A stretch of 64,000 bases of DNA, taken from contig JAIQFH010000001.1 of the NCBI GenBank assembly GCA_020073385.1, positions 124,001 through 188,000 of the forward strand, given 5' to 3'. The position numbers were made by a program, and so were the translations under genes. Below, piece after piece: positions 1 to 64,000 of the stretch. The notes under the pieces were generated by a model. It was not told the origin of the DNA. It searched no databases and saw nothing but the letters and a program-made list of their open reading frames with translations. How positions within the stretch are numbered: position 1 is the first letter of the stretch; every line of letters begins with the position of its first letter. This stretch comes from Terriglobia bacterium (GTDB lineage Bacteria > Acidobacteriota > Terriglobia > Terriglobales > Acidobacteriaceae).

Positions 1-3038
<3,038 letters not shown>

Positions 3039-3148
3039 GAAATCCCCCGTTCAATTATCTCGACGGGAACCACTGAGGGTGGTCCTGCGATAAATAGAGG
3101 ATGCCGGAAGGAGGGTGCGAATGTCGGCACCTGGATTCACAGCGGGGC

Positions 3149-3162
3149 GTGATTGTGATCAC
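3149..3162. promoter_or_regulatory. CRP/FNR-type operator upstream of nifJ
   Basis: Perfect 14-bp inverted repeat GTGAT-TGTG-ATCAC. Extended by one base it reads CGTGA-N6-TCACA, one mismatch from the CRP consensus TGTGA-N6-TCACA. Its centre is about 117 bp upstream of the nifJ start. The same GTGAT-N4-ATCAC design occurs at 18167-18180 ahead of a CRP/FNR-family gene in this window. Binding is inferred. Confidence 0.6.
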
Positions 3163-3257
3163 ACTCGGTGAGAAAGTTCCGGCAATGAAAGGACTTACAG
3201 GGTTACAGAATTGCGAGCCAATTCGGGAGTTTCCGGATGCTGAATCATTACTTTAGC

Positions 3258-3269
3258 GACCGATCGGTC
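3258..3269. promoter_or_regulatory. 12-bp palindrome, possible TetR-type operator
   Basis: GACCGATCGGTC is a perfect palindrome in the gap between nifJ and the di-haem cytochrome gene. Its form resembles operators of some TetR-family repressors, but no TetR gene is in the window, so the role is unknown. Confidence 0.25.
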
Positions 3270-3280
3270 GGGATTGTGAG

Positions 3281-3320
3281 AAAGAAAGGACCCATCGCCG
3301 CGAAGTGCAGCGATGGGTCC
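3281..3320 (-). terminator. Rho-independent terminator of the di-haem cytochrome gene
   Basis: An 11-bp perfect stem (3288-3298 with 3310-3320) encloses an 11-base loop. On the minus strand it is followed by a T-rich tract (TTTCTTTCT). It lies 8 bases beyond the stop codon at 3329, as expected for an intrinsic terminator. Confidence 0.8.
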
Positions 3321-3328
3321 CGTAATTC

Positions 3329-4888
3329 CTACTCCAAATCGGTTGGGTCGTTAAACAGCACTGTCAGCTTGATGCTGCCGTGACCATATTGGGGAAAGTT
3401 CGGTTTGGCTTGATTCTTCGGGTCGAGCGTGGAAGCTGTGTCATCCGGAGGAAATAACACCAGCGAATTCAGAAACGCGATGAGGCTGTCCTGGTTGCCA
3501 GAGCTGAGGGCGGCGTACGCGTTGCGCGCCGCCAGGGCCTCGCCGCCGTGGCGAAGAATGACATCGTTTAGTGTCATGCTGCGACCATCGTGGCCGTAGG
3601 GCCCAGTGCTACCTACACCCCACAGCGGGCGCGTCAGGAATAGCGTCTGCATCGTGCCATCCCAATTGCGCTCGTAGAAATTCGTGCCCAGATCGTGGCG
3701 TTTGAAATCGGTGAAGAGGTCTTTCACCACGAACGAGTTCCCCTGAGACAGCTTGAGCAGGGGGAAACCGCTGCCGTCATCTTGCGTGTAAAAGAGCGGG
3801 TTCGCGGTGGCGAAAAGGCTGTTAAACATTCCGTTCGCCGCGTCGTAGTTGGTCTCTACGTCGGCGACGCGGCGGTCATGATTGATTGTCATGTTTGCGG
3901 TGTGGCAGGAGCCGCAGCCGATACGGTTGAAAACGGCGCGCCCGCGTTCGGTGGTGTCAGTCTGCTGGTAATGGGCGGGTTTGAAGTAGTTCAGAAGATA
4001 GAACTCAAGATGATCCACGAGGGCCGGATCGATCTCGTTTCCGTTCTGCGCATCCGGAGGTGGCGGCGCACTGATTTTGTCCTTCGATCCGTCGAGTACC
4101 ATGCCGGATGGGGTGACGACCCGTCCGCCCACGCTGGCGGTCAGGAGATCGGGATCCGAAGAGGCCTCCAGCCCCATCTCTTTGTGAAAAGCTCCGACTA
4201 CGAACTCGCGGATCGAAATGGTAGATCCTTCGGCAAAGAATGGTTTAATGCGCAGATCGGGGTCGATGCCAACGACTTTCGAAGTGTCAACCGTACCGTC
4301 GGGATTGGCGGTGATGCTGCCGAACTGCACGCCCTTGGTAGAGAGTGGCATGGTGATCGACCTTTTCCATTTCTGTGCGCGCGAGACCGCGAGATCGCGA
4401 GTGGCGCGAAGGTCCGTGGTCATTTCGTCGGCGAGCATCTCGCGAATTCCGAGCCCGAAAAGGTGCGGGGCATCGCGGCTATCGGGACGAGTCGCGACGT
4501 TGCCTCCGGAGCCGGCAGACCCGCGGGGACGGCCATGACAAGAAGCACAACTGTCGGTGAGTCCAGCGGCGATGCCAGGATCGGTGTTGAGATCGCCGAC
4601 GCCGTCGTGTTCATTCGGGCCTTGCCCCTGCGCCTGCGTGAACTTTCTCTGGAAGAGCTGACGGCCGCGCCGGATCGAGCGGAAGGGATCGCGGTTGATG
4701 ATGTAGAGCGACGAACCCGGAATCATGACACTGCCGCGCCCAGTTCCGATTTCATCCGTGAGTGACTTGTTAATCCCGGCGCCTGCAGTGCTGGTCGCCT
4801 GGGTATTGTCGATCATCTGAGCGCGCGCAGCCACGGCGAGCAGCAAAGCGTTTGCAGTCCATACAAGGATCTTCCCCAACATCTTCAT
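3329..4888 (-). CDS. secreted di-haem c-type cytochrome (DHOR/DUF1111 putative peroxidase)
   Basis: 519 residues with an N-terminal signal peptide (hydrophobic residues 7-22, AxA-type cleavage near ARAQ), so periplasmic. Two haem c attachment motifs are visible: CASCH at residues 114-118 and CGSCH at 325-329. The layout, with an LFGLGIRE segment soon after the first haem and PLWGVGSTGPYGHDG near the C-terminus, matches the di-haem oxidoreductase family PF06537 (DUF1111), thought to act as peroxidases or thiol oxidoreductases. The substrate is unknown. It has its own terminator, and the upstream gap of about 180 bases holds small inverted repeats but no recognised riboswitch. The start at 4888 is chosen because the signal peptide follows directly and a purine-rich tract (GAAAGGG) precedes it. 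Confidence 0.85.
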   Translation of the reverse strand: MKMLGKILVWTANALLLAVAARAQMIDNTQATSTAGAGINKSLTDEIGTGRGSVMIPGSSLYIINRDPFRSIRRGRQLFQRKFTQAQGQGPNEHDGVGDLNTDPGIAAGLTDSCASCHGRPRGSAGSGGNVATRPDSRDAPHLFGLGIREMLADEMTTDLRATRDLAVSRAQKWKRSITMPLSTKGVQFGSITANPDGTVDTSKVVGIDPDLRIKPFFAEGSTISIREFVVGAFHKEMGLEASSDPDLLTASVGGRVVTPSGMVLDGSKDKISAPPPPDAQNGNEIDPALVDHLEFYLLNYFKPAHYQQTDTTERGRAVFNRIGCGSCHTANMTINHDRRVADVETNYDAANGMFNSLFATANPLFYTQDDGSGFPLLKLSQGNSFVVKDLFTDFKRHDLGTNFYERNWDGTMQTLFLTRPLWGVGSTGPYGHDGRSMTLNDVILRHGGEALAARNAYAALSSGNQDSLIAFLNSLVLFPPDDTASTLDPKNQAKPNFPQYGHGSIKLTVLFNDPTDLE

Positions 4889-5068
4889 GTTTCTACGCCC
4901 TTTCTTTCTGGGTCGAATTTCCAGAAAGCGACCCAGCCCACTCCGGTGGGTGGATCACCGTCTACCTATGGAAAACGGAAACGGCAGGTGAAACACGACA
5001 GGATCCAACAAAAAAGTTTGTTTCGACAGTATCCGGCTCAGCGCCCTTCCAGTGCAGTTGGGACGGTT

Positions 5069-5482
5069 CTAGCCTTTGGTGGCGAGGTATTGGCAGACGC
5101 GCTTGATGGTGTCGCGCTGGTTGTCGTTCAGGGTAAGGAATTCGAAACCGTAGCGCAGACCCTGGCGATAGCGGACAATAGCGCGGACTTTGATCGGATA
5201 GGGAGTCAGCGGGAGAGGAATTTCCAGGGTCACGATCTCACCGGGTTCAAGGCTACCTGTCAGTGTGGCGCCAATGCCATCTTGGCCCATTTCAGTGGAG
5301 CGCCCCCAGCACTGACGGAATTCGCCAGCCTGAAACATCTTGACCTGCAGGCGGACGTCAATCACGAAGCGGGGAAATCGGCGGGTAAAGTTCTGCTTAC
5401 CGGGGGTGCGCTCGCCGCTGGACGTGTTGCTGCCATTTTCGGCACCCGCGGCGGCGGCTTGAGCTTTCTTCTCGATAGCCAT
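5069..5482 (-). CDS. PilZ-domain protein
   Basis: 137 residues. After a low-complexity, Ala/Gly/Ser-rich N-terminus of about 30 residues comes a PilZ domain. It has the basic RRFPR motif (the RxxxR c-di-GMP arm) and ends in the typical YRQGLRYGFEFLTL strand. The second PilZ motif, normally (D/N)xSxxG, reads TEMGQDG here, so ligand binding may be weak or lost. It follows a PstS-like gene on the same strand with a 41-bp gap, so the two may be co-transcribed. Partner and output cannot be read from the sequence. Confidence 0.85.
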   Translation of the reverse strand: MAIEKKAQAAAAGAENGSNTSSGERTPGKQNFTRRFPRFVIDVRLQVKMFQAGEFRQCWGRSTEMGQDGIGATLTGSLEPGEIVTLEIPLPLTPYPIKVRAIVRYRQGLRYGFEFLTLNDNQRDTIKRVCQYLATKG

Positions 5483-5523
5483 ACAAGAATGAGGCTCGAC
5501 GCTGAGCCCCTGACAAACAATTG

Positions 5524-5991
5524 CTAATTTCCGTGCAACAGATAGCCGGGTTCAAGGGGAAGCTTCCCGGCGAGCTTTACCACTGAAACACTGCTGTTAA
5601 TCGCGTAAACATCGACGATGCCAAGCGCTCCGGGAATGGACGCCACCTTATTCACCAGATCCTCGTCCGATTCCACGATCATGATGGCAGGATGATTGTT
5701 GCGCCCATGATTGGCCGTGGCGATGAGATCTTTCACCTGCGCCTCAGGCAATTCGTAGACTTTTTCCAAGAACAACTTCATCTCGGGAGTAGCCGGAGCG
5801 CGCATGATCAGCGTGACTGGTTTCCCATCTGGCCAGCGGTTGGTCTGGGCTTTGCACACCTTCACCAGATCCGGCAACGAGATGGCGGCGAGCGAGTTGG
5901 ACTTGTTGGAGACGACAGCAAGATCGCGCGCGGCTGCCAGGGAAATGCTGACTGCGACAAATAATGAGGCGCTTATGAATTTGCGGAACAC
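5524..5991 (-). CDS. PstS-like periplasmic binding-domain protein
   Basis: About 155 residues, with a signal peptide (FRKFISASLFVAVSISLAAA) and then a single small domain resembling half of a phosphate-type substrate-binding protein (LAVVSNKSNS at the start, GALGIVDVYAIN near the end). Such short PBP-like proteins are common in Acidobacteriota and Proteobacteria, usually without ABC permease genes; none are nearby. I prefer the GTG at 5991, which has GGGAG just upstream and begins immediately before the signal peptide. An ATG at 6048 would add 19 residues. The ligand is unknown. Confidence 0.7.
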   Translation of the reverse strand: MFRKFISASLFVAVSISLAAARDLAVVSNKSNSLAAISLPDLVKVCKAQTNRWPDGKPVTLIMRAPATPEMKLFLEKVYELPEAQVKDLIATANHGRNNHPAIMIVESDEDLVNKVASIPGALGIVDVYAINSSVSVVKLAGKLPLEPGYLLHGN

Positions 5992-6228
5992 GCTCGCTCC
6001 CACAAGACAGGACAGTCCATAGGCTCGATTTTCGTGGAATTTGGTCATCGGCTCAACGTAACCAAGGTCATGTGCCTCAGGGTTTGGGTGGGGAGCGAAA
6101 TTACCCTCCGTCCCAGCGATCCTGAAGAGCCGAAAGGGGATAAAGACTCAATGATCGAAGGGATTGGCAATTGGCCGGAGATCAGGTAGGCTATCGCTTC
6201 GCCCTAGTTACGAGGACTAATTCCTCCT

Positions 6229-6441
6229 ATGACAAATCGAATCTCTTACACTCCTCAAGACTTCCAGAAAATGTGCAAACAGGCAGAGCGAGATCAAGAA
6301 ACTAAGAAACTGGTGTTTCTGATGGAACGGGTGAAACGCCAGATCGCTGACCGCTCCCATCCGGGCCCGGCTCAAGCGGCGGTGGGTTCAGATTCTGGTT
6401 CTATCAGGCTGCCCATCCGCTCGGTTCCGCTCGAACGCTAG
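6229..6441 (+). CDS. small hypothetical protein
   Basis: 70 residues, with no recognised domain. The first 45 residues are charged and look helical (QKMCKQAERDQETKKLVFLMERVKRQIADR); the C-terminal third is Pro/Gly/Ser-rich. A GAGGA tract sits upstream of the ATG. Comparable small helical proteins are frequent in acidobacterial genomes, but function is unknown. It diverges from the PstS-like gene. Confidence 0.5.
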   Translation: MTNRISYTPQDFQKMCKQAERDQETKKLVFLMERVKRQIADRSHPGPAQAAVGSDSGSIRLPIRSVPLER

Positions 6442-6610
6442 CCTTTTTTATTTGTTTTTCAACCATTGGTTTCTTGATTTCCCGCCACTGGGAAACTTTT
6501 TCTCCTTCCACAAGTTTGTTTTGCGCTAGAATCGCGATACTTTGCGATCGGTCCCGACGTTGGCGGGGCCGAACGTGGGTTCGAGCAGTGCCTTCCCCCA
6601 GGAGGAGTGG

Positions 6611-7054
6611 ATGTATCAGCATCACAAGGGCAGCCCGGCGGATTTTCGTCCGTTGCGGGATGTTGCGTCTCAGCTGCGAGACCAAACCCAGGATTTTGCA
6701 ACCTCATTCAACACTGGAAATTATGATCACGCGGCCAGGGTGTTTGCGGACGACGGCGTGCTGATGGCTCCCCATTACGAGGGCGCTTATGGACAAAAGC
6801 ACGTGGAGCGTCTGCTGCGCCAGTTGGGTGAAGCTGGCTACGGCGATATACGCATGGAGACGATTCGGGTGGATGATTCCGGCGATATGGCCATGGAACT
6901 CGGGCGCTTTTCGCTCATGGTGCGAAGGGCCGATGGAGCGGTGATTCCGGAGCGGGGCAAATACGTCAGGGTGTGGCGACGGCTGGGCGCTTGGCTGCTG
7001 ATGGCCGACTGCTGGAATTGGACGTCACCGGCGGTGAGTGATCGTGCGGCATAA
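6611..7054 (+). CDS. SnoaL/DUF4440-like (NTF2-fold) protein
   Basis: 147 residues from the ATG at 6611, which has a strong AGGAGG Shine-Dalgarno 6 bases upstream; an in-frame ATG at 6542 lacks one. The sequence has the NTF2-fold pattern: a helix (FATSFNTGNYDHAARVFADDGVLMAP), a second helix ending VERLLRQLG, and paired strands (DMAMELGRFSLMVRR, GKYVRVWRRLGAWLLMADCWN). The DUF4440/SnoaL group includes small isomerases, ketosteroid-type enzymes and non-enzymatic binding proteins; no specific activity can be assigned. A short zinc-ribbon gene starts 3 bases after its stop. Confidence 0.75.
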   Translation: MYQHHKGSPADFRPLRDVASQLRDQTQDFATSFNTGNYDHAARVFADDGVLMAPHYEGAYGQKHVERLLRQLGEAGYGDIRMETIRVDDSGDMAMELGRFSLMVRRADGAVIPERGKYVRVWRRLGAWLLMADCWNWTSPAVSDRAA

Positions 7055-7057
7055 AAA

Positions 7058-7231
7058 ATGGAGAGAGATCCACTGGAAACGCCCGCTAGCGAGAGCGGGC
7101 ATGGGGCGGGAGGAAAGGTAGTCGACCCAGGGCAGTATTGTCCGAATTGCTCGTCAAAGTTGCAGGAAAGCCATTGCAAGCTGAAGTGTCCGCAGTGCGG
7201 GTTTTACTTGAGCTGCTCGGACTTTTACTGA
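7058..7231 (+). CDS. small zinc-ribbon protein, 57 residues
   Basis: Starts with an ATG 3 bases after the stop of the NTF2-like gene, so the two are probably co-transcribed. The translation holds two close Cys pairs, CPNCSSK and CPQCGFY, separated by a segment that itself contains a Cys (QESHCKLK), and ends in LSCSDFY. This is the layout of a zinc ribbon. The first 22 residues look disordered. Many small ribbon proteins bind nucleic acids or partner proteins, but this one's role is unknown. The dense Cys pattern and the position argue against a chance reading frame. Confidence 0.7.
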
Positions 7232-7233
7232 GT

Positions 7234-7340
7234 TTGTTGATTGTTGATTGATTGTTGAATAGAAACACTTCCTTTGAAATTCACTGCTTCGGACTGACTC
7301 GCTGGTTTTCAATCAACAATCAAAATTCAACAATCAACAG
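7234..7340. repeat. inverted TTGTTGATTGTTG-type repeats
   Basis: A run of TTGTTGATTG units (7234-7260) is mirrored by its reverse complement (7311-7340), with about 50 bp between. The same ATTGTTGATTGTTGAAT string recurs at 8167-8183 after the tRNA. It separates the zinc-ribbon gene from the OsmC gene. It could form a large hairpin or be a scattered repeat family; there is no gene inside. Confidence 0.6.
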
Positions 7341-7419
7341 TTCCCGTCCCGAGACGCACAAAACCAATTCCGTCTACAATGACTCCGCGACTTTATTTCT
7401 GATAAGTGAGGAGAACGTC

Positions 7420-7842
7420 ATGCAACGCAAGGCCAGTGCAGTTTGGAAGGGTGGGTTGAAGGACGGCAAGGGGACGATTTCGGCTCCGGGAGGAGTTCTC
7501 AACAATACGCCATATTCCTTTACGACGAGATTTGAGAATGCCCCGGGAACGAATCCGGAAGAATTAATCGCTGCCGCGCATGCGGGATGCTTCTCGATGG
7601 CTTTGTCGGCCCAGTTGGGCGGCGCCAATCTCACTCCGGAGAACATTTCAACGACTGTCACTCTGTCGCTCGAAAAGCTGGACTCAGGATGGACGATTAC
7701 GTCCAGCCACATTGACGTTGTGGGCAAGGTACCCGGCGCCGATGCCGCGACGTTTCAGAAATATGCCGAGGCGGCGGAGAAGGGCTGCCCGGTTTCCAAG
7801 GTGCTGAACGCGAAGATCACGATGAACGCAAAGCTGGAGTAA
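7420..7842 (+). CDS. osmC: OsmC-family peroxiredoxin (organic hydroperoxide reductase)
   Basis: 140 residues. Start chosen at 7420, which has a GAGGAGAAC Shine-Dalgarno 5-10 bases upstream; the frame stays open further upstream only through repeat sequence. Both family cysteines are present, in HAGCFSMAL (peroxidatic) and KGCPVSKVL (resolving), along with the NPEELIAAAHAGC motif that holds the catalytic Glu. OsmC proteins reduce organic hydroperoxides in the cytoplasm. Length and motifs fit OsmC rather than the Ohr subgroup, which is a moderately firm call. Confidence 0.9.
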   Translation: MQRKASAVWKGGLKDGKGTISAPGGVLNNTPYSFTTRFENAPGTNPEELIAAAHAGCFSMALSAQLGGANLTPENISTTVTLSLEKLDSGWTITSSHIDVVGKVPGADAATFQKYAEAAEKGCPVSKVLNAKITMNAKLE

Positions 7843-7874
7843 ATGCTGCTTGATTGCGGTTGCTCTCTGTCAGA

Positions 7875-7912
7875 TGTCATCCTGAACAGCAGCGAAGCCG
7901 CTGGGAGGGACC
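7875..7912. repeat. dispersed GTCATCCTGA-type intergenic repeat, partial
   Basis: GTCATCCTGAACAGCAGCGA, followed by a GGGAGGGACC-like tail, resembles the 'TCATCCTGAGCGAAGCGAAGGATC' class of scattered intergenic repeats common in acidobacterial genomes. The identification rests on memory of that class, and only one copy is seen here. Confidence 0.35.
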
Positions 7913-7971
7913 GTACATCGCGTCCGGACGTCGGATGAGATCGCGACCAGACATGGCATGGCGGAGATAGT

Positions 7972-7999
7972 TTGACAGCGAGCAACCGGGCTGTAAAAT
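7972..7999 (+). promoter_or_regulatory. sigma-70-type promoter of tRNA-Leu
   Basis: A perfect -35 box TTGACA (7972-7977) and a -10 box TAAAAT (7994-7999) are separated by 16 bp. They lie about 60 bp upstream of the mature tRNA. Confidence 0.7.
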
Positions 8000-8060
8000 A
8001 GACGTGCAGGTCTTCCTGATCCGGTGGCCTTGGGGCTGCCGCGACGATTGAAGTCCACTT

Positions 8061-8147
8061 GCCATCGTGGCGGAATTGGCAGACGCGCATGGTTCAGGTC
8101 CATGTACCGGCAACGGTGTGGGGGTTCGAGTCCCTTCGATGGCACCA
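8061..8147 (+). tRNA. tRNA-Leu (anticodon CAG)
   Basis: The 87-base gene folds as a type II tRNA. The acceptor arm GCCATCG pairs with CGATGGC, the anticodon stem CATGG/CCATG encloses the loop TTCAGGT (anticodon CAG, reading CUG), there is a long variable arm (ACCGGCAACGGT), and the T arm is GGGGGTTCGAGTCCCT. The 3' CCA is encoded. Confidence 0.95.
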
Positions 8148-8238
8148 AAGCAATTGTTGACTTCCGGATTGTTGATTGTTGAATGAACCGCTCCAACCAG
8201 GCCAGTTCGTTTTCTACCGACCCTTCGTGTTCTCCTCA

Positions 8239-10146
8239 TCAATTCACGTTTAGCGGAAGCGCTTTCATCATCAGACCATTGAGCGTGGCCTTCATGTCGA
8301 TCGTGGTTGGATGTCTTTCGCCCAGCGTTTTGGCCGCAATGTTGAAGGCTCGGCTCATCAGCAACTGGGCTCCGCTAAAATTTCCCGTAGTTTGCAGCAG
8401 CTTGGCCAGCATACCCATTGTGCCGGCGGTTTCGGCATGGTCAGGTCCGCAGGCTTTTTCTGTCACAACCAGCGCGCGCCGGTAGATCGGTTCGGCCTCG
8501 GAGAATCGTCCGCGCTTGTGGAGAAACGTTGCCAGGTGGAACAGGGTCGAGCCGACCGCACGATTATCTGTCCCGAGGATGTGCTCATATAAGAGCAGCG
8601 CGCGCCGCAGAAGAGGCTCGCACTCTTCGGGCATTCCAGCCTGTTGAAGCGTCAGTGCCAGATTGACAAGCGTCACTGGGATCTGCGGATCACTGGGCTT
8701 GAGGACTGTCTCTTTGACCGCGAGCGCCTGGCGTAGCAGCGGGACCGCTCCCTTGGCATCCCCTTGCGCCATGCGCAAGCCTGCGAGCGTTTCCAGCACT
8801 TGTGCGCACGAGAAGTGGTCGGCGCCAAAGGCCCTTTCCCGCAATGACAGCGAGCGCCAAAAAAGAGGTTCAGCGCCGGCAAAATCGCCTCTTTCTTGCA
8901 ACACCGAGCCCAGGTGAAAAAGTTGGGTCGAGACGAAGACCGCAGCTTCTTCCCCTGCTTGTTCTCCCAGGGTAAGTGCGCGCCGAATGCAGGCTTCGGC
9001 CTCAGCATACTCGCGATTTCTGAAAAGACTCCAACCCAGCGTGCCGTGCGTGATCGAGATAGCAGCGTCGTTCGCCGGCAGAAGATCTACTCTGATCTTG
9101 AGTGCCCGCCGAAGCAAGCCGACCGATTCCGCGACTTCCCCTTTAGCGATCAGCAGGGCGGCGAGTGCCTCCAGGCATTCCGCCGTGACCAGAGACCCCT
9201 TAGGGTCAGTCTTTTCCTGCAGTGCCAGAGCGCGACGCAAGAGTGGTTCCGCGGGCTCATACTCATCGTTTCCTGACAGCATGCGACCGATTTGACTAAG
9301 CGTGGCGATGAGGCGCGCATCCTCCGCTCCGAACGCTTTCTCCTGAATCGCCAGGGCGCGGCGATACAGTTCCTCCGCACCCCTGATATCACCCTTCTTC
9401 CAGAAGAGTTCCGCGAGTCCTAGAATCGAGGAGCACAATTCGAGGCTGTCAGCACCCAATATCTTCTCTCGAATGGAGAGCGATCTCTGCAACGGGGATT
9501 CAGCCTCCCGCAACTGACCCTGCTGGCTCAAAGTGATGCCGAGATTGGTGAGGCAGAGTGCAAGCTCCTCGTGATCGACGGCCGAATTCGCTTCGTGCAG
9601 TTCGAGGGACCGGCGAAAGGCGTCGGCTGCGCCGCCGAGGTCTCCCTTGCGGTGGAGTAGCAGTCCCAAGGCATTGAGGACAGGACCCGCCCCACCGTCC
9701 TGCTCTCCGTAGATTTTGGAGCGGATCTCCAGCATCCGCCGAATCATGACAATGGCCGCGTCCGGGTTTCCTTGACTGTGGTACAGCTGCGCTAGCCAAT
9801 CGAGAGTTTGGAGCAAGTCCGCAGAATAAGTACCGAAGTTCAGCGCTTGGATGTAGACCACATGATGCAGCAATGGAATGGCCCCGGCCAAGTCGCCTCG
9901 CTGCATTTTGAAGTGCGCCATACGGCGCAAATAAATTCCGGCCTCAATGCCGTCTGGTCCATCCTTCTTCTGCGCGATCTGGACGAGGCGGTTTAAGGTC
10001 TGTTCGGCGAGTTCAAACCGCCCCTGGGCAGCGTAGCTGTCCGCTTGCCCGCTCAGGTCCGCTGCGTCAGGCGCGACAGGATTCCTGCCCCCTGCAAACA
10101 GCGCGCGCAGGGCGAAGAACAGCAATATCAGAATGGCGCCTTCCAC
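8239..10146 (-). CDS. membrane-anchored TPR protein (kinesin-light-chain-type repeats)
   Basis: About 635 residues. Just after the chosen GTG start is one membrane segment (AILILLFFALRALFAG), followed by about 13 tetratricopeptide repeats of the 42-residue TPR_10/TPR_12 type, recognisable by repeated (A)EPLLRRALxLxEK and LA-x2-L strings. Such arrays bind other proteins; no catalytic domain is present. The frame stays open upstream to 10638, but that part runs antisense through the Rrf2 gene and has no domain character. The GTG at 10146, preceded by CGAGG, gives a sensible anchor. It is divergent from the Rrf2-type regulator, and co-regulation is possible. Confidence 0.85.
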   Translation of the reverse strand: MEGAILILLFFALRALFAGGRNPVAPDAADLSGQADSYAAQGRFELAEQTLNRLVQIAQKKDGPDGIEAGIYLRRMAHFKMQRGDLAGAIPLLHHVVYIQALNFGTYSADLLQTLDWLAQLYHSQGNPDAAIVMIRRMLEIRSKIYGEQDGGAGPVLNALGLLLHRKGDLGGAADAFRRSLELHEANSAVDHEELALCLTNLGITLSQQGQLREAESPLQRSLSIREKILGADSLELCSSILGLAELFWKKGDIRGAEELYRRALAIQEKAFGAEDARLIATLSQIGRMLSGNDEYEPAEPLLRRALALQEKTDPKGSLVTAECLEALAALLIAKGEVAESVGLLRRALKIRVDLLPANDAAISITHGTLGWSLFRNREYAEAEACIRRALTLGEQAGEEAAVFVSTQLFHLGSVLQERGDFAGAEPLFWRSLSLRERAFGADHFSCAQVLETLAGLRMAQGDAKGAVPLLRQALAVKETVLKPSDPQIPVTLVNLALTLQQAGMPEECEPLLRRALLLYEHILGTDNRAVGSTLFHLATFLHKRGRFSEAEPIYRRALVVTEKACGPDHAETAGTMGMLAKLLQTTGNFSGAQLLMSRAFNIAAKTLGERHPTTIDMKATLNGLMMKALPLNVN

Positions 10147-10260
10147 GGATACCTCGGGACGTGGCTGACATGTCAAGTATAGCTGCCTCGGCATCTGGGG
10201 TGGTTCTATGCAAAGCGACTGAAATGCGGGACAATCATCCGGGGCAGGAGGGTAGACCGC

Positions 10261-10734
10261 TTGAAGATTTCGCAGAAAGGACTGTACGCGCTGCAAGCGA
10301 TGATGACCTTGGCGCGCCGGTACGAGCAGGGCGCCATCAAGATTCGCGACATCGCAGCCGAGAGCGATCTGCCGGAGAAGTTTCTGGAACTGATTCTGCT
10401 GGAGCTGAAGAACGCGCGCATCGTCGACAGCGTGCGCGGCGCGCGCGGCGGTTATCAGTTGCGCCGGCCCCCGTCTGAAATCCCCTTGAGCGACATCATC
10501 CGGCTCGTGGATGGGCCGCTGGCTCCCATGGGCGACGCCGAGCAGTTGCGGGGGCTGATCGCGAAGGATGCGGATCACCGGGCGCTGTATGAAGTCTTTC
10601 TGGCCGTGCGCGATGCAGCTGCGAAGATTCTCGAGCACACTACCGTCGCCGATCTTGTAGCTGATAAAGGCCGTAAGGGATCCGGCGCGAAGAGCGGACC
10701 GCTGCCGGCCAAAAGAAAAGCCACCGGGGCTTAG
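10261..10734 (+). CDS. Rrf2-family transcriptional regulator (no cysteine ligands)
   Basis: 157 residues with the Rrf2 winged helix: the opening MKISQKGLYALQAMMTLA, recognition region IRDIAAESDLPEKFLELILLELKNA, and wing VRGARGGYQLRRPP. It has no cysteine at all, so unlike IscR or NsrR it cannot hold a Fe-S cluster. In that respect it resembles the CymR-like branch, whose members sense metabolites or partner proteins. Starts with TTG at 10261, with GGAGG 7-8 bases upstream. The C-terminal 25 residues are a Lys/Gly-rich tail. Target genes are unknown; the divergent TPR gene is the obvious candidate. Confidence 0.85.
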   Translation: MKISQKGLYALQAMMTLARRYEQGAIKIRDIAAESDLPEKFLELILLELKNARIVDSVRGARGGYQLRRPPSEIPLSDIIRLVDGPLAPMGDAEQLRGLIAKDADHRALYEVFLAVRDAAAKILEHTTVADLVADKGRKGSGAKSGPLPAKRKATGA

Positions 10735-10791
10735 ATTGCCTCGGCGGCAATTGGGACAGCCTACGCCGATGGCACGCTCGCTTGCGCTCGC

Positions 10792-10814
10792 GGGGCGGAC
10801 GAGGCGTCCGCCCC
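10792..10814. repeat. GGGGCGGACG/CGTCCGCCCC palindromic element
   Basis: A perfect 10-bp stem with a 3-base loop between the convergent Rrf2 and AHSA1-type genes. It has no T tract, so it is more like a scattered palindromic repeat than an intrinsic terminator, though it may stop transcription in both directions. Confidence 0.55.
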
Positions 10815-10823
10815 TACACGAGC

Positions 10824-11312
10824 CTACCTAGTCACCGGGATCAGATTGCCGATCATTTTTTCCAGCCGAACGTAACTGTCTTCCATTCCGCGCTCCATTC
10901 CGGTCGACAACATCATGGCCCGTGTTTGAGCGTCGGGCAAGGTCATGCGCACTCTCATAAGCGTGCCCGAGCCATCGGGCTCGAATATGGTTTCAACGTG
11001 ATTGTCAGGCGTGGGGTCGGGCAGGTGCATGCGCTCGACGTGGACAATCTTGTTGTAAGGGTTGAGCTCCAGAAACTCTCCGGTCAGGTAAAACCCGCCT
11101 TTGCTGGGATGCTTCCATTCGTAACGGAATTTTCCACCGCGCCGGACATCACTATTGCAGACGGGCATGGACCAGCCCTCGGGTCCCAGCATCCACTGCT
11201 GAACGATTTTCGGGTCGGTGTGCGCGCGGTACACCGCTTCGGGCGGCGCAGCAAAGCGCCGGGTCACAATCACGTGTGTATCGCCTTCGGTCTCGAGCGT
11301 TAATTTACTCAT
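10824..11312 (-). CDS. SRPBCC/AHSA1-like domain protein
   Basis: About 162 residues of the START-like helix-grip fold: the opening LTLETEGDTHVIVTRRFAAPPEAVYRAHTDPKIVQQWML, typical of activator-of-Hsp90 homologue 1-like proteins, then GGKFRYEW and a C-terminal helix (RAMMLSTGMERGMEDSYVRLEKMI). These proteins bind hydrophobic ligands, but no ligand can be named. Start chosen at 11312 with GAGGAAAA upstream; an ATG at 11348 would run into the preceding gene. It sits 28 bp after an ArsR regulator, a very common two-gene unit. Confidence 0.85.
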   Translation of the reverse strand: MSKLTLETEGDTHVIVTRRFAAPPEAVYRAHTDPKIVQQWMLGPEGWSMPVCNSDVRRGGKFRYEWKHPSKGGFYLTGEFLELNPYNKIVHVERMHLPDPTPDNHVETIFEPDGSGTLMRVRMTLPDAQTRAMMLSTGMERGMEDSYVRLEKMIGNLIPVTR

Positions 11313-11340
11313 TGCGTTTTCCTCTCTTTTCTCTTCATCG

Positions 11341-11682
11341 TTATTCAATATTTTTCTTCGACTTCATGGCGGCTAAAACCTGGTCGAGCCTGTCGTAGTT
11401 CTTCTCCAGCGCCTTTCGCAGCATGGCGAGCCATTGATCCATCGCATCGATGCCCGCCTTCGCCAGCCGGCGCGGGCGCCTGGTTCCGTCGATTCGGCCG
11501 ACAATCAGCCCGGCTTCTTCGAGCACTTTGAGATGCTGCGAGATTGCGGGCTGCGTCATCTTGAATGGCTTGGCCAACTCCATCACCGTCGCCTCTCCAA
11601 GCGCGAGTTGGGCAAGGATCGCCCGCCGCGTTGGATCGGCTAGGGCTGCGAAGGAGGCGTCTAGATTGAATGTCATTGACAT
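11341..11682 (-). CDS. ArsR-family transcriptional regulator
   Basis: 113 residues, a typical ArsR winged helix: LADPTRRAILAQLALGEATVMELAKPF, then recognition helix MTQPAISQHLKVLEEAGLI and wing RIDGTRR. The metal-binding ELCVCDL motif of true ArsR/SmtB sensors is absent, so it probably belongs to the subgroup paired with AHSA1/SRPBCC genes, as it is here. Its promoter overlaps a perfect palindrome, suggesting autoregulation. Confidence 0.9.
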   Translation of the reverse strand: MSMTFNLDASFAALADPTRRAILAQLALGEATVMELAKPFKMTQPAISQHLKVLEEAGLIVGRIDGTRRPRRLAKAGIDAMDQWLAMLRKALEKNYDRLDQVLAAMKSKKNIE

Positions 11683-11694
11683 AAGTAAGTAATA

Positions 11695-11722
11695 ACTTAT
11701 ATAAGTAATTAATTATTGTCAA
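11695..11722 (-). promoter_or_regulatory. promoter/operator of the arsR-type gene
   Basis: On the minus strand a perfect TTGACA (-35, 11722-11717) is followed after 15 bp by TATAAG. The -10 region lies inside the 12-bp palindrome ACTTATATAAGT (11695-11706). The AT-rich tract stands out from its GC-rich surroundings. A repressor bound here would block RNA polymerase; binding by the adjacent ArsR protein is inferred. Confidence 0.55.
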
Positions 11723-11767
11723 GGGGGAAATTCAAGAAGGGTTCTTGCACTTCACGGAAAGGCACTC

Positions 11768-13753
11768 TTAGTGAATCGGAATACGGTAGACGGTGATGGA
11801 GTAGGGATCCAATTTCACCGGGATCTTTCCCGCTTTCACTTCAAGGGTAGAGTCCTTCGGTGCCACATTCTTCGGCTGGTCGAAACTGTTCTCGGCGTTC
11901 AGATCCGCGCCTTCCAAGGTTGTGACCTTCGCGGTGCCCGACGCGTTCGCGCCATGCACATCGATCTCGACCGCCCGCGTCGTGGAAGCTACATTGATCG
12001 CCTTGACGATCAGTTCGTGCATGCGCTCGTCGAGTGATGCGGTGGTGTAGAGCCCGTCCTGCGCCGGCGGCGTTACCGGAACAATTCGCGTTCCAACGTT
12101 GCTGGCAAAGATTCTCTGCACGTAGTAATTCGGAGTGCCGTAAGAACGCAGGTTGTCGAACCAGATCGCGTCGGGAGTCCATTGCCATGCGTCGACGTGC
12201 GCGAGTAACGGCGCATAGGATGCCATGCGCACAATGTCGCCGTTGCGCTCGAGGCCCGTCATAAACGCAGCTTCGGCGATGGCCGCGTTCCAGTTGTTGT
12301 GATTGTCCGGCCTCGCCACGCCCGCCGTCTGCGCCGCGTACTCACCCGCGAACACCTTCGGTCCCGAGCGGTCGTAATGGTCGTAGCGTCCGGTGTTTGA
12401 AAGGAACCATTGCGGGTTCATGTAATAGTGTTCGTCCACGACGTCGGCTTTCAGTTGGCGCCAGTTCGACCACAGAAACTGGAATTGATCTCCTGAAGGC
12501 GAAGGGCCAGCGGCCACGACGAGGTTGATCTCCGGATACCTCGCCTTGAGAGCCGTCGCGAACATTTTGTAGCGCTCGACATAAGGCTGCCCCCATTGCT
12601 CGTTACCGACCCCAAGCATTGTCAGATGGAATGGTGCGGGATGCCCCATCTGCGCGCGTACTTTACCCCACGGCGACGTTGCCGGACCATTGGCGAATTC
12701 GATCAGGTCGAGCGCGTCTTGAATGTATTCCTGGGTGTCGCTCAGTTGCGCCAATTCGCTAGTGTTGAACTGGCACGCCATCCCGCAGTTCAAAATCGGC
12801 AGTGGCGCCGCGCCGATGTCCTCCGCCAATTGGAAGTACTCGTAGAAGCCAAGGCCGAACGACTGGAAATAATCCGGCGCCGGGCGATGATCAAATTCAT
12901 CGTTCCAGCGGTTGATAATCGTTTGTCGTTTTTCGACGTCGCCGACCGTAGTCTTCCATCGATAGCGTGTCGCCAATCGCTTGCCTTCGACGATGCAGCC
13001 TCCAGGAAAGCGAATGAAGCCAGGGTGCATGTCCGCCAGCAGTTGCACCAGGTCTTTCCGCAATCCATTCGGGCGATGGTTCCATGTGTCCACAGGAAAC
13101 AGCGAGATCATGTCGAGATCGACATATCCAGGCTCATCCAGATAGAGATTGAACTGCGCATGCTGGACGGTCGCGTTCGCGCGGATGACGGTTTCATAGC
13201 GCTTCCACGATCCGTCGAACCCGGTTAGCGTTCCGCTGCCGATCTCATGGTTGCCGTCGGTGATGGTTGCCCGGACGCTTTTCGGGCCGCCGGTCCGCAC
13301 ATACGCGGAGAACCGGTACTCAGCTCCGCTCTCCACGCCGATCCCGCGGTAGCCGGAATTCCACAATCCGTAACCCGGCACGTACGCGCGCACGCGAAGA
13401 TAATGCGGATTGGAAGAGTTGAGGGGGTCATCCGTGCGGAGACCGAGTTCTCCTCGCGTACTGTCGAGTTCTCCTTTGGCATTGATCGGCAGGATTGCGT
13501 GCCATCCTGCGAGAGGCTGGTCGAACTCGAACGAGCGGTTCTTGATACGCTCGGGGTAGAGTCCTCCGTCGGCGCCGAAGTTGATGTCTTCGAAGAAAAT
13601 GCCGAACATCGTGGGCGAAATCGACGCTCCGGGGTGAGCCGCATCGACAGAAATCACCGTTGCACCCTGTTGACCCTGGATGACAGCGGACACAGGGATG
13701 AGTATGAGAGCGAGTACTGCGACGTGTTTGAGCTGCATAGGAGCCGTCAGCAT
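11768..13753 (-). CDS. secreted alpha-L-arabinofuranosidase, GH51 family
   Basis: 661 residues. A signal peptide (LKHVAVLALILIPVSAVIQGQ) is followed by the GH51 N-terminal motif ISPTMFGIFFEDINFGADGGLYPE. A carbohydrate-binding-like insert at about 80-220 precedes the catalytic barrel, where the acid/base Glu is E385 in GVGNEQWG and the nucleophile is E471 in VFAGEYAA. The C-terminal part is the GH51 beta domain. It probably releases arabinose from arabinan or arabinoxylan in the periplasm or outside the cell. The start may instead be the Met five codons downstream, and neither has a strong Shine-Dalgarno. No transporter or regulator is adjacent. Confidence 0.92.
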   Translation of the reverse strand: MLTAPMQLKHVAVLALILIPVSAVIQGQQGATVISVDAAHPGASISPTMFGIFFEDINFGADGGLYPERIKNRSFEFDQPLAGWHAILPINAKGELDSTRGELGLRTDDPLNSSNPHYLRVRAYVPGYGLWNSGYRGIGVESGAEYRFSAYVRTGGPKSVRATITDGNHEIGSGTLTGFDGSWKRYETVIRANATVQHAQFNLYLDEPGYVDLDMISLFPVDTWNHRPNGLRKDLVQLLADMHPGFIRFPGGCIVEGKRLATRYRWKTTVGDVEKRQTIINRWNDEFDHRPAPDYFQSFGLGFYEYFQLAEDIGAAPLPILNCGMACQFNTSELAQLSDTQEYIQDALDLIEFANGPATSPWGKVRAQMGHPAPFHLTMLGVGNEQWGQPYVERYKMFATALKARYPEINLVVAAGPSPSGDQFQFLWSNWRQLKADVVDEHYYMNPQWFLSNTGRYDHYDRSGPKVFAGEYAAQTAGVARPDNHNNWNAAIAEAAFMTGLERNGDIVRMASYAPLLAHVDAWQWTPDAIWFDNLRSYGTPNYYVQRIFASNVGTRIVPVTPPAQDGLYTTASLDERMHELIVKAINVASTTRAVEIDVHGANASGTAKVTTLEGADLNAENSFDQPKNVAPKDSTLEVKAGKIPVKLDPYSITVYRIPIH

Positions 13754-13842
13754 TCTAGTCGCTTGCGGCCAGAGTTCTCGATTGAAATCGAGTTGGGGAG
13801 ATGGAGTTGGACCGGCAAAGCCGCGAAGGCGGGAGAATAGGG

Positions 13843-13915
13843 CCCACGGCGCAAGCCGTGGGACTGCGACAGATTAAGATAGTCAGCCCCGGAGGGGCGA
13901 AAGATAGTCAGCCGG
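13843..13915. repeat. palindromic intergenic repeat cluster
   Basis: CCCACGGC-gcaa-GCCGTGGG (13843-13862) is a perfect 8-bp hairpin. It is followed by AGATAGTCAGCC, the hairpin GCCCC-gga-GGGGC and a second AGATAGTCAGCC. This is a REP-like element upstream of the GH51 gene. No coding sequence is present. Confidence 0.6.
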
Positions 13916-14592
13916 CTCTCATCCCCTTGCCAGACACGGGAACTGCGTGATTTTCACAGCTGCGTAACAAACTTGTGACCCACGATGAACATTCATCTTA
14001 CTCGCTGAATTTCGCGAAAAGCCGCATCCCATGCGGCTTCCGCAACGAAAACGTGCGAGCCGGTTGCACCATTTTCTGTCACCGCCCTGTGAACGGCGTG
14101 CACTCGATTGAAAATGCATGTACTTACAAAGACGTATTTTTCGTTGACTGAAAAAATAGAAGGAGTACAACAGGATCGTTCTTTGACAGCTTCTTAAGTT
14201 TTTCCGGTTGGTGCGGCGTCCGGGGCTCGAGCGGAGTCACTTTCCTGATCGAAAGGTTGGGAAGGAGGGTGAGCGAGGGTCTATAGCAAAGCGCTGGTCG
14301 AGGAGAACCGAGGAGAAATGTTGAAGGCAGGATAGAGTTCCGAGGCGTAGGGTAGATTTATCCGGTTGGCGGTGAGCCCGGAGCCCAAGCAAGATCGCGC
14401 GCAGCAGCCCCGCAAGGGAAGCAGCGAGAGCAGGTCAGCAAGGGTCAAACGCGAGCTACTGGCCGAGACGAATGGATCCTACACCACCTCGGAACTCTCT
14501 TACTTTTTGCGCCGAGATCTGTAGCCTCCGGCCGCAAATGTAGCCTCGGACGCCTCGTCTGGGGTCGCGCGCAGAGCGCGCGATAAGCTCAT
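13916..14592. other. gene-free stretch, possible structured non-coding RNA
   Basis: No convincing gene in any frame. From about 14144 (TTGACT, then TACAAC after 16 bp, a weak promoter) to about 14560 the plus strand is purine-rich with many short self-complementary segments (for example CTTTC/GAAAG at 14249-14265), and stop codons are frequent in all frames. No known riboswitch, 6S, RNase P or tmRNA signature was recognised. The last part (14540-14592) has GC-rich palindromes near the end of the methyltransferase gene. Confidence 0.3.
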
Positions 14593-15255
14593 CTAAGTCG
14601 AAAGTTTTTTCCCGATCCCGCAGATCCAACCTTTGCCTGAATCCGTAATGATTTGGACGTCCGAATAGCCGGCGTCGGCAAAGAGCCCATGATGCTCGTC
14701 GATGCTCAGGAACTTCATACCAGTTCTGGATATATATTTCTCCGCCAGTTGTGCGGTCTTCGTCGCCGCTCCTCTGTAAATCTCCGCGATGAGTACGAGC
14801 GTACCACCCGGCTTCAGCACTCGTAGAATCTCGCGCATGCCGCCCGGGAGATCAGGCCACCAGAAGTGTGTCTCCACCGCCGTGACCAGATCGAACGAAT
14901 CCGCAGAGAAGGGCAATGCAGAAATAGATCCCTCATGGATCTCCACTCGGCCCGTTTCTATCGAGTGCGCGTTCACCTTCCTGGCGACACCAATGCTTAC
15001 GTCAGAATAATCGAGACCGAAAACTTTTCCTTGTGTCGCTATTGCGGCTAGCTTGCTCACGGTTTTGCCGCCACCACAACCGACGTCCAGGATAGTGTCC
15101 TGCGGTTTCACCGTGATGTGGGACAGGCCCCAGTCTGTCACCTTCGAATGCCGCGAATTCATGTTCCAGACAATGAATCTGCCCAGCCATCCGGATGGCT
15201 TTTGACACTGATTTATGGGTATTCGTACGGTGGCCACGGGTGACTTGGTCTTCAT
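14593..15255 (-). CDS. class I SAM-dependent methyltransferase
   Basis: About 220 residues. SAM-binding motif I is clear (ILDVGCGGGKTVSKLA), followed by the acidic residue of motif II (FGLDYS) and post-motif ALPFSADSFDLVTAVETHFWW and LRVLKPGGTLVL, all typical of Methyltransf_11/25 enzymes. The substrate is unknown. Start placed at the ATG at 15255, preceded by AAGAG; a TTG at 15285 would overlap the upstream gene by 23 bases. It is the third gene of a unit with an ABC exporter, so it may modify the exported compound or protect against it; that is inference. Confidence 0.85.
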   Translation of the reverse strand: MKTKSPVATVRIPINQCQKPSGWLGRFIVWNMNSRHSKVTDWGLSHITVKPQDTILDVGCGGGKTVSKLAAIATQGKVFGLDYSDVSIGVARKVNAHSIETGRVEIHEGSISALPFSADSFDLVTAVETHFWWPDLPGGMREILRVLKPGGTLVLIAEIYRGAATKTAQLAEKYISRTGMKFLSIDEHHGLFADAGYSDVQIITDSGKGWICGIGKKLST

Positions 15256-15262
15256 TGAACTC

Positions 15263-16033
15263 TTAGCTGATCGCTTTGTTCTCAAACTGCCGCAGTCCGA
15301 CGAGCAGGAGCAGGATGTCGAAGAAGGAGAGCACGATCAGGATCGCGACCGTCGACAGATGAGAAAACTGCGGCACTAGCGCGGCGCGCAATCCTTCGCT
15401 GGCATAGACCAACGGATTCACGAGCACAGCCCACTTCAAAATATGGAAGCCCCCAAGCGCGCTCCACGGATAGTAGGTGCAGCCGAAGAAGATCATCGGC
15501 GTGAGAATCATGCTGAACATCAAGCCAATGTGCTGCTGATTCATGGAGCAGCCGAGGGCGAGGCCTCCACAGGCGGAAAACAGAGCGACGAGCAACATCA
15601 TCGCGATAAATTCGAGCGGAGCGTGAATGCGGATATCGACGCCCGGGCGGAGCAGCAGCCAACCGAGCGGGAGAACGACCAGGCCTGCGAGCAGTGCCTG
15701 GATCATGCCGGCAACAACTTTCTCGATTGCGATCCAGGAGATGTCGATCGGAGCTAGCAGGCGGTCTTCAATCTCGCGGGTCCACTGGAACTCGGCGATC
15801 AAGGGCATGGCCACGGCCCAGATTCCGGTGAACACCATGCTGATGGCGATGATGCCGGGGAGCAGCAGGCTCTTGTACTCGGGGCGCATGTATCCGCTGC
15901 CGACCATCACTCGTCCGAAGATGAAGACGAACAACAGCGGCTGCAGAAACGTCTGGAACACGATCTGAATGATATTGCGCCGCGCGACCTGGGCGTCGCG
16001 CGCGAGCATCGCGCCAAAGGCTTTCCAGTTCAA
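15263..16033 (-). CDS. ABC-2-type transporter permease
   Basis: 256 residues with six predicted membrane segments and the ABC-2 (NodJ/DrrB-like) pattern: an amphipathic N-terminus (ARDAQVARRNIIQIVFQTFLQPLLFVFIFGRV), a conserved internal loop (WTREIEDRLLAPI) and the C-terminal segment TPMIFFGCTYYPW. It forms the membrane part of an exporter with the ATPase encoded just upstream; the two genes overlap by 4 bases (ATGA), so they are translationally coupled. The substrate is unknown. Confidence 0.9.
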   Translation of the reverse strand: MNWKAFGAMLARDAQVARRNIIQIVFQTFLQPLLFVFIFGRVMVGSGYMRPEYKSLLLPGIIAISMVFTGIWAVAMPLIAEFQWTREIEDRLLAPIDISWIAIEKVVAGMIQALLAGLVVLPLGWLLLRPGVDIRIHAPLEFIAMMLLVALFSACGGLALGCSMNQQHIGLMFSMILTPMIFFGCTYYPWSALGGFHILKWAVLVNPLVYASEGLRAALVPQFSHLSTVAILIVLSFFDILLLLVGLRQFENKAIS

Positions 16034-17046
16034 TCGCGCAAACTCCTTCCGGTATGGTGCAGGAACAGGTTCTCAAGGCTAGGCTCGGAGATATGCACGT
16101 CAGACAACTCGGCCCCGACCGCCGCCGCCACAGAAGCGACTTCCGGGATGAGCGATCCGCCTCGGTCGGCGTAGACGTCGGCGCCGGTGGAATCTAGCGG
16201 ACGGACTTCGCGAACGCCAGCCAGCGCCTGCAACCGTTGGATCAGTTCTGGTGTCGGCTTACCGAAGTGCAGACGGAGCAGGAATCCTCCGGGGATGGAT
16301 CTTTTCAACTCATTCGGCGTGCCGAGAGCGATCATCTTGCCGTGGTCCACAATTGCGAGACGCTGGCACAATGCGTCGGCTTCTTCCATATTGTGCGTCG
16401 TAAGCAGCACGGTTTTGCCCTGCTGGTTGTATTCGCGGATGATCTCCCACAGCAGGATGCGCGTCTGCGGATCGAGGCCCGCGCTGGGCTCGTCGAGAAA
16501 GAGAACCTGCGGGTCGTGCATCATCGCGCGCGCGATCGAGAGGCGCTGCGCCATGCCGCCGGAAAATCCGCGGACCATCTGCGAAGCGCGATCGGTCAGC
16601 TTGAATTTTTCGAGCAGTTCGTCGGCGCGCTTGCTTCCTTCCTTCGGAGGGATGCCGAAGTAAGCCGCGTGAAAAACCAGGATCTCGCGCGCCGTGAGCG
16701 AGAAATCGTGATTCGGACGTTGCGGTACGACTCCGATCAGCCGCTTCACGGCGGCCTGCTCTTGCCAGACCTCGTGATCGCCGATCCATGCATTGCCGCC
16801 AGTCGCTCGCACGCGCGTCGTGAGAATGCCAATCGTGGTGGATTTGCCCGCGCCATTCGGCCCGAGCAATCCGAATATTTCTCCGGGTTCGATCTGAAGC
16901 GACAGGCCATCGAGAGCGGTAACGTGCGGCTTTGGCTGCTTCGAATTCTTCGCGTCGGAGCGCGGGATGAGACCGCCACCAGCCCCGAGCGGAGGCGCAG
17001 AGTGGTACACCTTCCGCAGATCTAGCGTGCGTACACCAACAGCCAT
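16030..17046 (-). CDS. ABC transporter ATP-binding protein (DrrA/NodI-like)
   Basis: 338 residues. Walker A is GPNGAGKST at about 62-70, the signature is FSGGMAQRLSIARAM, and Walker B is VLFLDEPSAGLDP, followed by the H-loop (LLTTHNMEEAD). A C-terminal extension of about 100 residues (LRLHFGKPTPELIQRL... to SLENLFLHHTGRSLRD) is the DUF4162-type tail of daunorubicin-resistance-like exporters. A polar insert of about 25 residues near the N-terminus (residues 17-42) is unusual. With the permease it makes an exporter for an unknown substrate. Confidence 0.93.
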   Translation of the reverse strand: MAVGVRTLDLRKVYHSAPPLGAGGGLIPRSDAKNSKQPKPHVTALDGLSLQIEPGEIFGLLGPNGAGKSTTIGILTTRVRATGGNAWIGDHEVWQEQAAVKRLIGVVPQRPNHDFSLTAREILVFHAAYFGIPPKEGSKRADELLEKFKLTDRASQMVRGFSGGMAQRLSIARAMMHDPQVLFLDEPSAGLDPQTRILLWEIIREYNQQGKTVLLTTHNMEEADALCQRLAIVDHGKMIALGTPNELKRSIPGGFLLRLHFGKPTPELIQRLQALAGVREVRPLDSTGADVYADRGGSLIPEVASVAAAVGAELSDVHISEPSLENLFLHHTGRSLRD

Positions 17047-17250
17047 GAGTGAGATCCTAAGGAGTAGTTACCGCGTGGTGCTGGAAGTATAACGCAATCA
17101 CGCGCGTGGAAGTTACGTGTGTGTTCATCGGATGGCCTGGCGCAGGGTGCTACCGGGGCGCAAGAAGACAGGCTCGGAGCATTCCTATTACGGGTGGAAT
17201 TGTGGGAAAGTAATGGAAGAAGCCCCCGTGACCTTAATGCAAGAGAGTTG

Positions 17251-18009
17251 GTGAGCGGAAACGTGAAGAACATTCTGCATCTTCGTCAGCTTGTGCTGGT
17301 CTGCGCTCTCGTCTGTGCGGGGATTGCGCTGGGATGTCAGCTGGCTTCGACTGGAATTGCCGATGCGGAAGCTGACGGGCAGGACGGATCGGCGCAGGCG
17401 CAAGGCGAATCCGGACTCACCATCGAAAATGATTCGGAGTTACCGGTCACGTATCCACATGCTTCCTACGAACTTCGCTTCAGGGCGCGAGGAGGTATAC
17501 CGACCTTGCACTGGCGGGTGGAGAAGGGTGCGCTACCCCCGGGGCTGAAACTTGAGGACGACGGACAGCTGCACGGGTCACCAGAACGGACTGGGGAATT
17601 CCAGTTCACGGTGTCGGTGAGAGACGGAGGACAGCCACAGTCGGCGGTGCAAAAAGCATTTGTCCTGCGAGTGCGGTCGGCGCTGACGCTGAACTGGAAG
17701 GACGAAGCGCATGTGAATGGCAACCGGATTGAGGGAAGTGCGGCGGTTTCGAATACGACGGTGGATGACATCGACTTGACGTTCATCGTGCTGGCGGTCC
17801 CGGGGAATGGGCGGGCGGTGGCGATCGGGTATCAGCACTTAGTGCTCCGACGGGGGACGATTGAGAAAGAGTTGCCGTTCGGGGAGACGCTGCCGCGTGG
17901 GGGGTACGTGGTGCATGTGGATGCCGTGGGCGAGGTGGCAGCCAGGAGCGTCATCTACCGGGAGAGGATGCAGACGCCTTCGATGCTGCAGGTGACTGTG
18001 GGGCCGTAA
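17251..18009 (+). CDS. lipoprotein with Ig-like (putative cadherin/He_PIG) domain
   Basis: About 252 residues. The lipoprotein signal peptide (LRQLVLVCALVCAGIALGC) ends in the lipobox IALGC. It is followed by a domain with the He_PIG pattern, GALPPGLKLEDDGQLHGSPERTGEFQFTVSVRD, typical of Ig-like repeats on surface proteins, and then a C-terminal beta-rich domain of unknown type. Two GTG starts are possible (17251 and 17263); both precede the signal peptide, and I chose the first for its purine-rich AAGAGAG. It is probably anchored in the outer or inner membrane. Function unknown. Confidence 0.7.
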   Translation: MSGNVKNILHLRQLVLVCALVCAGIALGCQLASTGIADAEADGQDGSAQAQGESGLTIENDSELPVTYPHASYELRFRARGGIPTLHWRVEKGALPPGLKLEDDGQLHGSPERTGEFQFTVSVRDGGQPQSAVQKAFVLRVRSALTLNWKDEAHVNGNRIEGSAAVSNTTVDDIDLTFIVLAVPGNGRAVAIGYQHLVLRRGTIEKELPFGETLPRGGYVVHVDAVGEVAARSVIYRERMQTPSMLQVTVGP

Positions 18010-18042
18010 GCGAAGCCGCGGCCCAGGGCAGCAAAAAGCTTG

Positions 18043-18116
18043 AACCACAAAGGACACAAAAGTCCACAAAGGACGGCCAGGGCTTTCCTTCGTGTTCCTT
18101 CGTGTCCTTTGTGGTT
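18043..18116. repeat. AACCACAAAGGACAC long inverted repeat
   Basis: A 15-bp perfect inverted repeat (18043-18057 with 18102-18116), with further AAGGAC/GTCCTT partial repeats inside. It is of the 'CCACAAAGGACACGAAGG' scattered repeat type and lies just after the lipoprotein gene, where it may act as a transcription stop. Confidence 0.6.
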
Positions 18117-18165
18117 GAAGCCTTGAGTGTGGCCTGCAACTGGGGACGGATCAATCACATACAGG

Positions 18166-18181
18166 AGTGATGCAGATCACA
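18166..18181. promoter_or_regulatory. CRP/FNR-type operator upstream of the CRP/FNR-family gene
   Basis: AGTGATGCAGATCACA contains the perfect palindrome GTGAT-N4-ATCAC and is one mismatch from TGTGA-N6-TCACA. It lies about 235 bp upstream of the start at 18409. It overlaps a second inverted pair, TCACA/TGTGA, at 18178-18193. Autoregulation by the downstream protein is inferred. Confidence 0.6.
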
Positions 18182-18408
18182 CACCCATGTGAGGGATATG
18201 CCCCAAATTCGGGTAGTGCGCGCTCATTCCAAAACCAGGGCGACTTTCGCGCTAATGGAAATAACCATCCTGTTTTATTATAGATAGGCATTGTATGGAG
18301 TGCCGGTTCGAGGTGGCTTCGAGAATGGTTCGAGGCGTGCCATTCCCTTAACGTGGGTTGAGGCGACAGCCGGGTAGCCGGAGACCTCGAGACCCTCGGG
18401 AGGTTCCG

Positions 18409-19128
18409 ATGCGAGCTCCATACGGGTTGAACATTCTCGACAATTGCACGACATGTCCTATCAGGGGAGAACATATATTTTGCAATTTATCGGCGCAAGC
18501 CAGCCAGAGGCTGAATGAGATCAAGTCAACGGCGGTGTATCCGAAGGGCGCGATGCTCTTCATTGAGGGGCAACTCTCGCGCGGTGTGTTCGTGCTCTGC
18601 AACGGCAAGGTGAAGCTGTCGACGACGTCGAGGGAAGGCAAAACCATCATCACGAAGATTTCCGACTCTGGGGACGTGCTGGGATTAAATGCTGTGATTT
18701 CGAATGTTCCATATGAAGTCACCGCGGAAATGATGGAGCCGGGACAGGCGAATTTTATTCCGCGGGACTCGCTGCAGCTTTTCCTGAAAGAGTTTCCTGA
18801 AGTGGCGATGCGAGTGGCGCAGCAATTGAGCCGAAACTACTACACCGCATATGAAGAGATCCGGACTCTGGGTCTGTCAGCCTCGCCTTCGGAGAAGTTC
18901 GCGAAACTGCTGCTCTCATGGTCGACGAAGTCAACCCAGAGCGATGGGTCTTCGCAGGTTAAGCTGACGCTCACGCACGAGGAGATTGCCGAGATCATCG
19001 GCACGACGCGCGAGACGGTGAGCCGGCTGTTCTCAGAGTTCAAGAAGAAGCAGTTGATGCAAGCGAAAGGTGCGACGCTGGTGATCCGGAGCAGGTTTGC
19101 GCTGGAAAAGATTGTGCAATCGTATTAG
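18409..19128 (+). CDS. CRP/FNR-family transcriptional regulator with N-terminal cysteines
   Basis: 239 residues. A cyclic-nucleotide-binding-fold domain (about 35-150) is followed by a CRP-type winged helix (about 185-235). The recognition helix GTTRETVSRLFSEF has the R-E-x3-R triad that CRP uses to read GTGA, which fits the two operators found here. The N-terminus carries C13, C16 and C25 (CTTC then C), and there is an internal C64. This resembles, but does not match exactly, the four Fe-S ligands of FNR, so oxygen or redox sensing is possible. Start at 18409 is supported by GGGAGG upstream. Upstream are about 300 bp of leader with its own operator. Confidence 0.9.
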   Translation: MRAPYGLNILDNCTTCPIRGEHIFCNLSAQASQRLNEIKSTAVYPKGAMLFIEGQLSRGVFVLCNGKVKLSTTSREGKTIITKISDSGDVLGLNAVISNVPYEVTAEMMEPGQANFIPRDSLQLFLKEFPEVAMRVAQQLSRNYYTAYEEIRTLGLSASPSEKFAKLLLSWSTKSTQSDGSSQVKLTLTHEEIAEIIGTTRETVSRLFSEFKKKQLMQAKGATLVIRSRFALEKIVQSY

Positions 19129-19461
19129 AGCGAGTTGTAGGGGGTTGCGGCTCGGATCAATGTCCCGGTGCTAGAACCTGTGGTGATTGTCAGTTGTGCT
19201 CGATGCAAGCACAATGAAGGAGCCCCAGAATGATTGCATCTGCCTTTGAGTGAAGTCGATTGGTCTGTCGTCGAGTAGAACATGGGCCGCAACGATCTTG
19301 CCTTGGATCGGAGAAAAGCGGGAAACGGGGCGGCCCTATTCCGGTATCGGATTCATTCCTCGTATCAGCAAGGTCCATCCTGTAGGGCAAAACTCCTCTG
19401 ACGAATCTCTCCAGGCTGGCATCTTAACTACCGATGACGGGTCGCGCCGGGCATCTCTGTT
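19129..19461. other. intergenic stretch without a gene
   Basis: No supported coding sequence; the reading frames here lack a Shine-Dalgarno or any family resemblance. No clear hairpin or promoter was recognised, though the promoter of the downstream HEAT gene should lie here. Confidence 0.4.
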
Positions 19462-20304
19462 ATGAGGACCTCCAAACTAGCGACGCGCGTTTTGGTGGCT
19501 TGCATTTTGGGCGCGTCGTCACTGGCTGAACCGGCACAGGACGTTGAGTCCCCCAAGCACAAGGCATGGGACATGCTCATGACAGCGGCTTACTCGCCAC
19601 GCGCCAGTGAAAGGACCAACGGGATTCGAGCTCTGGGATTGCTGCGGGACAGCACGCAGGCGCGTCAACTGGCCGAGAACGCGCTGAACGATCCAAATAC
19701 TGACGTACGCCGCGCGGCGGCTACCGCGCTCGGGCAGATGCATGCGAAGGAATCCATTCCGAAGCTGGAGAACGCTCTATCAGACAAAAAGATTCCGGTG
19801 GTGATGGCTGCAGCTCAATCACTGCGCGAACTGAAAGCTGACAAGTCGGCGTATGAGGTTTATTACGACCTGCTGACGGGAGAGCGCAAGAGCAACGACG
19901 GACTCATCGCGAAGCAACTGGAGACTCTTCGAAATCCAAAGGTTTTGGCCGAGATTGGTTTTTCAGAGGGCATCGGATTCGTGCCGTTTGCCGGAATCGG
20001 ATGGGACGCGTGGCGGACCATGCGCAAGAAGGATCCCAATCCGGTACGGGCGGTAGCGGCCAGTCTGTTGGCACATGATCCGGATCCGGCAAGCGCGGAT
20101 GCTCTGGTCAAAGCCACCAATGACAAAGATTGGATTGTCCGTGCGGCCGCGGTAGAGGCAATTGCACAACGGGGTGACGCGTCGTTGCTGCCGCGCGTGG
20201 TAAAGAAGTTATCGGACAAGAAAGAAAAAGTTCGTTACAGCGCTGCGGCGGCGGTGATCCGGTTGAGCGTAATTGAGAGGAAGACGGCGAGGAATGATAG
20301 ATAA
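19462..20304 (+). CDS. secreted HEAT-repeat protein
   Basis: 280 residues. A signal peptide (RTSKLATRVLVACILGASSLA) is followed by HEAT/PBS-lyase-type repeats, seen as repeated helical pairs: NDPNTDVRRAAATALGQM, SDKKIPVVMAAAQSLREL, KDPNPVRAVAASLLA, NDKDWIVRAAAVEAIAQ and SDKKEKVRYSAAAAVIRL. A Gly-rich insert (GFSEGIGFVPFAGIGWDAW) interrupts the array in the middle. Such proteins serve as protein-binding scaffolds in the periplasm. No partner can be named from context. Confidence 0.8.
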   Translation: MRTSKLATRVLVACILGASSLAEPAQDVESPKHKAWDMLMTAAYSPRASERTNGIRALGLLRDSTQARQLAENALNDPNTDVRRAAATALGQMHAKESIPKLENALSDKKIPVVMAAAQSLRELKADKSAYEVYYDLLTGERKSNDGLIAKQLETLRNPKVLAEIGFSEGIGFVPFAGIGWDAWRTMRKKDPNPVRAVAASLLAHDPDPASADALVKATNDKDWIVRAAAVEAIAQRGDASLLPRVVKKLSDKKEKVRYSAAAAVIRLSVIERKTARNDR

Positions 20305-20376
20305 GTCCTTGTGTCACCGACTGAGACTGAACCCCGAGAGTGCGAGCCCTGATTGGCTGGAAGACTAGACCTGAGC

Positions 20377-20796
20377 TTATGACTTTCGCTTCTCTTTTTC
20401 TCTTAATGCGTGACGCTTCATGGCAATCTCGATGGTCGACTGCAGATCATGTCTATGAAACGGTTTCAGGATGAAGCCGTCGTGCTCGGTCCTTTTGACC
20501 CGTTCCACGGTTAGTCGATCAGAATGGGCAGTGAGATAAACGATTGGCAGGTCAACCTGTTTTCGAATCTCGCATGCCGCCTCAATGCCATCCTTCGTGC
20601 CCTTCAATCGGATGTCCATCAGAACTAGGTCGGGCCGTTCTCTGGTGGCAATCGCCACTCCCTCATCGGCCGAGTCTACCGCGCCAATGACAGAGAAGCC
20701 CAACCGCGACAGACGCTCGCGCAGCTCTTCCGCGATGAGGATTTCGTCTTCGATGATGAGAGCACGCGGCTCAGGGCGAATATTCTCAGCGTGCAT
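20377..20796 (-). CDS. single-domain response regulator
   Basis: 139 residues consisting of a receiver domain only. The acidic pocket is in LIIEDE, the phospho-acceptor is D61 (LVLMDIRLKG), the switch Thr is in YLTAHSD, and the Lys is in GFILKPF. There is no output domain, so it works by protein contact or passes phosphate on. It overlaps the upstream kinase gene by 11 bases and is surely its partner. Receivers with this ILIAEEL and DGIEAACEI wording usually follow HisKA_2-type kinases. Confidence 0.93.
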   Translation of the reverse strand: MHAENIRPEPRALIIEDEILIAEELRERLSRLGFSVIGAVDSADEGVAIATRERPDLVLMDIRLKGTKDGIEAACEIRKQVDLPIVYLTAHSDRLTVERVKRTEHDGFILKPFHRHDLQSTIEIAMKRHALREKEKRKS

Positions 20797-21934
20797 CGTG
20801 GTCCACCGCGAAGTCTAAATGCGCTGCTGTACCCGGATCAGACCGTCGCACCTCAAAAGATCCGTGAATCTGATGGGCCAGCAGTCGGACCAACCTGAGG
20901 CCCAATGACTTACTCGTGTTGAGGTCGAGATCGGAAGGAATTCCCTGGCCATTATCTTCTACCAAAAGGCTGCACTTGCCGCCCGGTCTGTTGCGTAATG
21001 TTAGCTTGACTTCCCCAGTTCCGTTCGGAAACCCGTGCTTGCAGGCGTTGGATATCAGTTCGTTGAGGATCAACCCGCACGGCAGCGCTAAATCAACGCC
21101 CATTATCAACGGTTCCAGGTCGGTTTTCAATCGCAAGGGGGCGTCAGGGGATTGCATAGACGCGAGGATGTCTGCGGCAAGACTTTGCGCATATTCAGCG
21201 AAGTCGATGCGTGCGAGATTCTCCGAACTGTACAGACTCTCGTGCACGAGCGCCATCGTATGTACACGGTTTTCCATGTCGCGAAAGATCTGAATCGTTT
21301 CTTGTTCCTTGGTGTGCGTGGACTGGAGGTAGAACAGACTACAGATGACGGCCAAATTGTTCTTCACCCGATGGTGAACTTCCCGCAACAGAGCTTCCTT
21401 CCGCTCTTCACTGGCCCGCAGATTGGCAACGGCTTGTTCGGAGATTTTCGCCTGTCGCACGAGAGTCAGAATCTGCGGTACCGTAACGGGGAGTGCGACC
21501 GCCGTCGTGACCGACGCTAGGGCCGTAAAGACTTTGACAACGGCAGACATGACATAGACCGGGATCCAGATTGTGACCACTTCCATAAAATGCGTACCAC
21601 CACAAGCAATAATGAAGAGACCGAAAGCCAGGAACATCCAGTGGAAAGGGATGTCGCGGCGAGTTCTGTAAATCAGGTAGGCGAGGGTCACCGAGATCGC
21701 GAAATATGCGATCCCGATAAGCATGTCGGCGGTAACGTGGGTCCAAACCAAACCCGGACTCTTCAAGTAACAATAGATATGAGGCAGGAAGTCTGCCGTG
21801 AATAGACCCTTGGTCAGCCGTGGCCATATGAGAAACGGAACAAACGTTACTGCTGAGGCAGTGAGAATCGCGTACGCCAATCGGCGGGACGGGAGTGGGG
21901 AGAGCGAGACCGGCCCCACGGCGGGTGTTGACAT
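20786..21934 (-). CDS. sensor histidine kinase with ethylene-receptor-like membrane domain
   Basis: 382 residues. After a hydrophobic segment (23-38) comes a three-helix region (about 51-155) closely resembling the ethylene-binding domain of plant ETR1 and cyanobacterial Etr1: PHIYCYLKSPGLVW, then TADMLIGIAYFAIS, then ACGGTHFMEV. By motif alignment D70, Y77, I80, C111 and H115 match ETR1 D25, Y32, I35, C65 and H69; the last two are the copper ligands. The proline following I35 in ETR1 is serine here (S81). The kinase part is HisKA_2-type (EVHHRVKNNL, with phospho-His near H187) plus an HATPase domain (LNELISNACKHGF, DNGQGIP). The signal may be ethylene or another small ligand. Start backed by GGAGG. 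Confidence 0.88.
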   Translation of the reverse strand: MSTPAVGPVSLSPLPSRRLAYAILTASAVTFVPFLIWPRLTKGLFTADFLPHIYCYLKSPGLVWTHVTADMLIGIAYFAISVTLAYLIYRTRRDIPFHWMFLAFGLFIIACGGTHFMEVVTIWIPVYVMSAVVKVFTALASVTTAVALPVTVPQILTLVRQAKISEQAVANLRASEERKEALLREVHHRVKNNLAVICSLFYLQSTHTKEQETIQIFRDMENRVHTMALVHESLYSSENLARIDFAEYAQSLAADILASMQSPDAPLRLKTDLEPLIMGVDLALPCGLILNELISNACKHGFPNGTGEVKLTLRNRPGGKCSLLVEDNGQGIPSDLDLNTSKSLGLRLVRLLAHQIHGSFEVRRSDPGTAAHLDFAVDHDAR

Positions 21935-21989
21935 GGCAACCTCCGGATGGCAGTCGCGTTAAAGAGCGTCGACGAACCCCGACACGCAC

Positions 21990-22296
21990 AGAAACTGCCG
22001 TAATCTCTCGCGAAGAAAACCGGGTAATCGCGCTAAATCCTAGGGTCCCCCAACAAAGTTCTGGTTTTCATGGGCTAAGATTGCCGGAAGAAGCATGTAG
22101 GCCCCAGGGTGGCAAACAATCGGGAAACAATTGTGGCCTTTTAGGAATGGGGAAGAATGGTCTCTAAAGTCGTACTCCTTGCCCAGCCTGCGTCGTATTG
22201 TCCTTCGACAAGGCAAGTTCTGCAAGGCAGAAGTCAGGTGTCGTGAAGCCCACGGCTGGGGCCGCCGTCCGCGAGTTACAGAATCAACTACGGTCC
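21990..22296. other. intergenic stretch without a gene
   Basis: Lies upstream of the histidine kinase gene and downstream of the fucosidase gene. Nothing was recognised apart from expected promoter sequence; no reading frame here has family resemblance. Confidence 0.4.
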
Positions 22297-23634
22297 TCAG
22301 TTGCTCTTGCTGACCGCCAGCACGATGACTCGATCCGTCACGTTGCCCTTGGGCGGCGCCAGTTTCAGGACCACGCCATCCGCAGTCTGAGTGAATTCCA
22401 CGGACGCATTGTCGACCAGGGAATGCGCTGCAGTTACCTTGCTGCTGATTGGCGACAGGGCCAGCAGCGGGGCACCCCAGTTCAGGATGTGCACGTAGAT
22501 TCTGTTTTCCTTTTGTGTGGTGACTCCCCAGTCTCCGGGAGGAATTGGACCTCCGCGGGTGCCGTAGATTGAGTCGCCGTATTTCTGAAGCCATTCGCCG
22601 ACGGCTTGTAGCCGTGTGACGAACTGAGGATCGATTTCGCCGTTCGGATAAGGGCCGATGTTCAGGAGCAGGTTGGAGTTGTTCCCTGCGGCGCGGACCA
22701 GGCGGCGTTCGATTTCGGCGGTGCTTTTGTAATTACTGTCTCCGATGTTGAAGCCCCAGGACCCGTTCAGTGTGTCGGAGCTTTCGAGCGGAATGTCGCT
22801 GCTCACGTATTTTGTGTTGAATCCGGCAGTGTTCTGGCCGGGGAGATCGCGCTCGAACGTCTGAACGTCTTCACCGGGACGCGGCGTTTGATGGTGATTC
22901 GGGATGATCAGCGCGGCGGGCTGTAGTTTGTGGATCAGCGCATAGGTTTTGTCGAGATGCCAGTCGGCGTTGGGCTTGTCCCACATGCCGTCGAACCATA
23001 TGCCGCCGATCGCGCCATACTTGGTGAGCAACTCGGTGAGCTGGCCGTCCATGTAGGTGTCGAGATAGGCATTCCAATCACCGTGGTCCGGGCGGCCGTT
23101 GGGCCAGTCGGTGGCTCCGCGCGGATAATAATCGGGATTGTGCCAGTCGAGCTGCGAATAATAAAAGAAAAGCTTGATACCTTGGCGATGGCATTCATCG
23201 GCCAGCATCTTTAGGGGATCTTTCTTATATGGCGTCCGGGCGACTATGTTCCAGTCGGAGACTTTGGAGTCGAACATCGCGAAGCCATCGTGATGGCGCG
23301 ACGTGATCGTGATGTACTTCATGCCGGCGGCCTTGGCAAGCGACACCCACGTCTTGGCGTCGAACTTCTCAGGATCGAAAAATGCAGGCAGGCGATTGTA
23401 TTCGTCGAGCTTGAGATGACGCTCGTGAAAAACCCATTCGCCGTCGCCGAGCACGCTGTAGACGCCCCAGTGGATGAACATGCCGAATTTCATATCCTGA
23501 AACTCGCCACGGGCCTGCAGATTCTCGGGGGATGGCTGATAACTGGATTGAGAGAACGCGGATTGGAGAGTCAGCAGGAGAAAAGCGAGAACAAGATTTC
23601 GCAGGATGAATGGGAATCGGGTGGCCTGGGACAT
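22297..23634 (-). CDS. secreted alpha-L-fucosidase, GH29 family
   Basis: About 445 residues from the ATG at 23634, which has GGAGA 7 bases upstream; the frame continues 19 codons further. A signal peptide (LVLAFLLLTLQSAFSQ) precedes the GH29 barrel: MKFGMFIHWGVYSV, TSRHHDGFAMFDS, FYYSQLDWHN, and IGGIWFDGMWD, whose Asp (D215 in this numbering) is the catalytic nucleophile. The C-terminal region (about 330-445) is a beta domain. It removes terminal alpha-L-fucose in the periplasm or outside the cell. It stands alone, with no fucose catabolic genes nearby. Confidence 0.93.
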   Translation of the reverse strand: MSQATRFPFILRNLVLAFLLLTLQSAFSQSSYQPSPENLQARGEFQDMKFGMFIHWGVYSVLGDGEWVFHERHLKLDEYNRLPAFFDPEKFDAKTWVSLAKAAGMKYITITSRHHDGFAMFDSKVSDWNIVARTPYKKDPLKMLADECHRQGIKLFFYYSQLDWHNPDYYPRGATDWPNGRPDHGDWNAYLDTYMDGQLTELLTKYGAIGGIWFDGMWDKPNADWHLDKTYALIHKLQPAALIIPNHHQTPRPGEDVQTFERDLPGQNTAGFNTKYVSSDIPLESSDTLNGSWGFNIGDSNYKSTAEIERRLVRAAGNNSNLLLNIGPYPNGEIDPQFVTRLQAVGEWLQKYGDSIYGTRGGPIPPGDWGVTTQKENRIYVHILNWGAPLLALSPISSKVTAAHSLVDNASVEFTQTADGVVLKLAPPKGNVTDRVIVLAVSKSN

Positions 23635-23861
23635 GGATTGTCTCCAAAGGGAGTTTAGTAGGACAATGCCAAGCTTTCGGAAACGGCTCATCGTATCAGA
23701 ATCTTCAGATCACGGCAGTCTTTCGGAGTGATGCCAGATGCCCTCGCGAAGTCGCTGGGGAGCGGTGCTGCCGCAAGTGAGCGCGGCTGCGGTCGAATTC
23801 TCTTGCAGCCGGAAGCGAGTTTCGCTCATCCTTCCAACCCGCAGTTGTTGAGGAGGTAGAC

Positions 23862-24251
23862 TTGGCCACTAAGAATGGATTGATCCAGGTCGTCAGTCGT
23901 TTTTCGTCTGAGGAAACCATCCGCCGACTGCAATCCGCTTTCGCGGAAAAGGGTCTACAGGTGTTTGCCCTGATCGATCACAGTGGTGAAGCTGAGAAAG
24001 TTGGGTTGAAGATGCCGCCGACAAAGCTTCTCATCTTTGGCAGCCCGAAAGCTGGGACGCCGCTGATGGTGGCCGCTCCCAGCCTGGCGATTGATTTGCC
24101 ATTGAAGGCGCTGGTGGCTGAGGACGGGCAAAATAAGGTTACAGTGACCTTCAACGATCCTGACCACCTGCGTGAGCGCCACGGGTTTCCTGCCGAATTG
24201 ACGGAGAATCTTGCCGGAGCGGGCGCGTTAATTGCCAAGGCTGTGGAATAA
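23862..24251 (+). CDS. DUF302 family protein
   Basis: 129 residues, starting with TTG at 23862 behind a strong GAGGAGG. It matches DUF302 throughout: an N-terminal VSRFSSEETIRRLQSAFAEKGLQVFALIDHS, then PPTKLLIFGSPKAGTPLM and LPLKALVAED. The fold is known but no biochemical role is established. It probably forms a unit with the DUF202 gene 21 bp downstream. Confidence 0.88.
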   Translation: MATKNGLIQVVSRFSSEETIRRLQSAFAEKGLQVFALIDHSGEAEKVGLKMPPTKLLIFGSPKAGTPLMVAAPSLAIDLPLKALVAEDGQNKVTVTFNDPDHLRERHGFPAELTENLAGAGALIAKAVE

Positions 24252-24272
24252 TGCTGGCGTCGTAAGAAGCCC

Positions 24273-24677
24273 GTGACAGACAATTTGAACGTCAGTTATG
24301 AATCCAATCCCAACCGGGCGAGGGATCATCTCGCGAACGAGAGGACGTTTCTCGCTTGGGTGCGAACGGGCGCGGCAATCGTGGTGTTCGGATTCGCCAT
24401 TGGACGGTTCTCGATCGCGCTGCGGCAGCTGACGGCTTTGCAGGGGCACCCGGTGCACCGCAGTGGCGTTTCGGTGTGGATGGGAGCGACGTCGATCGTA
24501 TTGGGTGTGCTGCTGGTGGTCGGCGGGCTCTTCAGATATCGCAAAACACGCGAGCGCCTGGATCAGGGGAGGTTTGAGCCGGCGGGATTTGTGCTGGACC
24601 TGGTCACGGCTCTGACCGTACTGTTTGGGCTGGCGTTGGCGGGATATTTGATTTACATCGAGAGAAGCGTGGGATGA
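24273..24677 (+). CDS. DUF202 (YidH-like) membrane protein
   Basis: 134 residues starting with GTG. DUF202 signature: RARDHLANERTFLAWVRTGAAI, then three membrane segments (about 31-45, 68-88, 108-128). It is an inner-membrane protein of unknown function, close behind the DUF302 gene. Confidence 0.88.
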   Translation: MTDNLNVSYESNPNRARDHLANERTFLAWVRTGAAIVVFGFAIGRFSIALRQLTALQGHPVHRSGVSVWMGATSIVLGVLLVVGGLFRYRKTRERLDQGRFEPAGFVLDLVTALTVLFGLALAGYLIYIERSVG

Positions 24678-24680
24678 GTG

Positions 24681-24735
24681 GGGCTGAAGCCCCTGAGTCA
24701 AAAGGCGTTTGACGCGGCGCTAAAGCGCCGCTCTT
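24681..24735. repeat. two palindromes after the DUF202 gene
   Basis: GGGGCT-GAAGCCCC and GCGGCGCTAAAGCGCCGC are hairpin-forming, REP-like sequences. They lie directly behind the stop codon and may serve as a transcription stop or mRNA protector. Confidence 0.55.
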
Positions 24736-24740
24736 CCACG

Positions 24741-24832
24741 GTGATGTCTAGTCCAGATGATGTTCAGTCCCGAGGTGATGTCTCGTCCCTGATATCTTGT
24801 CGGTGTGCTGTCTAGTCGCGGCGATGTCTATC
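24741..24832 (+). repeat. degenerate GTGATGTCTAGTCC tandem repeat
   Basis: Four to five imperfect copies of a GTGATGTCTAGTCC-like unit (24741, 24757, 24775, about 24802 and about 24822), spaced by about 16-27 bases. They end just upstream of the rpiA start. The function is unknown; they could be a binding-site array in the rpiA leader or a decayed repeat. Confidence 0.5.
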
Positions 24833-24868
24833 CGAGCGTTCTCGGTGGAAGGTCGACTATCAACCTCT

Positions 24869-25549
24869 ATGGCGAATGATCAGGAGAAGGAAGCGGCAGC
24901 GCGAGCGAGCTTGCGGTTTGTGAAGGATGGGCAAGTGGTTGGGCTGGGCACCGGGTCGACGGCGGCGTATTTTATTAAGCTGCTTGGGGAAGAGGTGAAG
25001 AACGGTTTGCGCGTTCGTGGCATCCCAACCTCGGTGCGAACGCGCGAACTGGCGATGAGTTTGCGGATCCCGCTGATTACGCTGGACGATTGCCAGGAAA
25101 TCGACGTCACTGTTGATGGGGCAGATGAAGTCGATCCGCAGCTGCGATTAATCAAGGGTGGCGGCGGGGCGCTGCTGCGGGAGAAGATTGTGGCGTCGGC
25201 TACCCGGCAGATGATTGTTGTGGCGGACGCGTCGAAGCGGGTGCAGAGGCTGGGCAAGTTTCCATTACCGGTAGAGGTGATCCGGTTTGCGCAGGCGCTG
25301 GTCGCCAAGCGCATTGCCGCACTGGGGGCGGAAGTGCAGTTGCGGTGCGATGCTGCAGGCAATGCATATCTGACGGACGAGAACAATTACATTTTGGATT
25401 GCCGGTTTGGAGAGATACGGGATCCCGACAGGCTGGCACAGGAATTGAGCGAGATGCCGGGTGTGGTGGAGCACGGTTTGTTCATCGGGATGGCAAGCGT
25501 GGCGTTGTTTGCGTGTGGGAGCGAAATTGTGGAGTTGAAGAGACAGTGA
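24869..25549 (+). CDS. rpiA: ribose-5-phosphate isomerase A
   Basis: 226 residues. Converts ribose-5-phosphate and ribulose-5-phosphate in the pentose phosphate pathway. Family motifs are clear: VGLGTGSTAAYFI (phosphate loop), TVDGADEVDPQLRLIKGGGGALLREKI (catalytic Asp, Glu and Lys), and the C-terminal PGVVEHGLFIGMA. The ATG at 24869 gives the usual RpiA N-terminus; the frame continues 24 codons upstream through the tandem repeat, without family likeness. It could process ribose released by the nucleoside genes 30 kb away, but there is no operon link. Confidence 0.95.
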   Translation: MANDQEKEAAARASLRFVKDGQVVGLGTGSTAAYFIKLLGEEVKNGLRVRGIPTSVRTRELAMSLRIPLITLDDCQEIDVTVDGADEVDPQLRLIKGGGGALLREKIVASATRQMIVVADASKRVQRLGKFPLPVEVIRFAQALVAKRIAALGAEVQLRCDAAGNAYLTDENNYILDCRFGEIRDPDRLAQELSEMPGVVEHGLFIGMASVALFACGSEIVELKRQ

Positions 25550-25562
25550 TGTGCCGAGAGAG

Positions 25563-25600
25563 CCGAGCTGCGCTCGGTGGACAGCCGAAGGCGGCTGTCC
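25563..25600. repeat. double hairpin between rpiA and the PilZ-TonB gene
   Basis: CCGAGC-tgc-GCTCGG (25563-25577) and GGACAGCC-n6-GGCTGTCC (25579-25600) are two adjacent perfect hairpins. They fall in the apparent 5' extension of the next reading frame, which is why I place that gene's start after them. Confidence 0.6.
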
Positions 25601-25613
25601 CCACATTTATTTG

Positions 25614-26504
25614 ATGGCTGCGGGAGCACAAACCGATGGCTGGAGCGGAGCATCGAGGCGCCGGGTGCCGCGTTTTCTGATGCAGGCGCAGGTGGACTTG
25701 ACGGTGCTTCGCTCGGGAGTTCCGGATACTGTTCCGGGAAGATCGGTGAACGTGTGTGAACGTGGCGTGGCTGCAATCGTCGCCGGAGAACTGGTGACGG
25801 GAGAATCCGTTGGGGTGGAACTGCATTTGCCGCCGCTGGCGGAGCCGCTGCGAACACGGGCGCTGGTGCGGTATCAGGACCGGCTGCGCTGCGGGCTGGA
25901 GTTCGTTGCGCTTTCGGCGGAACAGCGGGCCTCGATTCGGGACTGGGCAAAAGAAGCGAAGGCCACAGCGGAGGAAACGTCGGTGTCTGCAGCGGTGAAC
26001 CCGGGAAAGAAGAAAGAGAGCGAGGCAGCCAGAGGAGCGGACTCACCGATCGGCGCCAAGCCTCCGAACACAGCGAATCGGAAACCTCGCAGGTGGTGGT
26101 GGTTGGTCGCGCTGGGGTTGCTATTGAGTGCGGCGGCGATTTGGTGGTGGCACTGGAATCGCGCGTGGGACGAATTGGAGTTCGGCTTGAGAAGTTCCCA
26201 GTTGAGTACCGTAGAAAAGCCGCGCGCCCAGGTTCCGGCCGAGATGATGCAGAAACTATTGGTCCATCGAGTAGAGCCAGTCTATCCCGCTGAGGCGCGG
26301 AGGGAGAGGCTTGAAGGGACCATTGCTCTCGATATCGTCGTGGGGAGGGATGGGTCCGTGCTCCGCATGCATGCGCTCAACGGGCCTGACGTTCTGGCGA
26401 GTGCGGCGATGGATGCGCTGCGCTGGTGGAAATTTGAGCCTTATCGAATCAACGGGGAACCTGCCGTGGTGGAGACCACGGTGGCGGTAGAGTTTAAAAG
26501 ATAG
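25614..26504 (+). CDS. PilZ domain fused to a TonB C-terminal domain
   Basis: About 296 residues in three parts. A PilZ domain (about 15-110) has SRRRVPR and NVCERG, so the second c-di-GMP motif has Cys for Ser. A low-complexity cytoplasmic linker leads to a membrane helix (WWWLVALGLLLSAAAIWWW, about 160-178). A periplasmic TonB C-terminal domain follows (PVYPAEARRERLEGTIALDIVVGRDGSV, then ALRWWKFEPYRINGEPAV). Topology is cytoplasmic PilZ and periplasmic TonB-C, so it might link c-di-GMP to TonB-dependent uptake. Start chosen after the palindromic repeat; a GTG at 25551 is in frame but reads through it. Confidence 0.8.
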   Translation: MAAGAQTDGWSGASRRRVPRFLMQAQVDLTVLRSGVPDTVPGRSVNVCERGVAAIVAGELVTGESVGVELHLPPLAEPLRTRALVRYQDRLRCGLEFVALSAEQRASIRDWAKEAKATAEETSVSAAVNPGKKKESEAARGADSPIGAKPPNTANRKPRRWWWLVALGLLLSAAAIWWWHWNRAWDELEFGLRSSQLSTVEKPRAQVPAEMMQKLLVHRVEPVYPAEARRERLEGTIALDIVVGRDGSVLRMHALNGPDVLASAAMDALRWWKFEPYRINGEPAVVETTVAVEFKR

Positions 26505-26617
26505 GCTGTCGGCCCTTCGATTTTCCGTAGTTTGCGCGCCCGCGCAATTTCACCGAACATTCTTCGCTTATTTTTGGAGCGGCGACGCAACCCCGGGTAC
26601 GGCACGAATCTCAGCGC

Positions 26618-27007
26618 CTAGCTTTTTGGTTTTCGAAGGGAGCGCAGGACGCTCATCCCACTGGCTGCAAAACAGAAGACAGCAGCGAGCGCGGCGATCA
26701 GCATCAAATTGGCGCTGAGATGCAGGATGTCCGTCAGCACCGCGCCGACAGCGAAGATAAGGCCCAATACATTCAACCACAACGGCGCGCGGATACTCCT
26801 GTCAAGATCTTTCCGCAGGCGGAGTTGCAAAAGCAGCGCGGCCAGGCCGATCGCCGCGACTACGAGCAGCGCTAGCGGACTCAGGAATGCTCGTTGCCCG
26901 GTGTAGAGGACGACGAGAGCGAGAGCCAGAAGAAGCAGGCCAGCGGCTACAAGCGCCCAGCCGCGAGGCTTAGGCTGAGGACTTGGATTGGAAGTGGGCG
27001 CCGACAC
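26618..27007 (-). CDS. hypothetical membrane protein
   Basis: About 129 residues with three to four hydrophobic segments (GWALVAAGLLLLALALVVLYTG, LALLVVAAIGLAALLLQL, LWLNVLGLIFAVGAVLTDIL, LMLIAALAAVFCFAASGM). No family was recognised. The start is uncertain: GTG at 27007 is preferred because the protein then begins shortly before the first helix, but TTG at 27049 is possible. Confidence 0.55.
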   Translation of the reverse strand: MSAPTSNPSPQPKPRGWALVAAGLLLLALALVVLYTGQRAFLSPLALLVVAAIGLAALLLQLRLRKDLDRSIRAPLWLNVLGLIFAVGAVLTDILHLSANLMLIAALAAVFCFAASGMSVLRSLRKPKS

Positions 27008-27177
27008 GTGTCTGCCCAAAGTTATACAGGTGGACACTCTGGGTTTCAAATCCGGACACTTTATTGAAGGCGAGCGGTGATCTGCATGCCTGAGTGGGAG
27101 AAGTGGATCTGGCGGAACTTTCAGTCCCGTGGGAATGCGAACTCAATCCTGGCATCACATCCTGTCAAGCGTGAATA

Positions 27178-27909
27178 TCACGCGCTTGGCACAACCTTGC
27201 TGGCACCGGCCAGCCATTCTGCCTGGCGAGGATCTCCGTTGTTCACGGCATAGAGGACGAGTTCCACGCGACTCGAGATGCCGAGTTTCTCGAATATCCG
27301 GAAGAGATATTTCTTGACGGTGTGCTCGCTGAGGTTGAGTTCGCGCGCGATCTGGCGGTTCCCCAGACCCTCGGCGACCAGCGCGACCACCTGTTCTTCA
27401 CGTGGAGTGAGCAGATTGACTCCATTCGAGTTGAGCACTCGCAAGGAAGGCACTTTCGAGATGAGTTCCACGATGTAGTTGAGTTGCTCCGTGTTTGCCC
27501 AGATCTGCCCGTCGGCAACGCGGAGCAGGCATTTACACAGCAAGCGCAAGTTCGAGTCGGCGATGCAGAATATGCCGCGCACCCCGGAACGAAAGGCGTT
27601 GGCCACAAGCTCACGGTCAAACGACTCGACCAGAAGGACTTTTGAAATCTCGGGATGTGAGAGATGAAAACGGCGCAAAGTTATGACCGTCTCAGACACT
27701 CTAAGAGAGGCAGTCATGGAAAAGAGAACGATACTGGGAGCCTTCTGCGAGACTGCGCGCAGGATGGAAACGGTTTCCATCTGGCAAGCGGCGACGTTGA
27801 ACTCTGGACGGCGACGCAAGGCACCGATCAGCAGTTGCGACTGCATGCGATTGGAATCGGCAACGAGAACATCGATGGGACGAGAAGTGGCGGCTGACGA
27901 CGAAGTCAT
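27178..27909 (-). CDS. LuxR-type (NarL-like) regulator with degenerate receiver domain
   Basis: 243 residues. The N-terminal 130 residues fold like a receiver (PIDVLVADSNRMQSQLL at the start), but the phospho-acceptor position reads IVLFSMTAS, with Ser (S64) instead of Asp, and the switch region reads VLLVESFD. Normal phosphorylation is therefore unlikely. The C-terminal LuxR helix-turn-helix is intact (LTPREEQVVALVAEGLGNRQIARELNLSEHTVKKYLFRIF, about 176-215). It is divergent from the exopolysaccharide locus, separated by about 540 bp, and is the best candidate for its regulator. Confidence 0.85.
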   Translation of the reverse strand: MTSSSAATSRPIDVLVADSNRMQSQLLIGALRRRPEFNVAACQMETVSILRAVSQKAPSIVLFSMTASLRVSETVITLRRFHLSHPEISKVLLVESFDRELVANAFRSGVRGIFCIADSNLRLLCKCLLRVADGQIWANTEQLNYIVELISKVPSLRVLNSNGVNLLTPREEQVVALVAEGLGNRQIARELNLSEHTVKKYLFRIFEKLGISSRVELVLYAVNNGDPRQAEWLAGASKVVPSA

Positions 27910-28447
27910 ATGAAAACCGATCTCCGAAGGAAAACACGATGTGTTGATTGTAGGAACCGGCGGAGACTACCTACAAGGGAAGTCGTCAGAAAAAGTCAGC
28001 ATCGATTTCAATTCGGGAATTGGATTTCTACAGCAGCCGTGTTGCGAGCGAAGCCATCGCTCGATTGTGGAAGACCGAGGCCGAAGAGCGACCGAAATGC
28101 GGAGATGCATGCGTTTTCGGTGATTGCGCTCACAAGAGCTGTTTCAGCACGGGAAATTGAGAGCGACTTGATCGAGAGACATGTGACACGGTGATTATGC
28201 AAGTCCACTTTTGTGGGTACGTCCGGCGGAGATATTCAGAAAGGGAATAAAGAACGTTCGCGCCTGAAGTGATTCCTACAACGTACTGATTTCAGAGGAT
28301 CCTTGCCGCTTGCTTGGTAAGCAGCCGGCGCTCCACTTTCGTAGACAGAACTTCCCATGTCTTGTTGAGTCTGGCGAATGGGCTTAAGTTGCAAAACAGC
28401 GCCACAAGAAAATATTCACATAGCACGGAAAGCAACGGCGCAAGTAA
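27910..28447. other. divergent intergenic region ahead of the exopolysaccharide locus
   Basis: No supported gene. It must hold the promoters of both the LuxR-type gene (minus) and the export gene (plus). It is AT-richer than its surroundings. I could not single out a consensus promoter with confidence. Confidence 0.4.
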
Positions 28448-29233
28448 ATGAAGCGGGTTTTCATAGTCGTTCAATTCATAGTAGTAGCCGTATTGGTCTT
28501 AAGTTGGAGTTCGGCCGTGTTCGCTCAGGGTGGGAAGGAAGTCCTGAGTGGAGACATAAGCGCCTCTCAATCCGGCCTAACCGGGGCAGGAGGGGGAGGA
28601 AACAATTCAACGGCCGCAAAACCCGGGAGAGCGGATGGCCTGGGAAACCCCTTGCTCGGAGGGGAGTGCCGTCCGCTCTACCGGTTGCATCCCAGCGACG
28701 TGCTGGAGGTGACCTTTACCGTCGCCCCGGAATTCAATCAGACCTTGACCGTGCAGCCGGACGGCTACGTAACGTTGAGAGACGCGGGAGCTGTGCTGGC
28801 CCAGGGACTCACGATCCCGCAGTTCGCAGAAGCGGTGCGCAAGGCATATGCCGGATATCTGCATGACCCGGAAGCAGCCGTGGCATTGAAGGATTTCGAG
28901 CGGCCTTATTTCGTAGTGGGCGGGGAAGTCGGCAAGCCGGGAAAGTACGAACTGCGCTCTGATACGACGGTCGCAGAAGCCGTGCAGATTGCCGGTGGTC
29001 TCACATCACAGGCAAAGCATTCGCAGGTGGTGCTGTTCCGGCGGGTCAATGACGATCTGGTGGAAACACGGCTGCTCAATCTAAAGAAGATGCTGAAGCA
29101 GAGCAGCCTGAAAGAGGATGCTCACCTTCGGCCCGGCGATCTGGTGTTCGTGCCGCAGAATGCCATCTCGAAGATATCAAGGTTCCTCGCCAAACCCGCA
29201 GTGAGTATGTACATGAATTCCTCCCAGTTCTAG
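28448..29233 (+). CDS. polysaccharide export outer-membrane protein (Wza/KpsD family)
   Basis: 261 residues. A signal peptide (FIVVQFIVVAVLVLSWSSAVFAQ) and a Gly/Ser-rich linker precede the Poly_export domain (YRLHPSDVLEVTFTVAPEFNQTLTVQPDGYVTL, about 80-150). One SLBB domain follows (YFVVGGEVGKPGKYELRSDTTVAEAVQIAGGL, about 155-235). It lacks the lipobox of Wza and the long C-terminal helix, so it is a short member of the family. It forms the outer-membrane/periplasmic exit for the exopolysaccharide and is the first gene of the locus. Confidence 0.92.
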   Translation: MKRVFIVVQFIVVAVLVLSWSSAVFAQGGKEVLSGDISASQSGLTGAGGGGNNSTAAKPGRADGLGNPLLGGECRPLYRLHPSDVLEVTFTVAPEFNQTLTVQPDGYVTLRDAGAVLAQGLTIPQFAEAVRKAYAGYLHDPEAAVALKDFERPYFVVGGEVGKPGKYELRSDTTVAEAVQIAGGLTSQAKHSQVVLFRRVNDDLVETRLLNLKKMLKQSSLKEDAHLRPGDLVFVPQNAISKISRFLAKPAVSMYMNSSQF

Positions 29234-29253
29234 GGGAGATCTCCCTCAACCGC

Positions 29254-30753
29254 ATGGCAGACGAAGACCCAATTCGCGGGCATGCTCAGCAGTCGATTCC
29301 GACGGTTCGAGAGTTGGCGATGGTGCTGTTTCGCCAGCGAAGGGCCTTCGTCTGGGTGGCTACAGTGGTTTTTGCAGGAGCCGTGCTGTACGCACTGGTA
29401 GGCACGAAATATGAGGCGAGTATGAAGATCCTGGTGCGGCGCGGCAGGGCGGATGCCCCCGTCAGTTCCGGCGAAAATGCGCCGCTTGATCTGACGCACC
29501 TGGCCGTGACGGAGGAGGAACTGAATTCGGAAGTCGAACTGCTGCGGGATGACGATGTCTTGCGGCGGGTGGTCGAAGAGACCGGAATTGGCGGGCGAGA
29601 TTGGTTTCATTTTCTCCGCATGCACGAGGGACATGCCGAACGGGTGGAACGGGCGGCGCGCAACCTGGCCAAGAGACTGAGAGTCGAGCCGGTCAAGAAA
29701 ACCAATCTGATTGCAATCGGGTACGCGGCGGATGATCCGCAGCGCGCCGCCAAAGTTCTGCACTCACTGGAAAACGCGTATCTGCAAAAACATCTAACTG
29801 TCCATCGACCGGGCGGAGAACTCCCCTTCTTCACGCAACAGGCCGAGCAATCTGAACGTCAACTGGAAGAAGCAAAACGGCAGTTGCTCCGCTTCACAAC
29901 AGAGCGTGGTGTCGTGGCGGCGGGGCTACAGCGAGATTTAACACTACAGAAGTTGAGCGAAGTGGACGCGAGTCACAGGCAGAACCACGTCGACCTGGCC
30001 GAGACGGCACAGCGGGTTTCGGAACTCGAAAGCCAACTGAAAAAGTTACCTGACCGCGCGACGACGCAGATTCGAACCGCGGACAATCCGGAACTCTTAA
30101 AGGAGCTCAAGTCGAGCCTGTTGAACCTGGAACTGAAGCGTACGCAACTGCTGACCAAGTTCGAACCGAATCATCGACTGGTCCGTGAGGTGGACGAGGA
30201 GATAGCGCAGGCCAAGTCAGCAATTGTGGCAGAGGGACTAACGCCGGTACGGGACGAAACCACCGACAAGAATACGCAATATGAATGGGCTAAGTCTGAG
30301 TTGCAACGGAGTCAGGTGCAGCTGAGAGGGCTGTTGGCACGAGAGGCAGCAGTCACAACGGAAGAAGGAGCCTTCCGGCAGATCGCGAGAAAGTTCGGAG
30401 AGGACGCTATTACGCAGGAGGATCTGCTCGGCAAGGAGAAAGCAGCGCTGGAGAACTACCTGCTGTATGTGAAGAAGCAGGAAGAAGCCAGAATGGACGA
30501 TGCCCTCGACGAGCGTGGAATCGTCAATGTCGCGATGGCGCAAGAACCGACTGCTCCGGCTTTGCCAGTGCGGTCGGCGTGGATCGTGTTGGCGTTCGGA
30601 TTCGTGGCCGCAGGAACGACGGCCACGGGGGCGGCGTTCGTTGCAGATTACTTAAATCCCGTGTTCCGCGATCCCGATGACGTAGTCGCATATCTGAACA
30701 GCCCGGTATTGGCATCACTCCCGAAAAAACCATGCGGGAGGCTCTCGGCATGA
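29254..30753 (+). CDS. polysaccharide chain-length determinant (Wzz/GNVR family)
   Basis: 499 residues. An N-terminal Wzz domain with its membrane helix (FVWVATVVFAGAVLYALVG, about 33-51) precedes a long periplasmic coiled-coil region (about 190-400). A GNVR-like segment and second helix follow (SAWIVLAFGFVAAGTTATGAAFVADY, about 445-470). The short cytoplasmic tail ends without a kinase domain; the kinase-like protein is separate, overlapping by four bases. It controls chain length and export in Wzy-dependent systems. Confidence 0.9.
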   Translation: MADEDPIRGHAQQSIPTVRELAMVLFRQRRAFVWVATVVFAGAVLYALVGTKYEASMKILVRRGRADAPVSSGENAPLDLTHLAVTEEELNSEVELLRDDDVLRRVVEETGIGGRDWFHFLRMHEGHAERVERAARNLAKRLRVEPVKKTNLIAIGYAADDPQRAAKVLHSLENAYLQKHLTVHRPGGELPFFTQQAEQSERQLEEAKRQLLRFTTERGVVAAGLQRDLTLQKLSEVDASHRQNHVDLAETAQRVSELESQLKKLPDRATTQIRTADNPELLKELKSSLLNLELKRTQLLTKFEPNHRLVREVDEEIAQAKSAIVAEGLTPVRDETTDKNTQYEWAKSELQRSQVQLRGLLAREAAVTTEEGAFRQIARKFGEDAITQEDLLGKEKAALENYLLYVKKQEEARMDDALDERGIVNVAMAQEPTAPALPVRSAWIVLAFGFVAAGTTATGAAFVADYLNPVFRDPDDVVAYLNSPVLASLPKKPCGRLSA

Positions 30754-31469
30754 GGGCGGGGGTGCTAAGTTCGGAGTCGTGGAGCTTTGCTGGTGCGCGT
30801 CCGATCGCGGAACCCAAAGAAACAGTTCTGAAGCAATACGCTCCCCCCACACCGACCGCGTGGAACAAAGAGACATTCGCGGACGAGCAAATTCGTGGCT
30901 TAGTACGGCGGATCTTTTCTCCCGGACTTGACCCGCCGGTGCAGCAGGTTGTCTTCAGCTCGGTGGAGCCTGAAACTGACGTCCGCAGTTTGTGCACGTG
31001 GGTGGGGGACGTCCTGGCACAGGAGAAGCCCGCTGAGATCGCGGTAATCGACGAGACTGAGGTTTCTTTGGAACGGAGGTCGGGCGGCCGCGATTTCGAT
31101 GCGCATTCACAGCATCGAACCACGCCGATCCGCCAATTCGCCACGCACATTCACAGAAACATGTGGTGGGTGCCGCCACGAAGCTCCAGCCCAGATTCTT
31201 CTCATCGCTCATCTCTGTCGGCGTACATGGCGGAATTGAGGAGAGAGTTCGAGTATTCGATTGTGGCTGCACCGGCGTCGACGGTATCGAGCCTGGCGCT
31301 CGAACTGGCGAGATTCGCAGACGGGATCATTTTGGTGTTGTCCGCGCGGCATACGCGCCGTGTCACTGCGCTCAAAGTCAAGAATGCCCTGGGCCGTGTG
31401 CGGCTTCTGGGAACAGTTTTGGGCGATCGGGAGTTTCCGATGCCAACGAGCATTTATCGAAGATTGTGA
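30750..31469 (+). CDS. CpsD/BY-kinase-like protein lacking Walker A
   Basis: 239 residues from the ATG at 30750, which overlaps the preceding stop (ATGA) and has GGGAGG 8 bases upstream. The overall order matches BY-kinases of exopolysaccharide loci: IRGLVRRIF near the start, VVFSS strand, EIAVID, a Walker A'-like region (FEYSIVAAPA), ADGIILVLSARHTRR and LLGTVLGDREFPMP. However, the nucleotide-binding loop (normally GEGKS/T) reads SSVEPETDVRSL, and the Asp of FD(Y/F)VIID is absent. There is no Tyr-rich tail either. It is probably an inactive partner of the chain-length protein. Confidence 0.7.
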   Translation: MRAGVLSSESWSFAGARPIAEPKETVLKQYAPPTPTAWNKETFADEQIRGLVRRIFSPGLDPPVQQVVFSSVEPETDVRSLCTWVGDVLAQEKPAEIAVIDETEVSLERRSGGRDFDAHSQHRTTPIRQFATHIHRNMWWVPPRSSSPDSSHRSSLSAYMAELRREFEYSIVAAPASTVSSLALELARFADGIILVLSARHTRRVTALKVKNALGRVRLLGTVLGDREFPMPTSIYRRL

Positions 31470-31510
31470 ATCGAGTGTTCGCGGAGAAGGATCCGCGAGA
31501 TCAACGCTGA

Positions 31511-33127
31511 ATGGAGTGGAACGTGTCCTCTGTTTTGGTTCACCCGTCGCGCCAGCAAGTGCAACATGCAGAATGTGCGCGTCTGATTCCGGGAGAGATG
31601 CCTGCATCTCGCTCAACGGTCAAGAAACCGCCAAGATCGATTAGGTCAGACACCCTCACAAACAAAGAACCGGAGTCGACGCCTTCAGCGGCACTGCCGG
31701 AAAGCCTGGTGGCGCTGCTTGCTCCCCGCCCGCTTCGAAGTAGGACCGCGTGGGAGTCTCTCCGGTCGATTGGTACCGATTGTGCGTTGATTGCGCTGAA
31801 CTGGCTTTCGCTGGGAGTGTTGTTGCTGCCCTTCCGCGTGATGTTTCCAGACGTTCCAGTCTTCGAATTCGCTCTCCGCTCATCCGCCTTTTTACTGGGA
31901 GTTTCCTTGTTGCACGCAGCTTTAATCACCCTCCTGGGCTACACGGAGGGGTTGTACAGAGCAGGGGCTGATTTGCCGGCAAAAACGAAATCCATGGGCA
32001 AGGCCGTGCTATGGGGCAGCCTGGTCTTGTGCTTTGCCTACGGGTTGCAGGGATCTCACTGGACCACCAGTTGCCTAATTTGCCTCGCCAGTTCGCTCCA
32101 CTTTGGGTCGATGTGGTTATGGAGACGGTGGAGCGTGGAACGAGAGCCTCAAGGAGGCATCGAGGCGCGCAACGTCCTGATTGTTGGAGCAGGCCAGGTG
32201 GGTCGCCGGTTGGCTGGCTATATCGATCGGCATCCTGGCTGCGGACGGCGAGTCTGCGGATTTTTGGATGACGGAAGGCCTCTGGGGAACGACGTGGTCG
32301 GCCGGGTTTCGGATCTTGCGCTCATGGCGCGAAGAGGATTCGTGGACGAAGTGATTCTCGCGGCTCCCCACGATGGCGAACTGGCGTTACGAGTATTTGG
32401 CGAGGCCAAGCGGTTGCGGTTGGACTTGGAGATCGTGCCGGAGCTGTTTGGATGCGATCCGGCGGAGCAGGAGATCGAGCACTTGGGCGGTCTTCCGGTA
32501 ATTCGTGTACATGCGGAACGCCTGCCGGCGGCGGGTTTGGTTGCGAAGCGAATCATCGACATCGTGGGCGCAAGCTTGGGGCTGCTCCTGGTGTCGCCTT
32601 TGCTGGTGGCGATTGCACTGTTGATCAGAGTGGATTCGCCCGGACCGGTTCTATACGCAGCCAAACGTGCAGGAAGGAAAGGGCGGGCGTTTCGATGCTA
32701 CAAGTTTCGCACCATGGTGAATGATGCCGATCAATGCAAGAACTCATTGCAGGGAATGAACAAACGGTCGGGTCCTATCTTCAAAGTGTTTGACGATCCG
32801 CGAATAACCCGAGTAGGACGATTGCTGCGCCGATACAGCCTCGATGAATTGCCGCAGCTATGGAACGTCATGAAAGGTGAAATGAGCCTGGTCGGGCCAA
32901 GGCCACATCCCGTCGACGAGTTTGCAGCCTATGAACTGAGTCACCTGGCGCGGCTTGACGTGACGCCTGGAATGACCGGGCTTTGGCAGGTTTCGGCGCG
33001 GCGAGACCCTTCTTTCGATCGCGCGATGGAGTTGGATCGGGAATACATCCGCACTTGGAATCTGGGGCTGGACTCGCGCATCCTGCTGCGCACTGTGTTC
33101 GCCGTGGCACGCGGAAGCGGGGACTGA
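31511..33127 (+). CDS. undecaprenyl-phosphate sugar-phosphate transferase (WcaJ-like)
   Basis: 538 residues. The N-terminal half has four to five membrane helices and a nucleotide-binding-like CoA_binding_3 domain ([17 protein letters not shown], about 220). The C-terminal bacterial sugar transferase domain (about 340-538) has [56 protein letters not shown] and [13 protein letters not shown]. It starts repeat-unit synthesis by moving a sugar phosphate, probably glucose-1-phosphate, to undecaprenyl phosphate at the inner membrane. The first 40 residues look unusual and the true start may lie further in. Confidence 0.93.
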
Positions 33128-34449
33128 TGCGGGCTCTCTCGATTGCGGCAATGCGAGAAGAGGAGCCGGTGTCGGGGTTGTTGGCTGGCGCAATCAAGAC
33201 CTCATTACGGCCATTGCAGGCGTTGATCGCAGCTCCCACGCTGCTTTTTCTTACGGCGCTTACGGCGATGCTGTTTGGCCATCCTGACGTCTCGTTCCAC
33301 AGGTTGAACCGCGTGACGTTCGCACTGCTCATTGTGGGAGTTGTCGGCAGGGCGGTGGTCTTGAAACAGGAAGTCCTCCGGTTTGAACGCGTTTCCTGGC
33401 CGATGATTGCGCTCACAGCCGTGGTGCTGATCAGCCTCGTGGGTCGGCCAGTCGACGAAGACACCTGGGGAGTGCTGGCGGCCAAGTACTTGTTTCCTTT
33501 CACACTGTTTCATCTGGCGCAGTTGGTATTTATCGAAGAGCGGAGGATCCGGCGATTTGAGGTCTTTGCGTTGGTTGTGCTTGCGTACTTGAGCTTTTCT
33601 GCCATTGTCTTTCTGCTGGGGCTGCACGATTTGGTGTTTCCCAAGTTCATTCTGGATCCGAACCTTGGATATCATGCCGAGCGGGCCCGGGGACCCTTCC
33701 TGCAGGCGGCCGCAAACGGAGTGTCCCTGAACATGCTGGTGCTGCTCGTGCTCCACGGTTATCGGCGTGGCAGCTTGCGAAGCGCGAAGACCCTGGTAGT
33801 GCTCGGGTCAGTCCCAATCGCAATCCTGGCGACAATGACAAGGTCGGTGTGGCTGTCATTTGTGGGCTCTCTGCTGGGTTTAGTTTTCGTTGCCAGGAAT
33901 CCCAAGGCACGGCTTGCCTGGATCGCGGTAGTGACGGTCGCTGCCGGTGGGCTCGGTGTCGTGATGAGCACGACACCGCTGGGCAGCGTTCTTGGCGATC
34001 GCTTCCAGGATAGCGGCTCGGTCGAATTTCGAGAGGCGGTTTACGCCGGCAGCTGGAGGATGTTCCTCGACCGGCCTATCGCGGGCTGGGGTTTTCACCA
34101 GATGCCAGCCACGCTACCAAAATATGTCGGCGAGTTTCACGACAAAGTGCTGTATCCCCATAACACCTATCTGGAAATCCTCGTCGAAAACGGGCTGCTG
34201 GGCCTCTCGCTGTACGCGTGGTTGATGTGGGAACTCTGGCGCTTGGGGCGCGAAAAGGTTCATGGAAGCGAGGCACAAGGCTTCCTAGACTCGGAGTTTC
34301 GGGGGTGGTGGCCGATCTTGCTTGCGGTGTACTGGGCCAATGCCGCGGTGGTGGTCATGAGTTATCAGTTCGTAAATGGAATCCTGTTCACCGTGGCAGG
34401 CATCCTGGCTGCGCACAGGCGAAGAGCGGAGGTCAGTGGCCCATGCTGA
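33127..34449 (+). CDS. O-antigen ligase/polymerase-like membrane protein (Wzy/WaaL)
   Basis: 440 residues with about ten membrane helices. It has the Wzy_C (PF04932) core: TMTRSVWLSFVGSLLGLVFVA, then a large periplasmic loop ending in FHQMPATLPKYVG and PHNTYLEILVENGLLGLSLYAWL, which carries the H-N-x-(Y/F)-L motif typical of this family. In this locus a polymerase role is more likely than a ligase, but the two cannot be told apart by sequence alone. Its ATG overlaps the previous stop (TGATG), so translation is coupled. Confidence 0.85.
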   Translation: MRALSIAAMREEEPVSGLLAGAIKTSLRPLQALIAAPTLLFLTALTAMLFGHPDVSFHRLNRVTFALLIVGVVGRAVVLKQEVLRFERVSWPMIALTAVVLISLVGRPVDEDTWGVLAAKYLFPFTLFHLAQLVFIEERRIRRFEVFALVVLAYLSFSAIVFLLGLHDLVFPKFILDPNLGYHAERARGPFLQAAANGVSLNMLVLLVLHGYRRGSLRSAKTLVVLGSVPIAILATMTRSVWLSFVGSLLGLVFVARNPKARLAWIAVVTVAAGGLGVVMSTTPLGSVLGDRFQDSGSVEFREAVYAGSWRMFLDRPIAGWGFHQMPATLPKYVGEFHDKVLYPHNTYLEILVENGLLGLSLYAWLMWELWRLGREKVHGSEAQGFLDSEFRGWWPILLAVYWANAAVVVMSYQFVNGILFTVAGILAAHRRRAEVSGPC

Positions 34450-35774
34450 CCGTGGCCTATCTGGCGAATCAATTCCCTGTCGCGGTTGAGCCCTACGTGG
34501 CAGAGGAGATCGCAGAATTGCGGCTGCTCGGAGTTCGTGTCGTAACGGGGACTGTAACCCGGGCCAATAGGCAAGACAAAATCCGGGAGGATCCCGATGT
34601 CGCGGTACGACCGCTGCAGGTGCTAGTGCTGGTGCAAGCCGTGTGGCTATGCCTCTGGCGCTGGGACAGAATTGCGGACCTGGTCGCACGCGTGCTTTTT
34701 CACGGCCCGGAAGGCCTGATACGACGGGTGAAAGCCTTACTGCATACTCTGCTGGGAGTTTGTTATGCAGTTCGACTCCAGACGCAAGGGGTCGAGCATA
34801 TCCACGTGCATCATGGATATTCGGCCTCGTGGATTGCGATGGCTGCGGCTCGGTTGCTCGATTTGAAGTTCAGCCTGACGCTCCATGGATCGGACTTGCT
34901 CCTGCACCGTGCCTATCTGGATGTGAAGCTTCAGAATTGCAGGTTCTGCCTGACTATCTCGGAATACAACCGCCGGTTCATCGCCACGCACTATCCCGCG
35001 ATTGATCCGGCAAAAGTGTTCGTCGCGCGGCTTGGAGTCGAAGTACCTGAAACCGAGATTTCGAAATTACCTGCCCGCCGCAACAACGCTGAGCCAATCC
35101 ACCTGCTGGCGGTGGGACGTTTACATGCGGTAAAGGACCACGCGTTCCTGCTACGGGCATGCGACTACTTGCAGGCTGAAGGCTTGGACTTCTGCTGCGA
35201 GATTGCGGGGGACGGCCCGGAGCGGCGCCGGTTGGAGTCAGTGATCCGCGAACTCGGACTCGAGAATAGGGTCAAGCTCTTGGGTCACATCTCGCCGGAA
35301 CAGACGGATTCGTTATACAGGCAAGCGGATCTGGTCGTGTTGACCAGTCGCAGCGAAGGGATTCCGCTAGTGTTGATGGAAGCGATGGCGCAAGGGAAGC
35401 TCGTTTTGGCGCCAGCGATCACTGGAATTCCTGAGCTTGTGATTGCAGGAAAGACTGGGTTTCTGTACGAGCCCGGATCGATCTGGGATTTTCTAGAGAA
35501 GGTGATGGAAATCTCTTGTCTGCTCGGAAAAGGCCCGCCTCTTGTGGAAGACACGCCGGAGAAATGGAGTACCTGCGAAGTATTGCGCCGTGCGATACCG
35601 ACAGATTCCGCCGACCCCTTGGATTGGGTCAGGCATGCGGCTCGCGTACAAATTTGTCTTAACTTCAACCGTCAAAAAAACTTGCAGTTATTTACCGATC
35701 TATTCCTCCAGAACGTGTTTCGGTCCCAAGGCGAGGCTCTTCCCCATGCGAGTTCTGTTCTGCAACAAATATAA
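34443..35774 (+). CDS. glycosyltransferase, GT4 family
   Basis: 443 residues, GT-B fold. N-terminal domain: VAYLANQFPVAVEPYVAEEI, VHHGYSASWIAM and LTLHGSDLLLH. C-terminal domain: AVGRLHAVKDHAFLLRAC, IAGDGPERRRLE, VKLLGHIS, and the donor-binding SEGIPLVLMEAMAQGKLVLAPAITGIPEL (E-x7-E motif). It adds one sugar to the lipid-linked repeat unit. It overlaps the preceding gene by 7 bases and the following one by 29. The last 60 residues have no family likeness. Confidence 0.9.
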   Translation: MLTVAYLANQFPVAVEPYVAEEIAELRLLGVRVVTGTVTRANRQDKIREDPDVAVRPLQVLVLVQAVWLCLWRWDRIADLVARVLFHGPEGLIRRVKALLHTLLGVCYAVRLQTQGVEHIHVHHGYSASWIAMAAARLLDLKFSLTLHGSDLLLHRAYLDVKLQNCRFCLTISEYNRRFIATHYPAIDPAKVFVARLGVEVPETEISKLPARRNNAEPIHLLAVGRLHAVKDHAFLLRACDYLQAEGLDFCCEIAGDGPERRRLESVIRELGLENRVKLLGHISPEQTDSLYRQADLVVLTSRSEGIPLVLMEAMAQGKLVLAPAITGIPELVIAGKTGFLYEPGSIWDFLEKVMEISCLLGKGPPLVEDTPEKWSTCEVLRRAIPTDSADPLDWVRHAARVQICLNFNRQKNLQLFTDLFLQNVFRSQGEALPHASSVLQQI

Positions 35775-38202
35775 CTACCGCTTCAGCGGCACTGAGGTGT
35801 ACCTGTTCGAGTTGATGGAGTTGATGCGGTCGAACGGCCATGAAGTGGCTTTGTTTTCGATGGCGGATGAACGCGGAGAGCCGACGCCTTATGACCGGCA
35901 CTTTGTGACACATATCGATTTAAAGGGGGAGTTGAGCTGGCCGCAAAAGGTGCGAGGCGCGGCCCACGTGATCTACTCGACCGAGGCGCGGCGGCGAATT
36001 CGGGCGATGATCCAAGAGTTCCGGCCCGATGTGGCGCATATACGCAGTATCTATCATCACCTGTCGCCGTCGATATTGTGGGAACTGCGGGCGCAAAACG
36101 TGCCAGTGCTTTACCACCTGAACGATTTCAAACTGCTGTGTCCCACCTACAACTTCGTGTCCGGTGGGCGCGCGTGCGAGATGTGCAAAGGAGGTTCTTT
36201 TTGGCAGGCGTTGCGGGCGCGCTGCTACCTCGGGGCGGCAGCACGCGCCACGTTAGTCGCAGAGGCTTACGTTCATCGCTGGTTGGGAACGTATCGTAAG
36301 TGTGTCGACCTGTTTCTAGCACCCAGCCGGTTCGTTCGTGACAAGTTTGTCGAGCATGGGTGGGATGCCGCGCACTTCGAAGTGCTGCCTCATTTTCAGG
36401 ACATTCACACCATCGTTGAGCCGCCGAACGATGGCCCCATCCTATACTTCGGCAGGTTGTCCGCAGAGAAGGGAATCGATGACCTGATTCGTGCAATGCA
36501 GCAACTGCCTCATATCTCCTTGGTGGTTGCAGGCGATGGCCCTGAGAAGAATGAACTCGAGCAACTGACCGCCAGTTTGCGTCTGACGAATGTGGAATTT
36601 GTAGGGTACCTTGGGGGTGAAGAACGAGACCGTCGTATCGCGGAATCGCGTTTCACTATCCTTCCGTCTCACGCATACGAGACGCTGGGGAAAACAATTC
36701 TGGAATCTTACGCCCATGGCAGGGCGGTCATTGCCTCGGATATTGGATCACGACGTGAGTTGATCCATGACAGGGAAACCGGATTGCTGTATCGCGTTGG
36801 AAGTGTCAATCAGCTTGCGGACGCGATTCAGTTGCTGGCTGCGAATCCCGAACTGACCAGGAAAATGGGGCGCGCGGGGTGGGAAATGGCTCGGTGCGAG
36901 CACACTCCTGAACAGAACTATCTGAAGCTCATGGGCCTGTATGACCGACTTCTTGCCGGAAAGTCCCGGAGATCGCGGGTGGCGCTTGCCCCCGCCGATG
37001 AAGCGCAGCCTAGGAAGCCGAGACTGCGAGTGGCCTTCATCGGCGGCCGCGGAGTGATCTCGAAATATAGCGGCATCGAGTCTTACTATGAGGAAGTGGG
37101 GAAGCACCTCGCGGCCATGGGGCATGAGGTGACGGTCTATTGCCGAAACCATTTCACGCCCAATCTGGCCGAACACAATGGCATGAAATTGGTGCGCCTG
37201 CCGACCGTGCGTTCGAAGCATCTGGAAACGGTGATTCACACTTCGCTCAGCACCCTTCATGCCCTGACGCGTCGGTATGACCTGGTGCATTATCACGCGT
37301 TGGGTCCGGCGCTGTTTTCGTTCCTGCCCCGACTATTGGGCGTCAAGACTGCGGTGACGGTCCAGGGACTCGATTGGCAACGGAGGAAGTGGGGATGGCT
37401 GGCATCGAAGGTTCTGCAACTCGGCGAGAAGGCGTCAGTATGTTTCCCCAATGGAACCATGATTGTTTCACGCGCACTGCAAATGCGATATCGAGAGCAG
37501 CACGGCGTCGAAACATTCTATGTGCCGAATGGTGGTGTGCTGCGCGAACGCAAGGAGCCGCGCGCCATTCTGGAAATGGGGTTGCAGCCCGCAGGTTACG
37601 TGCTGTACTTGGGAAGGTTCTCGCCGGAGAAGGGATGTCACCTGCTAGTCGAAGCCTTTGAACAACTCGAAACCAACGCCAAGCTGGTGTTGGCGGGCGG
37701 ATCGAGCTATTGCGATGAATACAGCCGCGAGCTGAGGACTCATGCCAGCGATCGAATCAGGATGCTGGAGTGGGTGTCGGGCGAAGCGCTTGCCGAATTG
37801 CTTACTAATGCCATGATTTTTGCGCTGCCTTCGGATCTGGAGGGGCTTTCGCTCGCACTGCTGGATGCTATGGGCGCGGGCTTGTGCGTTCTCACCAGCG
37901 ACGTTCCCGAAAACCGCGAAGTGGTAGACGGTGCGGGGTTTACTTTTCAGCGCGGAAACGCCGCGGATCTGGCAGATCGCTTGCGGTTCCTGATTGCCAA
38001 CCCAGCTGTTAGAGAGGCTGCCGGAAGGAGCGCCAGAAAGCGGATCGAGGATCACTACCAATGGCAGAAGATCGCCGAGGATATTGAGAGCGCATATTTT
38101 GAGATCCTTGGGAAAAAGCCGGCAACGGTACCGGACAAGAAACCAAGCAGCGCGGCAGCGATCTCCAGCGAGAATCCGTCGTTGCAGAGGCGCGCTGGAT
38201 AA
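35746..38202 (+). CDS. two tandem GT4 glycosyltransferases in one protein
   Basis: 818 residues holding two complete GT-B glycosyltransferases. Module 1 (about 1-400): FSGTEVYLFELMELM, YFGRLSAEKGIDDLI, VVAGDGPEKNELEQL, YETLGKTILESYAHGRAVIAS. Module 2 (about 425-800): FIGGRGVISKYSGIESYYEEVGKHL, HYHALGPALFSFLP, YLGRFSPEKGCHLLVEAF, EGLSLALLDAMGAGLCVLTSDVPEN. The opening of module 2 resembles DUF1972/rhamnosyl-type transferases. Start at 35746 is chosen because the GT fold begins there; GAGG lies upstream. It may add two consecutive sugars, possibly including rhamnose made by the next genes. An intrinsic terminator follows. Confidence 0.9.
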   Translation: MRVLFCNKYNYRFSGTEVYLFELMELMRSNGHEVALFSMADERGEPTPYDRHFVTHIDLKGELSWPQKVRGAAHVIYSTEARRRIRAMIQEFRPDVAHIRSIYHHLSPSILWELRAQNVPVLYHLNDFKLLCPTYNFVSGGRACEMCKGGSFWQALRARCYLGAAARATLVAEAYVHRWLGTYRKCVDLFLAPSRFVRDKFVEHGWDAAHFEVLPHFQDIHTIVEPPNDGPILYFGRLSAEKGIDDLIRAMQQLPHISLVVAGDGPEKNELEQLTASLRLTNVEFVGYLGGEERDRRIAESRFTILPSHAYETLGKTILESYAHGRAVIASDIGSRRELIHDRETGLLYRVGSVNQLADAIQLLAANPELTRKMGRAGWEMARCEHTPEQNYLKLMGLYDRLLAGKSRRSRVALAPADEAQPRKPRLRVAFIGGRGVISKYSGIESYYEEVGKHLAAMGHEVTVYCRNHFTPNLAEHNGMKLVRLPTVRSKHLETVIHTSLSTLHALTRRYDLVHYHALGPALFSFLPRLLGVKTAVTVQGLDWQRRKWGWLASKVLQLGEKASVCFPNGTMIVSRALQMRYREQHGVETFYVPNGGVLRERKEPRAILEMGLQPAGYVLYLGRFSPEKGCHLLVEAFEQLETNAKLVLAGGSSYCDEYSRELRTHASDRIRMLEWVSGEALAELLTNAMIFALPSDLEGLSLALLDAMGAGLCVLTSDVPENREVVDGAGFTFQRGNAADLADRLRFLIANPAVREAAGRSARKRIEDHYQWQKIAEDIESAYFEILGKKPATVPDKKPSSAAAISSENPSLQRRAG

Positions 38203-38275
38203 TCCAGGCTGATCGCAATGGGATTTTCGAGTCACGCCGATCAGACTTTTCTGCTGCTTTTCGTCGTTGTAGTCG

Positions 38276-38303
38276 AAGGACGGGGCAAACCCGTCCTTTT
38301 TTT
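38276..38303 (+). terminator. Rho-independent terminator
   Basis: AAGGACGGG-n5-CCCGTCC followed by seven T. The 7-bp GC-rich stem is perfect. It ends the exopolysaccharide transcript between the tandem glycosyltransferase gene and rfbB. Confidence 0.9.
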
Positions 38304-38371
38304 ATTACAATCAAGAGACTCCAAGTCTTGGGTGAGAGCAGCGGGCTTTCCCGAAGCTGTAGTCATCTAGC

Positions 38372-39436
38372 ATGCAAGATCGGATTCTGGTCACTGGCGG
38401 GGCGGGATTTATCGGGTCGAACTTCATCCTGCAGAGCATGCAGGACTCGTCGTGTTCAATCATCAATCTCGACAAGCTGACCTACGCTGGAAATCTGAGA
38501 AACCTGGAGAGCATTGCCGGCAATCGCCGGTACGTGTTCGTACAAGGCGACATCGGCGACCGCAAACTGGTGAGCCAACTTCTTGCCGAGCAGACTCCCG
38601 CTGCAGTGGTTCACTTCGCCGCCGAAAGCCACGTCGATCGGTCGATCCGCGGGCCCGAGGATTTCATTCGCACCAACGTCAACGGCACTTTTTCGTTGCT
38701 TGAAGAATCGCGCGCTTACTGGGGCAACCTGTCAGAAGAAGATCGCAGCCATTTTCGGTTCCTTCACGTTTCGACCGATGAGGTGTACGGATCCCTGCGC
38801 CCGGACGATCCACCATTCTCCGAAAGAACTCCTTACGCGCCCAACAGTCCATATGCGGCGTCGAAGGCGTCGTCGGATCATCTGGTGAGGGCGTATCACC
38901 AGACGTTCGGTTTGCCTACGCTGACCACGAACTGCTCCAACAATTACGGGAGATTTCAGTTTCCGGAGAAGTTGATTCCGCTGATCATTCTGAATGCGCG
39001 GGACGGCAAGCCGCTACCAGTGTACGGCGACGGCAAGAACGTTCGCGATTGGCTCTTCGTAGGAGATCACTGCGAAGCGATCGCCACTGTGCTGCGAAAG
39101 GGGCGTCCCGGAGATACGTACAACATTGGGGGCTGGAACGAGAAGCCCAACATTGAAATCGTCGAGACGATCTGCGATCTGGTCGATGAGATGGCGCCTG
39201 GCAAGAGTCCTTCGCGCAGGGAACTCATCACTTACGTGAAGGATCGGCCCGGACATGATCGGCGGTACGCGATGGATGCGAGCAAAATTGAGCGGGAGTT
39301 AGGATGGAGACCGAAGGAGACCCTGGAGAGCGGACTTCGCAAAACGGTTCGCTGGTATCTTGAGAACCACGATTGGGTAGCTGGCGTCACCAGTGGAAGT
39401 TACCGGCAGTGGATTGCCACCCACTACTCAGCCTGA
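38372..39436 (+). CDS. rfbB: dTDP-glucose 4,6-dehydratase
   Basis: 354 residues; second enzyme of dTDP-L-rhamnose synthesis, NAD-dependent, cytoplasmic. The SDR fold shows the NAD loop [12 protein letters not shown] at the N-terminus, the [12 protein letters not shown] motif, the catalytic STDEVYG and the [20 protein letters not shown] region with the YxxxK pair. The C-terminal substrate region includes [17 protein letters not shown] and [11 protein letters not shown]. The length is normal. It is the first gene of rfbBACD. Confidence 0.97.
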
Positions 39437-39460
39437 AGAGCATCGGAATAAATCTTAAAC

Positions 39461-40354
39461 ATGGCCGAAAGCACGCGATACAAGGGCATTATTCTGGCGG
39501 GAGGATCGGGGACGAGGCTGTATCCCGTAACGCAGGCGATCGGGAAGAGCCTGCTGCCCGTGTACAACAAGCCGATGGTCTATTACCCCCTGTGCACGTT
39601 GATGCTGGCGGGCATCCGGGACATTCTGATCATTTCCACGCCGGAGGATGTGCCCAAATTTCAAGTGTTGCTCGGGGATGGAAGTCAGTTCGGAATTCAA
39701 CTTGAGTATCTGGTGCAGCGGAAGCCTGAAGGAATTGCGCAGGCCTTCATTCTCGGGGACAAATTTGTTGGCGAATGTCCCTGCGCTCTCGTGCTGGGCG
39801 ATAACATTTTCTACGGGCACGATTTCGCGAAGGACCTGCGCGAATCCGCCACGAAGATGCAGGGGGCGCGAGTCTTCGCATATCCAGTTCATGATCCGGA
39901 GCGGTATGGAGTTGTCGAATTTGATCAAACCGGACGCGCGTTAAGCATCGAAGAGAAGCCTAAACAGCCCAAATCTCGATATGCGGTAACCGGCTTGTAT
40001 TTCTACGATTGTCAGGTCGTTGAAATCGCGAAGTCGCTGAAACCCAGTGCGCGTGGGGAACTGGAAATCACAGACGTGAACCAGGCTTATCTGCGGAAGC
40101 AACAATTAGAAGTCGTTGTGATGGGACGCGGAATGGCATGGTTGGACACCGGGACGCACGAGTCCCTGATGGACGCGGCCCTCTATATTCAGGCAATTGA
40201 AAAACGGCAGGGACTGATGGTCGCGTGCCCGGAAGAGATTGCGTACCGCTCCGGCTACATCACGGCGGCGGCAGTAGAGAAGATCGGGAGTTCGATGCGA
40301 AACAGCAGCTACGGCGCGTATCTACTGCAGCTTTTGCGAGAGAGGGTATTCTGA
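39461..40354 (+). CDS. rfbA: glucose-1-phosphate thymidylyltransferase
   Basis: 297 residues; first enzyme of the dTDP-rhamnose pathway, joining dTTP and glucose-1-phosphate. Motifs: [35 protein letters not shown] (nucleotide binding and catalytic Lys), [45 protein letters not shown], and [10 protein letters not shown]. The length matches RmlA. The gap to rfbB is 24 bp. Confidence 0.97.
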
Positions 40355-40385
40355 AGTGAATGCCGCTTGAACGCCGCGGCCTGCG

Positions 40386-40937
40386 ATGGACCCGATTAAA
40401 AAGATACCGACATCACTGCCGGAAGTATTCATCCTGGAACCGCGCGTGTTCGGGGACGAGCGCGGATTTTTTTTCGAAAGCTACAACGAAAAGGTGTTTG
40501 CCGGCTTGGGCATTCGCGAGCGATTTGTGCAGGACAACCACTCCCGCTCGGCGCAAAATGTACTGCGCGGGCTGCACTATCAGATCAAACAGACGCAGGG
40601 CAAACTCGTGAGGGTGGTTGAAGGCGATGTTCTGGATGTCGCAGTTGACCTGCGGCGCAGTTCCAGCACGTTTGGGAAGAGTGAGGCGGTTCATCTATCC
40701 GGCGAAAACAAGCGTATGTTGTGGATACCTCGGGGATTCGCGCACGGATTCTGCGTGATCTCGCCGTCAGCCCACGTTTTGTATAAGGCGACCGACTATT
40801 ACGCCCCGGAATATGAACGTACTTTGGCATGGAACGATCCGGACTTGCACATTGAGTGGGAACTTGCCGGCGAGCCCATAGTGTCCGCGAAAGATCAGCG
40901 CGGATCTTTCCTGCGAAACGCTGAGTGCTTCGAGTAA
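40386..40937 (+). CDS. rfbC: dTDP-4-dehydrorhamnose 3,5-epimerase
   Basis: 183 residues; a cupin-fold epimerase. Motifs: VFGDERGFFFESYNEKVF, then QDNHSRSAQNVLRGLHYQ (catalytic His in the RGLHYQ segment), VVEGDVLDVAVDLRRSS, WIPRGFAHGFCV and YKATDYYAPEYE with the catalytic Tyr region. A normal-length RmlC. Confidence 0.97.
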   Translation: MDPIKKIPTSLPEVFILEPRVFGDERGFFFESYNEKVFAGLGIRERFVQDNHSRSAQNVLRGLHYQIKQTQGKLVRVVEGDVLDVAVDLRRSSSTFGKSEAVHLSGENKRMLWIPRGFAHGFCVISPSAHVLYKATDYYAPEYERTLAWNDPDLHIEWELAGEPIVSAKDQRGSFLRNAECFE

Positions 40938-40952
40938 GCGAAATTCAGGACA

Positions 40953-41789
40953 ATGAAAGCCATCATACTCGGTGCCACCGGACTGCTTGGTAAAGCGCTC
41001 GTGCGCGAATGGACTGGCGACGAAGTGCACGGCATGGGCTCGCGCGATGTGGACATCCGCGACTCAGCCAAAGTTCGCGAGATTGTCGAGAATGCTGGTC
41101 CAGATTGGATTGTATTGGCTGCCGCCTACACCGACGTCGATGGCTGTGAGAGTCATCGCGAACGGGCCTTTTCTGTGAACCGGGATGGAGCGGTCAATGT
41201 AGCAGAGTCCGCACGGCAATCGGGCGCCAGGCTGATATTTCTTAGTTCCGACTACGTGTTTGACGGGAAGAAGACCTCGCCCTACGAAGTCGACGATAAA
41301 CGGAATCCGCAGAGTGTTTACGGAGGCTCGAAGGCCGAGGCTGAGGTCAGATTGTTGGAGCTCTTGCCGAATTGCTGCATCGCACGAACTTCATGGGTCT
41401 TCGGAGTCGGCGGGAGGTGTTTTCCGGATACGATCCTTCGGCTGGCGGCGAGTCGCCCTGCGCTCGACGTCGTCAGTGATCAGCGAGGGTGTCCAACGTA
41501 TACCGTGGATCTGGCGCGAGCTATCATCCAGCTATGCCGAAAGAATGCCAGTGGCATCGTGCACGTGACCAACGCCGGTGATTGTTCGTGGTTTGAATTT
41601 GCGCAAGAGATCGTCACAGGGGCCGGGCTTGCAACTGAGGTGAGGGCGGTGAGCAGCCAGCAAATGGCGCGTCCGGCACCGCGTCCGGCGTATTCGGTTC
41701 TGTCGGCAACGAGCCTGCGCCGCTATGGCATCGAAATGCCCGGGTGGAAGGATGCGCTAGGTCGATATCTACTAGAGCGTGAGAGCTGA
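40953..41789 (+). CDS. rfbD: dTDP-4-dehydrorhamnose reductase
   Basis: 278 residues; last enzyme of the pathway, NADPH-dependent. Motifs: the NAD(P) loop IILGATGLLGKALV, the YTDVDGCESHRERAFSVN region, SSDYVFDGKKTSPYEVDD, the YGGSKAEAE segment holding the catalytic Tyr-Lys, and SWVFGVGG. A normal-length RmlD. The kynurenine operon begins 41 bp downstream, with no terminator seen in between. Confidence 0.95.
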   Translation: MKAIILGATGLLGKALVREWTGDEVHGMGSRDVDIRDSAKVREIVENAGPDWIVLAAAYTDVDGCESHRERAFSVNRDGAVNVAESARQSGARLIFLSSDYVFDGKKTSPYEVDDKRNPQSVYGGSKAEAEVRLLELLPNCCIARTSWVFGVGGRCFPDTILRLAASRPALDVVSDQRGCPTYTVDLARAIIQLCRKNASGIVHVTNAGDCSWFEFAQEIVTGAGLATEVRAVSSQQMARPAPRPAYSVLSATSLRRYGIEMPGWKDALGRYLLERES

Positions 41790-41830
41790 TTCCATCCGGC
41801 GATTGCTTCCGCTGATATGAGGCTGTTAGG

Positions 41831-43306
41831 ATGCCGCGGGGTTCGAACCACGTGAAGTTCATCCAGAACTACATTGATGGGAAGTTTGTCGCAGGCCAGC
41901 GTGAGTTCGCGGATGTGAACCCGGCGGACGGAAGCGTGATCGGGCAGGTCACCGAGGCGGATCGAGACGTGGTCGATCGCGCCGTACAAAGTGCACGTAA
42001 GGCTTTGGCAGGGGAGTGGGGCCGTGCAAGTGTGAGAGAACGCGCGGCTCGTTTGCGCAAAGTCGCCGACACGATCGAATCGCGCTTCGATTGTTTCGTG
42101 GCGGCAGAAGTCGCCGATACCGGGAAGCCCATTTCCCTGGCTGCAAGGCTTGATGTCCCCAGGGCTGCGGCGAACTTCCGGGCATTTGCCGATATGATCA
42201 GTACGTCCGGAATTGAGTCGTTCCAGACGGAAACCGCCGACGGCAAGAGCGCGCTGAACTACGCCGTCCGCAAGCCTTTGGGCGTGGTCGGAATCATCAC
42301 ACCCTGGAATCTTCCGCTCCTGCTGCTCACCTGGAAAGTGGCCCCAGCTCTGGCGTGCGGCAACGCCGTGGTGGTGAAGCCTTCGGAAGAAACTCCTGCG
42401 ACTGCAACCCTTCTTGCTGAAGTCATGGAAAGGACCGGAATGCCCGACGGCGTCTATAACGTGGTACATGGATTCGGTCCGAACTCGGCAGGCGAATTCC
42501 TCACACAGCATCCAGATGTGAATGCAGTGACTTTCACCGGCGAGTCGCAGACGGGCACCGCCATTATGAAAACAGTTGCCTCTTCCGTAAAGCCGATATC
42601 GTTTGAATTGGGCGGGAAGAATGCAGCCATCGTTTTCGCCGACTGTGATTTCGAGGATGCCACCGCTGGAATCGCCGACGCAGTCTTCCTTAATACCGGC
42701 CAGGTCTGCCTCTGCGCCGAGCGCGTCTACGTCGAGCGCGGAATTCTTGACCGATTCGTTAGCGCGCTCAAGCAGAGGGCTGAGGCGCTCCGCCTGGGAT
42801 CACCTTTAGATCCGGCCACCGAATTGGGCCCGCTGATTTCAAAGCAGCATCGCGAGAAAGTTGTTTCCTACTACTCGCTCGCTCGGGAAGAAGGTGCAAA
42901 TGTTGTGACCGGCGGTGGGATTCCCGAGTTCGGCAATTCTCTGGACAACGGATTCTACATTCAACCGACCATCTATACTGGCTTGGCTGAATCGGCTCGT
43001 TGTGTGAAAGAAGAGATATTCGGTCCGGTCTGCCATATCGCGCCGTTCGACACCGAGGACGAAGCAGTGAACATGGCTAACAATACCAAGTATGGTTTGG
43101 CGGCGTCGATATGGACCTCGAACCTGAAGCGCGGCCACCGAGTCGCACAACAGATGAATGCCGGGATCACGTGGGTGAACTGCTGGTTTCTTCGGGACCT
43201 GCGCACGCCCTTTGGCGGTATGGGACTGTCGGGAATTGGGCGCGAAGGGGGTATGCACTCGCTGAACTTTTATTCGGAACTGAACAACATCTGTATTAGG
43301 CTCTGA
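41831..43306 (+). CDS. nbaE: 2-aminomuconate 6-semialdehyde dehydrogenase
   Basis: 491 residues, ALDH superfamily; oxidises 2-aminomuconate semialdehyde to 2-aminomuconate with NAD+. Motifs: IITPWNLPLLLLTWKVAPAL (with the oxyanion Asn), FELGGKN (general base Glu) and NTGQVCLCAERVYV (catalytic Cys). The C-terminal WFLRDLRTPFGG carries the arginine that marks the 2-hydroxymuconate/2-aminomuconate semialdehyde subgroup and sets it apart from general ALDHs. Its place at the head of a kynurenine operon supports aminomuconate over hydroxymuconate. The start could also be a GTG 7 codons later. Confidence 0.9.
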   Translation: MPRGSNHVKFIQNYIDGKFVAGQREFADVNPADGSVIGQVTEADRDVVDRAVQSARKALAGEWGRASVRERAARLRKVADTIESRFDCFVAAEVADTGKPISLAARLDVPRAAANFRAFADMISTSGIESFQTETADGKSALNYAVRKPLGVVGIITPWNLPLLLLTWKVAPALACGNAVVVKPSEETPATATLLAEVMERTGMPDGVYNVVHGFGPNSAGEFLTQHPDVNAVTFTGESQTGTAIMKTVASSVKPISFELGGKNAAIVFADCDFEDATAGIADAVFLNTGQVCLCAERVYVERGILDRFVSALKQRAEALRLGSPLDPATELGPLISKQHREKVVSYYSLAREEGANVVTGGGIPEFGNSLDNGFYIQPTIYTGLAESARCVKEEIFGPVCHIAPFDTEDEAVNMANNTKYGLAASIWTSNLKRGHRVAQQMNAGITWVNCWFLRDLRTPFGGMGLSGIGREGGMHSLNFYSELNNICIRL

Positions 43307-43335
43307 ATCCGAATTGATGCCGGGCTGCAAATGCG

Positions 43336-43758
43336 ATGGGAAAGGTCGAAAGCAAAGTCGTGGAGGGGAAGGCGAACCCGCGGGGAAGGTATCCGCATGT
43401 TAAGCGCGCTGGAGATTTTCTGATCGTTTCGGGCACGAGTTCACGGCGCGCCGACAACAGTATTGCAGGAGCAGACGTGGATGGGATGGGAACGACCCAC
43501 CTCGACGTTCGTGTTCAGACCCGAGCAGTGATTGAGAACGTACGAGACATCCTGCGCTCGGCCGGGGCTGACCTTCGGGACGTTGTCGAAGTCACGTCGT
43601 ACCTGGTGAATATGAAGGATTTCGACGGATACAACGAAGTGTATGGCGAGTATTTCGACTACGACGGGCCAGCGCGCACTACCGTCGCGGTACATCAATT
43701 GCCTCATCCGCATCTGCTGATTGAAATCCGGGCGGTTGCTTACAAGCCTGAGAGATAG
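43336..43758 (+). CDS. nbaF: 2-aminomuconate deaminase (RidA superfamily)
   Basis: 140 residues, RidA/YjgF fold: [55 protein letters not shown] and the C-terminal [14 protein letters not shown], where Glu replaces the imine-binding Arg region wording of housekeeping RidA. The length, and the position between the dehydrogenase and the 3-hydroxyanthranilate dioxygenase, match the AmnD/NbaF 2-aminomuconate deaminases that release ammonia to give 4-oxalocrotonate. Without context it could be read as a generic RidA. Confidence 0.82.
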
Positions 43759-43765
43759 GAGCCCT

Positions 43766-44299
43766 ATGCCATCGATCAACGAATTGAAGGCGTTCAATTT
43801 TCAGCGCTGGATCGAGGACAACAAGGAGAAGCTGAAGCCACCGGTGGGCAACGCGCAAGTGTGGGAAGACGGCGACATGATGGTCACCGTCGTCGGAGGG
43901 CCGAACAACCGGCGCGATTATCACGACGATCCGACAGAAGAGTTCTTTTATCAGTTGAAGGGCGATATTTTCCTTCGCCTGATGGCGACGCCAGGCAAGC
44001 CGCCGCTCGAGGTTCCGATCAAAGAAGGAGAGGTATTCTTACTTCCAAAACACATGCGCCATTCGCCTCAACGCCTGCAGCCGGGAACCATTGGTGTTGT
44101 GGTCGAGATGCCGCGGCCGGAAGGAGCAATGGATGGGTTCGAATGGTACTGCCAGAACTGCCATCAGTTGTTGCATCGCGCCGAGGTCAAACTGAAAAGC
44201 ATTGTGCGCGATCTTCCTCCATTGTTTGAACAGTTCTACAGCAACGAAAACCTCCGCAAGTGCAAGCATTGCGGCGCGATTCATCCCGGCAAACAGTAG
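43766..44299 (+). CDS. nbaC: 3-hydroxyanthranilate 3,4-dioxygenase
   Basis: 177 residues; a cupin that opens 3-hydroxyanthranilate to 2-amino-3-carboxymuconate semialdehyde using Fe(II) and O2. The iron ligands are H53 and E59 (YHDDPTEEFFYQ) and H99 (RHSPQR). The bacterial C-terminal rubredoxin-like second metal site is present: C129/C132 (CQNC) and C166/C169 (CKHC). Start at 43766 behind AGGAG; it lies 7 bases after the deaminase stop. Confidence 0.95.
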   Translation: MPSINELKAFNFQRWIEDNKEKLKPPVGNAQVWEDGDMMVTVVGGPNNRRDYHDDPTEEFFYQLKGDIFLRLMATPGKPPLEVPIKEGEVFLLPKHMRHSPQRLQPGTIGVVVEMPRPEGAMDGFEWYCQNCHQLLHRAEVKLKSIVRDLPPLFEQFYSNENLRKCKHCGAIHPGKQ

Positions 44300-44301
44300 A
44301 A

Positions 44302-46161
44302 ATGTCCGTCATCGACATTCACAATCACTTTTTTCCCCGCACCTGGCCGGACTTGGCAGCGCGCTATGGGACGCCTAACTGGCCATGGATCAAACATACC
44401 GAAGCCGGCCAAGCCGACATCATGATTGGCGACCGCTTCTTCCGTCACATCTACTCCGCGTGCTGGGACCCACAAAAGCGTCTTGAGGAGATGGATCGGG
44501 ATGGAGTTGAACTCCAGGTTCTCTCGGCGACTCCGGTTTTGTTTGCGTATGATCGGCCCGTTGAACATGCACTCGATTGCGTGCAGTTGTTTAACGACGC
44601 GGCACTGGAACTATGTGCTCAAGGAAAGGGAAGGCTGAAGGCCCTGTGCCAGGTGCCTTTGCAGGATGTGGACGCTGCGTGCAAAGAGTTGAGCCGGTGC
44701 ATGGGAGCTGGGCACTTAGGCGTGCAAATAGGCAATCACATCGGAGAGAAAAACCTCGATGATCCCGGCATCGTGACCTTCCTGCACCACTGTGCCGATG
44801 AGAACGCGGCCGTGCTGGTGCATCCCTGGGATATGTTTGGCCAGTCCCGGATGCCGAAATACATGATGCCCTGGACAGTGGGCATGCCAGCCGAGACACA
44901 ACTTGGCATCGTTGCGATGATTCTGGGGGGTGCATTCGACAAGCTACCGCGAAGTCTTCGAATCTGTTTTGCGCATGGGGGCGGGAGTTTTGCGTTCCTT
45001 CTGGGACGGTTGCAGAATGCATGGCAACATCACCCCGTAGCACACGGCGTGTGTGAGTTGGCTCCCAAGGATTACTTGGATCGGTTCTACGTCGATTCGG
45101 CCGTGTTTGACAGCCGAGCCTTGAAGTACCTGGTGGAGATGATGGGTGCCGAGCGGGTGATGCTGGGCTCCGATTATCCGTTCCCGCTGGGTGAGCATCG
45201 TGTGGGAGAATTGATTCACTCCAGCGATTTACCGTTGCGCACAAAATCCCGCCTGTTGGGTGAAAATGCGGAGGAATTTCTTAAGCTCCACCGAAATGCA
45301 GCTATCAAGAGTGCGCAGACAGGTAAGCCTCCGGAGCCAGCTTCCCAAGAAAGCCATCAGCTAACCTACAGTTCCTATCTGCGAGTTCCCGAACTGCTGC
45401 AGCTGCAACACCCGCAATCGCGGCCGCAGCATCATGACGAGTTGCTCTTCATCATCGTGCACCAGACGTACGAGTTGTGGTTCAAAGAACTGCTGCATGA
45501 CCTGGATGCGGTTGTCGCGAATCTTCAGGATGCGGGCAAGAATCCCGAATCACGCGACGAGGTCTATGAGGCGGCCCGCCTGCTGCGGCGCTGCACCGAG
45601 ATTACGCGGGTGCTGGTGGAACAGTTCACGATTCTGGAAACCATGCTGCCGACGCATTTTCTGGCCTTTCGCGGAAAACTCGAACCGGCCAGCGGGTTCC
45701 AGTCGGAGCAGTTTCGAGAACTCGAATTTCTGTGCGGATTGAAAGATGAAAAGATGCTGCGCTATCACCGGCCAACGCCGGAAGCTCACGCACTGCTCGA
45801 GCGGCGTTTGAAGGAGCCTTCTCTGCACGATGCCTTCTTCGAAGCGCTACGTGCTATGGGGAAGCTGCAGATCGACAAGAATGCAGGTGAACGCGAGCAG
45901 TTCGATGCACGGGCCAGGGCCGTACTCTCGTTGTATCGAGACGAGCACAGCAATCGGGATTGGATTGACGTCTGCGAACGGCTCACGGAGTTCGATGAGC
46001 TCGTTGTAGGTTGGAGACTGCGCCACATTCAGCTCGTAGAGCGGGTGATTGGCACGCGCATGGGAACCGGTGGAAGCGCGGGTTCGTCATATCTGAAACT
46101 CACACTGGACAAGAAGTTCTTTCCGGAGTTGTGGGAAGCACGTACGCTGCTTACGGAATAA
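44302..46161 (+). CDS. nbaD-kynA: fused ACMS decarboxylase and tryptophan 2,3-dioxygenase
   Basis: 619 residues, two enzymes in one frame. Residues 1-335 are 2-amino-3-carboxymuconate-6-semialdehyde decarboxylase (amidohydrolase fold), with zinc ligands H7 and H9 (DIHNHFFP), H174 (VLVHPWDMFG) and D291 (GSDYPFPLGE). After a linker of about 15-20 residues rich in Pro/Ser/Gln, residues 352-619 are tryptophan 2,3-dioxygenase: LTYSSYLRVPELLQLQHP, the HHDELLFIIVHQTYELWFKELLHDL region with the distal His, ASGFQSEQFRELE, and H575 (WRLRHIQLVERVIG) as proximal haem ligand. Both halves are full length with all key residues, so both should be active. Starts 3 bases after the dioxygenase stop. Confidence 0.95.
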   Translation: MSVIDIHNHFFPRTWPDLAARYGTPNWPWIKHTEAGQADIMIGDRFFRHIYSACWDPQKRLEEMDRDGVELQVLSATPVLFAYDRPVEHALDCVQLFNDAALELCAQGKGRLKALCQVPLQDVDAACKELSRCMGAGHLGVQIGNHIGEKNLDDPGIVTFLHHCADENAAVLVHPWDMFGQSRMPKYMMPWTVGMPAETQLGIVAMILGGAFDKLPRSLRICFAHGGGSFAFLLGRLQNAWQHHPVAHGVCELAPKDYLDRFYVDSAVFDSRALKYLVEMMGAERVMLGSDYPFPLGEHRVGELIHSSDLPLRTKSRLLGENAEEFLKLHRNAAIKSAQTGKPPEPASQESHQLTYSSYLRVPELLQLQHPQSRPQHHDELLFIIVHQTYELWFKELLHDLDAVVANLQDAGKNPESRDEVYEAARLLRRCTEITRVLVEQFTILETMLPTHFLAFRGKLEPASGFQSEQFRELEFLCGLKDEKMLRYHRPTPEAHALLERRLKEPSLHDAFFEALRAMGKLQIDKNAGEREQFDARARAVLSLYRDEHSNRDWIDVCERLTEFDELVVGWRLRHIQLVERVIGTRMGTGGSAGSSYLKLTLDKKFFPELWEARTLLTE

Positions 46162-46179
46162 TCTCCTCGACCTTCTCCG

Positions 46180-47544
46180 ATGAGTCAGAAGAACGGAATG
46201 ATCACGTTGATTGGCGCCGGGCTCACCGGGCCGCTACTCGCACTTGAGTTGGTCAAGCGTGGCTTCCAGGTAGAGATTTACGAAAGACGTGCGGACATGC
46301 GGCGTGTACACATGAGCGCAGGCCGATCGATCAACCTGGCTTTGTCAGCGCGAGGCATTCATGCGCTCAAACAAGCGGGTTTGTGGGACGATATGCAGAA
46401 GATCGTCATCCCGATGAAGGGCAGGATGATGCATTCTGCCGCGTCGGAGATAACATTCCAGCCGTACGGCAGGAATGAGTCCGAAGTGATCAACTCCATC
46501 TCGCGTGCTGATCTGAACATTGCGCTCATGAACGCCGCCGAGGAGCGGGGAGTCAAGGTCCACCTTCAAATGCGTTGCACTGGAATCGATCTAAGCAGGA
46601 ACATTCTCCAGTTGCGCGACGAGGAAACGGGCGAGAAGCATTCGGCAGCCGCTGGTGTGGTGATAGGTTGCGATGGATCGGCATCGGAGATTCGCGGCGA
46701 GATGTTGAAGCGAAGTCGCTTTAATTTCTCGCAACAGTATCTCGATTACGGCTACAAAGAACTCACAATTCCGGCGGTTTGCGGCGGCAGGCATGCTTTG
46801 GAGACGAACGCCTTGCACATTTGGCCGCGCGGCAACTACATGCTGATCGCGCTTCCAAATGTCGATGGTACCTTCGCCTGCATTCTCTTTCTGCCCTCCG
46901 GAGGAAGGGACAGTTTCGAGCAGTTGTCCACACGAGCTGCAGTGCTTGAGTTCTTTCAATCGCGGTTCCCTGACGCAGTTCCACTGATGCCGGATCTCGC
47001 GGACAACTTCTTTGCGAATCCGGTTGGATCCATGGTCACGATTCGATGCTCGCCGTGGCATTTCGAAGGAAAGGCCCTACTGCTGGGGGACGCCGCGCAC
47101 GCGATCGTTCCGTTCTTCGGACAGGGAATTAACTGTGGATTCGAAGATTGCACGGTTCTGTTGGAGTTGCTGGACCGGCATGGCGCGGATTGGAACAAGG
47201 TATTCAGTGGGTTTGAGCGCGCACGCAAAGAGAACACAGATGCTATCGCCGATTTGGCTATCGAGAACTTCGTTGAAATGCGGGACCGCGTCGGCGATGC
47301 ACGTTTTCTCTTCCGAAAGAAAGTGGAATTGGCATTACAAGAAAAGTATCCGCAGCGTTTTGTACCCAAGTACGCAATGGTGACGTTCCTCCGCGTGCCG
47401 TACGCCACGGCGCTGAAGCGAGGCCAGGTGCAGGATCGAATGCTCACGGAACTCTGCGAGCACATTGACCGCGTGGAAGACCTCGATTGGAAAAAGGCAG
47501 AAAGACTCGTCTACAGCGAACTGAGTCCGCTGGAGCTGCCGTGA
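46180..47544 (+). CDS. kmo: kynurenine 3-monooxygenase
   Basis: 454 residues, an FAD-dependent group A hydroxylase; makes 3-hydroxykynurenine using NADPH and O2. FAD loop LIGAGLTGPLLALELVKRGFQVEIYERR; KMO-specific GRSINLALSARGIHALKQAGL; second FAD motif LLGDAAHAIVPFFGQGINCGFEDC. The C-terminal region (VPYATALKRGQVQD) is the helical extension seen in KMO. It starts 18 bases after the fusion gene and overlaps the kynureninase start. Confidence 0.95.
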   Translation: MSQKNGMITLIGAGLTGPLLALELVKRGFQVEIYERRADMRRVHMSAGRSINLALSARGIHALKQAGLWDDMQKIVIPMKGRMMHSAASEITFQPYGRNESEVINSISRADLNIALMNAAEERGVKVHLQMRCTGIDLSRNILQLRDEETGEKHSAAAGVVIGCDGSASEIRGEMLKRSRFNFSQQYLDYGYKELTIPAVCGGRHALETNALHIWPRGNYMLIALPNVDGTFACILFLPSGGRDSFEQLSTRAAVLEFFQSRFPDAVPLMPDLADNFFANPVGSMVTIRCSPWHFEGKALLLGDAAHAIVPFFGQGINCGFEDCTVLLELLDRHGADWNKVFSGFERARKENTDAIADLAIENFVEMRDRVGDARFLFRKKVELALQEKYPQRFVPKYAMVTFLRVPYATALKRGQVQDRMLTELCEHIDRVEDLDWKKAERLVYSELSPLELP

Positions 47545-48812
47545 GTGTTCCAGCGTTCCAACTCGGCGAGCAATATCCGGCGGCGATGGATGCCCACGAC
47601 CCTTTAGCTCATTTTCGCGGGCGCTTTCACATCCCGAAGACGACGAGCGGCGAAGAGTGCATCTATCTTTGCGGGCATTCGCTGGGGCTCCAACCCAAGT
47701 CGGCGACAACATATCTGGAGCAGGAACTGAAGGATTGGGCCGGACTTGGCGTCGAGGGACACTTCCACGCCAAAAATCCGTGGATGCTCTATCACAAGCT
47801 TTTGACAGAGCAGACCGCCACTCTGGTTGGTGCAGAGCCAGTCGAAGTGGTGGTGATGAATTCGTTGACGGTAAATCTGCATTTGATGATGGCATCGTTC
47901 TACCGCCCGACTCCGAAAAGGCACAAGATTCTGATCGAGCGAGGAGCTTTCCCATCGGATCAATACGCGGTGAAGTCGCAGATTCTCTTCCACAACTACG
48001 AACCTTCTACATCGCTCATTGAGCTGACTCCTCGAGAGGGCGAATCCTGCATCCGGGACGAGGACATCCAATCGCTGATCGACCGGGAAGGCAAATCGAT
48101 TGCTCTCATTCTTCTCGGCGGAGTTAATTATGCGACGGGACAGTATTTCAACATCCCGGAAATTGCGAGAGCTGGGCATCGCAAGGGATGTATCGTTGCT
48201 TGTGATCTCGCCCACGCGGTTGGCAATGTCCCTTTACACTTGCACGACTGGGGGCCAGACTTCGCGGTATGGTGCAGCTACAAGTATCTGAATGGCGGCC
48301 CCGGTTGCGTTGCGGGATGCTTCGTGCATGAGCGCCACTCCCGTGCGTGGGATGTGCCGCGCTACGCCGGGTGGTGGGGGCATGATGACCGAACCCGATT
48401 TGAAATGGGACCTGACTTCAACCCCATGACCGGAGCGGAAGGGTGGCAATTGAGCAATCCACCAATCATGGCTCTTGCCCCACTGCGTGCCGCAATGGAG
48501 ATCTTCGCCGAGGCTGGAATGGAACACTTGCGCCAGAAAAGCCTCTTGCTGACGGGCTACATGGAGTTCCTTCTGCGAGAGAAGGCCTCAGCGAAGTTCT
48601 CGGTTATTACTCCAAGCGATCCGGAGCGGAGGGGGGCGCAGTTGTCGATTCGTCTACCGGCGGGGCGCGGTCTTTGTGACAGGTTTCTAACCGAGGGTGT
48701 GATCGGCGACTGGCGCGAGCCGGATACCTATCGAGTTGCAGCCGTCCCTCTATACAATTCATTTCGAGACGTTTACCGGTTTGTGCAACGTTTTTCAGCA
48801 GCTCTTTCGTAA
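47541..48812 (+). CDS. kynU: kynureninase
   Basis: About 423 residues, a PLP enzyme that splits 3-hydroxykynurenine to 3-hydroxyanthranilate and alanine. Motifs: YLCGHSLGLQPKSA, VEVVVMNSLTVNLHLMMASFY, ACDLAHAVGNVPLHLHDWGPDFAVWCSYKYLNGGPG (Asp for the PLP nitrogen and the Schiff-base Lys in YKYLN), and the WWGHDDRTRFEM substrate loop. It starts with GTG at 47541, overlapping the monooxygenase stop (GTGA), so translation is coupled. Last gene of the operon. Confidence 0.95.
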   Translation: MSVPAFQLGEQYPAAMDAHDPLAHFRGRFHIPKTTSGEECIYLCGHSLGLQPKSATTYLEQELKDWAGLGVEGHFHAKNPWMLYHKLLTEQTATLVGAEPVEVVVMNSLTVNLHLMMASFYRPTPKRHKILIERGAFPSDQYAVKSQILFHNYEPSTSLIELTPREGESCIRDEDIQSLIDREGKSIALILLGGVNYATGQYFNIPEIARAGHRKGCIVACDLAHAVGNVPLHLHDWGPDFAVWCSYKYLNGGPGCVAGCFVHERHSRAWDVPRYAGWWGHDDRTRFEMGPDFNPMTGAEGWQLSNPPIMALAPLRAAMEIFAEAGMEHLRQKSLLLTGYMEFLLREKASAKFSVITPSDPERRGAQLSIRLPAGRGLCDRFLTEGVIGDWREPDTYRVAAVPLYNSFRDVYRFVQRFSAALS

Positions 48813-48894
48813 CGAAATTCCCCACCTCAGTCTTAGGGTCGTCTGGTTACCTTGGTACTCCTTTACTTTTTCCTTACAAACATACAATTCATGC

Positions 48895-50733
48895 GTGGGG
48901 AGTTTTGCGCTCAAAAGCGGGCGGAAGTGGACCGTTGCCATCTGCACACTTGTGTGTGTGCATGTTGCGTTATCGCTGGTTGTACCTCGCAGCTTTGTCC
49001 TGACCGCATTTGGAGACATTCTCCAGAACGTCGTTCTGCTTCTCGCGACAGTTGCGTTCCTTTGGAATGTCAAGACAACATCCGGCAAGACACGCCTGTT
49101 CTGGTTGTTGATGGGCATGGGCTTGACGATTTGGCTGGCATCGCAACTGGCGTGGACGTATTTCGAAGTGTACCTCGGGCATGAAGCGCCCAATCCCTTT
49201 GCCGGTGACGTAATTCTCTTCTTGCATGTTGTGCCCATGATGGCGGCGGTTGCGATTCAACCGCACCAGAGGCAAGAGGATCATGCGATCCGCGCCAGGA
49301 CGCTCGATTTTGCTCTGCTCCTGACCTGGTGGTTGTTTCTCTATCTATTTGTGGTAATTCCCTGGCAATACGTGCAACTCTCGGAACCGGCGTACGGCAA
49401 GAGCTTCGATCTGCTCTACTTCAGCGAAGAACTTGTGCTGGCCGCGGGGTTGCTCCTCGTACGCCGCCGCAGCCGTGGTGCCTGGCGCAGCATTTATCTC
49501 CAGTTATTCGGCGCGACGTTGCTTTATTGCGGCGCTTCGCTACTGGCCAGCGAAGCCATTGACCTGCATGCTTACTACACAGGAAGTTTGTATGACGTGC
49601 CGCTAGTTGCTTCCATGGCCTGGTTTGTTCGGATTGGTTTCCTTCCTGTGTCGGCGGACTCTCAGGATTTGTCGGAGGAGTCGCCGGTGCGCGGCTTCGG
49701 CATCTGGAAGGCTCGTCTCGCCATGGTCGCGGTGTTCGTCACTCCTCTGATGGTGGCTTGGGCGGAGTTTGCCGGCGATGCGCCGCATCGGGTCCGCACC
49801 TACCGGCTTTTTCTGACTGTGGCAGTCATGCTCATCATGGGTGTGCTGGTGTTTCTGAAGCAGCACCTGCTCGACCAGGAGTTGCTCACCCTGTTGCGAT
49901 CATCGCGGCAGAATCTTGACGAAATGCGCCTCCTGAAAGACGAGTTGGAGAACAAAGAGCAGTCCCTGCGGTGGCACAGCCTGGAGCTGCAGCGAAAAAA
50001 CCTCGAGCTGCAGGAAATTTCCTTTACCGATGTGCTGACCGGAGTATGGAACCGGCGCTATATGGAAGAGATTCTGACCGCTGAGGCCGGACAGGTATTG
50101 CGGAACTACCAGCGGGCACGCGGAAATGACATTCGCAAGATGGACCACCGCGATCTGGTTTTCATCATGGTCGACATGGATTTCTTCAAGGAAGTGAATG
50201 ACATATATGGACATCCGGCCGGCGACCGTTTGTTACAGCTTGTGGCGCAAAGGCTCTTGACGGTCGTGCGCAAATCCGATGTGCTGGTGCGCTGGGGCGG
50301 GGAAGAATTTCTGATCATGACTCGCTCGACAGATCCTTCAGGCACGCCAGCTTTTTGTAGTCGTATTCTGGAAGTGATTTCGGCGGAGCCTTTCGATCTT
50401 AGCTACGGAATCACTGTGCGGAAGACATGTTCCGTAGGATGGGCCGCGTATCCATGGTGCCGTCGGGCGTATGAAGCGGTTTGCGCCGAAGAATCGATCG
50501 AACTCGCGGATGCCGCCTTATACCGGGCCAAGGCTCTTGGCCGAAATCGGGGAGTCGGCTTCGTAGCCACCGACGCCGCGGGCCAGAATCCGGACGAAAT
50601 CAATCTGCGATCATTGCGCCAGGTGAAGTCTTCTTTCGTGCTGGCCATCGAAACGCCGTGTCCGACCGATGTCAACGCGACGGTCGCTCCGCCGCTCACT
50701 TCGGCCCACGCCGCAAACAAAATCGACGGGTAG
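48895..50733 (+). CDS. membrane diguanylate cyclase (GGDEF)
   Basis: About 612 residues. Eight or so membrane helices fill the first 330 residues, followed by a short coiled coil (LLKDELENKEQSLRWHSLELQRKNLELQE). A GGDEF domain comes next: SFTDVLTGVWNRRYMEE, then VDMDFFKEVNDIYGHPAGD, then RWGGEEFLIM. The active-site GGEEF is intact, and an RxxD inhibitory site (RKSD) lies five residues before it, so it should make c-di-GMP with product control. The start is uncertain: the first plausible codon after kynureninase is GTG at 48895, without a clear Shine-Dalgarno. Its product could act on the PilZ proteins in the window. Confidence 0.88.
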   Translation: MGSFALKSGRKWTVAICTLVCVHVALSLVVPRSFVLTAFGDILQNVVLLLATVAFLWNVKTTSGKTRLFWLLMGMGLTIWLASQLAWTYFEVYLGHEAPNPFAGDVILFLHVVPMMAAVAIQPHQRQEDHAIRARTLDFALLLTWWLFLYLFVVIPWQYVQLSEPAYGKSFDLLYFSEELVLAAGLLLVRRRSRGAWRSIYLQLFGATLLYCGASLLASEAIDLHAYYTGSLYDVPLVASMAWFVRIGFLPVSADSQDLSEESPVRGFGIWKARLAMVAVFVTPLMVAWAEFAGDAPHRVRTYRLFLTVAVMLIMGVLVFLKQHLLDQELLTLLRSSRQNLDEMRLLKDELENKEQSLRWHSLELQRKNLELQEISFTDVLTGVWNRRYMEEILTAEAGQVLRNYQRARGNDIRKMDHRDLVFIMVDMDFFKEVNDIYGHPAGDRLLQLVAQRLLTVVRKSDVLVRWGGEEFLIMTRSTDPSGTPAFCSRILEVISAEPFDLSYGITVRKTCSVGWAAYPWCRRAYEAVCAEESIELADAALYRAKALGRNRGVGFVATDAAGQNPDEINLRSLRQVKSSFVLAIETPCPTDVNATVAPPLTSAHAANKIDG

Positions 50734-50825
50734 TTCTTTCCGCAGCCGCTCACGCGCTTGACCTCGGTCATCCGGTTGACTAAATTGAGAAGCCGGTCCA
50801 CGGCAATCTGAGGGCATAACTTCGA

Positions 50826-51389
50826 ATGAAAAATTCTGCTCGCAAACCTGGTCTTCGTCAGAAGGCTCAACTCATGTCCGCGTCCGAGATCGAGCGCACG
50901 TTGGTACGCCTCGCGTATGAGATTGTGGAAAAGAATGGTGGTGTCGAGGCTCTTGGCCTGGTGGGGATCCGGCGCCGCGGTGTTCCCATCGCTGAACGGC
51001 TAGGCAAGATCATCACCCGCATCGAAAATGCCAAAGTGCCGGTGGGAACTCTGGATATCACGTTCTACCGCGATGATTTATCGACTTTGGGGCCGAAGCC
51101 GGTCGTGCAGCAGAAAGAAATCGGGTTTGAGATCGCGGACAAGAACATCGTGATGGTGGATGACGTCCTCTTCACCGGCCGGACTACGCGGGCCGCGCTG
51201 GACGCGCTGTTTGAGCATGGGCGGCCCCGACGGGTGCAACTGTGTGTGCTGATCGACCGCGGCCACCGGGAGATTCCTGTCGAAGCTACATTCGTGGGGC
51301 GTAACGTGCAGACCACACTCAACGAAGTGATTGAGGTGAAGCTCACTGAGATTGATGATGCGGAAAAGGTTCTTTTGATGGAGAAGTAG
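50826..51389 (+). CDS. pyrR: PyrR, pyrimidine operon regulator/uracil phosphoribosyltransferase
   Basis: 187 residues. The type I phosphoribosyltransferase fold has the PRPP loop NIVMVDDVLFTGRTTRAALDAL, together with PyrR-specific LGLVGIRRRGVPIAERL, ITFYRDDLS and LIDRGHREIPVEATFVGRNV. PyrR binds pyr mRNA in response to UMP and also has uracil phosphoribosyltransferase activity. No pyr biosynthesis genes or attenuator are visible here; the neighbouring genes are for nucleoside breakdown. The usual PyrR N-terminus could also start at the Met at 50874. Confidence 0.93.
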   Translation: MKNSARKPGLRQKAQLMSASEIERTLVRLAYEIVEKNGGVEALGLVGIRRRGVPIAERLGKIITRIENAKVPVGTLDITFYRDDLSTLGPKPVVQQKEIGFEIADKNIVMVDDVLFTGRTTRAALDALFEHGRPRRVQLCVLIDRGHREIPVEATFVGRNVQTTLNEVIEVKLTEIDDAEKVLLMEK

Positions 51390-51415
51390 AGGAATTTTGG
51401 CTTTGAAGAAAGCCG

Positions 51416-51443
51416 GACGGTGGCCTTACGGCCACCGTCTTTA
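51416..51443 (+). terminator. Rho-independent terminator after pyrR
   Basis: A perfect 10-bp stem (51416-51425 with 51430-51439), tetraloop TTAC, followed by TTTACT. It separates pyrR from the convergent aldehyde dehydrogenase gene. The T tract is short. Confidence 0.75.
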
Positions 51444-51458
51444 CTCTGTGCTGAAGGG

Positions 51459-52964
51459 TCACGCGATTCGTGTGCAGACCGCCTTGGTTTGCGTGTATAG
51501 ATTGAGCACATCGTGCCCCATCTCGCGTCCCCATCCGGACTGCTTGTAACCTCCGAACGGGAGTGCAGCATCGAAGATGTTGTAGCAGTTAATCCACACG
51601 GTTCCGGCGCGAAGTTGTTCCGCCACACGATGCGCCTTGCCGATGTCGCGCGTCCAAACTGCGGCTGCCAGGCCGTAATCGCTGTCGTTCGCGCGCGGGA
51701 TGATTTCTTCGGGATCGGTGAACGGCATCGCCGCAACCACCGGGCCGAAGATTTCTTCCTGGACGACTTTCATATCCTCGTTCGCGTTGACCAAGACCGT
51801 GGGCTCAACGAAATATCCGCGGTCACTGGCCTTGTGGCCTCCAACGACCGCCTTCGCGCCTTCAGAGAAGCCCGATTCGAGGTATCCGCAGACGCGATTC
51901 AGTTGTTCTTCGGAGACCAGCGGCCCCATCTGCGTTTCCGGCTCAAGCCCCGCTCCAACTTTAATCTTCTTCGCGTAATCGGCGACGCCTTCGACAACAC
52001 GATCGTAGACCGATTTCTCCACGTAGAGGCGAGATCCAGCGCAGCAACACTGGCCGTGATTGAAGAAGATTGCACTCGCAGAGCCGGGAATCGCGGCTTC
52101 GAGATCGGCATCTTTGAAGACGACGTTCGGAGATTTGCCACCGAGTTCCAGGGATACTTTTTTCAGATTGCCGGCGGCGGCGTGGACGATTAACTTGCCA
52201 ACCTCCGTGGAACCGGTGAACGCGACTTTGTCGATGTCAGGATGCGCGGCCAGCGCAGCTCCGGCGGTTTCGCCGTAACCCGGAACAATATTGACGACAC
52301 CCTCCGGGAAACCAGCTTCGGCAATCAATTCGCCGAGACGGAGCGCCGAAAGCGGTGTCTGCTCTGCCGGCTTTAGCACAACCGTGCAGCCGGTCGCGAG
52401 CGCGGGGCCAAGTTTCCAAGCAGCCATCAGAAGCGGGAAGTTCCATGGAATGATCTGGCCGACGACACCGACCGGCTCCCGCAGTGTGTATGCCAGATAC
52501 TTCGCGCCCGGAGTGTAGGGCACGGATAAAGGGATTGTGTTGCCTTCGACCTTCGTCGCCCATCCCGCCATGTAACGGAGCAGATCGACAGCCAGCGGTA
52601 CGTCAGCCGCCTTCGCAATGGTGAGCGGCTTACCATTGTCCAGGCTCTCCAGATATCCGAATTCCTCGGTGTGTTGCTCCAGCAGGTCCGCCAGTTTCCA
52701 GATCAGGCGTCCCCGCTCGGAGGCCGTCATTCTGCGCCACGGACCACTGTCGAACGCTTGCCGCGCGGCTCTCACGGCGCGTTCAATGTCCTCGCGGTCG
52801 CCTTCTGCAATCTGCGCGAGAATCTCGCCGGTTGCTGGATTGTAGGTTGGAAATGTCTTGCCGGACGCGGCGTTTACCCACTGTCCGTTGATTAACATCT
52901 TTCGTGGTTTGTCGATGAACTCGGCTACTTGTGGATGAATTTGCGCGGAGACGGCTATGCCCAT
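51459..52964 (-). CDS. NAD-dependent aldehyde dehydrogenase
   Basis: 501 residues, ALDH1/2-like. Motifs: [41 protein letters not shown] (base Glu), [16 protein letters not shown] (catalytic Cys), and a C-terminal [15 protein letters not shown]. Start at 52964, preceded by AGGAGG. Third gene of a deoC-ALDH16-ALDH unit. DeoC releases acetaldehyde, so oxidation to acetate is a reasonable role; substrate choice cannot be read from the sequence. Confidence 0.93.
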
Positions 52965-53066
52965 AGGTCCTCCTTGGTCAACATGGACTTGCAGAGAGAA
53001 TGATTCCGGGCGAATGAAAACTCCGGGTATGCTAGTCCCGAACCGGTGGAAAAGCAACCGGGCGAT

Positions 53067-55448
53067 CTACTCACCGTAGGGGACCCAGATGTTTTTGACC
53101 TGGGTGGCGTGCGCGAGAAACCAGCGTCCCTCAGCAACCCCCGAATCGAACCAATCGATGGTGCGGCCTTCGTTGGTCCAGACCTGCTTCAAGTTTCCGG
53201 TGGACATCGCCTTAGCGGATGCGACTGTAGCATCGTCGCCGTAACACCAGATGGCGTCGACATCATCATGTTCCGCGAGCGGTTTAAGCAACTGTGAGAC
53301 ATATCCGGTCACAATGTTCACCACGCCTCCGGGCAGATCGCTGGTATCGAAGAGTTGATAGAGATCGGCGGCGATTAGGGGATATTTCTCAGACGGTATA
53401 GCGATCACCGTGTTTCCTACCGCAATCAGCGGCATCACCAGCGAAAGGAATCCTAACAGCGGTGTCTCCGAAGGGCAGATGACGCCTATCGTACCGATGG
53501 GTTCGTTCATCGCGATGGCAATGTTGCGGAACGGCGGGTTGTGAACCGCACCGTCGAACTTATCGGCCCATGCCGCATACGAGAAAATGCGCTCGATTGC
53601 TAATGCGACTTCCCGCTTCGCCTGTTGCTCTCCTACGGCAGCAGCAAGTCGCGACGCAATTTCGTCCCGCCGAACGGCGAGATTCTCCGCGCAGTAATAG
53701 AGGACCTGTGCGCGATTGTGAGCCGTTGCCTTCGTCCAGCTTTCCGCCTTGCGGGCTGCCTCGACGGCATTCCGAATGTCTTTGCGATTTCCTAAAGACG
53801 CCTCGCCCAGCAGTGTTCCATCGGGCGAATGCACTTCCATGCTATAGCCGGAATCGGGTCGCGCCTGCTTGCCGCCAATATAGAGCTTAATGGTTCGGTC
53901 GATCGAGGGAGTGTCAGAGCCCGCAGGATCTTGCGATCGCGGAACTGGTGCGGACGCTGCGGCCAACTTGGGTGCGCGCTTGAACCATGTTGGCTCCATG
54001 TATTCGAGGAGGCCCTCGCGTCCGCCTTCGCGACCGTAGCCGCTTTCGCGATATCCGCCAAAACCACAGGCGGCATCGAACAGGTTCGTGCAGTTCACCC
54101 AGACGACGCCGGCTTTCAATTGTGCCGCGACATGCAGAGCGACATTGATATTTTCGCTCCAGATGCACGAGGCCAGTCCATACACCGTATTGTTCGCCAG
54201 TTCTACAGCCTCTTTCGGCGTGCGGAACGTCATTGCAGCGAGCACCGGGCCGAAAATCTCCTGCTGAGCGACGATCGACGTAGGATGAACATTACTCAAA
54301 ATTGTCGGTGGAAAGTAAAATCCGCGCGAAGGCAGTGTGACTTGCGGCTGCCAACAGGTTGCGCCCTCCGCCACTCCTTGGGCTACCATGCGCTGGATTC
54401 TTTCCAGTTGCACGCGCGCCACGATGGCTCCAATATCAATCGCCTTATCGAGCGGGGGACCGATCCGCAGCGTGTTCATGCGGTCGCGGATTTTTGAGAT
54501 GAGCACTTCCGCGATACTTTCCTGCATCAGCAGGCGAGATCCTGCGCAGCAGACCTGGCCCTGGTTGAACCAGATTCCATCCACCAATCCTTCAACGGCG
54601 CCATCGAGATCGGCATCATCGAAAACGATGAAAGGCGACTTCCCGCCGAGTTCAAGAGAGAGACGCTTATGGCTGGCAGCCGTGGCTCCGCGAATCGCGC
54701 GTCCTACTTCGGTTGAACCGGTAAACGCGATCTTGTCGATCTCCGGATGCTTGACGAGCGATTCTCCCGTTAGTCCATCGCCCGTCACAATGTTGACAAC
54801 CCCTGCGGGAATACCGGCTTCCTGGCAGAGGCCGGCGAATGCGAGAGCCGTAAGAGGCGTGAACTCGGCGGGTTTCAGCACCACGGTATTTCCGGTGGCG
54901 AGCGCAGGCGCAATTTTCCACGCCAACATGAGAAGCGGGAAGTTCCAGGGAATGATCTGACCGACGACTCCGCAGGGTTCGTGATCAGGGAATTCCTGAT
55001 CGAGCAATTGAGCCCAGCCTGCATGATAGTAAAAATGTCGCGCGACCAAAGGGATGTCGATATCGCGGCTCTCGCGAATGGGCTTGCCATTGTCCATGGT
55101 CTCGAGAACGGCAAGAAGCCGCGAATGCTTCTGGACAAGACGCGCGAGATTGTAGAGGTAACGGGAGCGAACGTGGGCCGTGAGCGCACGCCATTTTGGA
55201 AAAGCAGCGCGCCCCGCACGAACGGCGGCATCAATGTCTGCTGCACTGCCTTGCGCGACGGTCGCCAGCTTTTCACCGCTTGATGGATCGAGTGTGTCGA
55301 AATACTCTCCCGCTTCGGGTGCCAGCCATTGCCCATCAATAAAGTGATTGAACTTGCGAGTGTGGCGCTCCAGCCAGGCTTGCGCCTCCTTGGGATCTTC
55401 AGGCGCCGGCCCATACTCCATGCTGACAAACTTTTCTGCAATGCTCAT
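53067..55448 (-). CDS. two-domain aldehyde dehydrogenase, ALDH16 type
   Basis: 793 residues. Domain 1 (about 30-490) is a complete [58 protein letters not shown] with the catalytic Cys, and FGGYRESGYGREGG. Domain 2 (about 515-793) repeats the ALDH cofactor part (LYIGGKQARPDSGYS, IGVICPSETPLLGFLSLVMPLIAVGNTVI, VVNIVTGY) but has no catalytic Cys motif and stops early, so it is a structural pseudo-domain. This is the layout of the ALDH16 family. It is the middle gene of the deoC unit, 38 bp from deoC, so a nucleoside-derived aldehyde is a likely substrate (inference). Confidence 0.92.
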   Translation of the reverse strand: MSIAEKFVSMEYGPAPEDPKEAQAWLERHTRKFNHFIDGQWLAPEAGEYFDTLDPSSGEKLATVAQGSAADIDAAVRAGRAAFPKWRALTAHVRSRYLYNLARLVQKHSRLLAVLETMDNGKPIRESRDIDIPLVARHFYYHAGWAQLLDQEFPDHEPCGVVGQIIPWNFPLLMLAWKIAPALATGNTVVLKPAEFTPLTALAFAGLCQEAGIPAGVVNIVTGDGLTGESLVKHPEIDKIAFTGSTEVGRAIRGATAASHKRLSLELGGKSPFIVFDDADLDGAVEGLVDGIWFNQGQVCCAGSRLLMQESIAEVLISKIRDRMNTLRIGPPLDKAIDIGAIVARVQLERIQRMVAQGVAEGATCWQPQVTLPSRGFYFPPTILSNVHPTSIVAQQEIFGPVLAAMTFRTPKEAVELANNTVYGLASCIWSENINVALHVAAQLKAGVVWVNCTNLFDAACGFGGYRESGYGREGGREGLLEYMEPTWFKRAPKLAAASAPVPRSQDPAGSDTPSIDRTIKLYIGGKQARPDSGYSMEVHSPDGTLLGEASLGNRKDIRNAVEAARKAESWTKATAHNRAQVLYYCAENLAVRRDEIASRLAAAVGEQQAKREVALAIERIFSYAAWADKFDGAVHNPPFRNIAIAMNEPIGTIGVICPSETPLLGFLSLVMPLIAVGNTVIAIPSEKYPLIAADLYQLFDTSDLPGGVVNIVTGYVSQLLKPLAEHDDVDAIWCYGDDATVASAKAMSTGNLKQVWTNEGRTIDWFDSGVAEGRWFLAHATQVKNIWVPYGE

Positions 55449-55486
55449 TGAGTTCGGCTCGATTTCTTGTGTCGATAAGACTTGTA

Positions 55487-56560
55487 CTAAGCGATCGGAT
55501 GGCGATACTCGGCAGAATATCGTCCCGTGGCATGATGCTCCAGTTGCCGCTCGATGTCACCCAACAATCCGCTCACGCCGAAGCGGAACATCTCCGCCCG
55601 AAGCCAGGAGTCACTCAGTTCCTCTTTCATCATTGCCAGCCAGTCGAGGGACTGCTTTGCAGTCCGAATGCCTCCCGCAGGTTTAAATCCGACGGCCATG
55701 CCAGTTTGTTGCGCATACTCACGGATCGCTCGAACCATCACCAGGCTTACCGGGAGCGTGGCATTAGTCGCCTCCTTTCCAGTCGACGTCTTGATGAAAT
55801 CGGCGCCTGCCATCATTGCGACGAAGCTGGCGCGCGCAATGTTGCGGAGGGTCAGAAGATCCCCTGTTCCCAGGATGACTTTCATGTGAGCGCCGCCGCA
55901 CGCCTGCTTGAATGCGGCGACCTCGTCATAAAGTGCTTGCCACTGTCCGCCGAACACGTGTGCGCGCGTGATGACCACATCGATTTCGTGGGCGCCAGCT
56001 TCCGTTGAGCGACGGATTTCAGCTACGCGTTCGGCAAGCGGAGATAAGCCCGCAGGGAATCCGGTAGAGACCGCGGCCACGTGAATGCCGCTGCCCTCGA
56101 GGGCATTGAGGGCGGTCTCCACAAACGTGTGGTATACGCAAACCGCGGCAACCTTGATTCCGAGTTGCTCGATGCCGAGTTTTTCCAATAATTCACGCTG
56201 GACGGGTTGTCGTGCCTTCGCGCATAATCGGCGCACGCGTTCCTCGGTGTCATCCCCAGAAAGCGTGGTTAGATCCATACATGAGATGGCGCGCAGGAGC
56301 CACGCTGCCTGCCACTCTTTCTTGACGGTTCGTCGCGCAACCTGCGATTGCGTCCGCCGTTCGACGGCACTTGTGTTGACGCGAACTTCCCGCACCCAAT
56401 TCAGATCGAGAGGAATGCCGGAGTTCGGGAGAAGAGGCCGTCCCTGAAGCCAGGCGAGTGCTCCTAGTGCGCCATGATGTCGAGTCGCGATTTTCGCGTC
56501 AGGACCTTGCGCGAGTTTTGAGGAATCGTGGTCGCTGAGCATTTCAGAATTGCTTTCCAT
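55487..56560 (-). CDS. deoC: deoxyribose-phosphate aldolase
   Basis: About 357 residues; cleaves 2-deoxyribose-5-phosphate to glyceraldehyde-3-phosphate and acetaldehyde. The Schiff-base Lys is in GADFIKTSTGKE; other motifs are MDLTTLSGDDTEERVRRLCAKA, AVSTGFPAG, EIDVVI and VGFKPAGGIRT. It has an N-terminal extension of about 70 residues compared with short bacterial DeoC, like the longer DERA branch also found in animals. The ATG at 56560 is used; the frame continues to 56665 without family likeness. First gene of its unit, divergent from cdd. Confidence 0.95.
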   Translation of the reverse strand: MESNSEMLSDHDSSKLAQGPDAKIATRHHGALGALAWLQGRPLLPNSGIPLDLNWVREVRVNTSAVERRTQSQVARRTVKKEWQAAWLLRAISCMDLTTLSGDDTEERVRRLCAKARQPVQRELLEKLGIEQLGIKVAAVCVYHTFVETALNALEGSGIHVAAVSTGFPAGLSPLAERVAEIRRSTEAGAHEIDVVITRAHVFGGQWQALYDEVAAFKQACGGAHMKVILGTGDLLTLRNIARASFVAMMAGADFIKTSTGKEATNATLPVSLVMVRAIREYAQQTGMAVGFKPAGGIRTAKQSLDWLAMMKEELSDSWLRAEMFRFGVSGLLGDIERQLEHHATGRYSAEYRHPIA

Positions 56561-56759
56561 TGCGTCTGCCTTAACCCGAAGCGGGCCTAAAGATTGGAGG
56601 CAATTGTACGGCACACGCACTTTGTCGCGCGAGTAACCTCCTCCCGGGGGTTTACCCAAGGCCAAGAAGCGTCTAGAAATCCATGCCAGGGTTTACAATG
56701 GCGCACGATTCACCAGTTGCTGGAAGCCATTTGAGAAGTGTCGAGGGAATTCTCTGGTT

Positions 56760-57170
56760 ATGCGCAAAGCTAGCTCGTGCGCGGTGTTGCGGAAGAAGTT
56801 GGAGAAGGCCGCAATGCGAGTGATGAAGAATGCGCATGCTCCGTATTCCAAATTCCGGGTCGGTGCCGCGATCCTGCTGACGAACGGCAAAGTTTTCTCC
56901 GGCTGCAATGTAGAGAACGCGTCCTACGGCATGACCAATTGTGCGGAGCGCACGGCGATCTTCACTGCCGTAGCTGAACTGGGGCCGAGAATCGAAATCA
57001 AGGCGGTCGCGGTAACGAACGATCATGGAATCGCATGTTCTCCCTGCGGCGCGTGCCGCCAGGTGATTTACGAATTCGGCCCGGACGCAACCGTGTTCTT
57101 CCAGGGCGCAGACGGTCCAAAACAGGCGCACATCAAGGAACTTCTTCCGGAAGGATTCCGGTTCCAGTGA
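56760..57170 (+). CDS. cdd: cytidine deaminase
   Basis: 136 residues, the homotetrameric type. Motifs: HAPYSKFRVGAAIL, NVENASYGMTNCAERTAIFTAV (zinc Cys and catalytic Glu) and SPCGACRQVIYEF (two zinc Cys). It turns cytidine and deoxycytidine into uridine and deoxyuridine for the phosphorylase encoded next. An alternative start at 56814 has a better Shine-Dalgarno but would remove the first helix. First gene of cdd-pdp-nupC. Confidence 0.95.
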   Translation: MRKASSCAVLRKKLEKAAMRVMKNAHAPYSKFRVGAAILLTNGKVFSGCNVENASYGMTNCAERTAIFTAVAELGPRIEIKAVAVTNDHGIACSPCGACRQVIYEFGPDATVFFQGADGPKQAHIKELLPEGFRFQ

Positions 57171-58519
57171 ACGAAACAATATCTGCTTTACCCACCTTTC
57201 GTGCGATCGATGTCATCCGCAAGAAGAGAGATGGCATTGAGTTAACGCGAGAGGAAATTGAAGGCCTGGTGAATGCCTATACGCGGGGAGATGTTCCTGA
57301 CTATCAGGTTTCAGCGTGGCTGATGGCCGTCGTGTTGCGCGGCATGACGCGAGCCGAGACTGCGGCGCTGACGGATTCAATGTTGCGCTCGGGCGAGGTC
57401 CTCGATTTTTCTTCACTGCCGACCCAGAAAGTAGATAAGCATTCGACAGGCGGAGTTGGAGACAAGACTTCGCTGGTGCTCGCTCCGCTGGTGGCTACAG
57501 CAGGCCTTGCTGTGCCGATGATCAGCGGACGAGGTCTCGGCCACACAGGCGGCACCCTCGACAAGCTCGAAGCCATTCCGGGGTTCAACGTGAACCTTCC
57601 GGTGGCTGAATTCCGGCGGGTGCTGGATGTTTGTGGGTGCGCGATGATCGGCCAGACGGCAGAAATCGCTCCCGCCGATCGAAAACTCTACGCGCTGCGG
57701 GACGTCACCGGAACTGTCGAGAGCCCTTATTTGATTTGCGCGTCGATCATGAGCAAGAAGCTCGCGGAGGGTATTGATGCGCTCGTATTGGATGTGAAAA
57801 CCGGGTCCGGTGCTTTCATGAAGAACGAAAAGGACGCGGTCTTCCTTGCTGAACTCATGGTCGAAACGGGCGAGCGCATGGGGAAGAAGGTGGTTGCGCT
57901 GATCACTGATATGGATCAACCGCTCGGCAAGATGATCGGCAACGCTCTGGAGGTGATCGAGGTAGTGGAAGTGCTGCGCGGCGAGGGTCCGGAGGACCTG
58001 CGCGAGCTTTGCCTTCATCTTGCCGGATGGATGCTCCATCTCGGAGGTGTTTCCAAGACTGTCGCGGAAGGGACGCAGCTTAGTTCACAACTGATTTCTT
58101 CTGGCAAGGCGCTGGAGAAGTTTCGGCACATGATCGAACTACAGGGCGGTGACGCGCGAGTCGTTGATGACACGACGCGGCTGCTGCAGGCGCGCCAAAC
58201 ATGCCAGATCGTTAGCCCTAAGTCAGGCGTCATTTCCTCCATGCAGTGTGAACACATCGGTACGGCGTGCGTGATCCTCGGCGGCGGACGTGAGCGTAAG
58301 GAAGATTCCGTCGATCCGGCAGTGGGCATTGTTTTGCACAAGAAAGTTGGAGAACGAGTGGAAGCCCGGGAGCCGCTTGCGACGGTTTACTACAATTCCG
58401 AGGCGCGTGCAGATCGTGCCCGTAGGCTGATTGCCGATAGCATTCAGATCGCGGACGCAGCACCTGTAAAGCGGCCGCTGATCCACCGAGTCATCCAGAG
58501 GTCCGGAGAGAAACGCTGA
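57167..58519 (+). CDS. pdp: pyrimidine-nucleoside/thymidine phosphorylase
   Basis: About 450 residues; splits pyrimidine nucleosides with phosphate to a base and (deoxy)ribose-1-phosphate. Motifs: DVIRKKRDGIELTREEIEGLVNAYTRG, STGGVGDKTSLVLAPLVA (phosphate site), GRGLGHTGGTLDKLEAIPG and KTGSGAFMK. It starts with GTG at 57167, overlapping the cdd stop (GTGA). DeoA and Pdp cannot be separated by eye; the adjacent cdd and absence of a uridine phosphorylase gene favour a broad pyrimidine specificity. Confidence 0.93.
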   Translation: MNETISALPTFRAIDVIRKKRDGIELTREEIEGLVNAYTRGDVPDYQVSAWLMAVVLRGMTRAETAALTDSMLRSGEVLDFSSLPTQKVDKHSTGGVGDKTSLVLAPLVATAGLAVPMISGRGLGHTGGTLDKLEAIPGFNVNLPVAEFRRVLDVCGCAMIGQTAEIAPADRKLYALRDVTGTVESPYLICASIMSKKLAEGIDALVLDVKTGSGAFMKNEKDAVFLAELMVETGERMGKKVVALITDMDQPLGKMIGNALEVIEVVEVLRGEGPEDLRELCLHLAGWMLHLGGVSKTVAEGTQLSSQLISSGKALEKFRHMIELQGGDARVVDDTTRLLQARQTCQIVSPKSGVISSMQCEHIGTACVILGGGRERKEDSVDPAVGIVLHKKVGERVEAREPLATVYYNSEARADRARRLIADSIQIADAAPVKRPLIHRVIQRSGEKR

Positions 58520-59745
58520 TGGGACGATACACCGGGATTCTTGGTCTTCTCACCATGCTCGGCTTGGCGTACGCCTTTTCCACAAATCGCCGTGCGATTC
58601 GCATCAAAACGGTGGCCTGGGGGCTGGGACTGCAGTTCGCTTTTGCAGTTTTTGTCCTCAGATTTCCGCCCGGCCAGAAAGCCTTCCAGGTTGCCAAGGA
58701 GGCAGTGACTCGTTTATTGGGCTACTCCTATGCTGGATCACATTTCGTTTTCGGAGATCTCGCCAACCAAGGATCGCAACTGGGATACTTCGCCTTTGGA
58801 GTCCTGCCTACCGTCATTTTCATCGCCGCTTTCTTTGCCGTGCTCTACCACGTAGGGGTCATGCAGATCATCATTCGGATTTTCGCCTGGGTAATGACTC
58901 GAGTGATGGGTGCCAGCGGCGCAGAGTCTCTCAATGTTGCTGCCAGTATTTTTATGGGCCAGACGGAAGCCCCGTTGACGATCCGTCCATTCCTGCCAGA
59001 TCTCACCCGCTCGGAATTGATGACGGTGATGACCAGCGGCATGGCCCACGTTTCCGGGGGAATCATGGCGGCCTACATCGGCTACGGTATCGACGCCGGA
59101 CACTTGCTCAGCGCTGTCATCATGACGGCTCCCGGAACGCTGGTCATGGCGAAAATGCTTGTACCGGAAACCGAACAAGCGAAGACCGCAGGAAGAGTTG
59201 TAATGAGCGCGGATGAGGAAGAGGCTGAGAAGAAAGAAAACCTCATCGGCGCGATCGCGCGCGGTACTACCGATGGCCTGCACCTCGCGCTAAACATCGC
59301 GGCGATGCTTATCTCGTTCCTCGCGCTAATTGCGCTGATCGACGGCATCTTCGGTGGCATTCATCACTGGATTGGGTGGTTTCCCGAAAGCCTGGAAAGG
59401 GTCCTCGGAGTGATCTTTGCTCCCATCGCATGGCTGATTGGGGTCCCGCGTCAGGACTGCTCCACCATCGGCGCTTTTCTCGGTACACGGATGGTGGCCA
59501 ATGAACTGGTGGCTTACAAGATGCTGGGAGCGGCGCAGAAGGCACTCGATCCGCGCTCGTTTACAATCGCAACCTTCGCGCTGTGCGGGTTCGCTAATCT
59601 TAGTTCGATCGGAATCCAAATCGGTGGCATTGGCGCCCTGGCCCCGAATAAACGTGGTGAACTGGCGAGGCTTGGTTTCCGCGCGATGCTCGCCGGCACG
59701 ATGGCGAATCTGATGTCGGCCTCCATCGCTGGCATGCTGCTGTAG
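58519..59745 (+). CDS. nupC: concentrative nucleoside transporter (CNT/NupC family)
   Basis: 408 residues with about eight to ten membrane segments. CNT motifs: GASGAESLNVAASIFMGQTEAPLTIRPFLPDLTRSELMTVMTSGMAHVSGGIMAAY, and the later GALAPNKRGELARLGFRAMLAGTMANLMSASIAGML. It imports nucleosides with H+ or Na+ across the inner membrane. Its ATG overlaps the phosphorylase stop (TGATG), so uptake and breakdown are co-expressed. Confidence 0.95.
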   Translation: MGRYTGILGLLTMLGLAYAFSTNRRAIRIKTVAWGLGLQFAFAVFVLRFPPGQKAFQVAKEAVTRLLGYSYAGSHFVFGDLANQGSQLGYFAFGVLPTVIFIAAFFAVLYHVGVMQIIIRIFAWVMTRVMGASGAESLNVAASIFMGQTEAPLTIRPFLPDLTRSELMTVMTSGMAHVSGGIMAAYIGYGIDAGHLLSAVIMTAPGTLVMAKMLVPETEQAKTAGRVVMSADEEEAEKKENLIGAIARGTTDGLHLALNIAAMLISFLALIALIDGIFGGIHHWIGWFPESLERVLGVIFAPIAWLIGVPRQDCSTIGAFLGTRMVANELVAYKMLGAAQKALDPRSFTIATFALCGFANLSSIGIQIGGIGALAPNKRGELARLGFRAMLAGTMANLMSASIAGMLL

Positions 59746-59785
59746 AATTCGTTGGCTTCAAATCCAAATCGAGGATCGTTCTTAC

Positions 59786-60829
59786 GTGAAGCGATGCGCT
59801 TCGCTGTCCGCTGTTGTTGTGTTTCTTTGCTCTGTCGTGAATGCCATTGCCCAGTCGCCTCAGCGAGTCATCATCGATACCGACCCGGGCATCGATGATG
59901 CGATGGCGATCCTGCTGGCGCTGAATTCGCCGGAATTGAAGGTCGAAGCACTTACGGTGGTCCCAGGAAATGTGGAGGCGTCGCAGGGACTTGAAAATGC
60001 ATTGAAGTTGGCATCGCTCGCAGGCCGTTGTGATTTACCAGTCGCGGGTGGAGCACAGCACCCGCTGAACCAGAAATTGATCACCGCTCAGTTCTGGCAC
60101 GGCAAGAACGGACTCGCTGGGGTGGAACTTCCTCCATCGAAATGCAAGGCAGATTCGCGCTTCGGGCCTGACCTCATCATCGAGATGGTTCACAAGTATC
60201 CCCACGAGATTACGTTGATTCCTGTGGGACCGCTTACGAATATCGCTCTTGCAGTTTCAAAAGATCCGTCGATTGTCCCGCTTGTGAAAGACGTTGTGAT
60301 AATGGGTGGATCGATCACGGGAGGAAACGTCAACGGGGCGGCGGAAGCTAACATCTACGGCGACCCTGAGGCCGCGTCCATCGTCTTCGCCGCTGGATGG
60401 ACCGTCACCATGATCGGTTCGGATGTCGGCGAGCGAACCCTGATGACCCGCAAGCATCTTTCACAGCTGCAGGCGTTGCATGGGCCCGAGAGCGACTTCA
60501 TCTCCAAGCTTGCCGATTTTTATGTCACGCGCTCGGAAAAGAGCGGATATTCCGGCGCTGCAATGTACGATCCACTAGCTGTCGCCACGGTAGTCGATCC
60601 GACGCTCGTAACGCTCAAGGAGATGCACGTCGATGTGGAGACGAAGGGCGAGTTTACGCGCGGCGAGACGGTCGCTAACCGCATGGGTTCCAACGAAAAT
60701 AACGTGCTGCATGGGGATCACTACGAAATCGAGGGCGTCATTGATCTGAAACCGAATGCAAAGGTGTGCCTCGCATCGGATGCAGGCCGTTTTCTGCAGC
60801 TGTTCATCAGCCGGATCAAAGGGAAGTAG
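59786..60829 (+). CDS. secreted inosine-uridine-type nucleoside hydrolase
   Basis: 347 residues, starting with GTG. A signal peptide (SLSAVVVFLCSVVNAIAQ) shows it acts in the periplasm, which is uncommon for this family. The IUNH core has the calcium motif IIDTDPGIDDAMAILLAL, the IPVGPLTNIALAV and DVVIMGGSITGGN segments and the YDPLAVATVVDP His-to-Asp region. It hydrolyses nucleosides to base and ribose. It follows nupC by 40 bp and would free ribose outside the inner membrane, matching the nearby sugar-type transporter and ribokinase genes. Confidence 0.92.
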   Translation: MKRCASLSAVVVFLCSVVNAIAQSPQRVIIDTDPGIDDAMAILLALNSPELKVEALTVVPGNVEASQGLENALKLASLAGRCDLPVAGGAQHPLNQKLITAQFWHGKNGLAGVELPPSKCKADSRFGPDLIIEMVHKYPHEITLIPVGPLTNIALAVSKDPSIVPLVKDVVIMGGSITGGNVNGAAEANIYGDPEAASIVFAAGWTVTMIGSDVGERTLMTRKHLSQLQALHGPESDFISKLADFYVTRSEKSGYSGAAMYDPLAVATVVDPTLVTLKEMHVDVETKGEFTRGETVANRMGSNENNVLHGDHYEIEGVIDLKPNAKVCLASDAGRFLQLFISRIKGK

Positions 60830-60904
60830 CTGCCGGCATCTTACCCACGACAAGGAATTAGCATCCGAGCCTTGAGTATCGGAAGTTGATGCAGGTGTTT
60901 TCCG

Positions 60905-61882
60905 TCAGCCGTTGGCGCGCGCTACCAGCAGTATCGCGAAGGCGTAAAAGACGAACATCAACGCGAGATAGACTTTTGCGCGTGATCCGGACCCAGCGAA
61001 TTCTTTCCATGCCAGAACTCCCCACAGTGCGGCTACCATCGGCGCAGACTGCCCGATTGCGTAGGAAATCGCGAAGGCCGTTCTCTGCCCGGCGACGAGA
61101 TTGAAAACCGTACCCACACCCCAAATGCACCCTCCCAAAAGTCCGAGGAGATGTCCGGATGGAAGCCCGGTGAAAAACCCACCAAAACTGACGGGCTCTC
61201 CGACGAGTGGCTTCTTCATGAAATAGACATTCCAGATGAAACAGGAGAGGAGCGCGCCCAAGGTCAGAAAAGTTGCAGCGCTGTATGGAGTGAGGGAATG
61301 CCCGCGCGTCATAGCGTAAGTCATGAATGGGCTCCAAAGCCCCATCAGCGTTCCTGAGACCACGCACAGAATAATGCTTTTGCGAGAAGCGCCCCGTCCG
61401 GCGCGCGAGAGGCTTCCGTAAGCCTTGCCGTCAAGGATCACTGCGATCAGTGCGCACGCGACACCCGACATCAGCAACAGCGCGCTGCCTTTGGGTTGCA
61501 GGGCGTAGTTCAGCACCACACCCACCACGAGAGCGATCCCGATGGAGACCGGAAACGCAACGGCAAGGCCAGCCATATCGATGGCAGCCACTAGGAGCAG
61601 ATTAGCCAGATTGAAAATCGCACCGCCGATCAGGGTAGAGGCGATGTTTGAAGGGTCCGCCGCGCGAACATTATTCAGGAAGCTGGAGGAATCGTGTCCG
61701 GTGCTGCCCATGGTTAGCGCGAGCACGAGAGAAATCAGAAAAATTCCGATGGCGTAGTCCCAATAAAAGAGCTCGAAACGGTAGTTCTTGACTCCTTTGT
61801 AGGTATTTGCCCACGAACCCCAACAGATGGCACTGGTAATCATCATCAGCAGCGCGATGGTGAGGCTTTGTGGCGTGAACAT
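60905..61882 (-). CDS. ureide-permease/GRP-like transporter, probable ribose or nucleobase uptake
   Basis: About 325 residues with ten membrane segments. The N-terminal ICWGSWANTYKGVKNYRFELFYWDYAIGIF matches the ureide permease family (PF07168) and its bacterial relatives in the drug/metabolite superfamily. The ATG at 61882 is preceded by GAGGGGGG; the frame extends far upstream antisense to ribokinase without any family likeness. It is divergent from rbsK and next to a periplasmic nucleoside hydrolase, which suggests it imports the released ribose (or the base). The substrate is inferred from context only. Confidence 0.85.
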   Translation of the reverse strand: MFTPQSLTIALLMMITSAICWGSWANTYKGVKNYRFELFYWDYAIGIFLISLVLALTMGSTGHDSSSFLNNVRAADPSNIASTLIGGAIFNLANLLLVAAIDMAGLAVAFPVSIGIALVVGVVLNYALQPKGSALLLMSGVACALIAVILDGKAYGSLSRAGRGASRKSIILCVVSGTLMGLWSPFMTYAMTRGHSLTPYSAATFLTLGALLSCFIWNVYFMKKPLVGEPVSFGGFFTGLPSGHLLGLLGGCIWGVGTVFNLVAGQRTAFAISYAIGQSAPMVAALWGVLAWKEFAGSGSRAKVYLALMFVFYAFAILLVARANG

Positions 61883-62045
61883 GCATTCCCCCCTCGGAAA
61901 ACGAGTAACTGTACTCTTCTTGCGATAGAGCCACAAGTGCGTTTGCCAACCGCTGACGATGTTGAGCCTGCCGGCACGCGTTGACACGTCGACCCGGCGC
62001 TGCATAGACTCGGCCTTCCTCCTGTTCCGGAGAAACGACACGATC

Positions 62046-62975
62046 ATGGCAAAGCGGCCTCGCATCGCAGTGGTGGGTAGTGCAAACATCGACCTGACAA
62101 CGTTCGCGGACCGGTTTCCTAAACCCGGCGAAACCATATTCGGACAGAAGTTCGATCTGGGATTTGGCGGCAAGGGTGCAAATCAGGCCGTGGCAGCACG
62201 ACTTTGTGGGGCTGATGTGTTTATGATTGCGCGCGTGGGCAGCGATTTGTTTGGGCCGGCCACGATCGAGAACTTTCGCAAGCTGGGAATTGATCCCACT
62301 TATGTGAAGCAGGTCGAGGGGCTTTCGAGCGGAGTCGCTCCTATCTTTGTCGAGCCCAACGGACAGAATCGGATTCTGGTTGTGAAGGGGGCTAACGACG
62401 CCATTAAGCCCGTCGATGTGGACGACGCCGCTGAGGTGTTGATGTCTGTTGACTGCATCGTGCTGCAGTTCGAGATTCCGTTGGAGACGGTTTATTACAC
62501 GATCAGTTTTGCGCGCAAGCATGGAATCCGCTGCATCCTGAATCCCGCTCCGGCGCAACCGGTCGACATGGCGGCGCTCAAAGACCTGGACTACTTCGTT
62601 CCCAACGAGAGCGAGGCCGAATCTATCACAGGGATGGCGGTCAAGACGATAGAAGCGGCAAAGAAGTGTGCCGCGAAACTGGTTGAGGGCGGCATACGAC
62701 GCGTCATCATTACCCTAGGCGCGAACGGATCTCTGCTGGCAACTCGCGAAGGTACGGAGCATGTCGCGCCCTTTTCCGTAGAGAGCATTGACAGCACGGG
62801 CGCGGGAGACGCCTTCATCGGGAGTTTCGCCGTTTTTCTCGGGGAAGGTATGCCCGAGAAAGAAGCGGTGCGACGCGCGAATTTGTATGCTGGCCTTTCG
62901 ACGACCGGTGTCGGCACGCAGAAATCATTCTATGATCGCGCTCGCTTCGATGCCGAGTGGTCCACTCGTCGGTGA
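62046..62975 (+). CDS. rbsK: ribokinase
   Basis: 309 residues, PfkB family; makes ribose-5-phosphate from ribose and ATP. Motifs: VVGSANIDLTTFADRFPKPGETIFG (opening and ribose site), FGGKGANQAVAARLCGADVFMIARVG, the C-terminal DSTGAGDAFIGSFAVFL with the catalytic Asp, and NLYAGLSTTGVGTQKS. The ATG at 62046 gives the usual N-terminus; GGAG lies about 15 bases upstream. Its product feeds RpiA. Divergent from the transporter gene, so a shared promoter region lies at 61883-62045. Confidence 0.95.
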   Translation: MAKRPRIAVVGSANIDLTTFADRFPKPGETIFGQKFDLGFGGKGANQAVAARLCGADVFMIARVGSDLFGPATIENFRKLGIDPTYVKQVEGLSSGVAPIFVEPNGQNRILVVKGANDAIKPVDVDDAAEVLMSVDCIVLQFEIPLETVYYTISFARKHGIRCILNPAPAQPVDMAALKDLDYFVPNESEAESITGMAVKTIEAAKKCAAKLVEGGIRRVIITLGANGSLLATREGTEHVAPFSVESIDSTGAGDAFIGSFAVFLGEGMPEKEAVRRANLYAGLSTTGVGTQKSFYDRARFDAEWSTRR

Positions 62976-63061
62976 CAGGTCTTGCGTGGATTCGACCGTG
63001 CCGATGAGATGCTCTCACCAGGCAACGATCGCACGTGGCGCATGCATCTCCGCGAAATTTC

Positions 63062-63090
63062 TTGACTTACCCGTGAGCGGCGATTTATAA
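63062..63090 (+). promoter_or_regulatory. sigma-70-type promoter of the TonB receptor gene
   Basis: -35 TTGACT (63062-63067) and -10 TTATAA (63085-63090) are separated by exactly 17 bp, about 90 bp upstream of the start at 63180. Confidence 0.6.
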
Positions 63091-63179
63091 GCCGTGTCTG
63101 CGGTCGGGGACCCAAAATTCACAGGGGCAGCGGGAGTGTCATTGTTTCTTTGGGGCAGGCCGGCGAAAGGGGAACGTGA

Positions 63180-64000
63180 ATGTCGAGTAAGAAGGCGCTC
63201 TTGGCGGTGTGTTGTCTTGCACTTGTCGGTCTCTTAAGTCCGCTCGTGCATGGGCAGGCGACGGGGAGTTTTTCTGGAACGGTTTCCGACAAGGCTGGCG
63301 CCGTGATCTCCGGCGCGAATGTTCGGATTACGTCGCAGGGAACTGGACTGACCCGCGAAGCCAAGACGGATGACTCCGGTCACTACCTCATTCCGCTATT
63401 GCCGGTGGGTTTTTTCAGCATTCACGTCGAGGCCCAGGGATTCGCGCCCGCGGAGCAAAAAGATATCCGGCTGCAGGTAAATGAACAGCGTGAAGTAGAT
63501 TTCACAGTTCAACCGGCATCGGTCAGCACGAGCGTGGAGGTCAATGCGACGGAAGTCGTCGTCGAAACGACCAATGCCACGCTCGGGCAGGTGATCACCA
63601 GTGAGCAAGTCGCATCGCTCCCGCTCAATGGTCGTGAGTTTGTGCAGTTGGCAACGCTGACTCCAGGCACGACGCAGGAAACGAATCCCGGAAGTTTTTT
63701 CAATGGCGGTCCGAGCAGCGAAGTATCTGACCGCGGTACCTTTTCGCTTTCGGTAGGTGGATCGCGAGCACAGAGTACCGACTGGATCCTCGACGGCAAC
63801 GACGACAACGAACTCACGGCCGGCGGCATTGGCTTCAAGCCCTCAATCGATGCCATCCAGGAGTTTAAAGTTCTCAGCTACAACTACTCCGCTGAGTTCG
63901 GCACGCGTGCGGGCCCAACCGTTCTGGTAGCTACAAAATCCGGGACCAACCAACTGCACGGCTCTCTGTTTGAATTCTTCCGCAACACCAAACTTGACGC
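63180..64000 (+). CDS. Oar-like TonB-dependent receptor, 3' end outside window
   Basis: Open from the ATG at 63180 (AAGGGG upstream) to the window edge, 273 codons seen of an expected 1000 or more. A signal peptide (LLAVCCLALVGLLSPLVHGQ) is followed by a carboxypeptidase-regulatory-like beta domain (GSFSGTVSDKAGAVISGANVRITSQGTG, DDSGHYLIPLLPVGFFSIHVEA). The TonB plug region follows (GQVITSEQVASLPLNGREFVQLATLTPG, DGNDDNELTAGGIG, EFKVLSYNYSAEFGTRAGPTVLVATKSGTN). This architecture is highly expanded in Acidobacteriota. It is an outer-membrane protein; the ligand is unknown, though a role in nucleoside or sugar uptake is possible from position. Confidence 0.92.
   Translation, partial: MSSKKALLAVCCLALVGLLSPLVHGQATGSFSGTVSDKAGAVISGANVRITSQGTGLTREAKTDDSGHYLIPLLPVGFFSIHVEAQGFAPAEQKDIRLQVNEQREVDFTVQPASVSTSVEVNATEVVVETTNATLGQVITSEQVASLPLNGREFVQLATLTPGTTQETNPGSFFNGGPSSEVSDRGTFSLSVGGSRAQSTDWILDGNDDNELTAGGIGFKPSIDAIQEFKVLSYNYSAEFGTRAGPTVLVATKSGTNQLHGSLFEFFRNTKLD

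What the first reader, a model, noticed from the sequence alone, without database searches (positions are those of the whole stretch)
44302..46161. One protein carrying both the first enzyme (TDO) and a late enzyme (ACMSD) of the kynurenine pathway
The frame is uninterrupted for 619 residues. All zinc ligands of the decarboxylase (H7, H9, H174, D291) and the haem and substrate residues of tryptophan 2,3-dioxygenase are in place, so both halves look active. The two normally are separate proteins and catalyse non-consecutive steps, so the fusion is not simple channelling between neighbours. It could fix 1:1 stoichiometry, tie the tetrameric TDO to an ACMSD dimer, or tie the start of the pathway to removal of the unstable ACMS intermediate, which would otherwise cyclise to quinolinate.
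Basis: partly seen in the sequence, partly recalled or inferred. Interest (0 to 1): 0.78.

Follow-up and report, generated by a model that had tools for sequence, protein, structure and literature searches.

The report
Fused tryptophan-entry and NAD-branch enzyme
In a lineage of soil Acidobacteriota one protein carries two predicted enzymes of tryptophan breakdown, the one that starts the pathway and the one at the fork between full breakdown and NAD synthesis, and the join, found in many relatives, likely fixes how much of the flow is left over for making NAD.

Summary
Confirmed: window 44302-46161 (+) is one 619-residue frame with an ACMSD domain (4-329) and a TDO domain (351-616), tested catalytic residues present, in a six-gene kynurenine operon. 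The fusion is widespread: both domains in 120 of 120 listed clusters, full length in 29 of 37 same-genus genomes, and in at least four genera of two families. Linkers are 8-52 residues, hypervariable and predicted disordered. Some database copies look split near the junction, by indel or fission, unresolved. Trees fit one origin. New: the host and 34 of 36 congeners lack quinolinate synthase NadA; the two with NadA lack the fusion; NadC, which uses quinolinate, is kept in most. So the operon likely supplies quinolinate for NAD as well as burning tryptophan, and ACMSD is the drain at that fork. I propose that the TDO tetramer holds ACMSD as active dimers and fixes the entry:drain ratio. Activity, assembly and control are untested. 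Known enzymes, new arrangement, testable control idea.

The parts
44302..45288 (+). ACMSD domain of the fusion (residues 1-329), zinc-dependent ACMS decarboxylase
   Evidence: Pfam PF04909; best PDB match P. fluorescens ACMSD 2hbv, 402.9 bits; model aligns to 4ifk with TM 0.95 over the target, 52% identity
45289..45354 (+). inter-domain linker (about residues 330-351), predicted disordered, no in-frame ATG/GTG/TTG
   Evidence: pLDDT under 50 at residues 332-357; conservation 0.26 against 0.83 and 0.88 in the domains; start-codon scan
45355..46161 (+). TDO domain (residues 352-619 and stop), haem tryptophan 2,3-dioxygenase
   Evidence: Pfam PF03301; best PDB match X. campestris TDO 2nw7, 185.1 bits
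41831..43306 (+). 2-aminomuconate semialdehyde dehydrogenase (AMSDH) candidate
   Evidence: TIGR03216 868 bits, cut-off 693 (a 2-hydroxymuconic semialdehyde dehydrogenase model); position in operon
43336..43758 (+). RidA-family protein, likely 2-aminomuconate deaminase
   Evidence: PF01042; no NCBIfam cut-off met; assignment inferred from the operon
43766..44299 (+). 3-hydroxyanthranilate 3,4-dioxygenase (HAAO), makes ACMS
   Evidence: NF009763 263 bits, cut-off 220; TIGR03037 234 bits, cut-off 146
46180..47544 (+). kynurenine 3-monooxygenase (KMO) candidate
   Evidence: PF01494; no NCBIfam cut-off reached among the rows shown, best VioC 199 bits; assignment from operon
47547..48812 (+). kynureninase (KYNU)
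   Evidence: TIGR01814 453 bits, cut-off 246

Best explanation
The single 619-residue chain carries the domains of the enzyme that opens the kynurenine pathway (TDO) and of the enzyme that drains its fork metabolite ACMS (ACMSD), and it likely works as a fixed-ratio device that steadies how much ACMS is left to cyclise to quinolinate for NAD. Shown: the fusion, its intact catalytic residues, its spread, the operon, and the absence of NadA with retention of NadC. Inferred: (1) TDO forms a homotetramer as in its relatives, so four ACMSD copies are held within linker reach and pair into the dimers that ACMSD needs for activity at any cell concentration. (2) Entry capacity and drain capacity rise and fall together, so over a wide range of expression the ACMS level and the quinolinate flux level off instead of rising with tryptophan breakdown. 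(3) The leftover quinolinate enters NAD through NadC, since NadA is missing.
For: Fusion and residues; invariant in 42-43 of 43 distinct fused sequences (one row, L068, is cut by its contig end). Linkers vary from 8 to 52 residues while the flanks are conserved (these loci were picked for having both halves in one frame). Two confident domains with a floppy joint (mean pLDDT 86.1, pTM 0.56). Own genome: NadA 0 hits while 12 of 14 control genomes ring; NadC present, TIGR00078 299.5 bits against cut-off 198.4. Genus, 37 genomes: fusion with NadA 0, fusion without NadA 32 (29 full length, 3 in pieces), NadA without fusion 2, neither 3 (Fisher p 0.015); HAAO in the same 32 of 37; NadC in 30 of those 32 and in 12 of 12 of good quality. 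Class, 399 genomes: NadA in 2 of 13 genomes with the fusion (one of the 13 partial) against 340 of 386 others. ACMSD monomer inactive, dimer active, tetramer more so, and no known regulation explains steady quinolinate (PMC10143591, passages read). Raised ACMSD makes mice niacin-dependent (PMC9805792, abstract). A toy steady-state model with arbitrary constants shows the levelling-off.
Against: No activity, kinetics or assembly data. Two fused genomes (G276, G375) also have NadA, so the fusion does not depend on NadA loss. A NadB-like gene just under its cut-off (446.7 of 452.75 bits) remains in the own genome, and hits over 400 bits occur in 15 of 32 fused congeners, own genome included. Three congeners have neither route. 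Some database copies look split near the junction, so the join may not be essential. No formamidase was assigned. Fisher tests ignore shared ancestry. Whether separate-gene operons also go with NadA loss was not tested. Two genes in one operon would give the same average ratio; the fusion only removes noise and adds tethering. The model needs TDO turnover below ACMSD turnover and works less well near equality.
Confidence: 0.42

Rival explanations
1. The fusion is a bystander of operon life: a stop codon between two neighbouring genes was lost once, both enzymes kept working, and the join is inherited without a special benefit beyond co-expression.
For: The linker is hypervariable and predicted disordered; trees fit one origin and vertical inheritance; the steps are not consecutive, so no direct channel; some database copies look split near the junction.
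Against: The open junction is kept through 43 distinct linkers in at least four genera of two families; of 32 same-genus genomes with the gene, none shows a break in the linker that could be read (G031 unreadable); the joined enzymes are the pathway's entry and its fork.
Confidence: 0.38
2. The fusion is a scaffold for a larger enzyme assembly: ACMSD recruits HAAO and AMSDH while TDO recruits KMO and kynureninase, so that unstable intermediates pass between enzymes.
For: A transient HAAO-ACMSD-AMSDH complex was proposed for this pathway (PMC10143591, passages read); the genes sit in one operon of conserved order.
Against: No contact evidence; the linker shows no motif shared by most of the 43 sequences.
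Confidence: 0.12
3. The frame is translated or processed into two separate enzymes, by an internal start or by cutting of the floppy linker.
For: The linker is predicted disordered and could be cut; some relatives look split there.
Against: The window has no in-frame ATG, GTG or TTG from the linker to 12 codons into TDO, and the 43 relatives share no conserved internal start.
Confidence: 0.06
4. Sequencing or assembly artefact that hides a stop and start at the junction.
For: Most relatives are metagenome assemblies, and some copies differ in frame.
Against: The joint architecture occurs in 120 of 120 listed clusters, full length in 29 of 37 congeners and in a single-contig 5,650,368-base genome.
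Confidence: 0.02

Closest known systems
ACMSD of Pseudomonas fluorescens (PDB 2hbv, 4ifk)
   Same: Whole domain, zinc ligands, and arginines 51 and 239 needed across the dimer; 52% identity, TM 0.95 over the target
   Different: Stand-alone protein; here a linker and a TDO follow at its C-terminus
Tryptophan 2,3-dioxygenase of Xanthomonas campestris (PDB 2nw7, 7p46)
   Same: Whole domain with haem and substrate residues
   Different: Stand-alone; Y113 is F here; the fusion scores below NCBI's TIGR03036 cut-off; here preceded by ACMSD
Stand-alone TDOs of Acidobacteriota f83, Nitrospira and a Deltaproteobacterium (L026-L030, L135-L137)
   Same: 70-76% identical to the fused TDO, branching just outside the fused group
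   Different: Not fused; the three f83 genomes show no second match to the fusion at E 1e-45 or better
Separate kynurenine operons of other Acidobacteriota, Planctomycetota and Bacteroidota (L034, L044, L051, L056, L163-L175)
   Same: Same enzymes; HAAO before ACMSD in most
   Different: ACMSD and TDO are separate genes, with KYNU and/or KMO between them or TDO elsewhere
Tryptophan-to-quinolinate NAD synthesis of some bacteria (PMC4217691, passages found)
   Same: Kynurenine enzymes up to HAAO occur in bacteria as a NAD route
   Different: The passages seen mention no ACMSD-TDO fusion; here a drain (ACMSD) sits in the same operon and chain

Membership tests
ACMSD | Amidohydro_2 domain (PF04909) over its cut-off | tested here: met
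   113.8 bits against 26.4
ACMSD | Zinc ligands and catalytic histidine (Pf H9, H11, H177, H228, D294; numbering by offset) | tested here: met
   H7, H9, H174, H225, D291; kept in 42-43 of 43 fused sequences
ACMSD | Arginines 51 and 239 that complete the site across the dimer | tested here: met
   R48 and R236; role from the title of 4ifk and PMC10143591
ACMSD | Decarboxylates ACMS; dimer | not testable with these tools
   Needs purified protein
TDO | Trp_dioxygenase domain (PF03301) over its cut-off | tested here: met
   195 bits against 34.9
TDO | Haem histidine and substrate residues (Xc H240, H55, R117, T254, F51) | tested here: met
   H575, H387, R457, T589, F383, invariant in 43 of 43; residue roles recalled; Xc Y113 is F in 43 of 43
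TDO equivalog TIGR03036 | Whole-protein score over NCBI's cut-off | tested here: not met
   241.8 bits against 390.7; so filed under PF03301, not under TIGR03036
TDO | Homotetramer with haem | not testable with these tools
   Only monomer modelling was done
Kynurenine-dependent de novo NAD synthesis | Enzymes from tryptophan to ACMS present | tested here: inconclusive
   TDO, KYNU and HAAO found, KMO likely; the only Cyclase-family hit scores 28.7 against the arylformamidase cut-off 223; other formamidase families not searched
Kynurenine-dependent de novo NAD synthesis | NadC present, NadA absent | tested here: met
   a NadB-like gene remains

The most novel reading that the evidence does not exclude
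A single protein hard-wires a metabolic fork: by fixing one drain enzyme per entry enzyme and by using the TDO tetramer to keep ACMSD in its active pairing, it clamps the unstable metabolite ACMS so that NAD supply stays steady however hard tryptophan is burned. In this lineage it let the cell lose quinolinate synthase and take its NAD from tryptophan.
Probability: 0.28. Interest if true: 0.8.

Novelty: new variant of a known kind. Interest (0 to 1): 0.6.

Why it matters
How the kynurenine pathway keeps spontaneous quinolinate formation steady when tryptophan varies is stated as an open puzzle (PMC10143591, passages read). A natural protein that ties the first enzyme to the fork enzyme gives a clean system: express it fused and split, and ask whether the ACMS split ratio changes. 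The mutual exclusion with NadA inside one genus also points to bacteria whose NAD likely comes from tryptophan while they also burn it. Where one search shows a database name, it mentions only one of the two halves.

Tried and rejected
KMO-TDO or KYNU-KMO-TDO fusions: several other Acidobacteriota have TDO inside open frames of 507-1125 aa. Reading ten of them (G523, G547, G563, G570, G605, G722, G728, G720, G741, G658) showed no second pathway enzyme in the same frame, so these are chance open frames. Internal translation start: none conserved. Linker Cys-Pro motif: GCP occurs in 7 of 43 distinct linkers (L021, L032, L112-L116), none from the window's genus, and in 4 of 170 junction-bearing database proteins of 240 held by a strict pattern (P0226, outside that pattern, also has it). 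It looks like a haem-regulatory motif (recalled) but is absent in the window, so not used. One-clade test on TDO with the label 'fused' was rejected (p 2e-9), but the two 'separate' rows inside are L024 (frame break) and L031 (contig edge), so I read this as a labelling effect; I did not rerun it with labels changed. L109 does the same in the ACMSD tree, where the test did not reject (p 0.196). Dedicated kynurenine formamidase: one weak Cyclase-family candidate, unlinked. Literature: ten searches; I saw listings and the passages or abstracts named, and none showed an ACMSD-TDO fusion. The library lacks most subscription journals.

Full report
What is there. The frame 44302-46161 on the + strand encodes 619 residues without interruption. 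Residues 4-329 match Amidohydro_2 and residues 351-616 match tryptophan 2,3-dioxygenase. Against solved structures the first half is closest to ACMSD of P. fluorescens (402.9 bits) and the second to TDO of X. campestris (185.1 bits). The zinc-site residues (H7, H9, H174, H225, D291), the two arginines needed across the ACMSD dimer (R48, R236) and the TDO haem and substrate residues (F383, H387, R457, H575, T589) are present and invariant across the 43 distinct fused sequences compared; one row is cut short at its contig end. The predicted structure has two confident domains and a stretch of very low confidence at 332-357 between them; the ACMSD part aligns to 4ifk with TM 0.95 over the target, and the TDO part matches 7p46 with a looser fit (TM 0.77 over the target, rmsd 8.2).

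Surroundings. The gene lies in a co-directional operon: AMSDH candidate, RidA-type protein, HAAO, the fusion, KMO candidate, KYNU. HAAO makes ACMS, ACMSD removes it, AMSDH and the RidA protein would carry on. Before the operon lie genes that read by eye like sugar-nucleotide enzymes and after it a GGDEF protein. No sigma-70-like promoter was found on the + strand of 41500-49000, which says little for this phylum.

Distribution. In a protein search all 120 listed clusters (of 4167 hits) have both Pfam domains. In the genus of the window, 37 genomes were examined: 29 carry a full-length fusion, 3 carry it in pieces (G015, G022, G031) and 5 have none. In 399 genomes of the class, 12 carry both halves in one open frame (10 as one match; G183 and G336 as two pieces of one frame) and G319 shows the TDO part at a contig edge. 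They fall in genera g1, g32 and g43 of one family and g68 of another. Among 396 genomes of the phylum only the window's genome and G014 showed the fusion; the listed matches of the others were separate halves, and that list was cut. Among 79 loci of named genomes 25 are fused (one, L068, cut by the contig end), with titles such as Candidatus Sulfotelmatobacter, Acidobacteriaceae and Bryobacterales. The gene order is the same in the fused loci as far as the sequence held extends. In the other loci read the two enzymes are separate genes, or only one of them is in the stretch.

Split copies. Of 120 proteins listed for the ACMSD half, 68 lack the exact TDO motif searched for. Many of these simply stop inside the linker or early TDO, as at a contig end, and a few hold a variant of the motif. 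Some on long contigs (P0136, P0138, P0141, P0200) end in tails that read, by eye, like an out-of-frame junction. P0124 and P0149 go out of frame just inside TDO. TDO-only P0309 (169-kb contig) and P0314 (1.05-Mb contig) start in the linker region. Assembly indels and real fission cannot be told apart with what I had.

Origin. In the ACMSD tree the fused sequences form one group with full support, with only the frame-broken L109 added. In the TDO tree they group together (87/47 including L023, 90/95 without it) next to stand-alone TDOs that are 70-76% identical; the two unfused rows inside are a frame-broken copy and a contig-edge fragment. One fusion event from neighbouring genes is the simplest reading; support for the deepest fused node is weak. 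The nearest ACMSD-only protein that bears a name from a source is one from Azospirillum at 70%.

The linker. Lengths run from 8 to 52 residues (median 24), rich in A, S, P, E and T, with conservation 0.26 against 0.83 and 0.88 in the two domains. These loci were picked because both halves share a frame, so openness itself is not an independent test there; the genus survey is, with no readable break in the linker among 31 genomes and two breaks elsewhere in the gene. There is no conserved internal start, and none in the window from the linker to 12 codons into TDO.

NAD context. The own genome (estimated 100% complete) has no NadA (the same search rings in 12 of 14 control genomes) but has NadC over its cut-off. 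Across the 37 genus genomes, NadA occurs in G011 and G029 only, and these two have neither the fusion nor HAAO. No genome has both; 32 have the fusion gene only; G001, G006 and G020 have neither. NadC is in 30 of the 32, one of them a partial hit (G009). In the class sample, NadA is in 342 of 399; among the 13 with the fusion (one partial) it is in two, G276 and G375. The six fused g68 genomes (G319 partial) lack NadA while twelve other g68 genomes have it; g68 genomes with neither would not be listed, so this is not a full table. Several of these six are incomplete (73-95%). Against this: a NadB-like protein just below its cut-off remains in the own genome, and hits over 400 bits occur in 15 of 32 fused congeners. 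The formamidase is not identified.

How it may work. ACMS cyclises on its own to quinolinate, and ACMSD competes with that. ACMSD is inactive as a monomer and active as dimer or higher, and no known regulation explains why quinolinate stays steady when tryptophan varies (PMC10143591, passages read). Raising ACMSD in mice makes them depend on niacin (PMC9805792, abstract). If TDO is a tetramer as in its relatives (recalled), the fusion brings four ACMSD chains together and sets one drain site per entry site. In a toy steady-state model with arbitrary constants and TDO turnover at 0.1 of ACMSD, raising the fusion from 1 to 100 units changed ACMS 1.24-fold (0.895 to 1.11), while raising TDO alone changed it about 500-fold (0.895 to 451). 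At 0.9 the figures were about 5-fold and 300-fold. Below 1 unit the fused level still fell with expression. The levelling-off depends on a fixed ratio, which a plain operon also gives on average; the fusion makes it exact and adds the tether. These are inferences.

Verdict. It is a real, widespread bifunctional architecture of known enzymes, so a new variant of a known kind. The added finding is its mutual exclusion with NadA inside the genus, which turns the question from removal of a by-product to control of a fork. I saw no paper describing it in the searches named in Tried and rejected.

Noticed in passing
window 53067-55448 (-): A 793-aa ORF with two aldehyde dehydrogenase stretches in one frame, next to another aldehyde dehydrogenase-like ORF at 51459-53057 (read by eye): possibly a second fusion or tandem duplication in the same neighbourhood.
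   Followed up: no
window 35542-38202 (+): An 886-aa frame that reads by eye like two glycosyltransferases in tandem, downstream of polysaccharide export, chain-length and sugar-transferase genes at 28448-33127.
   Followed up: no
L021, L032, L112-L116, linker region: Fused proteins of g32, g43 and g68 keep a GCP (Cys-Pro) motif in an otherwise hypervariable linker just before the haem enzyme (7 of 43 distinct linkers); it is absent in the linkers of the window's genus.
   Followed up: partly
G000 contig C100:82866-84338 (L199): A NadB-like L-aspartate oxidase (446.8 bits, cut-off 452.75) is kept although NadA is absent; it sits beside aroB, so its role is unclear.
   Followed up: partly
G000 contig C84:48248-48778 (L193): The only Cyclase-family match of the genome scores far below the kynurenine formamidase cut-off (28.7 of 223), so step 2 of the pathway has no assigned gene.
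   Followed up: partly
G001 and G006 (same genus): No NadA, no HAAO and no NadC was found: possible loss of de novo NAD synthesis, or incomplete or contaminated assemblies.
   Followed up: no
database proteins P0136, P0138, P0141, P0200, P0309, P0314: Copies of the fusion that look split near the junction, on contigs of 13 kb to 1.05 Mb; assembly indel or real fission not resolved.
   Followed up: partly
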